Source: Cytidiella melzeri
Lineage: Eukaryota; Basidiomycota; Agaricomycetes; Polyporales; Irpicaceae
DNA: 64,000 nucleotides
Direction: 5' to 3'
Assembly: GCA_022592445.1 (NCBI GenBank)
Contig: JABYQR010000150.1
Span: 1 to 64,000, forward strand
Part shown: positions 1 through 64,000 of the stretch, piece by piece
Layout: every line of letters starts with the position of its first letter
Numbering within the stretch: position 1 is the first letter of the stretch
Position numbers and translations under genes: made by a program
Notes under the pieces: generated by a model
What the model was told of the DNA's origin: nothing
Databases searched by the model: none
Seen by the model: the letters and a program-made list of their open reading frames with translations, nothing else

Positions 1-202
1 AATTTTGCCCTGTCCTCAGGGCGCAGGCGTCGACTATGTGAAAAAAATTGTTAGCGCAAACGACTCTCAGTAAGTCATCATGGAATCGCCGCACGCAAAA
101 ACAGTAGTCTGAAAGATATGAAAGAGAAATATGCAAGACGAAGCAAAGAAAAATGGAAGCAATATAATATACAATTACAACTCATTGTCGAGTGCGTTGT
201 GT
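1..202 (-). mobile_element. 3' untranslated end of split Ty3/gypsy element
   Basis: No gene is seen here. On the minus strand this follows the end of the gypsy pol (stop at 203-205) and runs off the window. Position relative to pol means the polypurine tract and 3' LTR should begin at or just beyond base 1, so neither can be verified. The 40-aa-scale reading frames on the plus strand look like chance frames. Confidence 0.45.
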
Positions 203-3200
203 CTAGGCATCGAGTGCGTCCGCCGGCTCTTCTTCGTCCTCTGCCGCGTGTGCGTTGCTTAGCAGCTCGTCTTCATTGTCATCGCGTTGCGACTGCAACG
301 CCTCCATCTCCTTGAGCCGTTCTAAGGTGATCTCGGCAAAGCCGTCTGGCAAGGGAATTTCAGCGCGCGCGAGATATGAAATGACTCTAAAGGCTGCCAC
401 TGGCCAGTCCAACACCGCGCCGTCCAACTCGCAGAGAACGTAAGCTCCTCCTCGATTTCTGGCGACCACAATTAGCGGTCCGAGATACCGCGCGCGCATC
501 TTGCGGTTCAAAGCCTTCTCGATTGCAGTGTTGCAGAGTAGTACGAGCGATCCTCTCTTGAAGTCAAAGTCGCAGATGGTATGCACATGCTCGACCTTGA
601 ACCGCTGCGCTGCCTTAGTGCACGACTCCATGACCTTGTCCTGTAGCGCGACCAGATGCTCCCGACGCTTTTGTAGCGCGATTGCTCACCAACTGATAAG
701 GTCCTCAGTAGACAACACTGAGTCCGGCGCCGGCTGTAGGTAGGTTGCTTCTACAATGTCAAGCGGAATTATTGGATGCGTGCCGGTGACTGCAAAGTAA
801 GGGGAACAGCCCATCCGTTTGCGTGTTGTGATTTGCTCCGACCAGAACACCGATGCCGCGACCTGGGACCACCAACTTGCGTCCCCATCCGCCGCCTTAT
901 AGAGTGCCTGGCGAACATTGTAGTGAGCTCGCTCGACCTGTCCATTCACTCAAAAGTTGTAACCGCTGATTCGGATGTGATGAATATGGTAACGCTTGCC
1001 AAGGTATTCGATCGCGTTGACAAACGCGCCTCTGTTGTCCGAGACTATTTCCAACAGCGCGCCCCAGCGACAGAGAATGTTGGTGAAAATCCAATTGCCT
1101 ACTGTTTTCCCAGTCTCGGAGCAAAGAGCGCGGAACTCTGGCCAATGTGTGATTGAACAGCGCCCTTGTACCACATACTTGAAATCCCCAGACACTGGCA
1201 GGTGCATAGTGTCCATATATACTTTCGCAAAGAGCGGCGCCGGTTGTTGGACTGTCGGAGGAAGCAGAATCTGCCGCTTCTGTCGCGTCTGGCATATATG
1301 ACAAGTCCTGATGTACCACGCTATATCCGCTAAGTGAAACGGCCACCAAAAACGCTCTGACACCATCACGGCCGTCACAAAAACTCCTCGATGAGTGGCG
1401 CCGTTGTGGCAGTCGCGAAGTATCTTCATGCGCTCGGCTGGCCATACGACTAGCTTATGCGCTCCCGTGGCATCCCTTCGGAAGAGCCGTGCCCAGGAAC
1501 GCGCGAACCTTGGTAAGCAATTGACAAGGGCCCCAGTTGCGAATGGCTGCGACGCGATCCTCGCTGGGCTCCCGCCCGTGACGAGTGCAGCGATTCCCCA
1601 CAATGTTCGTCTCTGGAGCTATAATGAGCAATTTTAATGCAGAAAACGTACCGCCGCAGTATTTCATGCGCTGTACCACGCAGTTACAATTTTCGAAGTG
1701 CTCGTGCACAAAGACGCGAATGCCCGGGTTTTGAATAAGAACCGTCGGCCTGCCTTCGCAATCCGTACGCTTGTCTGCTGGTCCCTTGATGGATACATTG
1801 TTGATATACAGAATGGTGACGTCAGGAATCTCAGGCTGTAGAATATGCGTTACGTCTTCGTGGAAAATTGGCACCGAGTTCGTCCAGCCCATGGGTAACG
1901 TAGTCAGTTGCATCGCGCCGAAAGGCATTTGGAAGGTGGTCATGTCGTGCGACAATTCCGCGAGTGGTCGATTATCGTAACCCACGAACAGGTCCAGGAT
2001 TCCTCCGCAGGCGCGGCCACCAAAGCTTTCGGCAAGATGGTCTGGCATGGGCGTGACTCCCGAGTGCTGAATGGTGACGCAGTTTAGCGGTTCCAGAGAG
2101 TGTACAATGCAAAGCGCACCGGACTTCTTCGTGACCGGGAACCAGCGCGAGCGATAAGTGGTGTTTCAAGGTTTGTAGACCCCGGCCTTCATCTTCTCGT
2201 GTATGATCCTGCAGCATTTGTCATATATCCCAGGCGGTATTGGCTTGTTCCTTTTGACCCACAGGATGTGATTGATAACCAGGAATTTGACTGGCAGAAA
2301 GAAGTCCTCGCAAAACTTGCCTCGCTCGTCGTCGGACCACGCGAAAGTGTCGTTGTGTAGCATGTAGAAGTAGTGTAAAAGGTGACGCTCTTCTGGCCAA
2401 AGGAAGTCCCCGCTGTGGAGCTTGTCAACCTCGCGCATTTGTTCCTCAGTATAGCGTCCTCAAGGCACAAAGTTGGGGATGTTCGCATAGTCGATGACTG
2501 GCATAGTCGCGAGCAGGTCACTTTGGATAGCACGCACGATGCAAAACTTGCAAGGCAACGTAGCCTTGACGGGTTTCACTTTTAGGTGTACGGGTTTGTA
2601 CTTTTTCTTTGCACCTACAAACGCGTTGCGCATAGCAATAGATTTGACCCCCAGAGTATGCCAGGTGGTCGACGTGAGAGATGAGATGAGATCGAGAAAG
2701 GGAAGTTGGGCTAGCATATCTTGTAATTTTGTGTTTTCTGTTATATCAGTAGGTGCGGTCGAGAGAGAAGAGCCAAGAGTAGAGTATAAGTTAACCATAG
2801 TGTACACAGAGGCAAGGAAACAAGATTTGGGAGTTGTAGAAGGGGTATTATGGAGATCTCCTCAAGTGTTGCTCAAATCCTCGATTCTCAAAAATCCTTT
2901 TCGGGTAGGCAAAAACGAGCGGGACTGCGCGGTTGCGTCGGCACCGTGATAACCTTTTTCGTGTTTGGACAGTGCAGCGTAATTGTCTGGTCCTCGTTGT
3001 TGAAGTTGCGCACAACCGTGGACGCGATGACATCGAAGGGCCGTCCTAGAAGTATGTCATACGCGGTCTGGCGTATTACGTGGACCTGTAGGTAGAACAT
3101 CATGTCGCCTATGGTAAAGGGTACGTTGCACGCCAGGCCGAGCGACTTGTCAACTTTGCCGTTTGCACTTTGCATCTTGATGCGCACTGTAGGGTCATAA

Positions 3201-3563
3201 GTAAAACCCAAAGCGTGACACACTGCCTCCGACGCGGCAACAATCTGACAACCTGGATCCAATATGGCGTCAATCTCTTCGGTCCCTGCTACAAGCACGC
3301 GGACTGTCGTGAGCGCATGCGTCTCGCAAGCCGCCAAGAATGGTTCCGTGGTTTCGCCTGGCGGTAGAGCCCGAAGGTACGCCTCGTATGGATTGCCAAG
3401 TCATAGGATGTGTTTTGATTCAGCCCCATCAACGTAAGAGACCTCTGCTTGCGGTAGCACCACCTCGCCTTCCGCCTCAAAGAAGTTAGCCACGTTCAAC
3501 GGCCCCTGAGCTGGCGCGCGCTTCGGCGTGATGAGGTTGCGCATCCAACACCAGACCTTGTAC
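203..3563 (-). pseudogene. pol: Ty3/gypsy pol remnant (protease-RT-integrase)
   Basis: The minus strand reads protease (about 3337-2888), reverse transcriptase (about 2438-1455), integrase with an H-H-C-C zinc finger (TCHICQTRQ) and D..D..E core (about 1603-686), and an acidic tail ending at 203. It is dead. The protease active triad reads DPG instead of DSG/DTG. The RT motif normally YxDD reads YINN. Reading-frame breaks occur near 2170 and 1600. A TGA lies at 3403-3401, and another (GYNF-stop) precedes the integrase NGQVER motif near 949. The RNase H region is missing: the RT end (VRAFLGT) runs straight into the integrase finger region, so an internal deletion is likely. The 5' end at 3563 is not natural; it is the point where the KDZ element is inserted, and its frame continues the gag at 21544-23217. 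Confidence 0.88.
3560..3563. repeat. Left target-site duplication of KDZ element (GTAC)
   Basis: GTAC here and GTAC at 21544-21547 flank the KDZ element. Removing the element and one GTAC rejoins gypsy gag and pol in the same reading frame, which fixes the boundary to the base. Confidence 0.85.
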
Positions 3564-3613
3564 TGGTTTTATATATATATACTAGTAGACTAGAGGAAGG
3601 ATTGAAGAAAACC
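3564..3613 (+). repeat. Left terminal inverted repeat of KDZ element
   Basis: The end begins TGGTTTT followed by an AT run, then CTAGTAGACTAG (3582-3593) and ATTGAAGAAAA (3601-3611). It aligns base for base with the reverse complement of 21495-21543, with about 34 of 48 identical by eye. A further CTAGTAG lies at 3651-3657. Confidence 0.8.
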
Positions 3614-4015
3614 ATGGACCTAATAGTACAGCAGGCATTATTAAAAGCCTCTAGTAGCATTATATTCCTGTTTTCCTTCCGTATGGCAGCCGGTCCATAC
3701 CCACAATAGGTAGGTAGCCATCAAACCTGGGCGGCAATGGATCTATTTTCTCAAATACGCACCACATTCAAATTTTGACTACGGATAACCCTAATATATC
3801 CATTCTATAAGCTGATGTTACACTGTTATCCGCTACGAGAGCGAGAGGCGGGATGAGTACGGTGTGACCGCTCCCCGCGGAGCGCTTGTCCCTCATCTGC
3901 ACTCAGCGCTTATGCGCCGGGATTGCACACGAGCATCTTTTACCGCTCGTTCTGCCACTGCCACGTCGGCGCTGTCCCGCCTCGCATCCTTGCTGCTCTT
4001 GCCCTTGTTCTCCGG
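3614..4015. other. KDZ subterminal non-coding region
   Basis: No reading frame of substance is seen. It holds one more CTAGTAG (3651-3657), an AT-rich stretch, and then a GC-rich leader of the following gene. It probably contains transposase-binding sites and the promoter of the gene starting at 4016. Confidence 0.5.
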
Positions 4016-6171
4016 ATGGCGAAGCAGAAATCTTCAAAACCCCGTGGTCGCAAGAGCTGGGTCCCCAGCGGTAAAGCAGCATGGCTCGAGAGTTTCAAAA
4101 CCGACTGGGATGACGCTACAGCGAGTGGAAAGGCGACAAAATTCTACGACACGATGACCACAGCTTGGATACTTCGCTATGGCTACGATCTACCTCTCGA
4201 GCAGGATCCTCCTGAAGATGATATCATGGACGTGGCGCCAGTTGCTGGTGAAAAGGTTCCGGGAATGACTGGACTTTCGGAAGACGAGGCGGCAGCAAAG
4301 GTAGCATATTATGCAAAAGTTCGAACTGTAAGTCCACAGCTGCCACCTGTCTTGCCAATTCACATATCGTTATAGAAGTTGTGCATGTGGTATTACCACC
4401 GCTATCGCAAAGTTACAAATTCCGCGATGAAGGAGGAGGCAAACGTTTTGTTTCGCAAGATGACCAAGCAATCCGTTGATCAAGTGCGATGTGTGGCCGA
4501 TTACCACTTCTACCAGACCATACACTACGAGTCAAAGATGCGCGAAATGTTTGATCAGCAGTATGAAGAGGCTGTCGCGGCTGCGGTGAACAGTGACGAC
4601 AAACCATTGCGCCTCGCAATCCGGCAGAAGGTAGTCAAAGAATTCTGGGACAATGAGAGTCCTGAAGTGAAAGCACGTATCAGAGAGCTCGCGGAGGCCG
4701 GCTATCAGCAGCGGCTCAAGGAGTTCCAGGCCAATACTGATGCACCGGAGACGGCCTTGGATTTTGAACAGTACGTCTATACCGTCTACCATCAAGACCT
4801 GAGCTGATCCAGGCCAGATGTATCATCAATGCCGCACCATTTGTGAAAGCCATCGCTGAGGGACTGGCTGAGCGCACAGGCATGGTGGTTTCAATCCTGA
4901 TCGCTGGCCCAATCCCGTCTCAACAGGGCCGTATTGGTATGCGAAGGTGCGTATCCGTTTTATGGCCGCGTGCTTTACACTTACACCCATGCAGCTTTCA
5001 TTGCGGCGAGACGCCTCAGGCGTTTCCTTGACAGTGGCCTGAGTTTGACCCTGAGGGATTCAAATCCGTTGAGACCTCAATGGTCACCTTCGCATCTGCT
5101 GTTTACTCCGAGGACGAGCGTTGTCGTCGAGCTCTATCTCCCAGCACACCGTTGAGGGAACCTAGTCCATCTGCTGCCGCCAACGCTGAAGGCGAGCTAG
5201 ACAATCCGAGGCCGGTCCCATCAAGCGCTCCAGCCGTGCCTGGGGAACAAACCGGCACCTTCCAGCAGCCAGCGCCCTCGAGATCGACATCGCCTGCCGC
5301 TGACGTACCACCTGTTGAACCGCCGCCGCTTCTACGGAATTCTCCTCCCCCGTCGCCACCACCCGCAACACAGATTTTGGCCACAACACCAACACCACCC
5401 TCGACACAGGCTCCCGCCGTAACGCCGACAGAAACCATGCTGCCTGAACCATTGGGTGCATCTCGTACACCGCCAGTGTCTCAAGTGGCCCCACGGCTGC
5501 CAGCTTCCCCTTCCCGTGTAGGTGCAGATGCGAGCATCCATGCTTTGTCATCGCTGCCTTCTAACAGCGATGCACAGCCGCAGTCACCTATCGTTGCGCT
5601 CACAGGCTCGGACTGCCCCGACAAGCTGCAGAGCGCATACAAGCCAGTTGTAGAAGCCGTGTTCAACGCACCATGGACGGCGTGCGTGTCTCATTTCATT
5701 CGTCAGCAAGCAAAAGCCGGCTTCGACAACCCAAGGGGTAATATCTTGCCCGGCGATGGCCGCCCGGACGAGATCGCTGAGTGGTTCAAGCACGGCCGCC
5801 CTGCAGCTGGTCCTCGTATTCAAAGCCACTCCATGTTCTTGGAGAAGCTGTCCCAGTAGTGACAATCTATTCAGCCAGCCGTACGAGGCAGCGACAAGAG
5901 TGGTCGACCGGCCGGTACATCGCCGTCCCACTGGTCTAGTTTGATCAGGCCAGGTAAAAACGGCATATTCTTAATTCTTTGTGGTCTGTTGTGGGTGGGC
6001 AACACAATCTTCGAGCAAGGCCAGGACAGTATTCTTGCTGAGTGGTCTGCCCTCGTTGACGACGTGACGTGGGTCCTCGAACATGACACAGAAAGCGCGC
6101 CAATTCCCGGCACCAGTAAACGCCCACTCACCCAGCCTACCAGCTCGCCTCGCAAGCGTGCAAAGCGGTGA
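4016..6171 (+). pseudogene. Decayed KDZ cargo gene, uncharacterised mushroom-expanded family
   Basis: I recognise the layout of a large uncharacterised agaricomycete family, but no name or function. It has a basic start (MAKQKSSKPRGRKSW), a Trp/Tyr-rich region, an IAEGLAERTGM/IAGPIP segment, a WPEFDPEGF motif near 5035, a long Pro/Ser-rich linker (about 5110-5600) and a C-terminal PGKNGIFLILCGLLWVG...DDVTWVLE block near 5950-6080. Exons are about 4016-4327, 4376-4770, 4818-4946 and 4995-6171. In-frame stops break it: TGA at 5029-5031 (just before WPEFD, where CGA would fit), and TAG-TGA at 5857-5862, exactly where the family has two tryptophans (TGG TGG), so two G-to-A changes. The frame after the stops matches the frame before, so the gene was recently whole. 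It is the left-most KDZ cargo gene. Its start is the ATG at 4016, the first to give the basic N-terminus. Confidence 0.7.
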
Positions 6172-6402
6172 TTTCACGGCGCGTATCCTTCTCACATCTT
6201 CAACCTCATCGGGCACGTTCCCGCCGCCGCCGTTCTGCTCTGCCCGTGCTGTCGTTGTCTCTCTATTGTACTGCTCTCGTCGTTACATGTTCTGCTCGTT
6301 CCCTGCCGCGTACTCTCTTGTCGTTGTTTACTTTACAATCAATCTGCATTAACTCGAAAACACCGACATTGTGACCATTTATTCAAGATATACCACAAAA
6401 AA

Positions 6403-6915
6403 CTAAGACATCAGGCAGTTCTCCAAGTCCTCTACTGCGCGTTCCCTAGCCACTGTGAGATTGTTGCGGGTGACAGCAAGTCCGTTTGTCCGCGCATGTA
6501 CTGTTGCGATGGCGGCATCCAGGCGGCCGAGCTCAGCAGCAAATGAGGCTACTCGCTGTTGCCGAGCCTCCACTTCCTCTGGTTCTCCGCCCGGCATCTC
6601 CTGCTCCCAGAGAACACTCTGCTCCGCTGTCTCCAACTCATTGTCGGTAGAATTACGTTTGACAATAAGTTCGACTACATGCTCCTGCAGCGCGAGAAGC
6701 TCATCGTGAATACCAGCGATAGCAGCCTTGAGAGCGATAACCTTCGCCTTTAGACATTCCTCTTTAATAGCTACGTTCTCAGGCTCGCCTAATTCAAGAT
6801 CAATATGCGGTGCATACTGCGTCGGACTGATTGACTCACTGTCAGAGTGAACGCTCGACGCCGGTGATGTATAGGTTCGAATTGCAACACGTTCAACGTT
6901 GTGCGCAGCATCCAT
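6403..6915 (-). CDS. Coiled-coil protein, KDZ cargo, function unknown
   Basis: An uninterrupted 170-residue frame runs from ATG 6915 to TAG 6403. The first 45 residues are Ser/Thr-rich. The rest is Ala/Glu/Leu-rich with heptad-like spacing (KAKVIALKAAIAGI, ARQQRVASFAAELG, ARERAVEDLENCL), which predicts a long helical coiled coil. I see no enzyme motif. It converges with the decayed gene to its left. It is divergent from the two-domain gene at 12325, sharing with it a promoter that the copia insertion now splits. The lack of stops over 513 bases, in a region where neighbours are decayed, argues that it is real. It could mediate oligomerisation of an element-encoded complex; that is a guess from shape only. 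Confidence 0.6.
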   Translation of the reverse strand: MDAAHNVERVAIRTYTSPASSVHSDSESISPTQYAPHIDLELGEPENVAIKEECLKAKVIALKAAIAGIHDELLALQEHVVELIVKRNSTDNELETAEQSVLWEQEMPGGEPEEVEARQQRVASFAAELGRLDAAIATVHARTNGLAVTRNNLTVARERAVEDLENCLMS

Positions 6916-7094
6916 GATGGAGAAAGAGGAGTGAAGATCTTCAGTCGACGCGTACGCTAGCTGTTAAGTATCCAGCTATTGCCTCGCATTTGCCTCGCGG
7001 TGATCCGACACGCTCAAAAGCTACACGAATGTCAAAACAAACCAAACGCGTGATCTTCGTAATCAAACTCAGTATAACTCCGCTGAGTGATATC
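6916..7094. promoter_or_regulatory. Half of a divergent promoter, cut by copia insertion
   Basis: This stretch continues at 12228-12324 once the copia element is removed, giving about 275 bp between the divergent starts at 6915 (-) and 12325 (+). The right part holds a long CT-rich tract (CTTCTTTCTCTC, about 12280-12318), typical of fungal core promoters. No clear TATA box is seen. Confidence 0.5.
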
Positions 7095-7264
7095 TGTTTA
7101 ACTATTCTGTCTTCGTACTTAGCGCGCTTAGCGCCGTAGTTACCGTATATAAGACTTACTTTGATCAATGCACTGCTATCGCTTTTGATCCCCAACTCCC
7201 ACTGTGTGATCCATCTCAATCTTGCTCTCTCAACGCTTTCCTCTACTTGCATAGCCTTCTAACA
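7095..7264 (+). repeat. 5' LTR, copia copy 1
   Basis: 170 bp, begins TGTTTAACTATT and ends CCTTCTAACA. A TATATAAG promoter-like box lies at about 7145-7152. Confidence 0.93.
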
Positions 7265-7279
7265 GGTTATGAGCCCCGG
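7265..7279 (+). promoter_or_regulatory. Primer-binding site matching initiator tRNA-Met anticodon arm
   Basis: GGTTATGAGCCCCGG directly follows the LTR. Its complement contains GGGCTCATAACC, the anticodon stem-loop (CAT anticodon) of initiator methionine tRNA rather than a tRNA 3' end. This is the arrangement of Drosophila copia, which is primed by a 5' half of initiator tRNA-Met. The same site follows the 5' LTR of copy 2 at 29771. Confidence 0.8.
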
Positions 7280-7332
7280 ATAAGCTCTTTACCTCACTCA
7301 CATTACTCTCTGCACTCACTGCCCACCAGTTG

Positions 7333-10300
7333 ATGAGCTCTGATCCCACTGATCAGCCTCAACCTCGTCGTTCTACGCGCGAACGACACCAAACCGACTT
7401 TCTTCGAGGCACTATCCCTCGTACCACTTGCAGGAGACGTACCCCGGTCTTCACTCCTACTCCAACTCCTCCTCCTGCTCCTACTCCTCCTCATCCAATG
7501 TCTTCCGCTTCTTGCGCTGGTACCCCAGGTCCTGCACCTTCTGCTGCACCTTCTGACCATGCCACAAACGTCCCTACTACCTCTGCCGTCGCCGACCACC
7601 CATCCGCCCGCATCACGGCATCACGACGAGTCTCAGCACCCCCATCTGATCGTCGATGCACTCCATTCGACACTCTCCGTGACGACTTTGCCCGTCGTCA
7701 CACCACTAAACCATCGTTGGACGATAGCGACAATCCTATGGACGACGATGAGGCGCACGAAAGGCGAAGGGGCAAACTGCCCAGAGCTCATTGTGCGCTG
7801 TCCCCCTCGCCATCTGGCCCTACTGACTCCGCGCGAGCGGTGTCCTCCCTCCTTTCCATGCCTCCAAAGCACGACGTGGAGTATACTATGTCGCTTAGCG
7901 ATGTCCACAAAGCCTTTGCAGACGTTGGCAAACTTACAGGTCCTGATACCTGGCCGATGTGGAAATTCCGCGTTGATACTGCTGTGTCGACCATCGTCAA
8001 CTTCTACAGCTACAGGGGTGGTCTGACTATTCCTCAAGAGGTCCAACGGGCCGTCTTCAATGTCCTCGCGGGAAACATTGCAGACTCCATGATGGCGAAC
8101 TATCTCAATGAGACCGCGCCTCACAGACTGATGGAGAAACTCTCCGAACGTTTTGAACCAACTTCCACTATGTCGGACGCGAACAAAATCTTTCAACTCT
8201 TCTCCCTCCGCCGTCCTGTCCACGAAATGGACAAACTCCTTGATGATGCACACAACCTCTACTCAAAGATTTTGTCTAAGGGTATCGAATTCCCTCAGCA
8301 CATCTTCTACTCCGCCCTCGTCGGCATCATTCCCCCTGCCTATGCGCATACTCGTGCTAGCTACGAGGCTGGTGTGCGTTCCCGTACTCCTGCGGGCGAG
8401 AAGTACGACTATAACCCCATCTCTCTGAGCGTCGAGCTCCGCCGCGACTTCCATAGCTGGCAACTCGCTCATCCACTTGACTGCTCTCGGTCCAAGGGTT
8501 TGTCAACCCTTGTCCCTCGCGATAGGCCCGCTGGTGGTTCATCCGCCGTGTCGCCAGCAGTCGACAAACGTGTCGAACGTCCGGCGAAAGCCACTTCCTC
8601 CGCTCGTGCGGCCGCCGCTCCTTACTCTAAGGAGAAGTCCGTCCGTGACACTTCAAAGATGAAGTGTTACAACTGCAACGAGACAGGCCACACGACGCCT
8701 ACTTGCCCTTCGCCCTGGACAGAGAAGTCCAAGGAGGCGATGAAGAGGAAGGGTATCACCCGGAAGTCCGTTGCTGCTGGTGCCAAGGGCAAAGCTGCCA
8801 CTGCTGCCGCTGTTGTCACTACTCCCGCCGTCGCTGGTCCGTCGACCTCTACTCCTCGTCGCAACCAGAGCGCGTGGGTGTCGGCTCTCTCTGAGTCCGA
8901 CGTCACTATGCACGTGAGTACTTCACTTACTACTACTTTCCCTACTCTACTTCCGCTGTATGCGACTTTGTCAACAGACGAGTCGGTCCATATTCTTGAT
9001 ACTGGCGCGACTATTCACTGTACGCCGTATCGAGACTTACTTTTCAATGTCCACTCCGTACCAACTATTGTACTGACTGTTGCCAACTCAGAACAACTAG
9101 TTTTGAAACTCGCTGGTGACATGGTACTCGAGGTGGAACAGGAAAGTGGTAAGCTTACTGAACTCTTGCTAAAGAACGTATACTTCAACTCAACTCTACC
9201 TTTTACTTTAATCAGCGTTGGAAAACTGGACTCTGATTATTGTTTTACTTTTTATAACAATCTTTGTACTATATACGACTCAAACTCGACTTGTGTGGCT
9301 GTTGTTAGAAAATCAAACGATTTATACACGCTATCATCAACTCGAGTGACTTCTTTAGCAAGCGTGCATAGAACTGGCATTACTCTACTTGAACTACATA
9401 AAAAACTCGGTCATCTCAGTTACTTCATGATCAAGAAACTACTTCAGACTTCGTCAATTATTACTGATCATATAACTGACCATACTGAAACTCCGTGCGA
9501 GGATTGTTTACTTAACAATATCCATCGCAATACCGTACCTAAACTTTGTTCTTCATCGTTAGCTGAAGCTTTCGGAGATCACTTTCATATCAACATCTTT
9601 GGGCCTCTACCCACAGCGTCGATTACTGGTAAACACAAATACTGGTTGACTATCGTCGACAATGCTACTAGATGGTTAGTACTTGCACCACTAGTTACTA
9701 AACATGACGCCTATACTCAATGGGTCATTTTCTCTACTGAACTTTTGACGCAATATGGTATTCGTGTCAAGATACTTCAAGCCGATAATGACGGTGTCTT
9801 TACCAGTAAAGCTATGACTGCTTACTTAAAAACTCAAAGAACTATACTACGTCTTACTGTACACGATACTCCTCAGCAAAATGGTGTTTCTGAGCGTGTA
9901 CATCAAACTATTATGAACTTGATTCGAGTAAACCTGCATACTGCATCTTTACCAAATCGACTATGGTGGTACGCTGCATTATACGCGATGTATGTGTACA
10001 ATCGTTCTCCTCGTACTATACTTAACTACAAAACTCCTTACTTTAAGCGATATGGCACAGATGCTAACCTTGATGGACTTCAAGTCTTTGGTCAGCCATG
10101 CATCGTATACGACGAATATCGCACAAATAAACTAGCATCTAAGGGTAAAAGGGGAGTCTGGTTAGGCTCTGCTGAACACTCTAAAGGTCACTACGTTTAC
10201 TTTGGACAACGTGTCGGAGTTGAACGTAACTTGCAATTTGTTGACTCTACGATACAAATTGAAGGGGAGAAAGAACCAAATGTCGAAAAACTTACTACTG

Positions 10301-12059
10301 AAAAACAACTTGAACTTGAGGACAACCCTCACATAGAACCAATGGAAATCGACAAGCCTGACCGTACTGGTCCAAGGCGTTCCAACAGAACTCCTTAACT
10401 ATCGCGTAAAGCTCGTGGTCTAAACTACGACGAAGTAGACACTAACATTGCTTTCTACTTAACTGAGTTTAACGCTTACTATGCTGAGGACGTTGGTGAC
10501 CCTGTCACTTTCAAAGATGTACTTAATCACCCTCTTAAAGACAATTGGTTTAAGTCTATGAAACTTGAGGTTGATACACTAGAACAACTCGGCACTTGGG
10601 AATACTGTATCCCGCCGCCAAATGCCAACATTACTGGTTCTCGCTTTGTCTACAAGACTAAGTACGAACATGGTAAAGTTACTAAACTCAAGTCAAGACT
10701 TGTTGCACAAGGATACTGTCAGCGCAATGGTATTGATTACTATGCAAACAACTTGTTCGCTCCAGTTGCGCGCATGAGTTCTATGCAACTCATACTTCAC
10801 TTGCGGCTTCACTACACTTTGAGATTAACCAACTTGATGTTAAGTCCGCTTACTTATACAGTAAAATTTATCTTTGTCCGCCGCCTGGCGATCTACTGCC
10901 CAACTTGCCTAAGGGCTGGGTACTTAAACTACACTGAACTATCTATGGCCTTGGACAAGCTGGACGTTGCTGGTACAAGGTACTATGCGATATACTTTTC
11001 CAACTCGGACTTCAGCGTTCAGACTACGATAACGCTGTCTTCTACCTTTACAGGGGAGACAAACTAATACTTATACTTGCTGTTCATGTCGACGATATTA
11101 CTCTTTGTACTATTACTTCTGTCGTCGCTGAACAATTTGAGATAGCACTTAGACAACATGTCGAGGTAACAAACGGTGGCACTATCCACTGGATGCTTGG
11201 CATGGAGATTGATTACGACAAAGCCTCTGGTGTTATCAAGCTTTGTCAACGCAATTATATTCAAACTATACTGAAACAAAACAACTTTGACCACGATTAT
11301 ACACACCGTACGCCTATGATACACGAGCACAACTTAGCCCCCCGTGACTCGAAAGAACCTTGTCAGGATGCTGATGCTATTAAACAATACATGTCTCTAG
11401 TCAGTGGTTTACAATACGTTGCTGACTGTACTCGACCAGACGTTGCATACTGCACTGGTCAACTTCCACGATACTTAGCTGACCCTTCTAAGGAACACTT
11501 TGCTGCAGCTGAACAGTGTTACCAATACTTGAAGGGAACGTGCAATTACTGGCTTGTCCTAGGAAACCAAGCAACTACTACTAATAGTTCACTTGTCGGA
11601 TACGCTGATTCTGACGGAATGACTACATACGGCAATAAACCAATAATGGGCTATACTTTCACATACAACGACTCGCTTATCTCTTGGTCAAGTAAGCGCG
11701 GTTCACTTGTAACTTTATCAGTCACCGAAGCCGAACTGTACGCACTCGCTCATGCGTCCACAGAGGCCATCTATTTGAAGAGCCTCATAGATGAAATACT
11801 TAACTGCACTATGGACCCTGTCAAGCTGTACACTGACAGTGCGACAACTCTTGCAATTGTTCGTTCCCCCGAGGAACAACACTCTCAACGTACTAAACAC
11901 TTTAACATTCGCAAGAACTTCATCAGCAATTGTGTAACTAAAGGGTACATCACTGTGCACCACGTACCTTCTGCCGATCAACGTGCTGATACTCTTACTA
12001 AAGCACTACCTCTCGAAAAACTCAAGCACTTCAATGAACTACTTCATGTTCAGGCTTGA
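7333..12059 (+). pseudogene. gag-pol: Copia gag-pol polyprotein, copy 1 (disrupted)
   Basis: The start is the ATG at 7333. Domains in order: Pro-rich N-terminus; copia-type gag (about 7860-8460); CCHC knuckle CYNCNETGHTTPTC (about 8665); protease with DTG (about 9000); H-H-C-C pre-integrase finger (about 9390-9520); integrase core; RT with VDD (AVHVDD, about 11080); and RNase H with ADSD, TEAE and YTDSAT motifs. Breaks: TAA at 10396-10398 (CAA in copy 2), a frame change near 10797, and TGA at about 10936 in the downstream frame. The first integrase catalytic Asp reads HINIFG instead of HIDVFG as in copy 2, so this copy's integrase should be inactive. The C-terminal RT/RNase H frame is open from 11193 to 12059. 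Copy 1 cannot make a full polyprotein, and its recent insertion implies help in trans. Confidence 0.9.
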
Positions 12060-12066
12060 AGGGGAG
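12058..12066 (+). other. Polypurine tract, copia copy 1
   Basis: GAAGGGGAG lies immediately before the 3' LTR and overlaps the pol stop codon. It is the plus-strand priming site of LTR retrotransposons. Confidence 0.85.
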
Positions 12067-12227
12067 TGTTTAACTATTCTGTCTTCGTACTTAGCGCCGT
12101 AGTTACCGTATATAAGACTTACTTTGATCAATGCACTGCTATCGCTTTTGATCCCCAACTCCCACTGTGTGATCCATCTCAATCTTGCTCTCTCAACGCT
12201 TTCCTCTACTTGCATAGCCTTCTAACA
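12067..12227 (+). repeat. 3' LTR, copia copy 1
   Basis: 161 bp, identical to the 5' LTR except that it lacks one 9-bp unit (GCGCTTAGC). Confidence 0.93.
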
Positions 12228-12324
12228 ATAACTTTGATGTACCGTCGCCCACCCTTCCTCCTCCTCATGCCTCTTGTCTCCTTACTTCTTTCTCTCTCTT
12301 TTTTCTCTTTCTCTTCGTGCTTAT

Positions 12325-14104
12325 ATGTCCTGTCGTAGGACTACCGTGCATACCCCATCAGATGACTCTGATGACTCGGACGACGAGTGGGAATCAGTTG
12401 GCGATGTGAGCGAGTGGGCTGACAATAGCATGACACTCACGTTGTATCCATGGGACATGGAGCCCATCCAACGACCCAGAGGTACGTGGACGCATTTACC
12501 CTAGTATTTTTTTCTGATTATCGATTGTATTATCCACGACGAGCAGCTGAGACCCCTTCGCCATCGCGTTTGCCGTCATCTCCCACAACGCCGCCTCGCG
12601 TGCCTGACTCTTCACCAACGCCGACCTCTCGGCGCCGCCCATCTGCTACCACTTTAAGTGGTATCTCATGGCTATCACACGGTATCCAGACAGTGCAACT
12701 CCAGTCCGCGGGTGTGCAGGTAGACCGAAAAGACTTTATATTGTCACTGATGCCGCTATCCGAGGCTGAGCTAGCCCACGAACTATTGAGCTCTGCATCG
12801 CCATCTCCAGCTTCGGCTGCCTCACACACGTATACGGCTGCCTCACGACGCGCTGCACCCTCAACCTTACGCAACACCCATTCTTCACCATCGCCGCCTT
12901 TAAGCGCGGCTAGCTCATCACATACTCCCCCATCAAGTCTCACACACCATACATCTGGACCCACCGCTTCCTCCAACAATCTCTTCTATCGATCACATTT
13001 CCCCGTGCCTCAGGATGCCGCCGGGGCGGTGTCATCGCCGCACCGATCACCAAGCCGGCGATCGGCGAAAACTATGCACGGGCGTTCATCTAGCCCGTCT
13101 CCTTCGCGACCCGGTTCTGTCCGTCCCCTCCTTATATATACCCCTTCTGACCTCAGGACTCCCCAACCGTCTCTCCCCCGCTCTCCCACTCACTCTCCCC
13201 CTCATTCTCCTTCGCACTCTCTTCCCCATTCCCTCCGTTGTTCACCTTCTGTCCCCAATATCAATGTGTCCCCTCCGTTGTCATCTCTGTCTGCGTCGTT
13301 GTCATCCGTAGTCTTGTCATCGTTGTCTTCTGCTTCCCCATCGCCGTCTCCCTCGTTTCCCTTCCTCAACAATTTATGTCCTGTCTCCGCTATGGGTCCC
13401 GTTGGTTCACCTGTGGCAGCTTTGCCGTCGTCCAGCTTAGGTATTGATGGTTAGTCAGTCCTTGCATCGCTTATTCGGGGATTAATCGTTGCATATCTCT
13501 AGTGTCCCTTATGCCGGAGATCTATGTTGTGTCCTGGGGTTGGTCACCGGGTGTATATTTCTCAAGGTGAGTGGTACCTTTGTTGTGCCGAACATAATGT
13601 CTCAAACATCCGTAGATCTTCTGCTGAGCTGCACTGGCGTGATTGTCCTATGGCCGTAGTTGAGGTGTTCGAGGACGAGGACGACGCGCTGGTGGCTTGG
13701 GATAACATCCTGACTGACGTTACCTATTGTCGCTTACCTCGTCGAGGGCCAGGTCCAGATAGACGTGTGCATGAGCGTTTGGCGATCGTGCGCCCTTGTG
13801 TCTATCCTTATCTGTTCGGTGAAGATGGTGTTCGCAGGCGCTATATTGTGGTCTTTCGAGGATTGGAACCCGGTGTATATTCGTCATGGTGAGTGGCAGG
13901 TGGCGTATAGTTCAATGGCCGCAGTGCTGATGAGGTGTAAGGCTGGTTGCTGGCCCTCATGTCATCGGGATCCCGGGTGCTGTTTGGCAGGGGTATTCAA
14001 CACGCCCTATTGCTGAAAGTGTTTACGCTCGCGCGAAGGAGGATGGGATAGTGCACGCGCTGACTTTGTTATTCCCTATGCCGATCTCTTGTCTTCAGTT
14101 GTAG
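12325..14104 (+). CDS. Protein with two RNase H1 hybrid-binding-like domains, KDZ cargo
   Basis: Five exons fit one frame: about 12325-12481, 12547-13440, 13503-13566, 13616-13888, 13942-14104. The acidic N-terminus (DDSDDSDDEWES) is followed by some 300 residues rich in Ser, Pro and His. Near the C-terminus are two copies of a small domain with the signature YVVSWGWSPGVY and YIVVFRGLEPGVY. The second continues into V-IGIPGAVW and GYSTRPIAESVYARAKE. This pattern matches the N-terminal hybrid-binding domain of RNase H1, also called viroplasmin-like, which binds RNA:DNA hybrids or dsRNA. Each domain is cut by a GTGAGT intron directly after its PGVYxS motif, so the domain was duplicated with its intron. 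No RNase H catalytic domain follows. The gene is divergent from the coiled-coil gene at 6403. The last acceptor (AAG at 13941) is the weakest splice call. Confidence 0.65.
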
Positions 14105-15258
14105 TCTTGCTGTTGTTGTGTCTGTCCCTATGCCTATATGTTGGTTTTTTTGTTTTGAATGACAATTGATTTGCGCACTATTCTTTGCTTGCAAATGGGT
14201 CTAACCCTAACCTCAATGTATCTAAATGTGGTAATTTTGTGGCCAAAGCAGTAAGATTGTTGTCCCTATGTAGTGGAGACGAGGGAAGGCGAAGAGCCAA
14301 CAGTCCTTGTAGTGTTTCACTGTGTTCATCGACTCAAGAATACATCATGTAGGTCTTCAATGTCGGTTATGATACAGAGAGCTTGCCTTGCACGTCCTGT
14401 GCAATATCAGTTGAGGCGAGAGCGGTAGGATACTTGGATTCATGAAGTCGGGATTCGCGTTGTGAACGTCAGGTAATAAAGCAATTGCTATACCCTGTAT
14501 AGTCTTCTCATTTAGCGTATAGTTCTGCATAATGCTTACAGTAGCGTGGCTGACAACCATCAAAGAGACTGTAGCATGGTGAGGACACCCAGTGGAAGTT
14601 TGTTGTATGTGACGGCACATACACCTGAGACCACAGTGTTTCGCACAGCTGAAAAATCACTACAGATATCTATACTTCAGACTGTCCCACGTACTATACA
14701 AGCCACTATATTACCGTAGCACGTACTATACAAGCCACTATATTACCGTAGCATGTACTGCACAAGCCGTTATGTTACAGTCGCACGTACTGTAATTGAC
14801 CGGAAGAAAATGATGAAACGCGCGAGCTGAGCAGGTGCTTAGTGCTCTGCACATTCTCCCTCTCCATGTCTACTACCACACGCCATCTCAAATAGTCGGC
14901 TCTCTTTCATTCATTCTAGTGTTCTCCGACTTTCACAGTACGTATTCCTCTTTTATGAAGCTTTGTTTGAGTTTTTTCAGCGCACACGACGTGTGTCGGA
15001 TGGTTGCATACAGCGACCGTTCGACAGCGACAGCGCAGGTTTCGACGCGTTCCAACACGTATTCTGCAGCGTACATGATATGTACACTGTATTCTTGATA
15101 CTGAGCACCGCGAAGCGTCAACGCTGAACCTAACCAGGTACTACGACGACTAACCCGTTGCGTATGTGTCACTATTTTTTCCCCTTCACGGTTGCGCCTC
15201 CCTTTTTTTCTGAGAAGTTCTCGACGCTCACTCAAACTTTCAGCGCGACTCTACCGCT
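14105..15258. other. Non-coding interval upstream of TET/JBP gene
   Basis: No convincing gene is seen; open frames of 80-100 codons here show no family features. It contains a 32-bp tandem repeat array (14688-14795) and, close to the TET/JBP start, pyrimidine-rich tracts (TTTTTTCCCC near 15174; CCTCCCTTTTTTTCT near 15200) typical of fungal promoters. Confidence 0.5.
14688..14795 (+). repeat. 32-bp tandem repeats
   Basis: Two perfect 32-bp units (14688-14719, 14720-14751) begin CACGTACTATACAAGCC. A diverged third follows (14752-14783), then a partial fourth. Each carries CACGTAC or CATGTAC. They lie about 460 bp before the proposed TET/JBP start, so they may be promoter elements. Confidence 0.85.
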
Positions 15259-16790
15259 ATGGGCCATGCTAGGGTGGTCAGTACTTGGTCATCTACGTCG
15301 AGCTCTCGCAATAACCTTAATATTTCCCCAGACGCGCTCAGGCGCAGTTTTTTCGCCGTACCAACCAGCAGCTCGCAAGATGCGATTGATATCGGCTGCT
15401 CCCCAATGTTTGGGTGAAGGATGCGGTGGAAATTGAGGTACAGAGAGACAAGCAATGCACGGATGATGCAGAAGGCTGGCCGCTCGATTATTCCCCTTCC
15501 ACATCCCCCCTGTCTTCACCTTCCCCTTGCCGCCCAGCTCAAGGCCCTCCTCCCCGTCCATTACCGCATGTATTGGCGAAGAAGTGGGCGCGCCGGCTGA
15601 GAACGTCCCCACAACACAGCTTGTACCCGCAAGCAAGTCGGATTCTCTAAACATCGTGCGAAGAAGCGTGCAGAGCAATCGCAGAACAAGCTGCATGGGA
15701 AGGTACGCTCCAGCCAGTCCAAACGGTATCAATATTTTCCGCCATCAAGAACTCGTTCAACGTTTGGAAACTACCTGTGACTTTGACGGGGTTATCGGAC
15801 GAAGGTTTCCCGTGGATGCCAAGCACCGGTCTCTTCAAGATTACATTGACGAGGGGTACAGCGTTGTCGCATGGTCCGGAAAGTACGTACTTCAATTCTG
15901 TCATGCATATTGTACTTCTCTACGAGGGCCGGTCAAAGAACTTGGCGGAAGTCAGCTGCACCACGCGAAACGTCGTCTGCGATTCACGAAGAAGAGAGAC
16001 CGGCGCGGTTGGTTCTTGACCATTGCGACGGGGCTGTCATATGGCGGTGGTCAGACGGTGCGTGTTGCCACGCACTTTGTAGCCTCGGCTCACTATCTAC
16101 ACAGAAACCCGGTCTCCTTCGCCATTCAAAACATAATCAGAAGGTGCTGCAGGAGCTGCTGAATAACCCTAATGTGCGACGGGTGCTCGGATACGGTAAC
16201 AGTGAGTTTCCTAATACATTGAATGGTCTCTGGCTTACATTATATAGGTGCATTCCTGTTTTATTTTCCGAAGATATACGCGGAATACGCCAATAACATG
16301 GACGGCTTCTGGACCACCACAGAGCTTTCAACGTCCCATACAGAATTGGTCTTGCCGGGCGTCATTCAACTTCGGCCCTAACGCAGTGACTTTCCCTCAT
16401 GTAGACTCTGGTAACAAAGCTAATGGGCTTTGTCTGATCTTCTGTACTGGAAACTTCGATGCTACTAAAGGAGGCCACCTCGTGTTTCAGCAGTTGAAGA
16501 TTGTAGTGGAGTTTCCGCCTGGCTGCTTAGCACTCATTCCCTCCGCAACGATGATGCACGGCAACACATCGATTCAACCTGGAGAACAGAGGCAGTCGTT
16601 CACTCAATACGCTGCAGGCGGCCTGTTTCGTTGGGTACAATACGGTTTCCAGTCGTGGAAGGAGTTGGCAAAAGATGAGGACCGCCTTGCTCGGGAGATG
16701 GACCGGCGCGATACCAGATGGGCGGAAGCAGTGGGAGGATTTTCAACCTTGTCATCGTTGCATGACGATCGCGCACCTTTCTTGGTCTGA
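15259..16790 (+). CDS. TET/JBP-type 2-oxoglutarate/Fe(II) dioxygenase, KDZ cargo, possibly frame-damaged
   Basis: The catalytic core is clear. It has RRGWFL, GLSYGGGQTKPG, an iron-binding HVD (16398-16406), then GGHLVFQQLKIVVEFPPG, a distal His (MMHGNT, 16557-16559) and the 2-oxoglutarate-binding Arg of GEQRQSFTQYAAGGLFRW (16590-16592). This is the pattern of fungal TET/JBP proteins, which oxidise 5-methylcytosine or thymine in DNA. A likely start is ATG 15259. Introns are seen at about 15414-15471, after GGGQT near 16045, and after GYGN near 16200-16247. Compared with the family as I remember it, the frame seems to switch near 15790, 15890-15905, 15990 and 16305 without obvious introns. So the N-terminal half may carry small indels (a young pseudogene) or unrecognised introns. 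All core catalytic residues are kept. It lies 170 bp before the transposase gene, same strand. Confidence 0.8.
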
Positions 16791-16961
16791 TTTTGTGTAT
16801 ACTCTAGCAGGTAGTTTATGTCCTTGTACACTAAGCGCTTTAATAAATACTGCATGCATGTGATCTTGTTGACAGATCTACAGTCTGCGTGAGAAAATCC
16901 CATTCAGGCGTTAACACGTTTACACGCGCTTGCCTCGTTTATCCATCTCACCCCATGTACG

Positions 16962-19900
16962 ATGTCTAAGAGGAGGAAGACCAAGAAGATTGAATTGTAC
17001 GACCACAGCAAGGAGCAGGCCAAAGCAACAGCAAGCACAATCGACGTTGCCGGTTCAAATTGGTGTGTACGCATCACGAAGAGAGTGGTTGTTGCGAAGG
17101 TCAACACTCCCTCCTGACCTGACTGAGTCTTCTCATACTTCACCAGACCCTCCTTGTCATGGATGGCCTGACTAGCCCTTAATTTTCGCAATTTACCTCT
17201 TGTTTTTATCTATAAAACTCCGGGCTGCAGCGCAGTTGCAACCTTTCCTACATAAACTCTTTCGCACGTCTATTAAGCGCCCGTATCACGTGGCTTAGAC
17301 GCTCCACACGGTCACATTACTTGCTACTACGTCACACTGGCATGTGACTTAGCTTAAGTAACATCACATGGCTACAACCATATGGCTCAGCCCATAGCTA
17401 GGGTTTGACGTCATAGATACTGTCCACATGGGCTCCTTATTGTTCTTTCCTTATTGTTCTCTTTATGGAAGGATGTTCTCACAGGTGTGGGAATGGAATA
17501 CAATAGTTGGTCTCCTTTTAGATAGATTCTCTCACGGGTAGATCCTACTCAGCAGATCACGGAGGAGGACGTCGGAATAATTGTCGTCGCTACGACTCGC
17601 AAGAGGCGCTACATTAACTCGGTGAGGTACCGCCCATGCGACTTACTTCTGCTGTCCGCTCATTGCCTATATAGGACGCACCCCTTCTTACATGGCTGGA
17701 ATACCGGGACTCGTATCTGCAAGAAATGTTTCGAAGAAAAGGGCGAGGCTCTCAGCAACACTGTGTGTGCTGTGCACGCTGCGGAAAAGGCGGCGCCGTT
17801 TTCCGATGTCAAGATTGTTTTGGTGATGGCCTATTTTGTAAGAATTGCTGCGTTGACACGCATGCGAGCTCCCCTCTGCATAGAATGCAGGTACGTCATA
17901 TGCTTTCGCGGCCGGAATTCTCTGCTTACGTGCAACTCAGGAGTGGACCGGCCACTTTTTCCGCAAGATATCTCTTCGTGAGCTTGGCCTCGTAGCTCAC
18001 CTGGGCGAACACACAGCTGAGGCTACGTGCATCATGCCTCGACGGAAGACGCTGGTTGTCTTACACGTCAATGGAATACACCGAGTCGTGGTAGATTTCT
18101 GTGGCTGTCGGAATGACGTCGACGCCTATCGGCAACTTCTTCGAGCGTCGTGGTATCCGGCCACACCGTTGCAGCCTGAAACCTGCGCAACATTCGAGCT
18201 TTTGGAACTCTTTCACACGATGAACTTACAGGGTAATCTCACGGTGTACGATCTTTTTAAATCATTGGAGATGTTGACGGATGGGTGGAACTTGCTGGAT
18301 CTGCCCGTAAGTGACCCATTCTTTTTGTGACAGCTATTAATTTGCTTATGCGCTTCTAGGATCGACAATTAGCGTTCACGAACATGGTCCGGGAATGGCG
18401 AAACCTCCTGATGTTGATGCGCGCAGGCCGAGGCTACAAATCGGAAGAAATCGAGAAGACGCAGCCGGGAGAGCTCGCTGTGCAGTGCCGAGCATGCCCC
18501 CATCCGGGCATAAACCTACCAGAAAACTTTGAAGATGTTCCCGACCACCTCCGCTATCTCTATTGGCAGACAATAGCCGTAGATTGCAACTTTCGCCTCA
18601 AGAATCGTCATCGGTCAAGCAGTGCAATCGACGTCTGCTTGTCCCCTGGGTGGGCTTATTTTGTGGAGCATCAAGGATACCTAAGTCACGTCAAGCGGTT
18701 CGCAACTCAGGAAGAGGTAAGTGGCTACGCGTAGTACACCGCAAGCTAATCAATAATATGCACTATCCAGATGAGTACGTGCGCTGGGTTTCAAGCAATG
18801 TTGCTTGCGAACTTGAAGAAAGCGAAGGGTCTCAACGCAACGGGTGTGGTCGGCGTCGCTTGCAGTCGGCACGAGCACTGGAGGCCAAATGGTATGGGGG
18901 ATTTGCAACGCGGTGAAAGGTATGTCAGTATTGCATCCTTTGTACCTAAAGTATTGACGCATGGACAGACAGTGCAACGTTGACTATGTGCTACTCGCAG
19001 CCCTCGTTGGCGTCTCTCTTCATATGCTGATCACGTACGACATCGCGTGTCAGTATTTCAAGCTCTTTTGGTCCCGGATGCTCAACTTCCCACCCGCCAT
19101 GCAGCTCGGTATACCTGACGCAGGGCACATCACCGCTAAAGTCCCCAAAGGTCATATTCGTGCCCACGAGGATTCGTGCCAAGGGCCGTTTTCATTGAAC
19201 TACACCGACGGTGCGGCGGACACCGATGGCGAGGGCATCGAACGTCTCTGGTCCTGGCTCAACAAGGCAGCGCCAAGCGGGAAAGAAATGACTCAGGCTT
19301 CACGCCACGAGTTGTTAGACGACTTCTGCGGCTACTCCAATTGGAAGAAGACGCTCGGCCTGTCCAACCTCCTCGCACGTCGCATGCTGGATGCCATCAA
19401 GGAAGCTAAAACCCACCGGGAAGAATCGCGAGCTTTCGACGCTCGACTGCGAGAGCAAGTCCCGGATGCGGTGGAGCATTGGGAGCAAATGATGGACGAG
19501 TGGAAGGCTGATTCTCGTCGGCCCTGTCCATACGTCTCCGCTCAGGATAGTAAGTCATTGTGTACCTGCTCATTAATACCTGACTGACAAAGTATCCCAG
19601 GAATCACATTGAACGACGTACGCCTTGCCGTTTTGCGAGAGGACGAGCGGGACATGAGGGCCCGCGGCTTAATCTTGGACGCAACACCCGGCGCGTTTCT
19701 CTGCCTTGGAATTGAGATCGAAACAATGCAGTAAGTTGCCGCTGTTACTATGTACTTGCAGCCCGCTGATGTCTTTACTTTAAGGATGGCTCTACAGGCC
19801 GACATTGCCAACATCCCCTTCGGTAATGTGCTTACCGAGCTCAGCAGAGACGAGCGTCGTCGGGCGATTCGTCGGAAGATTATGGATTTTCGGCGCAAGC

Positions 19901-21260
19901 AGCAAACACAAATGCCTGGATTATACGTGCATGTTAGGTTCTCACCCGATGGCTCTGTCGATGACAATGTGGCACAGCAGCCCGAGGACATTCCGCTATA
20001 CATGCCATCCGCCGCCGCTATTCGCGCCTTCAGAGCAAACACCTGTGAGGCCAGGCTTCTCCAAATCGAGGAACAGCTTCGCAGCTCGCAAGCCGACGAG
20101 GCACTAAACGACTTGCGTCGTCACCTTCGGACACGCACCTTCGCCAACAGATACAAGATCAAGAATTTTGTTGGTCAGGCTGCCAACACTCGAGGACGCC
20201 AATGGCTTGCAGCAATCGATAAGCGTGCACTTGCTGCTGCGAAGCGATATCGACATGCACGAGCTGCCCTTTTGGAGCTGCGTGGCCCAGGCGATTGGGA
20301 AAAGACCCTGCGAGTACTCAAAGACGATGACGTTCGCTCGCTGAACGAACGAGTCCTCACCGAACAGGAGAAGATCGACCGCGCCAATTTACGACGGGAG
20401 GCTGGCATGCCCATTGAAGGTATACTCGGTCGTGCTTACGAAAGTGGTGCACCTATTGGTGAAGGTCGTCGTACCTTCTCTTGGATTTGGCTGACACCAG
20501 GCGGCCGCGAAGATTTTGACAACCCGGGGGTTGAAGAAGACCTCGGTGACCCCATTGTCCAAGAGAGTGAGTCTGTTTGACAACAGAGCGGCCAGCTAAT
20601 TAAGCATGCCCACTAGGTCTTCGGATAGAATGGGCGAAATCAAACGCGCGAGCTACTCGGTGGTGGGAGGCCGTCAACCTCCTCCACGAGGAAATGCGCC
20701 GTGCGGTGGCGTTTTGCCATTCAAGAAGTCAATGGTGGATGGATCGAGCCGCGAACCTCGAGGACGACATGCCCGCAGATGTACGCGAAGGCCTCTGTGC
20801 CTATGCGTTCATGAAAGCCGACGCCGAGACCCAAATGGGTATACGATGGGCCAACCAGTGGGAGCCGTTACAACACAGGGCCCTTGAATTCATGCAGCAA
20901 TACCCCATGTATGCTCAAGAAAATCCTGCTGATGAAGGCCCTGCTGCTCTCGCTCCCCCTCCCGCTCCCGCTCCTGCACCTGCCCGTGCTCTCGATCCTG
21001 CTCCCGCTCCTGCTCCTGCTCCCGCACCCGCACCCGCTCCCGCACCCGCACCAGCACCCGCTCCCGCTCCCGCTGCCGCACCTGCTCCCCCTCCCGCACC
21101 CGCTCCTGCTCCCGCCCGTGCTCTCGACCCTGTTCCCGCTCCCGACCCCGTACCAGACCCGGAACAATTGCCTGGAGAAGATCTCGTCCCCGGCCGTGTG
21201 CATCCTCTTACTATTGAACTGACCCTGGATGACGACAATCTATACGCCGACGATTATTGA
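16962..21260 (+). CDS. KDZ transposase with CxC2 zinc cluster
   Basis: From 17675 onward the gene is open through all exons: 17675-17890, 17941-18306, 18360-18716, 18771-18919, 18969-19549, 19601-19730, 19785-20566, 20617-21260; an exon ending at 17621 precedes them. The CxC2 cluster (CVCCARCGKGGAVFRCQDC, CKNCCVDTH) is followed by WTGHFFRKISLRELGL and VNGIHRVVVDFCGC. Then comes the RNase H-fold core typical of KDZ: MSTCAGFQAM, HEHWRPNGMGDLQRGER, LITYDIACQYF, VPKGHIRAHEDSC, and GEGIERLWSWLN with its catalytic-type Glu. An Ala/Pro dipeptide tail precedes an acidic end (DDDNLYADDY). The proposed first exon (MSKRRKTKK, ATG 16962) is separated by an odd 340-bp block and is the least certain part. 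No stop or frameshift is seen from 17545 to 21260, in contrast to its neighbours, so the element may be recently active. Confidence 0.88.
17190..17540. other. Non-coding block inside 5' part of transposase gene
   Basis: About 340 bp without coding character lie between the proposed first exon and the exon ending at 17621. The block has a TATA-like TCTATAAAACT (about 17209) and repeated CACGTGGCTT, CACATGGCT and CATATGGCT words (17285-17395). It may be a long intron, the real transposase promoter, or a small insertion such as a solo LTR. I cannot decide between these. Confidence 0.45.
20942..21154 (+). repeat. Ala-Pro dipeptide-coding repeat
   Basis: An array of GCTCCC/GCACCC/GCTCCT hexamers encodes repeated Ala-Pro within the transposase C-terminus, interrupted by two copies of an ARALDP motif. 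Both strands show long open frames here for compositional reasons only. Confidence 0.9.
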
Positions 21261-21494
21261 ACTCGCCGGCTGCCGCTATACCGCCTGTAGTATTCATATT
21301 GCATTTTCAGCTTGGAGGCATTTGTACCGTTTTTAGATAGCATTGGATCTCAAATCTGTACTGCTTTGGAATGTATTTCTTTTGCTGTAGCCAACTGTAA
21401 TATCTGTTTTTTATAATTGAATTGTACTAGCAAGCTTTTCTTAAAAGCAGCTAGTAGCAGCTTTTCTTAAAGGATGGCGCCTGAGCTACTAGTG
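21261..21494. repeat. KDZ right subterminal repeats
   Basis: AT-rich 3' region after the transposase stop. GCTTTTCTT occurs at 21434 and 21460, with a third copy at 21494-21502 inside the terminal repeat. CTAGTAG or its complement occurs at 21451, 21486 and 21519. The same words occur at the left end, so they are candidate transposase-binding sites. Confidence 0.65.
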
Positions 21495-21543
21495 CTTTTC
21501 TTCAATGGACCCGCTAGCCTACTAGTAATTTTATTTTAAATTA
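21495..21543 (-). repeat. Right terminal inverted repeat of KDZ element
   Basis: Read on the minus strand it starts TAATTTAAAATAAAATTA, then CTAGTAGGCTAG and CATTGAAGAAAAG, in exact register with the left end at 3564. Confidence 0.8.
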
Positions 21544-21547
21544 GTAC
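21544..21547. repeat. Right target-site duplication of KDZ element (GTAC)
   Basis: Second copy of the GTAC at 3560-3563. On the minus strand it completes the last gag codons (TTG TAC) before the KDZ insertion. Confidence 0.85.
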
Positions 21548-23217
21548 AAGGTCCCCTGCATCCAACTACGCATGTCCGGCGACAGTGCAAAAAGTTCTTC
21601 AGGCAACAGCGAGACCTGCTGTTCCTTCAGCGTACGGTTTAGAACACTTTTGACTATCAGAGGATTTTCTATTATCGTGGTGGTACGGTACGCTGGTTCT
21701 TCCGCCTGGCCGTTTGGCCTCGCCGGGGCCGCCACATTCCGTTGAAACGGCGGCAAGTACGTCGCGTCTTTCGCCACTGCGTGTGGGTGCTCGGGTTCTT
21801 TTGCTGGATGCGGGGCTGCCAGAGCCAGTGTTGGATTGGCTTCCTTTTTGGTTGGCGTCTCCGCAGGCTTAGTCGCGGTCCTAGCCACCCGCGCCGGCGC
21901 TGGCAGGATTCCTGGTCTTCCCCGTCCTGGTCGCGGCGGAACGTACACACTGTCGAACTTCTGCTTGGCGGTGCGCAGCGCACGGATTTTGTTTTCTAGA
22001 GCCAGGATACGATCGTCTTCCTCGCCTCCTCAAGCATACGCCGACATCGCCTCAGTCGCACGGGACGCGTCGTCCTCGACTATGTCAAACAGCATTGCCT
22101 GCTGGGGCTGCTGCGACGGGTCGCCAAACACCTCGTCCAGTACCGCGTTGTAGGCAATGTCGTTTGGAGTCGTCTTCTGACCCGGATTTTGTCCATGCCA
22201 CTCGTTAACGCGATGGCGCATACAGGATCCCGGCAGGCTCCTTGGAATAAAGCTACCTCCAGGAAGGACTATCTTGTTTTCCTGGTTGCGTTGGATCATG
22301 CCGCCGGTGATATTGGTCTTCACCGTGTCGCAGTTGTTCACCGTATGGCCCGGAAGACCACAGTAATGGCAGAGGTTCGAACCGCTAGTCGACAAAGGCT
22401 CTGGAGCCAGTGCATTCACCGCCTGCGCGGCGCGGTTCTGCGCTGCTAGGGACAAATCAGCTTGGCTCATCAGGAACTTGACCTTCTCCTGCAGCTTGTT
22501 AATGTCCTCCTGCTTCAACCTGGTTTGCCACTTGTTTGCCGGTAACTTGCGAGGCACATATAGAGTTCGCTCGCTAGTGGGCGCTACTGGCTTTGCCGCC
22601 GTTGCCTGAGGTGTGCTATACGTCGAGCTGGGTGCTACAGAGGTCCTGTGAAGAAAAAACTGCATCGCGTCGTTGATGTCCTTGACCTTGTAGCCGTCCG
22701 CTGGATGGATGTCGGGGAACTTGACTTGCAGCCGCGTCGCGATGTGCTTTATTTGTGGCCCGATTGCCTCCTGACACCAGCGGTTCTTGTCAATCTCTGA
22801 GATCTTTGAGTTCTTAACCAGCCAAGTCGACTGAGTACTGTAGTTGCGGTAAAATTCGGCCCAGTCGCCTAAAGTGCGGAACCCCTTCTGCTTCCAGCTG
22901 GCTACGTATTCTATAAGGCCCTGTCTTGTATAAAGAGCCGTAGCGTCCGCGCCAGGGTAGCACTTGAAGACCTCCGCTTTCCAGTCTTTGTAGGTTTCTG
23001 TCGCCGCGTAGCTTTCAAGTTCCTCCCACTGGTCCTGGACCGTGATGTCTACTTAGTTCGCGGTGTACTTCTTCTTCGCCTGCGCGTCCTGCACATTCGC
23101 GTGCGTGAATAACGTTTTGAGTGTGTCGAATTAGCGCGCCAACGTCTGGGGCTCTGATTGATCAAACTTAGGCGCGTGCTTGTTGCCGATCAAGGGCATA
23201 GTTTGTGCTGCGGCCAT
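21544..23217 (-). pseudogene. gag: Ty3/gypsy gag remnant, cut by KDZ insertion
   Basis: The minus strand from ATG 23217 reads a gag protein: MAAAQTMPLIGN start, capsid-like helical region, a CCHC knuckle CHYCGLPGHTVNNC (about 22340-22380), a basic Pro-rich region, and EELFALSPDMRSW just before 21544. At least two in-frame stops break the N-terminal half (TAA near 23131 and near 23056). A frame break or stop near 22029 separates the knuckle part from the last 135 residues. The reading frame at 21544 continues directly into the protease-containing fragment ending at 3563 once the KDZ element is removed. This shows that both fragments are one retrotransposon. Confidence 0.87.
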
Positions 23218-23655
23218 TGTGACTACTAGTCTGGCATTTGGTGGAAGTTGTTGTATTTTAGTTCGAATCCATCCTATTATTGCGGTTGTAGGAGATTGCA
23301 AGGGGCTCGAGTAGTCGATATTGAGGATGAAGGGTGCAATGAAGGAAGAGGTGCTTCCGTAGGAGAGTCAGGGCTAGGGAGAGTAACGTTTGGTGTAGAG
23401 AATTTGGGAGTCGGCGACCTAGAACTTGGCACAGGAGTAGCTTGTTGCCTTTGATTTTCGTGGGCTGCCACTCGTCCTCGCCGGATAATTGCTTCCGGGT
23501 TGTCCTGTGCTTCTGTTAATACCGGGCTTGGTAAAATTCCACCCCTTTGTCTCCTCGGAATTCTGGATCCTCTGGAACTCGTTTTGCCTTCTCTTCCGCA
23601 AAGCACGAGTGAAACTAGCGAAATCTATAGAGACCCCTCGCGGTGGGCTCCAAAA
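23218..23655 (-). mobile_element. Gypsy 5' leader with candidate primer-binding site
   Basis: Untranslated leader between the putative 5' LTR and gag ATG. On the minus strand TGGAGCCCACCGCGAGG (23652-23636) begins with TGG, the complement of a tRNA CCA end, and follows a CA that could end the LTR at 23656. I cannot name the tRNA with certainty. Confidence 0.45.
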
Positions 23656-24059
23656 TGAGACACTGAGTCACGCTTCAAACTAATGACAACCTTAAAGACA
23701 ACACAACCAACCACGAAGTGGCAATAGAAGTGTAAAGGTGTGGAAGCGCGGAAGTGTTAAAGTGTGCGAGGTGGTCTTAGAGTCTTAGTTTTACCTGTGC
23801 TAAAAAGAGCGACAAGGTTTGTGATAAAGTTTATGTGAAGGAGGTAGACGGGCAACTACCACGCGTATTGCGGGTAAAAGGGAAAGTCGGCGCGGTGAAA
23901 GCAAAAGAGTTTTAGCACGGCTCAAAGAGAATGCGCGGGAGATGGCGCGACTTGTAGGAAAACGGCGCGCGGAGAGACGTGGATGGTAAACGCAGGCACA
24001 GTATGAATCTCGAACACAAAACGCGGTCGCTGGTGAAGAGAAGTAGTCGCTGTAAAACA

Positions 24060-24165
24060 CGGGCGCAGTGAAAGTGAACACAGTAACTCGACGCAGTGAA
24101 GGTGAAACGCAGACGCAGTAACGCAGTAAAATAACGCAGTTAAAAAGCAAACGCAGTATAACGAG
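24060..24165 (+). repeat. ACGCAGT-word cluster
   Basis: The word ACGCAGTNA or CGCAGT recurs about eight times at irregular spacing within the putative gypsy LTR/leader. It has no tandem period and its function is unknown. Confidence 0.7.
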
Positions 24166-24236
24166 GCCAAAGGAACCGTAAGAGAAGACAAGCTAATGGA
24201 GCGCGAGTCGCAGAGTAAGGCTATGTGAGATTGCAG

Positions 24237-24767
24237 TCAAGTTGACTCAACAGACTGCGCGCAGGGGCGGTAGTGTAGAACAACACTTCCCGAGCGGTGA
24301 TGTGTATTGCAAGTGAATGCGTGGCCAACAACGACGTTGGCAGAGCTGGTAAGATTGAACTGCACTAGTTCACACTCGTGGTCCTCGCCTTCAAAGTCTG
24401 GTGACAACCAACAATCTGGGTGCGGCGCACGCGGGCGATCGCAGTCAAGCGGGACAAAATGTCCTGAACGTAGGGGAATTGGGTGGTCACTCTGAGTGTC
24501 GCAATAGGAGCAGTTATCAAGCAAGTCCGCGACGGAGGCAACGGATGGCGCTGGTGAGGGTGATTTAGAAGTAGATCTCTCAGGGGAGACCGTAGGTGCT
24601 GCTGAGGGTTCTGGCGGCGGCGGCGTGGGCGCGGGGATGATGGGGTAACGGCGCAGAACCTTGCGCGGGCGCGGGCGGTAAGGGCAGCAACCGTCTGGTA
24701 AGTGGGGAACGGTGGGACAGTAACGACAAACATGAGGCGGGTTGTCGTTGGTAGGCGCAGCGGACAT
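24237..24767 (-). CDS. Cys/Pro-rich ORF inside the putative gypsy LTR region
   Basis: 176 codons are open from ATG 24767. Cysteine pairs (CRYC, CCPY, CSYC) flank a Pro/Ser-rich middle, and an acidic DFEGEDHECEL segment follows. A TATA-like box lies about 150 bp upstream at 24925. I do not recognise the family. It could be an accessory ORF of the gypsy element or a chance frame in a GC-rich LTR. Cysteine spacing and length favour some coding past, weakly. Confidence 0.35.
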   Translation of the reverse strand: MSAAPTNDNPPHVCRYCPTVPHLPDGCCPYRPRPRKVLRRYPIIPAPTPPPPEPSAAPTVSPERSTSKSPSPAPSVASVADLLDNCSYCDTQSDHPIPLRSGHFVPLDCDRPRAPHPDCWLSPDFEGEDHECELVQFNLTSSANVVVGHAFTCNTHHRSGSVVLHYRPCAQSVEST

Positions 24768-24913
24768 AAACGTGGAAGAAGTCGCAGTGAGACAACGCAG
24801 AAGAAGCTACAGCTATTGGTGCAAAGAGACACCCTCGACGCGAGCGCAAAGCGTAAAGTGAACTCTGGAAACTGGGGTGGGGATTGATTGATTTGTACGC
24901 AGTACAGGCAACA

Positions 24914-24925
24914 CCTTTTTATATA
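24914..24925 (-). promoter_or_regulatory. TATA-like box, minus strand
   Basis: TATATAAAAAGG on the minus strand, placed about 150 bp before the ATG at 24767. It is the probable promoter of the gypsy LTR or of the ORF at 24237-24767. Confidence 0.5.
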
Positions 24926-24950
24926 CCCTAAGGACCCTCTCCTAAACCTT

Positions 24951-25621
24951 TCCTTCTATGTCCTAAACCCAAACGCGAGAGCGAGGAAACACGGTGGCAG
25001 AATACTTCCGTCTGCGGAGGCAAAATGTCCAGCAAGTTGACGCCCGGCAGGACACAGCGTTGGTCAACGCGGAGTAGCGGCGCGCGCCCTTGCGCTGAAG
25101 AGGTGCCAAACGTTGCGAGCAGGTGATGAGGCACCATCCAGGAGTTGCACAGTGTGGCGTGATAGGAGTCTTCCTGAAACGGGGTTCGCGAGTCAAGTTT
25201 CTTCTACCGCTGGTCCGACCCGCATCCGAAACACTTGGTGGCTGGCCGGCCCATGCTCCGATTCAAAAGGGGTGTGTCTGTGAGTCAGAGTTTGGTGCGA
25301 TTCCTCAGCCTCGAATGTTTCCGGCGCGTTGCTCCTTGTCAAGTCCTCGGATCCTCGGCGAACTCCTCGTGACCTCGGTGAACTCCTCGTGCCCGTGACG
25401 CTGGGAAAGTGGAGGGACTTGCCGCTCAGGATGACGTGGGCCGCGCAAATGGCGGGCTGCTGCCGGGTCTCCGTGCCTAGCCGATTTCCAGGCATATCAC
25501 TGTTATGAACTGTCACCACAAAACTCATCGCTTCAATAGGGCAGACAACGACGACAGCGACACAGATATGATACAGCCTTTGTCGCTCCAGCCTGACCCG
25601 CTCTTGAACAATTGAGACAAT
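24951..25621. other. Junction between gypsy element and DDE transposon gene
   Basis: No convincing gene is seen. GC-rich sequence contains a short direct repeat (CTCGGTGAACTCCTCGTG-like words, 25350-25390). The boundary between the gypsy LTR and the next element must lie here, but I cannot place it. A 170-codon minus-strand frame (25193-25705) has no family features. Confidence 0.4.
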
Positions 25622-28600
25622 ATGTTTCCCAATGATACCTGTCCCGGCATCCCCTTGGATTGGCCTCTGGACAACATCTACTCTACCTACCCTTTCCAGC
25701 ATCACGGAAACACACTCTATGATCCGGGGTATTACCTTTCATCTGTCAAGAATCACAGCACCGAGATCTGGATCAAAGCGCACCAATGTCTACGCTGTTC
25801 TCTTCCTGATAACTCTGCTTGTTTCAAATGCCAAGGCACTCGTCGTAAACGTGACCAGCTTGCAGAGATGGCACGACATGTTCTCCCTCATACGAGCAAC
25901 AAGCTCCGAACACATGCACAGCTTTTGGACCGCCTCGGTGAGATGAGAGATGATACACAAGCCTTGAAGATGAAGGTATGCAAAGATTTAGCTTGTGAAT
26001 GGGTTGTCGGCTCATGCTCTCTGTAGACTTTGAATCTCGGTCAAAGATATATTTTGCTACTCAGCAAGCTCAGCAATCATAGGTGATTTGTGATGGCTGT
26101 GGCGCAGAACGACGTGCGACAGCTTTGACAGCTGGTGCAGCAGGGCTTGAAACAGAAAGCCGGGATCTCAGCAATTGTAGCAAAGATTGAAGACGGCCTC
26201 TGTGGTGTATATCAAGCACAAAGCTATAGCGGAGACAATCACGATGTCTCGCTGCTGGTTCTTCGTCTTGGTGGGCAAAAGCTTCTCTATGCAATGAGCC
26301 AGTATATCGCCATACCCTCGCTTCGCACTCTTCGTTGGAAGGCTGTGTTCACTAAGCTGATGCCATCGCTTGGATCACCTCGCCTCGAAGAGATCACACA
26401 CAACATTGATACTCTATTCTGTTCAAAGGTAGCGGCTCTCGATCCGCTATGCCCCTTTGTTAGTGGAATATGTGTTCAATGGGATGAGGTTAGCATAGAG
26501 GAGTTAGCAGACTGGTTTCCGCACTTGGATGTTGTTGGAGGATTGTGTCGTGAGCACTCCAGTGTGATTAATACAGTGCTCTCAACATTTGATCATGCAG
26601 TCGGCATTGCGAGGGCGCTGTACGACGGTACTGTACACTACGGGAAAAAAGCCTCTGTAGTTGCTGTGGGCTCTTTTGGCACTCAGCTCCGTGGCACCTT
26701 TCCTGTCCTCGTCTCGCCAACATGCAAGGCTGAAAATCCGCAGCAGTCTGCTGATCTCTTGCACACAGTCTTTTGTGCACGGAAAGAGCAGGCCGCTTCC
26801 TACTTTGGACCAATCTGGACATTTGCATCTGACGGTGATGCCGGAAGACGAGCAATGGTGTACGAGATGTTTATGAAGAAGACCGTTGACACAAAGCACT
26901 GTCTCTACAAGTACCTGGGACGGCTTTCAGGGCTTAATCTTCAAGTTGGAGACGATGACGTGACTGGAGATTTTGACTGGAAGCATGAGCTGAAACGTAG
27001 GTTCACTGACGAATTCCATGCCACAATGCTGATTCTGAATGACCATAGGCATTGGACAACTACTTCGCACTTTTGAAGGTGTTACCATTGGACAAACAGT
27101 CATTAATCACAAGACTCTTCGTCGACATCTCCGCCATAGCTGCAGTCTCTCTGAAGTAGAGATTGACCATCTTATGAATCCCTCTGACACGCAAGATGTT
27201 CCGCGAGTTGTAGAGTTCATTGAGGTCATCAACAGGATCAGCGGGCTATCAACAGAAGGCTGCACTCCAATAGAGCTGCAGGAGTTGCCGTACATTGCCG
27301 TAGTTGCTGAGATGTTCATGTCGTTTATGGTTGCCTTCATCAGTCCTGACTGGAACCTTCCCGAACAAGTTGCCTCGCTTAGCAAGTTTGTGCACATGGC
27401 GTTTGTGTTGTTTCAGCAGCACGTAGTCAACTTCATGCCTAGTCAACTGTACGGAGACATGCAAATGACTGTGAAGAACATCATTTTTTGCATTGCCAAA
27501 CAGCAGGAGCTTGACCGCAGCCAGCCGTTTTATCTCTTCTGGGCTGGTGATGACCAACTCGAGACATTGTTTGGACGTGTGTGCATGCAGGGAGCTCATA
27601 ACCCCAATTTCAGTTATAAAAATCTCATAGACCGCCTTGCTGCTGCCATGGATCTTGACGATGTCTTCGCCCAACAACCAGAACTTGATTCAGGGTTCCG
27701 ACGTCTGAAGGTTTCTCGGACAGAGCACGTTGATCACCTGAACCCGGAGTCTTGGCAAGGAAATGCTCTTGTCAGCGAAGTAGACTTAGAGTCTGCTTGG
27801 ATGCGAGGCCGATCAGAAGCCCACATTCTCCTCAGTCAACTTCACATCAACTTCGACTTTTGCGCTGCATTCGCTGCAAATCCAATGCTTGACATGTTGA
27901 GGCCGCACGGCAATGGAGTCTATCCCGGTGTTGCTACAAATTCTCAGGACCGCTTAGAAGAGCCTGCCTGTTCTGTAGCGAATCCTATGACTCACACTGG
28001 CTCTTTGGCAGACCCTTTGCTGCATGTCCCGGCCGACATCACCCATATTGCTGAAACTTCAACAGCACCTCCGAGTATCAATGTTTGGGACCAAAAGAAA
28101 GACGTTGGCACCGGCACACAAGTCTTTGAGCTTACTGAAGATGAGTGCGAGCAGTTTGCACACTTGTCCGAGGTACACGCTGCCATCATGACCGACTCCG
28201 ACCACATTGAGTTGGAAGACCTACTCGACGAGCCTGAGATGCTCAATTCCCCATTCCTACCACCAACATCTTCCATTTCCAATAAACCTGGCACAGCTTC
28301 TAGCATTAGTCCGTGGGTTGAGCACAACGGGAAGAAGATTCATAAGGCCTCGCTGTGTCGTCTGGTCATCAATCCGGATTATGTCCGGAAGTCTCACGAA
28401 CAAACATTTTGTGTTTGTGGTTATACCTCCAATACAAAACATTGCAACCTCAGCTCTGATGACATAACTGATACTGACGCCTTCTTCACCGGTGACCTCT
28501 TTGCAACACTTCTTTGCTGCGATAATATCATCGATCTTGCAGTCCTGAAATGTCTTGCCATCGAGGAGAAGGCCTCTCGTGCAGAGCGGGTGCGGTGTCA

Positions 28601-29600
28601 GAATTTGGTGCACGCTGCAGCAGGCATCAAGCTTACTGGCCAGATACTCTCCCTACGTCCGCTCTCAATCTCAAGCACTCATCCTCGCCCTGTGTCAAGC
28701 TGCGGTGCCACGAACAGCTCTACTTCTACACCTGAGCTCAGAGGAGATGCTAATCCGCTGTGGATTTGGAATGGAGAACATTCTAAACTTACATCTCAGA
28801 AAAGTCAGCCCTCCACTATCACGAAGGCAGCTCGCAAGACGATAGCCATCAAGATTGCAAGCTATGTCTGCTTAGCCGTTGACACACAAGTCGTGAATGC
28901 CAGGGCTCACAATGAATCAACTTGAGACCTTGCGTACTTGAATAGCGCAGGAATAACATGGGCATTTGCATCTGATGAGCTAATGCTGCTTACAGCTAAC
29001 CTGTGGGATCCCGTAACTAACCAGAAGTCACTTTCGGTAATACCTGTCTTTCGTGTCAATGATGACTTGCCTTATCAAACACTGGATGGTACGTACCCGC
29101 TACAGGCTCAGATACTTGATCAGAGGCTAAAACAATGCCTTTAGGTCAATATGCTTTCACCTCTCACGACGGCTCGCATCAAGCTCAAGCAGCGCATGAC
29201 ACCAGAGCTGAGGGTAGCACCCGCTGCTACCAGTGCTTGAAGAAGCTGAAGAAGGGAGAAGCTTGTAACCACGTTGGAGCCCATATTCTGAAGGCTATGC
29301 GCGGTGTACATGAGAATCTACATGGTGAACCGGTAAGTCTATAGCTTGGCAGTGTTGGTCATATAGTATTGAACACTCGAACACTCTTGCTCTCAGGTTG
29401 GCAACATAATGCCCTGTGGCTTCTGCGGTCATTCTAATATCACAGCCTGTCAGCAAGTCTATATCAGGAAGGGCCAGCGGGGACAAGCAACGTCGAACTG
29501 TCTGCGCGCTCACGACTTCTAGTACAAAGCAAGCTTGACCTCGACAGCCAGCATGCCCTCGACCAATACATCTATCCTCTGCACAATCCCTGGCTGTACA

Positions 29601-29770
29601 TGTTCAACTATAATACTTAGACGCTTAACGCACTAGCGCCGTATTTACCGTATATAAGACTTATTCTAATCAATGTAACGATACGCACTTTTGATCCCCA
29701 ACTCCCACTGTGTGATCCCTCTCAGTCTTGCTCTCTCAATGTTCTTCTCTACTTTCATAGCCTTCTAACA
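29601..29770 (+). repeat. 5' LTR, copia copy 2
   Basis: 170 bp, begins TGTTCAACTATAATAC and ends CCTTCTAACA, followed by the GGTTATGAGCCCCGG primer-binding site at 29771-29785. Confidence 0.93.
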
Positions 29771-29838
29771 GGTTATGAGCCCCGGATAAGCTCTTTACCT
29801 AACTCATACTACTCTCTGCACTTACTGCCCACCAGTTG

Positions 29839-32800
29839 ATGAGCTCTGATCCCGCTGATCAGTCTCAACCTCGTTGTTCTACACGTGAACAAAAGCAAAC
29901 CGACTTTCTTCGAGGCACCATCCCTCGTACCACTCGCAGGAGACGTACCCCTGTCTTCACTCCTACTCCTACTCCTACTCCTCCTCCTGCTCCTACTCCT
30001 CAACAATCTTCCATGTCTTCCGCTTCTTGCGCTGGTACCCCAGGTCCTGCACCTTCTGCTGCACCTTCCGACCACGCCCCCAACGTCCCTACTACATCAG
30101 CTGTCGTCGACCAACCCACTGCCCGCATCACGGCATCACGACGAGTCTCAGCACCCCCCTCAGATTGCCGTTGCACTCCATTCAACACACTCCGCGACAA
30201 CTTCACCCGTCGTCACACCACTAGGCCATTGTCAGACAATAGCGACAATCCTATGGACAATGACGAGGCGCACAAAAGGCAAAGGGGCAAACTGCCCAGA
30301 GCCCATTGTACACCGTCCCCCTCGCCATCTGGCCCTACTGACTCCGCGCGAGCAGTGTTGTCCCTCCTTTCCGTGCCTCCAAAGCACAATGTGGAGTATT
30401 CTATGTTGCTTAGCAACGTCCACAAAGCCTTCGCAAACGTTGGCAAACTCACAGGTCCTGATACCTGGCCAATGTGGAAATTCCGCGTCGATACTGCGAT
30501 GTCAACCATTGTCGACTTCTACAGCTACAGGGGTGGTCTGACCATTCCTCAAGAGGTCCAACAGGCCGTCTTCAACGTCCTGGTGGGACACATCGCAGAC
30601 TCTGTGATGGCAAACTATCTCAACAAGACCGCGCCCCACAGACTGATGGAGAAACTCTCCGAACGTTTCGAACCGACTTCTACTATGTCAGACGCAAACA
30701 AAATCTTTCAACTCTTCTCCCTCTGCCATCCTGTCCACGAAATGGACAAACTACTCGACGACGCACACAATCTTTACTCAAAGATTCTCTCCAAGGGGAT
30801 TGAGTTCCCTCAACATATCTTCTACTCCGCCCTCGTCGGCATTATTCCCCCCGCCTATGCGCATACTTGCGCTAGCTACAAGGCTGGCGTGCGTTCCCGT
30901 ACTCCTGCGGGCAAGAAGTACAACTACAACCCTATCTTGCTGAGTGTCAAGCTCCGCTGCGACTCGCTCACCCACTTGACCGCTCTCGGTCCAAGGGTTT
31001 GTCAACCCTTGTCCCTCGCGATAGGCCCGCTGGTGGTTCATCCGCCGTGTTGCCAGCAGTCAACAAACGTGTCAAACGTCCGGTGAAAGCCACTTCCTCC
31101 ACTCGTGTGGCTGCCGCTCCTTACTCTAAGGAGAAGTCCGTTGGTGACACTTCAAAGATGAAGTGTTACAACTGTAACGAGACAGGTCACACGACGCCTA
31201 CTTGCCCTTCGCCCTGGACAGAGAAGTCCAAGGAGGCGATGAAGAGGAAGGGTATTACCCAAAAGTCCGTTGCTGCTGGTGCCAAGGGCAAAGCTGCCAC
31301 TGCCGCCGCTGTTGTTGCCACTCCTGCTGTCGCTGGTTCGTTGACCACTACTTCTCGTCGCAACCAGAGCGCGTGGGTGTCGGCTCTCTCTGAGTCCAAT
31401 GTCACTATGCACGTAAGTACTTCGATTACTACTACTACTTTTCCTACTCTACTTCCACTGTATGCGACTTCGTCAACAGACGAGTCAATACATATTCTTG
31501 ATACTGGTGTGACTATACACTGCACGCCGTATAGAGACTTACTTTTCAATGTCCACTCCGTACCAACTATTGTACTGACTGTTGCCAACTCAGACCAACT
31601 AGTTTTGAATCTCGCTGGTGACAGGGTACTCGAGGTGGAACAGGAAAGTGGTAAGCTTACTGAACTCTTGCTAAAGTACGTCTACTTCAACTCAACTCTA
31701 CCTTTTACTTTAATCAGTGTTGGAAAATTGGACTCTGATTATTGGTTTACGTTCTATCATGGACTTTGTACTATATACAACTCAAACTCGGCTTGTATGG
31801 CTGTTGTTAGAAAATCAAATGATTTATACACCCTATCATCAACTCGAGTGACTTCTTTAGCAAGCGTGCATAGAACTGGCATTACATTACTGACTGACCA
31901 TACTGAAACTCCGTGCGAGGATTGTTTACTCAACAATATCCATTGCAATACTGTACCCAAACTTTGTTCTTCATCGTTAGCTGAAGCTTTCGGAGATCAC
32001 TTCCATATTGACGTCTTTGGGCCTCTACCCACAGCGTTGATTACTGGTAAACACAAATACTGGTTGACTATCGTCGACAATGCTACTAGATGGTTAGTAC
32101 TTGCACCACTAGTTACTAAAGATGACGCCTATACTCAACGGGTCATTTTCTCAACTGAACTTTTGACGCAATATGGTATTTGTGTCAAGATACTTCAAGC
32201 CGATAACGACGGTGTCTTTACCAGTAAAGCTATGACCGCTTACTTAAAAACTCAAGGAACTATACTACGTCTTACTGTACACGATACTCCTCAGCAAAAC
32301 GGTGTTGCTGAGCGTGTACATCAAACTATTATGAACTTGATTCGAGTAAACCTGCATACTGCATCTTTACCAAATCGACTATGGTGGTACGCTGCATTAT
32401 ACGCAATGTATGTGTACAATCGTTCTCCTCGTACTATACTTAACTACAAAACTCCTTACTTTAAGCGATATGGCACAGACGCTAATCTTGATGGACTTCG
32501 AGTCTTTGGTCAGCCGTGCATTGTATACGACGAACCAAATGTCGAAAAACTTACTACTGAAAAACAACTTGAACTAGAGGACAACCCTCACATAGAACCA
32601 ATGGAAATCGACGAGCCTGACCGTACTGGTCCAAGGCGTTCCAACAGAACTCCTCAACTATTGCGTAAAGCTTGTGGTCTAAACTACAACGAAGTAGACA
32701 CTAACATTGCTTTCTACTTAACTGAGTTTAACGCTTACTATGCTGAGGACGTCGGTGACCCTGTCACTTTCAAAGATGTACTTAATCACCCTCTCAAAGA

Positions 32801-34318
32801 CAATTGGTTTAAGTCTATGAAACTTGAGGTTGATACACTAGAACAACTCGGCACTTGGGAATACTGTATCCCGCCGCCAAATGCCAACATTACTGGTTCT
32901 CGCTTTGTCTACAAGACTAAGTACGAACATGGTAAAGTTACTAAACTCAAGTCAAGACTTGTTGCACAAGGATACTGTCAGCGCAATGGTATTGATTACT
33001 ATGCAAACAACTTGTTCGCTCCAGTTGCGCGCATGAGTTCTATGCAACTCATACTTCACTTGCGGCTTCACTACACTTTGAGATTAACCAACTTGATGTT
33101 AAGTCCGCTTACTTATACAGTAAAATTTATCTTTGTCCGCCGCCTGGCGATCTACTGCCCAACTTGCCTAAGGGCTGGGTACTTAAACTACACTGAACTA
33201 TCTATGGCCTTGGACAAGCTGGACGTTGCTGGTACAAGGTACTATGCGATATACTTTTCCAACTCGGACTTCAGCGTTCAGACTACGATAACGCTGTCTT
33301 CTACCTTTACAGGGGAGACAAACTAATACTGATACTTGCTGTTCATGTCGACGATATTACTCTTTGTACTATTACTTCTGTCGTCGCTGAACAATTTGAG
33401 ATAGCACTTAGACAACATGTCGAGGTAACAAACGGTGGCACTATCCACTGGATGCTTGGCATGGAGATTGATTACGACAAAGCCTCTGGTGTTATCAAGC
33501 TTTGTCAACGCAATTATATTCAAACTATACTGAAACAAAACAACTTTGACCACGATTATACACACCGTACGCCTATGATACACGAGCACAACTTAGCCCC
33601 CCGTGACTCGAAAGAACCTTGTCAGGATGCTGATGCTATTAAACAATACATGTCTCTAGTCGGTGGTTTACAATATGTTGCTGACTGTACTCGACCAGAC
33701 GTTGCATACTGCACTGGTCAACTTCCACGATACTTAGCTGACCCTTCTAAGGAACACTTTGCTGCAGCTGAACAGTGTTACCAATACTTGAAGGGAACGT
33801 GCAATTACTGGCTTGTCCTAGGAAACCAAGCAACTACTACTAATAGTTCACTTGTCGGATACGCCGATTCTGACAGAATGACTACATATGGCAATAAACC
33901 AATAATGGGCTACACCTTCACATACAATGACTCGCTTATCTCTTGGCCAAGTAAGCGCGGTTCACTCGTAACACTATTTGTTACTGAAGCCAAACTATAT
34001 GCCTTAGCGCATGCGTCAACTGAGGCTATATATCTAAAGGCACTCATTGACGAACTACTGAACTTTACTATTGATCCTGTCAAAATGTATACTGACAGTG
34101 CATCAACTATTGCCATTGTTAGCTCGCCCGATGAGCAACATTTGCAACGAACTAAACACTTTGAAACTCGTAAGAATTTCATCAGCAATTGTGTACTCAA
34201 GAAGTATATAACTATTCATCACATATCTTCTAACAATCAACGTGCTGATACACTTACTAAAGCACTACCCCTCAAAAAACTCAAGCACTTCAATGAACTA
34301 CTTCATATTCGTGCTTGA
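29839..34318 (+). pseudogene. gag-pol: Copia gag-pol polyprotein, copy 2 (disrupted)
   Basis: Same domain order as copy 1, starting at ATG 29839. Disruptions differ. A deletion and frame change occur near 30960 in gag. About 90 bp covering much of the H-H-C-C pre-integrase finger are lost near 31890. Some 160 bp after the integrase core are lost near 32530. The protease loop reads DTGV instead of DTGA. RNase H reads TEAK instead of TEAE near 33985, which removes a likely catalytic Glu. The first integrase Asp (HIDVFG) and the CAA codon that is TAA in copy 1 are kept. The RT frame change and TGA near 33058 and 33197 are the same as in copy 1. Many changes in the 5' 1.2 kb are D-to-N, E-to-K and R-to-C/Q, i.e. 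C/G transitions. Confidence 0.9.
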
Positions 34319-34325
34319 AGGGGAG
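34317..34325 (+). other. Polypurine tract, copia copy 2
   Basis: GAAGGGGAG directly before the 3' LTR, as in copy 1. Confidence 0.85.
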
Positions 34326-34495
34326 TGTTCAACTATGATACTTAGACGCTTAACGCACTAGCGCTGTAGTTACCGTATATAAGACTTATTCTGATCAATG
34401 CAACAATACGCACTTTTGATCCCCAACTCCCACTGTGTGATCCCTCTCAGTCTTGCTCTCTAAACGTTCTTCTCTACTTTCATAGCCTTCTAACA
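34326..34495 (+). repeat. 3' LTR, copia copy 2
   Basis: 170 bp partner of the LTR at 29601, with about eight substitutions, mostly transitions. Confidence 0.93.
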
Positions 34496-34818
34496 GTACG
34501 GGTACTGTCGGGCAGAGCTACATGGCGGTTTGGAAGTACAATTTGCCAGAACACATCAAAACTCAGCATCCGGACTACTCGTGTGACGGAGTGGAGGCAG
34601 GCCTCGTCGTTACTGACCTCATACAGACAGGCCTCATCTCTATGGGAGAAGAGACTCAACTTGGTATTCCCGCGGACAGCATACCCTTCAAGCCAGACTT
34701 TGGTGTCAACTCAACTACTACAGAACTTCAAGGTCAGTGTTGTGAATGCGGAAAGTGCTCGGATACTAGTATAAGCACGGCCGCATCAGCCCCTTCCAAA
34801 AGGTTGCGCGTGTCTTAA

Positions 34819-36005
34819 TCATATATAACCAAACGTCGTCTTCATCGACATCTCAGTAGTCTATACCATGCACATCCACCGGATGAATGCTTTCATGAAC
34901 GAGCACAAGCTTAAAGACAGTCAAATGTATTCAACACGTCTAGAGGCAGGGATGTGATGCGCAGTCATAATCCCACTTGCCGTCGTAAGAACCTAAGACA
35001 CACGAGCAGAGCGAGTTAATCCAGGTGCAAAAGAGAAAGAGCACGATTAGCATAATGACTGTACCTAAGACACACAAGCAGAGCGAGTTAACTACAGGTA
35101 CAGGCTGTGAGCATATTGCGTATGTGAGGGACAACAAAGAATACTCACTCCAGGTGCGAAAGAGAAAGAGCACGATGGAGTGTCAGGAGCGGGGGTGAAG
35201 GTATATAAGACAGAGCCCTCAGGCGACCCAAAAAGGAAGATCTGTGATACAGATGTGTCCGCGTGAAGAAAGAACAATAGAGCGACCATATACGGAAAAC
35301 AAAAGAGAGTCCGGTAACTACGAGTCCGTGAGTTGGAGCTGAAAAGCCATTAGAGCTCATGAGTACATGGACACCGTAATCTTTACTTAGAGCTCAGTAT
35401 ATAGCTAATATTCAATTGTCAAATAGTTTTTCATACCCACAGTCATTCACCTATGCATTAACTCAACCTATACATTGTCGAAAGACTCATCGCCGTCGTG
35501 GTCTGTGGCCTCCCTTCGTGCCACCAATCATCAAGATCTAGTTCCTGATAAGGCAGGTAAGGGGGAGGGGGGGGGGACGGTCCCTTCAGGGACCCCGAAA
35601 CTTTTGCATTTGGTGTCTCAAAACTTTTACTTGCCTGCCTCTTGCAATATAAAGTAATATCTTTTTTTGATTATTTACCTGATGTCAACGTCTACTAAGT
35701 TCTATCACAGCCTGACATGACTGCACCAATATTCACACAAAGTCACTCGGGCATGAAAACGTATCTCTAAAGTGATGCTACAGTCTATGATCCAGAATAC
35801 ATGGTAAGTTGATACCAGGACGACCAGCGCAATTTTGAATAATCTTTACAAATTCAGCTTCTCAAGGTAGTCGAGGTTATCCGCTCGACTAAGCAACAAG
35901 TATTCCTGCAACGACGGGTATCTACAGAGTTGACATGGTAAGCGTGAGGCAAGAATCGCGAATAGCTGTGACATACCGACGTCGGTGTAAAGCTAGGACT
36001 ACCCT
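34819..36005. other. Repeat-bearing non-coding interval right of DDE gene
   Basis: No gene is seen. A block with CCTAAGACACACGAGCAGAGCGAGTTAA-type sequence is duplicated at about 34991 and 35065, and AGAGAAAGAGCACGAT recurs at 35032 and 35161. At 35551-35640 there is a small inverted repeat (AGGCAGGTAAG and CTTGCCTGCCT) enclosing a run of ten G and the hairpin GGTCCCTTCAGGGACC. These may be the end of the DDE-type element. Confidence 0.5.
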
Positions 36006-36995
36006 CTAAGCTCGCTCGAGAAGGTTACTGAGGCATCGCGCCACAATACCAGCCCCTTCCTCGACCATCTCCTTGTCTTCTTCGCTCACTCTAGCGAGTA
36101 GACGACTGAACCGATCTGGATGCCACCTACGAAGGGCGCTCTTCACGCGGTCCTTCATTGGATGGCCTTCAGAGTGCTGAGCGGAGAGAATGAACATCGC
36201 AATCCGAGCCGGTTGGATGTCTTCTACGACCCGTGGAGGGAACAGCATCGGCCAGGGCATCGTCGCAAACGTGAGCTGCTCCGATACTCCCTCTGTCGAA
36301 GTGATATGGCTCCAACGGTCTTCGTACTCCTTCCACCTCTTCTTCTCCATCTCTGCTCGCTGCGCCTTCTCACTCTCCTGTCTCCTCCGCTCCCGTTCTC
36401 TCTCCTCTTCCAGCACCTTACGTCTCTGGTAAGCAGCACGGCAACGTTCGCTCTCCCGCCGCTTCGCCTGCAACCGGTGTAGCTCGTCTTGAATGGCAGT
36501 ACCCAGCTCCTCCTGGACATACGCTGTCTGAAGCCTCACCCTCTCTCCCCTAATCCGCTGCCGATGTCTATCCTCCGCCTCGTCCAACTCGTCCAAGATC
36601 CTCACGTAGAACCGATGGTCAGATCCCACGCCTGGAAACCTGAGCCGCTCTCTTCTGTCTCTTTCTTGCTGCTTGTAGATCCACTGCACGCTCTCCTCGT
36701 TCCGTCGTGACATCTCCGTGATCTCTTGTTCCATGACCCAGGCGTAGGTCTTGGCCATGTGCGTCCATGGCTCGCTCTCTTTTCGGAGGCGGACGTAGTC
36801 TTGGGGAGCAGACGTGCGCGACCTCCGCGGTACGGATGGAGAAGCAACAGGTCGGGAGGCGTTGTTGGACGAGGTGCGCGAGAACGACGACGGGTTCAAG
36901 CTCTCGGGATGGTAGTGTGCATAGTTTCGTCGGTGGGGAAAGGAATCTGGGGCGTGTCGGATGTGCTCCATCGTCGGTTGAGTGTGGTAATGCAT
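36006..36995 (-). CDS. Coiled-coil protein with J-like (NFKBIL1-type) C-terminus
   Basis: A single 329-residue frame starts at ATG 36995. The first 60 residues are Ser/Pro-rich and probably disordered. Residues about 90-240 are dominated by Arg, Glu, Lys and Gln (EEERERERRRQESEKAQRAEMEKKRW), a long charged helix or coiled coil. The C-terminus has a PWP-like motif (TMPWPMLFPP), a conserved FILSAQHS and ALRRWHPDRF, then VEEGAGIVARCLSNLL. This RWHPDRF block with following helices resembles the J-like C-terminus found in NF-kappa-B inhibitor-like 1 proteins and is common in uncharacterised basidiomycete proteins. It lacks the HPD-plus-Gly context of a full Hsp40 J-domain, so co-chaperone activity is unsure. 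This is the first clearly host-type gene right of the repeats. Confidence 0.7.
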   Translation of the reverse strand: MHYHTQPTMEHIRHAPDSFPHRRNYAHYHPESLNPSSFSRTSSNNASRPVASPSVPRRSRTSAPQDYVRLRKESEPWTHMAKTYAWVMEQEITEMSRRNEESVQWIYKQQERDRRERLRFPGVGSDHRFYVRILDELDEAEDRHRQRIRGERVRLQTAYVQEELGTAIQDELHRLQAKRRESERCRAAYQRRKVLEEERERERRRQESEKAQRAEMEKKRWKEYEDRWSHITSTEGVSEQLTFATMPWPMLFPPRVVEDIQPARIAMFILSAQHSEGHPMKDRVKSALRRWHPDRFSRLLARVSEEDKEMVEEGAGIVARCLSNLLERA

Positions 36996-37818
36996 CTTTC
37001 GTTCTCGCGGGGTATGCGACGTCTTGTGTGAGCTGGAGGGTTCTGAAGGGAATGCATGTCCTGGAGAGGACGCATTTTTGTACCAACGACCCCCTCAGCT
37101 TGTTAGTATGAGAGGCGTCGTGGTGAACACCTTGCCTCCTCGTGCCGGAAACGGGACGTTCGGACGTTTGGTCGTAGGGTCATTCAGGGCGTCTTAGTCG
37201 TCCCGGTGTACTTGCCTACTTTATCTTGCTTCGTTTCGGTGTTGCAAAACACTTTCACAAAGCTTACAGAGGCCGAAGCACGATCGTATTCAGTTGGACC
37301 ATACAGACTTGAGCGAAGAACTCTTCCTCTTCACGCAACAACCACGCCGCGTGGTAAACACACAGCAGCGCTTTCGGGACGTGCATTCCCCTCGGTGAGT
37401 AAATGAACAACACGCGGAGAGAATAAGGAGGAATGCCTACAGAGCATTGACCCTAAAGGAGCAGTCGAGGATCGATCGGGAAGGCTCTCCGCTCCTGCTG
37501 CCATACTATGACTATGCGTTCGTCCGGTAAGGATCTAGGTCAACATGGCGGACCCCTCAAAGAAGTTCCAGCAGTTGCACAGGCATCTACCCCATATATT
37601 AAAGACTGCATTTGAAAAGACCCTTCCAAGCATCCGGACATACTACTATCGTAGCGATGAGAATATTGTACAGAGAGATCACTACCAAGTCCGTGCAGAG
37701 CAAAGTCTGGAAACCGAAGGAACGAACGATAAATAACCCCCAGTGTTCATACAAGTCAAGAGTTCAAAAGGGGAGCATGCAAGCAAATAGATCGTCCGAA
37801 CCCCATTGTACATGGGTA
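36996..37818. other. Intergenic interval
   Basis: Promoter side of the coiled-coil gene (minus strand) and downstream side of the DUF6534 gene. Short open frames on both strands lack family features. I see no RNA gene. Confidence 0.5.
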
Positions 37819-40050
37819 CTATGGATGCCTCCATGTTGCTTGTGGTGGTTTAGGCTCGGTGTCGTACGGTACTTCTCCCGTGTGATAACCAGGGGGATAC
37901 GGCCCGTCTTCCTCAGGTTCGCGATCAATAACACAGTCGACCGTCTGCTCCACATTAATTTCCATCTGTTGAGATTAATAAAAAGACAAAAAGAAAGGGA
38001 CATTGTCAGCGGCGCAGTTCCAACGAGGGATTCATATCGGAGGGATAGGGACCGCGAAGTGGTGATCATTCAACTTACCTTGGTGCCGGTCTGGTCGCGG
38101 TCAACCCGGTAAACGTCAGCCTGTTGAGTCATGGTCGTAGTGTCTGAATCCTCTCTTACTATTGAGATTTTGGAGAACCGTCTCAGGTTTGGAGAGAATG
38201 GGCCTATGGACGGTAAGTGGACGTCTCTCATGGACGAATGGGTTTGACGGAGCGTTTTGCGAGCGTTCAGTCTGTGAATGGCAGTTGGGGTTAATTTTTG
38301 CAATGGTGGCGACTCAAGACTGCGTAACGAAACTCACGAGGCGAGCAACGAGTTCGCGTATACTGTTTGGAGAGTCAATGATAAGACAGACGAGCGTCCA
38401 TGTGAGACTCACGTTTACTGATAGCAAAGTGAAGTCCCATGTAGATAAGCTTGTGGGGTGTAGCAAGCCACTACAACCAAGTCAGAATTCCGCAGAAGGA
38501 CAAGCTACTAGGGCAATCGCATACGAATATCAACGAAAGAATCGTCGCGATACTAAAGAAGCCGATCAGAATCAGCATCTGGTTCGAAGAGGAACAGTAC
38601 AAACCTTGTCAAGACGCCGTTTTCGATGGTGTAGTACATGACAGAGTCAATTATGCGATCCAAGCTGCTGGAAAGACGTCAACATAGTAATAAAACAGCT
38701 GATACAGCGGAACCAGAACTCACTCGCTTGTGCCTGTACGGCTTTGCTTCAGGAAGAAACACATCCCCGACGCGATGAGGACGTCTGCAACCGAAGAGAG
38801 AACTAATCCCAATGTAAATACCCACTGTCGTGATCGCGTGTCGTCAGAGGATTGCAGCAGCTGGATACGGCGACAGTCCTTACTCTGAACTTGTTCAAAA
38901 ATACCGAAAAGCTCTGGAGGTGAATCCTGCAAAAGCCGTTGATTAGTCCATGAGCGCGGACTGAGAAGGAATGATGGTGACTTGCATCTCTGCGGTTGTT
39001 ACTGTTCAACATGAGAAGAGGTCATCAGCAGGGCCAGATGCACGATCATCTCACAAAAGCTTTACCACATGCGGCCGCTGAGTCGACTGCCTTCAGCGAA
39101 CGCATCAAGGTGACGAGAGAAGTACATACCGAGTCGTAATAGTGCTACCAAGGCCTGTGCCGGGGGTACCATGGTGAGACACCGACCACTAGCGATCAAA
39201 GAAAGAACACATACAATAGGTAGAGACAAGAACGTGTTGCCTTTGCTGACTACAAACAAACCGTTCAGCACACATCGAGGTAATAGAGATACACTTACGC
39301 TTATGCAATCTATGTACGAAGAAACTTTTGTAGCAACGTCAGCACTCCAGAGTCTTGCCCTACATCGGTGGCAAGAGGGTCCTCACCAGTGCACAATGAA
39401 TGTAAGAGCTGCCTGGATTGGCTGGAGTCAGCCACGCCTGTTTGTGGGAAAGACAATGACATACCGTCGATGCTACAGACAGCTACGAGATGACCTGCTT
39501 AAGAAAAGATTACCACCAAAAACTTGACACACTCACCCCAAGAGACCTGCGGCGCTAACAGTCAACACTGGCTGGGTGCGGAAATAAATTAAATGTGCGC
39601 TGCGTACCAGTATATCTTGTCATGGGCGGTTTGAGACATGAAACCGTCTATGAGGTAATACCAGAGCGACACAGCAACCATGGCAGTGTGGAAAACGTCT
39701 AGTAGCCTGAGACGTGTGGTTCAATATCGGAGCTTGCTACGAGCTAACAGTTGGTTTATACATACCACGTCGTCAAGACCTATTGGGTATTACAATATGA
39801 ATGACAAGCAAACGGCAGGACGAAGGTATCATGTACTCACCAGACCTTTCACAGATGCTCTGTCCTTTTGATAAGTGCGCCCGTAGATGTATGCCTGCGT
39901 AGATACAGCACCGGAGAGGCTGTTCAAGTCAGCCTATAACGTACCGCGCGAGAGAAAGAGTCCCCATGATGCCACATACAAGGTGCTGGTCATCCCTCCG
40001 AGGAGCAGGGCACCAAAGGTCGCCGGCACATCGAACGAGACGTTCGCCAT
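37819..40050 (-). CDS. DUF6534 family multi-pass membrane protein
   Basis: I rebuilt a many-exon minus-strand gene. The start at ATG 40050 reads MANVSFDVPATFGALLLGG. The next exon has LSGAVSTQAYIYGRTYQKD. Then come VFHTAMVAVSLWYYLID (about 39640-39700), CYKSFFVHRLHKR, VLNGLFVVSKGNTFLSLPIV, and VFTLGLVLSSVADVLIASGM followed by CFFLKQSRTG (about 38750-38830). They are followed by LDRIIDSVMYYTIENGVLTR, a Y-MGLHFAI-K segment, LYANSLLAS and LNARKTLR. This succession of hydrophobic segments ending in FLxxSRTG...GxLT...NSLLAxLNAR is the signature of DUF6534, a basidiomycete-expanded, seven-helix-like family without known function. The cytosolic tail ends at TAG 37821-37819. Introns are about 50-110 bp. 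Exact splice positions in the middle (39000-39600) are uncertain. Confidence 0.7.
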
Positions 40051-40931
40051 CTGTGTACGCTGTCGTATATAAGGAGTGTTGAAGAGTGAAAGAAACGAGC
40101 AAAATAGACTTGACGTTTACACCTGGGTGTGCCAGACGGGATCCGGATGAGGAGCGAGGGATTGGTCGAGTGCCCCAGCGGAATTTATATTACAGTGAGT
40201 TTGCTTGGAAGCCATCGCAACCATATATCCATCGGGAATTTGGAAGCTTGTTCGCTCTAAAAAAACGCTTCCATTACGGTTACCGCTAGCCTGGAAGGGT
40301 TGTCTCCGTCCAGGGGCGGGATGTCCATCTGGAACAACTGGATCTGAAGAGACCCGGCGCAAACGAGTTGCATTGCGAGTACATAAGTACTCTGGCTTGC
40401 TCATTTTCAATAAGGCCCATCGCAGTCCAGCGAACAAGAGTGCGAACGTGCAAAAACCACGGCAAAAAGCTAAACAAATGTCTCCAGCTGCAGACGCTCT
40501 CCAAGTTGCTCACACGCACCGCCAATATGTTTGCCGCGACATCGCTCCAGGCCCGTCATCGCTTCCATCCAACTTAGCTATCCGCTGCCAGTGGCTTGTG
40601 CTCAGGACTTGCGGATGGCCGAGCGCGAAAGGTGTTGATTAAGCTTGGCAGTGTGGTGGCGCACTGCCAGTCAATGCCAAAATTATTGTTGCCAACGGTT
40701 CCTGTCTCGCACAGCTGACCACGCTACGGGCCATGGCCATCACCGCATGTTTCGGGGAAACTAATGCCATCTGCTCAAAAATCTCGGATGAATGTTCGTG
40801 TAACGCTGGCTTATAGCTTACACATAGCCAATCAGAGCACGCAGAAATCATAGAATGTCGCGTTCAATTACCACTCACGAGGGTGAACAAAAGCTAGTGT
40901 ACAGTACAATCATCAACGGTTCAAAAGGTCC
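40051..40931. other. Intergenic interval
   Basis: Region between the DUF6534 start and the polyubiquitin stop. A 145-codon plus-strand frame (40205-40642) has no recognisable features. No RNA gene was identified. Confidence 0.5.
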
Positions 40932-42363
<1,432 letters not shown>

Positions 42364-43109
42364 TGAAAGAACAAAGCCGTTGAGATCTGTATTCAAATCT
42401 CCAGAGACCACAGAGAATACTTGCGTTGCGTACAAATGAAGCTGGATGTGCGGTGTTCAAACTGAAGAGGGTGGTGGTTGAGGAGAGAGAGACGATGGCT
42501 ATCGCGCGACGCTTATGAAGCACGGGACACGGGCGGCTGGCATCGGTTGCGCCCGAGCGGTGTATAGAATTAGGCAATTCCTGTGGTTGACTCAGCCGTT
42601 GCCGTGAGCTGCGTTGCAGTGCGTGCTGTGTTGGCAGATAAGTACTTCAACGGAATAGCGGCGGTGTATTCGGTTCTGACAGCTGTTTGCACTGCAGGGA
42701 CAGCCACGGTGCATCTGTTGACACTGTAAGTAGTTGGAACACTACTATACCCTACTTTCACTGACGTGATTCGAGAAAGCAAGCCATCGCTTCATTGCTT
42801 TTATGAGGCTCTACATGATAAAGTAGGATACAGGAAACCTGCGTTGCGTTGGTATAAAAATGTATACACAGGGAGACATCGACAGAGTCCCAAAAGCCTT
42901 GATGGCTCGGAAGGATGATATAAATGGTGATATCAAACGAACGGCTGACAAAGGGGAGACGGGTACCACGATGGGTTGGTATAGACGATTGATGAGGAGA
43001 TCCAGAAACAACAGAGATGATAAATACGATATAACGTGATAGGTCGTAATGACAGTCTTCGTTGACAGTAATCGTCGTGGCTAGGAATGCACCCCTTGAC
43101 ACCGGTCGA
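42364..43109. other. Polyubiquitin promoter and intergenic interval
   Basis: Contains the probable 5' leader intron of the ubiquitin gene (acceptor at about 42365) and its promoter. No other gene is supported; minus-strand frames at 42758-43102 are weak. Confidence 0.5.
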
Positions 43110-44678
43110 TCACCGTCCAGCCATTGGCGTGATCTTTCGTCTGCTGGTTTCGACGTTTATTATCGGACTGGGCTTCAGCGATGATACCTGGTTGGTGGCC
43201 GGTGTGTCGCCCTCTGATGATAGCTGAGGATTGCGCGCGCGCGGATCGTCTGCGACGCCGGGTATCTCTCCATGTCTAGCCAGATGGTGCCAGTACAGAA
43301 CATCGCCCGCCTTCAGAGGTTCTAACTCAAGCGAGCCAATATTCGGATGCGATGCAGAACGTGTCCTGCTTGCAATCTGCGGCGTAATAGGATCCAGTGG
43401 GGGAGGCGATGACAACACAGAGAAGCTACTAGGTGACGCAGGAGGGTCTCGAATGCGATGGGACTGCCATTGAGATGGAGAGTCAAGTAAGCTCGCATTG
43501 GAATGACGTCGCCTTGTGGGAGTTGTGGGAGCCCGTGCCGGACTCAGCGTGGGAGATGACCTGTGCGCTTCTTCAGAGGGCGGCGAGGCTGTCGAGGGGC
43601 TTGGATGCGTAGGCGATAACACTAGGCGCGGCGAAAATGCAGGAGAGACAATGCCGATTTCCTCTGCGACGTAATGTCTCTGGGTGGCCACGATCTCTTT
43701 AGAGTAAAAGACGAATCGATGTCCATTGGTAGAGCGGTTTGTGACGGTCATTGAGGAAGTGCAACGAACGCATGGCACGACGATCATGTATCCCACACTG
43801 GTGCCGCAGCCATGACACCACAGCGTCTGAGTCAAGCATTCACAAGTCCTGCCAGCCGAGGGAGGCGGAGATATGTGTTCAACCTGGTCCATAGCGCTTG
43901 TACTTGACGCACTTGCACTTGTAGCCAGTCGCGCGGACGTAGGACTGGAGGCTACAGTCATGGGCTGTGTGGAGCAGTTGATCGGCATTGCATCCGTGGA
44001 ATAAAGAGGGACATGGGGGCGCAGAAGGAGGACCGCCTGTATGAGACATTAGTTGGCGTCCTAACATTTTCCCGGTGATTGAACTCTTCATTTAACACTC
44101 ACCTTCATTCCCCTGTTCGTCAAAAACATCCCACAAGACTGGCAGTCCACAATCCACACTTTATGCAGGATTTGTGGGGGAGAAGGCACGCCAGTGGTTG
44201 GAGGACGCGGGAGCCACCCTGTTGCAGCAGAGGGAAGAGTAGAGAGCGGATACGGGAACTGCCACTGTGCATGGGTACGTTGCATAGGGAGCGACGTGTG
44301 GGCATAGCTGGCATTGAAGCTCGTCAAAGGATTATGGCTGACATGCATGTGTACTGTCGGCGCATGTGGATGGTGACCTGGTGCGTCGAAAGGAAAGTAG
44401 TAGTCAGGGATATGGCCATAGAACTCAGACGTTCGTGGCTGCCCATTGTCCCGCCGAGGATAGGAAGGAGAGAACGCGCGGTGCTGTGGAGGGGACAGCG
44501 ATGCTCTGTCCGCGGCGACCAGCGGTGAGAGCGTCCTGGCGGGCATCGCAGACGACGTCGACGGCTTTGGCGAGGATGGCGGCGAGTCGTGCGACAAAAG
44601 AAAGACGATGCCCGCCGTAGGAGGTGGAGGTGAGAGGAGAGGAGGGATATGTACTGGTCGACAGCGGCTTGCGCGCAT
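43110..44678 (-). CDS. FAM72-family protein with Pro/Ser-rich extensions
   Basis: Two exons, 44678-44103 and 44036-43110, join in frame at a GTGAGT intron. The conserved FAM72 core is split over the junction: VWIVDCQSCGMFLTNRGMK / AVLLLRPHVPLYSTDAMP, then CECLTQTLWCHGCG and VGYMIVVPCVRCTSS, then GHRFVFYSKEI. Paired cysteines (CQSC, CHGC, CVRC) suggest zinc binding. The animal protein FAM72A is small and controls the uracil glycosylase UNG2. Here about 180 residues precede and 180 follow the core, both Pro/Ser-rich. The longer frame begins at GTG, so I chose the first in-frame ATG at 44678. Function in fungi is not established. Confidence 0.85.
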
Positions 44679-46779
44679 TCCTGACTTTCTGATCTTCCTT
44701 GTCACTCAACCACGATCATCTCGCGTCTCCCTCCTTCCCCTCCTCGCTAATGCGACCCAGATCTCACCACAAATCTCACACTTTTTGACGACAGACTCGC
44801 ATCACAGAGTCGGATGATTCAGAGGCATACGAGGTGTTTCATTTGTTCCCGACTCGCCCCGAAAATATTGGCCACGTCTCAAGTCCTTCCGTCGAGGGAC
44901 GCTGTGTACCCCCGTCTCATATGGCACACCAGACAATTCGAAGCTGTGGACGCAGGCCGAGGTAACAGTTCATATCAGATCTCATTCGGACGTGCCGGCG
45001 GGAAGGCTAATTCCTCAAGTGAGCTCCTGAGTTCATAGTGTGCAAGTCTTCAAGCATTGCTGACGGCCCTGTTTACACCATATGGGGCAGCAGATATCAT
45101 TGAGCATTGCATCGATGTATGCGCATACACGAAATCTTACAATTCTCCCATGTTTCATGTACATGTATGCGCCTGTATTGTGTACAATCCCTGCAACACC
45201 ACGATACAGCTTCATTATGTACGGTGCCGAGATCATGCAAAACGGTACGTTGTATTATAGAACCGATGTACGGTTCTTTCCCCATCCGCATAATCCCGCA
45301 TGATTCTTCTGAACGCCTCCAGATTTGACTGTGCGGCGCGGCCATGCAAAGACATTAGGACTCGGGCGAAGAAACGTTTTAGGTATTTCTCCGTCGCAAA
45401 AGTCCTAGTGAACTTTTTGGTCTCTGCTGAATGCAGAATCGCAGCCGTTGAGCCGCGTCTGCTTGGTGATACGTCCAAGTTCATCAAGCTCGTTGCGACG
45501 TGTTTGGACAGGTCGCATTCCCTTCAGGTCTCCTGTCATCAGGGACATCGCGAGGACGAAGATGCGCCACAATCTGCAAGAGCCGATATTGTTGTGTCAA
45601 AAGCTAAGAGACAAATTCATACACAGCCAGATGTTTTGCTGAAAATGCCGATTGACAGTTCGATGCAATACCCGTGCTTTACCGCAGCATTCGGACGCAA
45701 CTACCAGGGTCGCTGGAGCAATCCACTCCCATTATAGATCTGTATACACAGTCCGATCAGCGTTAAGAAGTGATCTCGGGTTCGGGCTCTGCTCTCCGGT
45801 CTCCATTGCCTTGTTACGACGTCCTCAGTCATTATTTTGTTCGGCCGCCAGTGGATTTCTCATCTCTTACGCGGGCTGATGGCTCTTCCCCCGAGCGAAC
45901 CTCAAATGGATCTAAGGTACGTTGGTATTCCAAATGTCTTCGCACGCGCCGTTTGCGCCCATCGTTGGCGATGACTATATCGCGCTCTCATCGCGATGTT
46001 TGGATAGATTTTGCAAAATTTTGCTCATCAGCGGCAATTCACCATCAACTTTGTCATCTTAGTGGGCAGCATTTGACTTATATTCCCTGACATGCTTGCA
46101 GGGAACCTCGACTCACAATGCACGAATTAATGAGGGAAGATTCAGTACAGACACAAGCTCCGTATACAAGTACATGTATAGCAGGCGGGGCCATTGAGGA
46201 GTCGAGATAACGCGAACCAGTACGACCTTCTTCTCATGACGACAATTATCCGTTATCTGCATGGCTTACTTCCACCTACCTTCGTGCTTGCAAGCCGGAA
46301 TGGGTATGATTTGCTACCGGTGCGCATCTTGGCGGTGGATATGGTGGAGCGTGTAAGCGTACTTTCCCGCTCCTTCATGGCCACCACAAGGTCCATTCCC
46401 ACCTTGCAAAGTTCATGAGAAGACTTCCACTCACCAACATATGTCGAAGCCATTTTTGGTCTGTGAGTTCTCTGTCATCGAACATCCTGAAGCGTTGCGC
46501 ATGCGTCACAGTGCGACATCGAGGTGCGCATGACCTGCTACTATACGCTTACCTCTAAGCATGCTTCAGTTACTCGCCTTTGTTGCATGATTTACATCCA
46601 CAGTGATCCTTATCGGCCGTGTACGCAGTAGACCCTGCTGAACGGCAGCACTTGGAGTGAATCGTCGCCAGTTCTAGATTAGGCTCCACCAGGAGTATAA
46701 ACACGGCTGCAGCAAGCGGTAAATCCTACACGGCCTCACCTCCAGGCCTTTCCTCATCTCCTGGACATTGGTTGCCAAC
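44679..46779. other. 2.1-kb interval without recognised gene
   Basis: Several frames of 60-145 codons occur on both strands (for example 45300-45737 + and 46253-46453 -). None shows a domain, a consistent exon chain or codon character like its neighbours. No tRNA-like fold was found by eye. Confidence 0.45.
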
Positions 46780-48866
46780 ATGGTGGCTACAGCAGTCTTC
46801 ATCACGTCCTTGTTCGCACTTGCCCTAGGCAATCCACTCACGCGCCGTGCCATGCAAGTGCACGAGTCGCGCACCAGTCTTCCCGAAGGCTTCGTCCAGG
46901 ATGGCCCGGCGGACGCTAATGCTGTCATGAACATGCGCATTGCCTTGACGCAGAACAACGCTGCTGGGCTTGAGAAAGCCCTCATGGACGTCAGCACACC
47001 TGGCAACGCGCTGTACGGTCAACATCTCACGAAGGAAGAGGTACTTGGTCTCATAAATAACGGAGATCTCTAGCTGATGTCTTGCTCGTAGGTTGAAGAT
47101 CTCGTCCGTCCCACTCAGGAGACTCTTGATGTTGTCAACGCTTGGCTCAGTGAGAACAAGATTACAGCGAAGTCGGCATCCCCTGCCGGCGACTGGCTTA
47201 GCTTCACCGCTACCGTCTCTCAGCTGAACGAGATGCTCGACACTGAGTTTGCTACTTTCAAGCACGAGGACAGCGGTGCATTGTCCATCCGCACCATGGC
47301 ATACTCTATTCCGACTGACCTTGTAGGCCACGTCGAATTGGTCCACCCAACCATTACGTGTGTACCATTCGTACATGTGGTTGCTTACGTCGAGCTGAAA
47401 ATATCTCATTACTTCCAGGTTCACCGCGCCCTCATCTAGGCTCCCCGTCATGTCTATACCCATGACACCTCGTGCTGCAGCCACGAACTTGTCCACAGAA
47501 GCAGTGCCAGCCTCTTGTGCGACCACCATCACTCCGTCGTGTCTGCAGGCTCTTTACGGCATTCCAACGACTGCTGCCACCCATACCGCCAATAAACTGG
47601 GTGTCGCTGGATTCATCAACCAATTCGCGAACCAGGCAGACCTAAAAGTCCGTCTTCCATAGGCGCTGATCATAAGCTGGCTTTCATTGAAGTTTCCCTT
47701 GTAGACCTTCCTGACAAATGTTGACCCAACCGTACCTCCCACTACCACCTTCACTTTACAGACTCTCGACGGTGGCAAGAACACGCAGACAGAGGCCGAC
47801 GCTGGCATCGAGGCTGTATGTATTCCTTCTATCGACATTCGTCCCTTGCTCATGTCGCTTTACATCAGGACCTCGACACGCAATACACGATCGGAGTTGC
47901 GAATGGCGTCCCGGTCACGTTTATCTCCAACGGCAACAATATCAAAGACGACGTCGGTGGATTCCTTGATTTCGCTCAATTCTTGGCTGCACAGTCAGCG
48001 CCTCCCTCGGTTGTCACCACCAGTTACGGCGAGAACGAAGAGGATATTTCTCGTAGTATGGCCAAGTGCGTGCGATTGATCGCTTTCTTCATCATCAGAC
48101 CACCACTTATCTTGACTTTCAGCTCACTGTGCAATGTTTACCAGCAATTGGGCGCTCGTGGTGTCTCGATCTTGTTCTCCTCTGGCGACGGTGGTGTCGG
48201 CGGTTCTCAGAGCACTACGTGCACGAACTTCCTGGCTACCTTCCCCTCCGGCTGTCCGTTGTGAGTAATGGATATCATTTAAATCTAGCATCCTTTTAAG
48301 CTCTTCTAGCATGACCTCCGTTGGTGCTACCACTGGCGTTCCCGAGACATCTGCGTCCTTCTCCTCTGGTGGCTTTTCCAACTTCTTTGCCACCCCATCA
48401 TATCAACAGACGGTTGTGTCCTCGTTCCTGACGAAGCTTGGCAACACCAACTCAGGCAAGTTTAACCGCTCTGGGCGCGCCTTCCCAGACGTCGCCGCCA
48501 TGGGCGACAATGTCGAGATCGTCTTCCAGCAGGAGGCTGGTCTGGTCGCGGGCACAAGTTGCTCTTCCCCCATCTTTGCTAGCATCATCGCTCTGATCAA
48601 CGATCGACTCGTTGGTGCTGGCAAGTCTCCTCTTGGTTTCTTGAACCCGTTCTTGTATGGAGCTGCCGCTTCCACGTTCACGGACATCACTACCGGTAAC
48701 AACCCTGGCTGCAACACGAACGGATTCCCGGCCGAGGTCGGTTGGGATCCTGTGAGTTTTTCATTTCTGGCTTGTTATTTGCGTGGCTCAATGGGTCTTT
48801 GCATAGATTACTGGCCTAGGAACTCCGAATTTCCAGGCACTTCTCAACGCTGCTCTGGCCGCTTGA
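46780..48866 (+). CDS. Sedolisin (S53) tripeptidyl peptidase, secreted
   Basis: Eight exons join cleanly: 46780-47040, 47092-47357, 47419-47647, 47705-47815, 47869-48065, 48123-48260, 48310-48751, 48807-48866. An N-terminal signal peptide (MVATAVFITSLFALALG) precedes a pro-kumamolisin activation domain (LYGQHLTKEE, VSQLNEMLDTEF). The catalytic domain has the Glu/Asp pair in GIEADLDTQYT, the oxyanion Asp in SSGDGGVGG and the Ser in AGTSCSSP. The C-terminal calcium-binding-type region GxGWDP-ITGLGTPNF is also present. All catalytic residues are intact. The protein should be secreted and cleave tripeptides from protein N-termini in acid conditions. The start is the ATG at 46780, since it begins the signal peptide. 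Confidence 0.93.
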
Positions 48867-49295
48867 GCCTTCGGGGGGTAGGGAAATCACAGTAGACTGT
48901 ATCACCATGTCACAGCTGAAATGTAAATATATGTTGGGTTAGCTGATAGATCTACATAATTGGCACCAGGCTTGGCTACGATATCTGATAGCACGCTCTC
49001 GTGCCAGTGGTCAGTCTCAAGTCGGGGTGTTCAAGTTGCTGACAGGTGTGCAGCACATTGAGCCGAAAGCTTATGTCATTGTAATCGAGCGCCTGCTATG
49101 AGCGATATCGAGAGCTCCCGAACCCACGGGATGTCTTTGTCAGACATGAGAGCGAATGCGACAATTCAGCTGCTGACGCAGCAGTGGCCTTGCAACCTAG
49201 CACGCAATGGGTGAGAATTGGTATATAAGACTGGCAGTAGTGCAGCATCACACTCATCCCACAACCACACACACCAGTCTCAACGACCTCTAACC
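48867..49295. other. Intergenic interval with promoter of following gene
   Basis: No gene is seen. GGTATATAAGACTGG at about 49219-49233 is a TATA-like box 65-75 bp before the ATG at 49296. Confidence 0.6.
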
Positions 49296-50252
49296 ATGTC
49301 CGCCAACACTGTCCCCGCCACCCTCGTCTACTTTCAGATGCCTCCTGACGGCTCAAAGCCATACATCAACATTAACGCAGATCCAAAGACAGGGCAGCGT
49401 GATCAGAACGGGATCGAAGAGACGCATGATGTCCTGATTGAAAACGCCCGCGGCAAGGAGGGAGAGTACACACTCGACACCTCAGGCTTCCAGTGGTTCA
49501 GGAGGCCTCAAAAGTACACGTCTTTCGCCAACGACGAGGAAATCGTCAGGGAGTACTACCCCGAGAGTATTGCACTCGTCAAAGAATTGACGGGTGCGAG
49601 CAGAATACAACCGTTCGACCATAGTGAGTGCTCGAATGAAACATGGTCAATACTACAGAAATGCTGATCCAGATGGTCGTCATTAGCCATTCGTCGTCGT
49701 CGTCCGGGTCAGATAGACGATGGCCCAGACAGACGTCAGCCTGTTCCCCGGGTTCACGTAGACCAAACCGCCGCCTCAGCCACTGCTCGAGTGCACCGTC
49801 ACCTTCCTGCCGAGGACGTGCCAGAGCTTTTGAAGCACCGCTTCCAGATCATCAACCTCTGGCGTCCTATCAATCACATAGCGCTCGACTGGCCCCTCGC
49901 ATTCTGCGATTACAGGAGCATCGATATCGAGAACGACTTGGTGCCTACCACTCTCAGGTACCCGGATAGAGACGGCGAGACTCTCAGTGTCAAGTACAAC
50001 CCGAACCACAGGTGGAAGTATTTGAAGGGTATGGAGCCCGACGAGTTCGCTCTGATCAAGTGGTGAGTAGTTCGCAACAATTATGATTTTAGGAGTTGGG
50101 AACTGACGTCTATGCATAGTTTCGACTCTAGGAACGACGGAAAGACCGCCATCCTGACGCCCCACACTGCATTCGACGATGTCACCAAGCCTGAGGGTGC
50201 CCCTTTGCGCGAGTCCATCGAGCTCAGGCTCTTGGTTTTCTATGATGACTAG
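49296..50252 (+). CDS. CmcJ/NvfI (GA4 desaturase-like) oxidoreductase
   Basis: Three exons: 49296-49623, 49687-50062, 50120-50252. Motifs of the family annotated as GA4 desaturase, CmcJ or AsaB-like are visible: FQWFRRPQKY near residue 70, LWRPINH-ALDWPLAFCD, YNPNHRWKYLKGMEPDEFALIKCFDSRNDG, TPHTAFDD and RESIELRLLVFYDD at the C-terminus. Members act in fungal secondary metabolism as oxidoreductases or in cephamycin methoxylation complexes, but the reaction of this protein cannot be told. Length of about 275-280 residues is normal for the family. A P450 lies 4.5 kb downstream, but no backbone synthase is nearby, so a gene cluster is not supported. Confidence 0.85.
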
Positions 50253-50454
50253 CTTAATGCCTCAAGTTCTCGACGAATTTTATATCTTGATCTTAATGTT
50301 GTGTTTGGTATACGCAGCGTAGTAGTGACATGTTGTTCGTACTTGCGTCGCTATCACTTCGAATGATAAACACGAATAATATAAGCAATCTCCAGTGGAT
50401 GTGTGTGTACTCAACGGAATGTCTTGTATATGTAAAAGTGAATGTACCTCTCTA
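50253..50454. other. Convergent intergenic interval
   Basis: Short 3'-3' spacer between the CmcJ-like gene and the F-box gene; AT-rich, no gene. Confidence 0.6.
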
Positions 50455-51821
50455 TCAAACCAATTCTTTGGTCTCGGGACCACCCTTGTACCATCTACAG
50501 CGCGTTTGTTCGCAGGTAAAGCCCGGTCCGCATGGGTCGTTAACGAGGACTTCCTGGAGATCTCGCAGTTCATGACGGACACAATCGGCTACAATCACCC
50601 TGCCGGGGTGAAGACGGTCATTGAAGTTTATCTCAACCTCCACAGACTGAATCCCACTGAAACGCCTGCACGCGCTTCCTAGCTTCGACCAAGGGAGCGC
50701 CTGTAGCTGTTCCTCCGAAGGATAGGGATCGGTGCGGTATATGTACCACAAGTGTTTGAGATGATGCATAGGCACGACGGCAATGGTATCTAGCCCGTAA
50801 AGCCAGCCTTGGATCGCAACAGATAGCTGCCTTTCGTGAACCGCCAAATCAATTCCCTGGTCCAGCCAAAAACCATGAAGAACCACGCAAGCAGCAAGTC
50901 CGCTGCGCAGTGCGCTGACGATGCTTTCGCCGCCTGTGCAATGCATGTCAGTAGAGTACGCAACTGCACAAGTGTATTCGGAAGGGCACCATCGGCTAAA
51001 TCAAAGATTTCACTGGAGTACCAAGCGATGGTCAGGTACAGGCGCATCTCGCCCAAGGTCGTTCCGACTGAGACTAGCACCCCGGACAGAGCCTGGAGCT
51101 GCGCGGGATGAGAACAGGCAACACTAAGGCAGGTGAGGTGGCGAAGCCCGTCGAATCTGCGGACAAGGGCGAGCGGGGTTTCATCAAAGTCCTGGCAGAG
51201 TAGTAGTTCCTGGATTTGCAGCTTGCCTTTGTCTTGTACTGCTACCGTCTCGAATTTTTCGCGGACGCTACAATCGAGTGATAAATGACCAATCTGCACG
51301 AACAGCGATAGAAAGTTTGAGAGACTCTGAGAGCCGTTCTTCGGCGGTGAACCGCTATACTTGACACTCGCGACTTTATGCTTGCCACATAGCTACCAAC
51401 TTGCGTCGCGGACCTGGTTCGACGAAGCGCAGAGGGAATGCAAACGCGGTAGGCGGGAGAGAGTAGAGTCGAGAGTGTCTATGTCCAATTCTAGGTCATC
51501 ATAGTCGAGTTTTCTGATAAGCTGTGCGATTGAACGGTTCTCGGAAAGAAAGCGCAAGAATTCGCCAGCCATAGTAGAGTCCGGGTGATCGGCATGAGGA
51601 GCAAGTTTGACACGGCGGAACAGGTGGGGGAGTATAACCCGGCGCCATCTACGACAGACCAGACTGCACGCAAGCCAGGGTTCCATCTCGGGGTGTCCGT
51701 AACACGCCTGAAAGTCGAAATATGCGGCATGAACCATGATCATTTCCAGGATCTCATCCGGTAACGCTGCGATCTTTGACCGCTGCTGCAATTGATTCAT
51801 GACTGCAGGTGGGTCCGCCAT
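50455..51821 (-). pseudogene. F-box protein paralogue 1, premature TAG
   Basis: The frame begins at ATG 51821 with an F-box: IAALPDEILEMIMVHAA and WLACSLVCRRWRRVILPHLFRRV. A leucine-rich repeat-like region follows (LRHLTCLSV, LRTLLT). The downstream exon encodes ILHGF-type text conserved with the paralogue at 52256-53669 and ends ELRDLQ-CEQ-RCRWY. A TAG at 51395-51393 interrupts the frame about 140 codons in, where the following codons continue in the same frame (CAG would fit). So the full protein is not made unless the stop is read through. An intron ends near 50938 with the same TGACATGCA-TTCACAG/TTGCACAG context as in the paralogue. F-box proteins usually recruit substrates to SCF ubiquitin ligases. 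Confidence 0.78.
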
Positions 51822-52255
51822 ATCGAGCCTCCACTACGGCGTGAATCAGAGACGTTAGAATGAGGTATGGGCATACAAGCATACCAGTCAAGTGTTGTCG
51901 TCGGCGGCGTCGAATGCTTTCGTGGTCCTGTGGGCATATCGACCGTGATGAAGGTGAGAAGCCTGGACGTGTTGTCCCGCACTGCGACAACGACAACTGT
52001 CAGTTCACAAAAGCGATATACAGAGCAAATTAGCAAGGGATGAAGCCACGGTACCTAGGCTGGCAGTGGCTGAGCGGAAGAGAAACAAGTTGGACAAACC
52101 TGGCAGCGAAATGATGAATTCTAATTTCTAAATAATTGTGCCGGGTTAGGGTCCAATAGTACACACGTGCCGCTCAGTAAACCATGCAAAGAGTCCTGTC
52201 ATTATTATCGTACACTATCAATGATTGTTCGACTGTCTGTCGCGTGTAGTGACAG
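51822..52255. other. Intergenic interval between F-box paralogues
   Basis: No gene is seen; it holds the promoter of paralogue 1 and the 3' flank of paralogue 2. Confidence 0.55.
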
Positions 52256-53669
52256 CTACGACAGTCCTACACGTCCGTACCACCTACAAGACTTTTGCTC
52301 GCAATAAAAACCAAGTCTATGTAGGTCTTCGATGCGGACACCTTTGGCCTGGAGATCTCGCAGTTCATGACGAGCGCACTCTGCTACAACCTTGCATCGA
52401 GGGTCCAAAGGATCTTGATGGTATATGTCAGTCTCGACAGTCCGAAGTCCACTAAAACGGCTGCACACGCTCCGCAGCCTCGACCAAGAGAATGCACGTA
52501 TCTCGGCTTCTGTGAGAGAATATCCCAAGTAATGGTAGACGAAACGTAGATGTCGTAATTCGGGTATATTCACGAGGGCAATTACATTGAGCCCCAGAAG
52601 CCAGCCTTGAAGTACAACCTCTGGATGTTGCCTGGGATCGAAATCGTGATCCAAGTATGACGAGTCAACCATCGTGTGCAGCCGAAACCCATGAAGAATC
52701 GTACAGGCCGATAGTCCACTACGCAGTATGCCGATGACCGTATCTCCATCTGTGAAGTGCATGTCAGCAGCTTGTGACGATTGACGATTGACACAACATA
52801 CCATCAGGCTGGTTTGTTTCTGAACCCCAACTCCAAGAGAAACTGAGGGCCAACTCGCCGAGGGTGGTGCAAACTGTGGTGAGCAGTTGGTTCACATGTC
52901 GGAGGCCCTCGGAGTCGTAGCAATTGACGGTGAGGCAAGTGAGGTGGCGAAGTGCGTCGAGTCTATGGCAGACGTTGAAAGCGCCGAAAAGGGGGGACGG
53001 GACACTTGTATTGAGCAAAGCTTCCCGGATAAGCAGTTTGCCTGCATCCTCATTCGTTATGTTTCCACTATCCTCACGAATATAAGTCTTCGGCAGAAAC
53101 CCTCCGATATCTGAGAATATCGACAAAAAGTACGATAATCCCTGGTGGCGGGGTAATGGTCTAATCGCGGTGTCTGTGTAAACAACTTTCTCGAGTTTGT
53201 AGTTGCCGCGTAGTGGTTGATCTGTGCGGTCGAGAAGGTTCGAATTGAATGTAAAGTACCGCAAACGAGGCAAGCAAGCAAGTGTGGCGTCGAGATTGCC
53301 CATGTTGAAACTGAGGAATGCAAAGGTGAGTTGTTCGATAAGTCGTGCGATGGAGGGGTTCTCCGAGAGAAAGCGCAAGAATTCCACCACTATCTTAGAG
53401 GGGTAGCGGAAGGGGTACCCTCTCTGTACAGCGTCGGGTGAATGGACTGTGATGCTGCGAAATAGGTACGGGAGTGCAATCCGGCGCCATCGACGACAAA
53501 CCAACGTGCACGCAATCCAGTCTTTCTTCTTATGTGATCCGATTTGAGAAGGCTTGCGGGATTCAGATAGGCCAGCGGCATGGATGATTGAGTCCAGGAT
53601 CTCTTCCGGAAAGGCTGCGAGCTTTAACCGTTGTTGCGAGTGTATAATGGCGTCGAGCGAGACTGCCAT
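52256..53669 (-). CDS. F-box protein paralogue 2, intact
   Basis: Two exons, 53669-52802 and 52749-52256, join in phase (intron with GTATGT donor). The F-box is LAAFPEEILDSIIHAAG with WIACTLVCRRWRRIALPYLFRSI. LRR-like strings follow (LDALRHLTCLTVNCYDSEGLRHV), and the C-terminal half has AVILHG-like ILHGFRLHT, SRLRSVCSRFSGLRTVETDI and RHELRDLQ. It is about 450 residues long and uninterrupted. It is a tandem paralogue of the gene at 50455-51821 with the same intron position, indicating local duplication. Likely an SCF substrate adaptor; the target is unknown. Confidence 0.85.
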
Positions 53670-54790
53670 GTCAAGCTACTGCTACAGTACAAGTTAGAGG
53701 CTTGTGAACATGATATGAGACCTGTAAGCATACCAATTGGCGAATGCCACCGTGGACCTTGCAGTTGTCAGAAGATTCTATCGTCTCGCGGAGGATGTGA
53801 CAATGAGGTTGTAAGCTCTGGAAGCTTTCCGACGCGGTGGAAACGTTATATGCGGAAATAAGCTGGTACTATACAAGCTACGAGCTGTGTCTCTGCAAGT
53901 CGCAGTGAGGAGAGAACAAGTCGCGACGTTGAACTCAAATATTCGTATTCTAGATATTGAAATCGAACTGACCCTTGGGGTTAGGGTTCCCTAACCGTGG
54001 CCTTGGAATGAGCGCCTTGTCCTAACCGTCACCACAAGCCGGGCTACAGTCCAGCTTGAACGATCCGCCTTTGTCGAACGAATGTTGAGTTTGAGTCGTG
54101 AGCTTTCTTCATATTTATGGATGATACAAAGGTCTTACGTCGCCCAGCAGTTAATCTCGGTAGTCAGCACTTGCAACACGCAAATGCACACCGTTTGAAA
54201 CGAAATTATCGCGACCACTCGCACTGAGAGGTTACTCGTTAGGTCGTACTTGAAAGTACATGAGCTGGATGATTTTATAACAACTCAGAACCCTGGACAG
54301 TCCCAATCTAGCTCAGCTCAAAATTGTCGAGAAAAATCAGACAGTACTCGAAGGTTTTCAGCAGAATTCCCTGGTCCAATGCAACCGTGCATAAGTGCCG
54401 CACAAGAAGCGTGCGCATCGTATCAGCCAGCTCCCAGCGTGGATCATGACAGGCTCTAAGAAGCATACTTCCGGCGCTCTGTCAAGACCATTGATTGAAC
54501 GTCCCAAGTTCTTGTCCGCTACTTTACAAGGTACTTGATGTGTCGTATCACCAAAGGAGACGTGACCGGTTGCGATTGCGCAAATCGTGTACTGTTTTTC
54601 AGGCATGGCCCGTTCAGTCTCTCCCTTGTCGGTATTGGCCCAAAATTACCACGAAGAACCAGTGGGCTGATGAATGGACATGTGCGACTTTGACTCTGTT
54701 GTAAACCTTCTGAGGCGCTCGTTATATAAGGTACGATGGAAACGATAGCTTACTCTCCCACCCTCTTCACGAGCTTGGCTCAATACATTC
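53670..54790. other. Intergenic interval, divergent promoters
   Basis: 1.1 kb between the F-box gene (-) and the P450 gene (+). No coding features. GTTATATAAGG at about 54720 is a TATA-like box 65-70 bp before the P450 ATG. Confidence 0.55.
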
Positions 54791-56911
54791 ATGTATCTAT
54801 TCACTCAAACAGCTGCATTATCCCTTGTTGTTGCGAGTTTTGTGAGTACTTTTGGTCGTGTTAGGGCTTTGATGTGCTGACCCATATCTATAGGCGACGT
54901 ATATTATATTCAAGCGATACGAGCCTGGGCATGTCGCAGTGGTTGCGCTATTGCTGTTGGCAGTGCCGACTGCGCTTGTGCCGCTCATGAAGCACCACTT
55001 CTCGACTACCCTTGCGGCTGTTTCGACAACATACGTCACTTACTGGTCGCTCATTCTCACGTTCACTGTTGCTTACCGAGTCTCGCCCTTTCACCCTCTT
55101 GCCAAATATCCGGGACCTCTGTTGTGTAAGGTTTCGAAAGGATGGTTTGCCTACGTTGTCGCTACAGGTGGTAAAGCCCATCTTTATGTCCATGAACTCC
55201 ACCGGCAGTATGACTCGGACGTCATACGCATAGGTATATCAGATCAAATATGCGAGCAGCTAGCTTTTCAATGAGTTTTCCTTTATCAGGGCCGAATGAG
55301 CTCTCGATCACCAACAGTGGAATTATCACTGCCGTCCTTGGAGCCAAAGGACTTCCTAGAGGACCATGTACGTATTTCGTGCTCCAATCTTCGCCGACGT
55401 CAGCTGAACTGTTCTCGTACCAGACTATGATACCCGTAGACATGAAGCTGGAGTCAGTTTGGATGGTCTCCGAGATCAGGCTCTACACGCGATGCGTCGA
55501 CGACCTTGGGCAAGAGGAATGAATAGTGCCAGTATGAAGTACTATGAGGAGCTTGTCAAAAGCACGGTCGGTGATCTTGTTGCTGCTATCCATCAACGCA
55601 AAGGAGAGGTTATCAATATCTCACAGTGGATGACGTTCTTTGGGTGAGTCTTGTTTACTCCAATGTCGAGGTGGTCTGATCTCAACATCAACCTTCATTC
55701 TTGAGATTCGATTTTATGGGTCGTATGGCGTAGGTTGTACCGTTCTGTCGCTCTGCTTGGCTGACCGCGCCGCAGATTTACTTACGACTACGGAATGATC
55801 AAGCATGGTCGCGATACCCATAATCTTTCTCATCTAATTGAGAACGCCTTAATGTGAGTTAACAACTCATATACATATACAGCCAGCCTATTTGACAACT
55901 TTCTGCTCTCCCAGTGAAGCGGCTTGGATGTCTCATCTCCCATGGGCACTTCCTTTTCTCCAGCATTTTCCCGGTGCAACAAAATCCTGGGACAAGATTA
56001 AGGTTGTCGGCGAACAAACTGTGAAATCGCGAGTGGCTGCCGGCTCGGTAGAGAAGGACCTGTTTTATCATCTCGTACGCCGTCATGGATGCTGGATATT
56101 GCATAGTCTTGACCCGCATCATATAGACCGATGAGGAAGGTCTCGAGCCCGTGCGTCCCACTCTTGAGCTTTGCGCGACAGACGGGCAGCTCGCAGTTGT
56201 TGTACGTATCAGCTTCTGCAAATGTTGCTCAAGTCCACAAAGCTGATGTACACGTAACAGGCTGGCTCAGACACCGCTGCTACCGCGCTCAGCCACTTAT
56301 GGTACTTTCTACTCACACAGCCAACATACCTTGTTCGGCTACGTAAGGAAGTAGACGAAGCATATCCTCACGGCGTAGACTCGACCAGGGACATCGCAAA
56401 GCAAGTAAACATGCCCTACCTCAATGCATGTATCAATGAGGCTCTTCGTCTCTACCCGCCCGTTTTGACTGGCCTCCAACGTCGGGTAGAAGAAGCGACT
56501 GGAGGTCGAATGGTCGGCCCTCACTTCATTCCAGAGGGTACACAGGTGTCTCCCTGGGCGTACGCAGTCCATCGGGATCCACGCCACTACTCGCCTTTTC
56601 CAGACTCGTTCTGGCCTGATCGGTGGCTCACACAGGAAATGTACGTCCTGCCGACTGGGGACATCATCTCTCAGGATAGGGTCACGACCAACCGCGAAAT
56701 GTTCTTGGCGTTCTCTCAGGGCCCAATGGTGTGCGTGGGGAAGAATGTTGCGATGATGGAGATGCGCGCGGTGGTCTGTGCAGTCGTGCAGCATTTTGAT
56801 ATCGAAGTTGCGGATCAGGCGTGCTTCGACTCGTATGAAAGGGACATATACGAGATCTTTGTCACAAAACGCGGAACGCTGCCCGTTCGTCTCACTGCCC
56901 ACGGCCAATAA
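54791..56911 (+). CDS. Cytochrome P450 monooxygenase
   Basis: The start is ATG 54791. Several N-terminal hydrophobic segments (ALSLVVASF, VAVVALLLLAVPTALVP, TYWSLILTFTVAY) anchor it in the ER membrane. A proline-rich hinge (RVSPFHPLAKYPGP) follows. The I-helix AGSDTAATAL, ExxR (EALRLYP), the PERF-like FWPDRW and the heme loop FSQGPMVCVGKN are all present, so it looks functional. I traced about nine introns, including 54842-54893, 55234-55289, a GTACGT intron before YYDTRR, and small ones near 55735, 55855, 56070 and 56190. Residue count is about 540. The N-terminal triple-helix anchor is common in mushroom P450 families. The family cannot be named by eye, and substrate is unknown. A short relic of a related P450 lies at about 60430-60560. 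Confidence 0.92.
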
Positions 56912-57388
56912 ATGGATTTTCTCAGTACGAAGAACAGATGCCGTCGCAGGATGGTCGGCGCAATAAACCCGAAGGCTTGAGCGATCGTCGCTCAGGTGGC
57001 TTGTGCGTGTTAGCTGCGGTCCTGAATTTTGATGTACATATTACTGCCACCGATACCCCCCATGCTCCTAACGCACAGCGATGCAGCATGTTAGGCTCTA
57101 AAGACTTGACTCGATGAAAGTCTAATACAACCAGCGAGGCCAACGCCACATTAGACGCCAGAGCAGGCCGAATATGGCTACGCGGATCAAAAGATCGAGA
57201 TTCAACTACCATTCGCACGACCAACTGCCTAATCGGGCGTTACTTCAAGTTGAACACGCCCATTGTTCACCTTAAATCTGACTCACACACAGACACCGGC
57301 TCTGATCCACGAGACGTCTTCGCCCAAACTCTCGAACATATAAAGACCGCAAAATGTCTTCCGAGTGCCTCTCAGAGTACTCAGCATC
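56912..57388. other. Intergenic interval
   Basis: No gene is seen. GAACATATAAAGACC at about 57334-57348 is a TATA-like box 45 bp before the FunK1 ATG at 57389. An out-of-frame ATG lies at 57354. Confidence 0.55.
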
Positions 57389-60164
57389 ATGGGTACGAAC
57401 ACCGTCCTCCCTTCCACTCCTACTAAGGCTCACTCTGGCTCTAATCCTCACCTCGGTCTCTCCGGCCACACTCCTGTTGTTCTCAAACGCGGATCACGTC
57501 ACTATGGGTGGGGAAACGTTGATCAGTCGCGCACCGACGTGACGAGGGACTTAGGACCTTCTATCCACGAGCTGCCGTACCAATTCTTCCAGGATTATAT
57601 CCTCCCTCCTCTCCACAAGGACGTAGACGTACCGGCCGTCATTCGCCGGCTGAAGAACAGTGGCGGTATTACCAAGGCTGGGCGTTGGAAGGGGTTTAAT
57701 CAGGACCCTCACAAGTTCTCAGCTAAGAGTTCGTCACGGTCCGACAAGACCCCACAAGCAGAGAATCACGTCTTCGCTAAGCTCGCCCCCGTCATCGAGA
57801 ATATCGTTCAACAATCTGGTTGCTCTGAGGCGGAACCGATTGTGGTGTACGAGACCTTACCCAATAGCAACCCCATCTGCTGCTTCGACGACAAGAGAGG
57901 AAAACCCGACGGGTGGCTGATCTTCAACCGCCACGTGCGCTTCCTTGAAGATCGCCGAGACAGGCGACGCTATTGGCGCGACGTTGCCACACCTGCGGAG
58001 TTCAAGCTACGGGATACCCGAGATGACTTGCAGGACGTAAGTATCACCACCATCTGCGCTAAGGCCACCGCACTAACTCGAAACACATCACAGGATGTAA
58101 ACAAGATATGCTGGAACATGCACCAGGTCATGCAAGAAGATCCCCGCCGTCGCTTCGTCTTCGCTTTCACGATTGAGAACACCCAAATGCGCGTGTGGAT
58201 GGCCAACAGATCGGAGGTCGTTGTCTCCGAACCGTTTAACTTTATCAAGGCAAGTCAGTGCAGCCCTCGCCACATGCATTTTTTACTGACGCGTCGCTTG
58301 CAGGACCACGAGAAGTTCATTCACTTCTTCCTATCCCAGACGTACGCCCAGGAGCACGAGCTCGGAATCGACACCACGATGACCATGGTCGCGGCAGAGG
58401 AAACCAAAATCCCAACGTACGACATCACAGTGCGCGTCGTGGAAACCACTGGGGAGGGACAGAACAAAGTGGAGACAGTCGAGGATCGAGTATTTCGAAC
58501 AAAGTACCTGATCAACGGAGACGGAGCGAAGTCTCTTCGCGGGAGAGGCACGCGCATTTGGAAGGTGCAGGAAGTGGAGGGTGGGGAGGAGGACGCTGAT
58601 TCTTCAGGCGTGTTGAAAGACGTTTGGGTGGACGAGGATCGACAGCGAGAAGGAGATATTCTCGAGGAGATCAGGGATCAGCCCAATCTTAACGATACAG
58701 ACAGTGAAGAGTTGAAGCGGCTACTTCTCACGCCTATTGCTAGAGGCGACGTTTTCATCGACGGAGTCTGTGACGACACACGTACTCTTATCACCCGCGG
58801 TGCTACCATCCCGGAGAATTCGAAGAGGTTCCACTTGGACATTCCTCTGAGCCACCAGCCTTCGCATGCTCGCACGACAGTCACCGCTGACATCCCTGTC
58901 ACTGGAAATATATTTCTGCCTGCGCCCACCGAAAGGATTCAGAGGCTGGTCAAATACCATCGCAAACGTCACTATCGGATCGTCTTCAAAGAAGAATGCA
59001 AGCCGCTGTCTAAGGCGACGTCGTTACTACAAGTGTTCTCAGCACTTTTCAGCATAACAATTGGTGAGCCGTTTATTAGCTCTAGTATGTTTTCTCCACC
59101 CCTGAAGGTTGTCCGGGACAGGACTCCGTGTCATTCACACGAATGGATCAGGCTGGGTGCATAGGGACATCAGTGCTGGTAACATTCTCATCCTGGAGGG
59201 ACCAAATGTGAACAAAGCGAAGTTATCGGATCTAGAGTATGCGAAGCGGCTAGATACAGGTGGCAAGCATGAGGTTCGCACGGTGAGTTATGTCCATTGA
59301 AGCTCCCATACAACGCTCACGCTATACCAGGGAACGGCAAATTTCATGTCGGTCGAAGTCGACGCAGGAACATACCTCTTTAGCTCTACACTCCAACGCC
59401 CCCAGCGCTCGAAAGCGAAGGCGAACGCAGACCACTTGGCATTTAGACGGCAGCTCGACCAGAGGGCTCTTACAGATAAAGTCGGTCGGCGTGACCAGTC
59501 GATACTGCACCAGAAGCCTAACGAATTTTCATACAATCCCATCCACGATCTCGAGTCTATTTGGTGGATTGCTGTGTACTTTGTGGTCAACAAGGAAACC
59601 TCGATAGCAGCTCGAGACAACCAGGGCACCGCGGATGAAAACCAGGCAGGGGTTGACACCCGTCTTACCGAGAAACAGCTCCTGTATGCCAGGAGCCTTT
59701 TTTATGGTGCCAAAGCCAGAAGTGACGCTGTCAGTATCCCGCACACCACCGACAATCCTCTCGACAACCACTTGCGTGGCCTGCCCTCACATCTTTCCCT
59801 CGTCTGTACGGAGCTCATCGAGCTGAGGCAGGCACTGCGTACGCACTACGCTACAATCGAGTCACCGGAATTCAACATTGACAAGATGGTTTGCGACGAG
59901 CTCTACGAAGACTTCATGCAGGCCTTCCAGTTTATCATTGTAGCCCTATACGAGCAAGACGTCACTGTGCGGGCCCTACCGGCTTTTACCAGAGAGGAAG
60001 CACCAGTGGAGTCGCATGATAAGCAGGCCGCAAAGACCGACGATGGGGATGTGGATGGAAGTGTCAGTAGTACGGGGACCAAGCGTAGGAACCAGGAGGA
60101 AGCGGAGTCGTCGTCTGCTCCGAAGAGGCAGAGGCCAGCCACCAGATCTCAGGCGAACAAGTAG
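57389..60164 (+). CDS. FunK1 fungal-type protein kinase
   Basis: The start is ATG 57389; the longer frame begins at GTG. N-terminal FunK1 region: LAPVIENIV, KPDGWLIF and MRVWMANRSEVVVSEPFNFIK, then FIHFFLSQTYAQEHELGIDTTM. The kinase core has HRDISAGNIL (catalytic loop), LSDLEYAK (DFG-equivalent, reads DLE) and GTANFMSVEV (activation segment). A long acidic and Pro-rich linker sits between the two lobes (58560-58690), and the C-terminus is basic (KRRNQEEAES...KRQRPATRSQ). Introns: 58037-58093, a GC-AG intron at 58250-58303, 59064-59107 and 59283-59330. The first two have lengths divisible by three and no stop, so retention would not break the frame. FunK1 kinases are expanded in mushrooms, with roles proposed in multicellular development. 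Confidence 0.9.
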
Positions 60165-60429
60165 TAGGTGCCTGAGAAGTCAGCGCCTGCGACGGAGTCC
60201 CAAGGTAAGATCGGACCACTACTTAGCTTTTGTCATCCTGTGCTGTAGTACCTTCACCATACGCTCTTCGATATATTGGTCACATACTTCAGTCTGTATA
60301 GGTATTCCAAGTCCAAAATTCATTCTTCGTTGTTCCTGACACTATACCAATGCGAATACAATTGCGACTGGCCATGGATACATCGTTCCTCATGGCAAAT
60401 TTGTGACTGCTTGACTGTGAGTCATTCGT
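60165..60429. other. Intergenic interval
   Basis: Between the FunK1 stop and the P450 relic; no gene is recognised. Confidence 0.5.
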
Positions 60430-60560
60430 TGTCGCAGCGTTCTTCGAGAAGATGCGCGCGGATATGCAGCATTCTGTCATTGAAATGGCGGCTCAGGAGT
60501 ACTTTGACTCGTAGGAGAGTGCTATATACGAGATCTTGGTCACGAAATGCGTGACGTTGC
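60430..60560 (+). pseudogene. Relic of a second P450 (C-terminal fragment)
   Basis: Bases near 60455-60555 (ATGCAGCATTCTGTCATTGAA, TTTGACTCGTAGGAGAG, TATACGAGATCTTGGTCACGAAATGCGTGACGTTGCCC) match the 3' end of the P450 gene at 56785-56885 (GTGCAGCATTTTGATATCGAA, TTCGACTCGTATGAAAGG, TATACGAGATCTTTGTCACAAAACGCGGAACGCTGCCC). TAT has become TAG. The heme loop and everything upstream are absent. It is a remnant of a local P450 duplication. Confidence 0.75.
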
Positions 60561-60818
60561 CCCGTAGTAGCTCATTGTAGCGATAATATAGCACTGGAAG
60601 AAACCAGAGATACATGGACCATTTCCATTTCACGAGAAAGTTACTCGTTATGACGTCTAGATGTACAGCGCACGTACACAGAACACCCACGCGTTATGTA
60701 GCGAATACACTAGTACAAAAACATTGATGTGAATATAGAGCCGCGGGAGGATGGGAGCAGTGAGCCGCAGTACAACAGAGAAGAGAATGTAGCCTGATGG
60801 AGGGTTGACTCCATGGGT
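60561..60818. other. Intergenic interval
   Basis: No gene is seen; 3' flank of the cyclin gene on the minus strand. Confidence 0.5.
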
Positions 60819-61865
60819 CTATGAAGGGGCGTGAAACCGAGGCATACGAAGGAGGTTGAACGCGGAAGAGAATCGAGGGAGTGTCACAGGGTCATCTTTC
60901 GTTTTGTCCTTGGCAGGATGTGTGAGCAAGCGAGGTAAGACGTCTACCTCCTCGTTGTCAGAGTACGACGAATCGGAGTCTGAGTCTTTCGATGGAGAGC
61001 GTATGTGTGCATCTACGTGCATAGATGACGACGGAGGTGTAGCGGGGAGGGACTCGGTAAATTCAGAGTCGTCCGAGTACGTGGAGGAGTCGGAGTCTGC
61101 ACGGTGACGGAAAGTGGTCCGCACGGCTGCAGTAGAGAGTCGAGGGCTAGATATACGCAAGTGGGGGGTCCAGGAACGATGCAATGATGTGAGCGCCTTG
61201 TAATGGACGAGTATGTCTGACTCGGACATGCGCATCTCAAAGTCGAGGACGTCCAGGAATTCGCGCTCGATGCGACCAATGTCCCGTCTGTTAAACAGGC
61301 TCGTGCACATCGACCAATGAACGTTTTTCAGTGTCGAATCGTTGAGATACTAGAGCACAATCCCAGCGTAAGTCACCCGTGAGAGGTTTGTTGTCGAAAC
61401 AACCTACCTTGTTGGAACAGATGAGAGCTCCGAGAAAAACTCTTTCGCACGCCCACTCCTCGACGGAAAGTTGCAGGTGCGGCTTCGCACGGTCGAGATA
61501 CACGAGTGTACCCAGTATACCAGGCATCTGAATGCCAGCTCTGTCGATGACTTGCTTTGCAAACCCGGCGAACTCTGCTGCAGCCGAGCGACGACGAGAA
61601 TTTGGACGACCGCGTGTAGAGCTAAAGGGGCAGCGCCCCAATGCGAAGTTTACCACGTCAATAACACAGTCGACAACGTGCTCTGTAAGCGCAGTTTAGA
61701 ATAAGCTTTCAGTGGGAAAACAATAATGGAGCGAGTGTACGTACCGATGAGAGCCTGGGATACGTCGATGTCGAGCATCTCCATGATGGCTGGAGAGTGG
61801 AGAGATGGGTCGATGAGACTTGCACCGTGAATGCAAGGAGCGTGGTAGTCAGCGCTCTGTGCCAT
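60819..61865 (-). CDS. PHO80-like cyclin (PCL family)
   Basis: Three minus-strand exons. Exon 1 (ATG 61865) reads MLDIDVSQALIG. A GTACGT intron follows, then EHVVDCVIDVVNFALGR, AAEFAGFAKQVIDRAGIQMPGILGTLVYLDRAKPHLQLSVEEWACERVFLGALICSNK. A second intron (about 61410-61340) ends TGTGCTCTAG and is followed by YLNDSTLKNVHW, MCTSLFNRRDIGRIEREFLDVLDFEM and SESDILVHY. This is the cyclin-box order of PHO80/PCL-type cyclins, which activate Pho85-class kinases in phosphate signalling, polarity and cell cycle. The C-terminus is Ser/Asp-rich (DSDSDSSYSDNEE), probably a phosphorylation region. The gene is intact. Confidence 0.9.
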
Positions 61866-62625
61866 GAGTGATAGCTACTGCTCTACTGCTAGTCCGACTT
61901 GGCTGGGCTTCTTTTCGCGACCTAAAGGGTATAGACCTCAGTCTACGAAGGGGGAGAAGAGCGACGAGATAACATCTGCAACTGGATGCGAAGTTTTATA
62001 CACTTGTGTGGGAGTAGTATAGATGTATGGCCGGATGGATTGTCGCCTGTGGTCCCTGGAGATCCGGTTCGACGATTGCCCTGTGCAGCGGCTCGGGGTG
62101 GGGGAGGGAGAGAGAGAGAGAGAAAGCTGGGAGTAGCCCACGCCAACTCTCGACATCGCGACGAAGTTTTTATTTGAAGTCGCATTCACTCGATGTCAAA
62201 CAGAAGACAACCGATAATCTGTCGGAAGCTATGCGACATGCTGAGGAATGCTTGGGGGTCTTGGAAAGCATGTGAGTAAGGTTACGCGGTGCATATGCCG
62301 TTTTCGTGTAATCAATGCGGTACTCGAGTCTACCATCGGGCATGTTGATCTAGCAGGAGTAAACTCCCTCCCCGACGTCTTCCCCATCGGGCAATCCGGC
62401 GGCTGCCACGTGAGGACTGGGGTTACCTTTGTGGCGTACTGCTCGGCGAGGAAGATATAAGTATTAGAAAGGTAGAAAGGTAGATATTATATCAACACTC
62501 ACCTTACCTAGAAAGCTGTGCATTCCAGTCTTGCCACTGGAGGTTCCTGGGTAAGCAATGTACAATTACCAAACTACGAATAAGGTACTATCGATACAAA
62601 CGTAGTAGTATAATGATATCCATTT
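61866..62625. other. Intergenic interval with GA microsatellite
   Basis: Promoter side of the cyclin and 3' side of the transporter. It has a GA-rich run (62098-62126). No gene is supported. Confidence 0.55.
62098..62126 (+). repeat. GGGGGAGGG(AG)n microsatellite
   Basis: About nine AG repeats after a G-rich start; simple-sequence repeat in an intergenic region. Confidence 0.9.
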
Positions 62626-64000
62626 CTAGGCAGCAGTTTCGTTTGAGCCTACGGGTTCAAACCTCACCCTCACCTCTGCAATCTCCTTCTTTGCGCGTTT
62701 CAGCGTACGCTCGATATCTGCCCCTAACGCGCTCGTGTCCTCTGTGTTCATCGAACCCGGGACTTTGGCAGTAAGGTCGACAAACATCAGAGCGCCGGCG
62801 CGCATCGCGCGAAGGTCCTTGACAGCCAGGAGAGCCCGGTCGCTGGGTGACTTCGAAGCTTCTTTAGAGAGTAAGAGTGGATCAAGGGCACGAACGAGTG
62901 TTTGCCGCGTGGACAGGCTAACTCCTGCGTCTGTCAACTGTTTGAACGAGCCCAGCATGATACCCCATCCCTGCTGGACGATGAGAAACGACACTAGAAG
63001 GCCTGCGTATACCGAGGGTCCATCAGGTGGGCTAGACGTGATGATGTGCGGACGGCACTTACCTCCGAGCTGGTCCAGAGGCAGATGAGGCCACCACCAC
63101 GTCCCGAGAATGGCTACGAGGGCTACCATACTCGACCACGCATCGCTTCGGTGATGAAGAGCGTTAGCATATAGCACTGGACTACGCTCCTCGTCTGCCA
63201 CCTTCTTCGTCGCGCGATACAGCAACTCCTTCGCCAAAACACCGATGGCGGCAAACCATGCTGCGTTCGGGTCCAACGCGTGTCCGTGCGAATGGCCGTG
63301 ATCGAGCCCCGCGGCAGATACATTCTGCGCGACCTCGGTGACATTAACCAGGATCTCCTGTAAAGCGCCCGCAGGAAGGGTAGCAGCGGTATGTGACAGC
63401 GAGTGTACGAGCAACGACAAGGAGTGCAGACCTAAGCCCAGTGCACCGCCTGTCAGCAGGAGCGACACGGCAGCTGTACCTATGACCTCGAATTTTCCAA
63501 AGCCATATGGGTACTTGTCTGTCGGCGGTTGTCGCGAAAGCTTCCAGCAAACCAAGGTAATAACATCCCCAATGATATCTATAGTTTGAAATCAACCTTT
63601 GGTGTTCGTGGACGCGAGTGCACAGGATGAGAGACACGTACCGCCAGCTGTGTGACCTGCATCGGCGAGTAGGGACGCCGAGTTCATGTACCATCCTGCC
63701 GCACCTTTCGACACGGTCAATCCCACGTTCGAGGCTAGTCCTACCAGCGTTATTCGACTGCCTCTGTCCCCTGTACGATAGCTCTGTTAGAATTTAAGAT
63801 TATGCAGAGTATGGACACTGGTGCGCGAACCTGCTCCGCTCAATGCCGCCACGACCTTGTCTGCATCCCCAGTGCCTCCTTCTCCGTGAGTGTGCGCGTG
63901 GCCGAACGATCCCAAGACGGAATGTGAGTGTGAATGTGAGTGACTCGGACTGATGTCATTCTCATGCTCGTGCTCGTTGTTGTTCTCCTGTTCGTGTTCA
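62626..64000 (-). CDS. Cation diffusion facilitator (mitochondrial MMT-like), truncated at window edge
   Basis: The minus-strand gene enters from the right edge, so its start is missing. A His-rich segment (HSHSHSHS, HAHTHGEGG) precedes SRITLVGLASNVGLTVSKG, SASLLADAGHTAGDIIGDVITL and YPYGFGKFEVIGTAAVSLLLTGG. A second metal-site helix reads LYANALHHRSDAWSSMVAL, then LGGLLVSFLIVQQGW, ending VRVRFEPVGSNETAA. The D-x-x-H/D and HxxxD motifs bind the metal ion. Three introns are visible: about 63830-63787, about 63643-63581, and 63062-63003 (60 bp, no stop). This order matches CDF transporters of the MMT1/2 type, which export iron from mitochondria in yeast. Zinc or manganese cannot be excluded. 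Confidence 0.9.

Follow-up and report, generated by a model that had tools for sequence, protein, structure and literature searches.

The stretch of DNA analysed here (the window) is the initial 64 kb of contig C58 from Cytidiella melzeri (Irpicaceae, Polyporales), and the same assembly (49.7 Mb, 731 contigs) served as the genome for comparison. The window contains a gypsy element on the minus strand that is split by a KDZ transposon, as stated in a preliminary description of this DNA; gypsy domains on both sides and relatives of the gypsy element that are empty at the site bear this out. The KDZ transposon carries a transposase gene, a TET-like dioxygenase gene, further open reading frames and a nested Copia element. 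The coordinates are collected in Table 1.

Table 1. Features of the KDZ transposon, its ends and its gypsy host (window coordinates).
Feature	Position	Strand	Remarks
Host gypsy, protease/RT/integrase part	950..3400	-	Asp_protease_2 E=4.3e-8; RVT_1 E=0.0033 (below cut-off); Integrase_H2C2 E=6.8e-15
Target-site duplication CATCCAA (7 bp), left copy	3542..3548	.	12 relatives read by letters have a single CATCCGA/CATCCGG
Whole KDZ transposon as inserted	3549..21558	+	18,010 bp; other copies conserved up to these bases, flanks differ beyond; flanks adjoin in empty gypsy copies
Left terminal inverted repeat	3549..3614	+	begins CACCAGACCTTGTAC; 49/66 bases match the right end, ungapped
GTAC, left	3560..3563	+	left inverted repeat, bases 12-15; likewise in C183, C533, C637 and C534, which are inserted elsewhere (GTAG in C246)
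Accessory gene, function unassigned	3857..5859	+	ORFs 3857-4375, 4376-4807, 5032-5859; later part is a single 467-aa ORF in C183
Nested Copia LTR retrotransposon	7095..12227	+	Pol domains; LTRs 7095-7264 and 12067-12227
TET-like 2-oxoglutarate/Fe(II) dioxygenase gene	15953..16787	+	exon pieces 15953-16054, 16111-16209, 16323-16787
LTR-like repeat fragment, 388 bp	17155..17542	.	later insertion; full length at at least 33 other places, 95-98% identical (40 of 1307 candidates scored)
KDZ transposase	17884..19587	+	CxC2 zinc cluster ORF 17884-18330; KDZ pieces 18360-18734, 18750-18983, 18958-19587
ORFs 19735-20580 and 20604-21260	19735..21260	+	similarity of the first to sequence next to two other KDZ domains; second has an Ala-Pro repeat
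Right terminal inverted repeat	21493..21558	-	begins CAGGGGACCTTGTAC (reverse complement)
GTAC, right	21544..21547	+	within the right inverted repeat
Target-site duplication CATCCAA (7 bp), right copy	21559..21565	.	letters of the window and 12 relatives
Host gypsy, gag part	21559..23052	-	zf-CCHC E=0.027 (below cut-off); gag adjoins the left flank directly at 16 other gypsy places

The minus-strand reading frames of the gypsy element comprise a weak zinc knuckle (22030-23052) on one side of the insertion and an aspartyl protease (2888-3400) on the other, followed further left by a weak reverse transcriptase (1455-2165) and a clear integrase zinc domain (950-1618). The domain sequence on this strand, protease-RT-integrase, is that of gypsy elements. 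Beside the integrase region a minus-strand reading frame at 203-685 matched Recombination endonuclease VII barely below the cut-off (22.3 vs 23.6 bits, E=1.2e-4).

The transposase was recognized by a CxC2 match with an E-value of 1.3e-35, a cysteine cluster that precedes the KDZ domain as in the KDZ superfamily. The best piece of the KDZ domain (PF18758) had an E-value of 3e-32 and 112.5 bits against a cut-off of 26.6, which likewise places it in the superfamily; the other pieces yielded 0.00045, below the cut-off, and 4e-11. The pieces are spread over several frames, which fits short introns or damage. No Pfam matches were obtained for the accessory ORFs 3857-4375 and 5032-5859 or for the ORFs 19735-20580 and 20604-21260, and the 8000 scored candidates contained no homologue of ORF 12429-13454 at E<=0.001. 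The Ala-Pro tail of ORF 20604-21260 is encoded by an array of the hexamer GCTCCC at 20941-21161 near the right end. Elsewhere in the window a 285-bp unit is repeated in tandem (40958-42197, 4.4 copies).

The LTRs of the nested Copia element were identical at 161/161 aligned bases with one additional 9-bp indel, and the element is flanked by the 5-mers ATATC and ATAAC with one mismatch. It is absent from the KDZ copies in C183, C533 and C534, where a 5-bp overlap was seen at the site. The nested Copia is thus younger than the KDZ insertion and the order of insertions was gypsy, KDZ, Copia. The size of 18 kb given earlier is correct for the element as inserted, but it includes this nested element of 5.1 kb; once the Copia and its duplication are subtracted, the KDZ transposon has about 12.9 kb. 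A second Copia of the same family is located at 29601-34496, its LTRs differing at 8/171 bases. The 388-bp fragment in the KDZ transposon has matches in C723 to LTR-like copies separated by about 6.9 kb.

The TET-like protein was aligned with its homologues. Residues H51, D53, H104 and R115 were invariant across the 30 aligned homologue rows; by superfamily we take the first three to be the HxD...H iron ligands and R115 to be the arginine that binds 2-oxoglutarate. The window ORF had no match to Pfam Tet_JBP (PF12851). Among the 30 rows 10 matched this family at E<=0.01, and the best of ten scanned singly reached 30.7 bits vs a cut-off of 34.9. Searches of 16248-16790 against Pfam or PDB by sequence returned nothing of note, and no CcTET chain was listed in a profile search at E<=1. 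Because the sequence matches were uninformative, the assignment to TET uses the fold of a homologue. The modelled protein, P0061 of Irpex lacteus, is 70% identical to the window TET-like protein over 109 residues; its predicted fold was closest to CcTET and has the double-stranded beta-helix characteristic of TET enzymes. At all 7 TET-like loci found in the genome (7/7) a KDZ match was located no more than about 4.5 kb away. Scanning the genome with Pfam Tet_JBP produced 6 hits, none above the cut-off and none at the 7 loci, so Pfam alone gives no support for the name TET. These six sub-threshold matches (C298, C201, C117, C386, C396 and C442) perhaps represent another TET-like lineage; among the six contigs a KDZ match was present in C298 only, about 20 kb away. 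In addition, there is a second family that combines TET and KDZ (C16, C73, C368), with the two genes on opposite strands and copies about 96-98% alike; its left edge was seen, with no clean duplication.

The ends of the KDZ transposon were determined from copies elsewhere in the genome. The stretch 3564-3763 was matched at 7 places, window counted, 6 of which extended to its first base and one (C392) from base 37, and the stretch 21344-21543 at 4 places, window counted, in C78 by the final 56 bases alone. Outside of these stretches 15 further bases were conserved before the flanks diverged. On the left they read CACCAGACCTTGTAC in 6/6 ends including the window, with one change in C246; on the right they read CAGGGGACCTTGTAC (reverse complement) in 4/4 ends including the window, C36 and C582 matching at 15/15 and C78 at 14/15 bases. 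Sister-family copies in C723 and C549 start with CACCA at the position equivalent to 3549, and the sequence outside differs. The termini 3564 and 21543, previously thought to be base-exact, are therefore off by 15 bases at each end; the transposon ends with 5'-CA..TG-3'. A search with the pattern CANNNGACCTTGTAC found 21 places vs 5 for the reversed control: 8 ends of the KDZ family, 7 places (CAATAG...) of another repeat with conserved outside sequence and 6 single sites. This other repeat, with CAATAGACCTTGTAC (C23, C112, C143, C154, C169, C208, C331), has the 10 bases GACCTTGTAC in common with the KDZ ends and is conserved on both sides of them.

Divergence from the window copy was 1-2% for C183 and about 2% including gaps for C36. 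No second copy with both ends on one contig was found in the genome, several copies terminating at contig ends. In C723 the expected position of the right end is occupied by another LTR-type element, and comparison by eye of common 7-mers yielded no partner contig for C36. The KDZ copy of C36 (C36:106821-108305) likewise interrupts a member of the gypsy family that is split in the window, at the equivalent of window 1593, and those of C534 and C246 adjoin a repeat resembling window 23656-24579.

The two ends form imperfect inverted repeats. The inverted arrangement of the inner 48 bases, which had been reported before, was confirmed with 35/48 matching bases, a value attained by 0/100,000 random 48-base pairs from the element (maximum 30). 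In the outermost 15 bases 12 match, which 4/100,000 random pairs achieved. The most conserved blocks of the inverted ends are ACCTTGTAC and TACTAGTA.

For the empty site, the 400-bp flanks outside 3549 and 21558 were each searched in the genome on their own. The left-flank search gave 20 rows, of which one was the window, two were pieces of C124 and 17 were others, corresponding to 18 other gypsy places. Of these, 16/18 run uninterrupted through the site with one copy of the target, 14 as judged from coordinates and two from letters (C100, with a short deletion right before the site, and C36, whose right flank is absent from the right-flank matches); C394, which lacks a right-flank match, and C137, a 72-base fragment, make up the remaining two and are too incomplete to judge. 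The 12 gypsy contigs read by letters all had ...CATCCG(A/G)CT(A/G)CG... and no element bases. CATCCAA on both sides of the element in the window is what a target duplication predicts, and its sixth base, A, is absent from the 12 relatives, although this base is spanned by the alignments of C458, C504 and C721, which are more distant, and may thus not be private to the window. Hence the KDZ transposon has a 7-bp target-site duplication with a known empty site, as expected of the superfamily. The duplication was read directly at a single insertion, the window copy, since none of the other copies found has its two ends within one contig. The target 7-mers (n=11) showed no strict motif.

The preliminary description had set the element at 3564-21543 with GTAC as a 4-bp target duplication. 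GTAC is indeed present on both sides, and the gypsy frame is open when the flanks are joined there. Yet GTAC and 11 more bases are conserved in copies at other insertion sites and are lacking from the empty gypsy copies. Because copies at other sites keep their sequence outward through GTAC, we concluded that GTAC is a part of the terminal inverted repeat and not a target duplication. The join at GTAC retains 33 extra bases, 15 from the left, 11 from the right and 7 of the duplication, equal to 11 codons, and the element part of these was absent from all 12 gypsy contigs read by letters. The GTAC join and the corrected join are both open in the same frame; the wrong join kept the frame open by luck, since 33 is a multiple of 3. 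Frame, GTAC and inverted ends had been counted as three independent signals, which they are not, with GTAC located within the inverted repeat and the extra bases divisible by 3. Finally, it had been expected that an intact gypsy copy would contain GTAC once. The uninterrupted copies read ...GAGGTTGCG CATCCGACTACG..., and GTAC was absent from the junction of all 12 contigs read. The copies at other sites and the letters of the empty gypsy elements thus refute GTAC as the target duplication, and we give this reading practically no credence.

A duplication of 8 bp (CATCCAAC), with the left end beginning at ACCAG, would agree with the C that follows CATCCAA on both sides in the window. Duplications of 8 bp are described in the available portions of the literature for Zisupton and a Dileera family (Kojima 2025, PMC12730594) and for KDZ1 of Cryptococcus, where KDZ2/3 have 4-8 bp (PMC12810828). 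On the other hand, the base preceding ACCAG or ACCAC was C in 8/8 left ends read, yet the 8th base of the right flank was A in C36, C582 and C78, of which the right ends only were available. Because all left ends start with C and these three right flanks have A, the C belongs to the element and the duplication has 7 bp; we rejected the 8-bp duplication as very improbable. A chance or assembly-made juxtaposition of repeats instead of one inserted unit might be suspected from the fragmentation of the assembly (731 contigs) and from the several other copies that stop at contig ends. It is contradicted by the exact single-copy target in the gypsy relatives, the matching inverted ends and an identical 7-mer at the two borders that contains a base absent from the 12 relatives read, and its likelihood is smaller still.

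Taken together, we are highly confident that 3549-21558 is a TET-carrying, Kyakuja-like KDZ cut-and-paste transposon that inserted at the gag-protease junction of a gypsy element and was later hit by Copia. The present data show the termini, the imperfect 66-bp inverted repeats, the duplication, the empty site, the CxC2 and KDZ domains and the linkage to a gene for which a TET fold is predicted in a homologue. By analogy with the known families, the transposase would bind the inverted ends, probably at ACCTTGTAC and TACTAGTA, and the KDZ enzyme would move the element by cut-and-paste, cutting the target with a 7-bp stagger. The TET enzyme may oxidize methylated bases, by which the element could evade silencing.

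Among the known KDZ elements Kyakuja is the closest. In the portion of Kojima 2025 (PMC12730594) available to us Kyakuja is characterized by 7-bp duplications and CA..TG ends, and TET/JBP-carrying Kyakuja are reported in Agaricomycetes, Polyporales being among the hosts. The window element has a KDZ transposase, a linked TET-family gene, CA..TG ends, a 7-bp duplication and an Agaricomycetes host in common with them, and its corrected termini fit the pattern given there exactly. Two Laccaria Kyakuja families are described in the same portion without terminal inverted repeats, a description and not a definition, whereas the window element has a recognizable inverted repeat (49/66). Zisupton and Dileera belong to the same transposase superfamily; the duplications given for them in that text have 8 bp as opposed to 7 bp here. 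KDZ1-KDZ3 of Cryptococcus neoformans, as far as the available text of PMC12810828 goes, are KDZ elements of about 9-11 kb with inverted repeats like the window element, but they have CxC1 and inverted repeats of 139-241 bp instead of CxC2 and 66 bp.

Of the AG, PE and PU types of TET, the first two were compared with the TET-like protein by the published residue descriptions. According to the available portion of PMC12730594, AG-type TETs have G/S 5 residues and D 11 residues past the first iron-ligand His, and PE-type TETs have HxE in place of HxD. At the two former positions, counted ungapped, N56 and C62 were invariant in the 30 rows. The window TET-like family thus differs from the AG type in that text, the window protein lacking both AG residues in the ungapped count, and HxD in the 30 aligned rows sets it apart from the PE type. 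Because of the inverted repeats and the N and C residues we filed the element as KDZ, Kyakuja-like, on the basis of its ends and duplication, and did not file its TET as AG-type. A separate lineage is hinted at by the predicted TET fold with its HxD..H..R residues, by the lack of sequence matches to CcTET and by N and C occupying the two positions that tune substrate choice. We tentatively propose that the window KDZ family and its sisters carry a TET lineage of neither AG nor PE type, perhaps with a different base specificity, a suggestion that we hold to be possible but on balance doubtful. If true, it would represent a further TET lineage co-mobilised with KDZ transposons in wood-decay fungi.

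The element is an ordinary, well-defined addition to a published class; what deserves further attention is its diverged TET lineage. An open frame combined with a common 4-mer can displace the called boundaries by 15 bp per side. For a large KDZ element with a TET gene, the locus defines the termini to the base together with an empty site, and it supports the Kyakuja pattern of 7 bp and CA..TG in another host. The linkage of the TET-like gene to KDZ at 7/7 loci makes it a concrete candidate for how transposons resist methylation.
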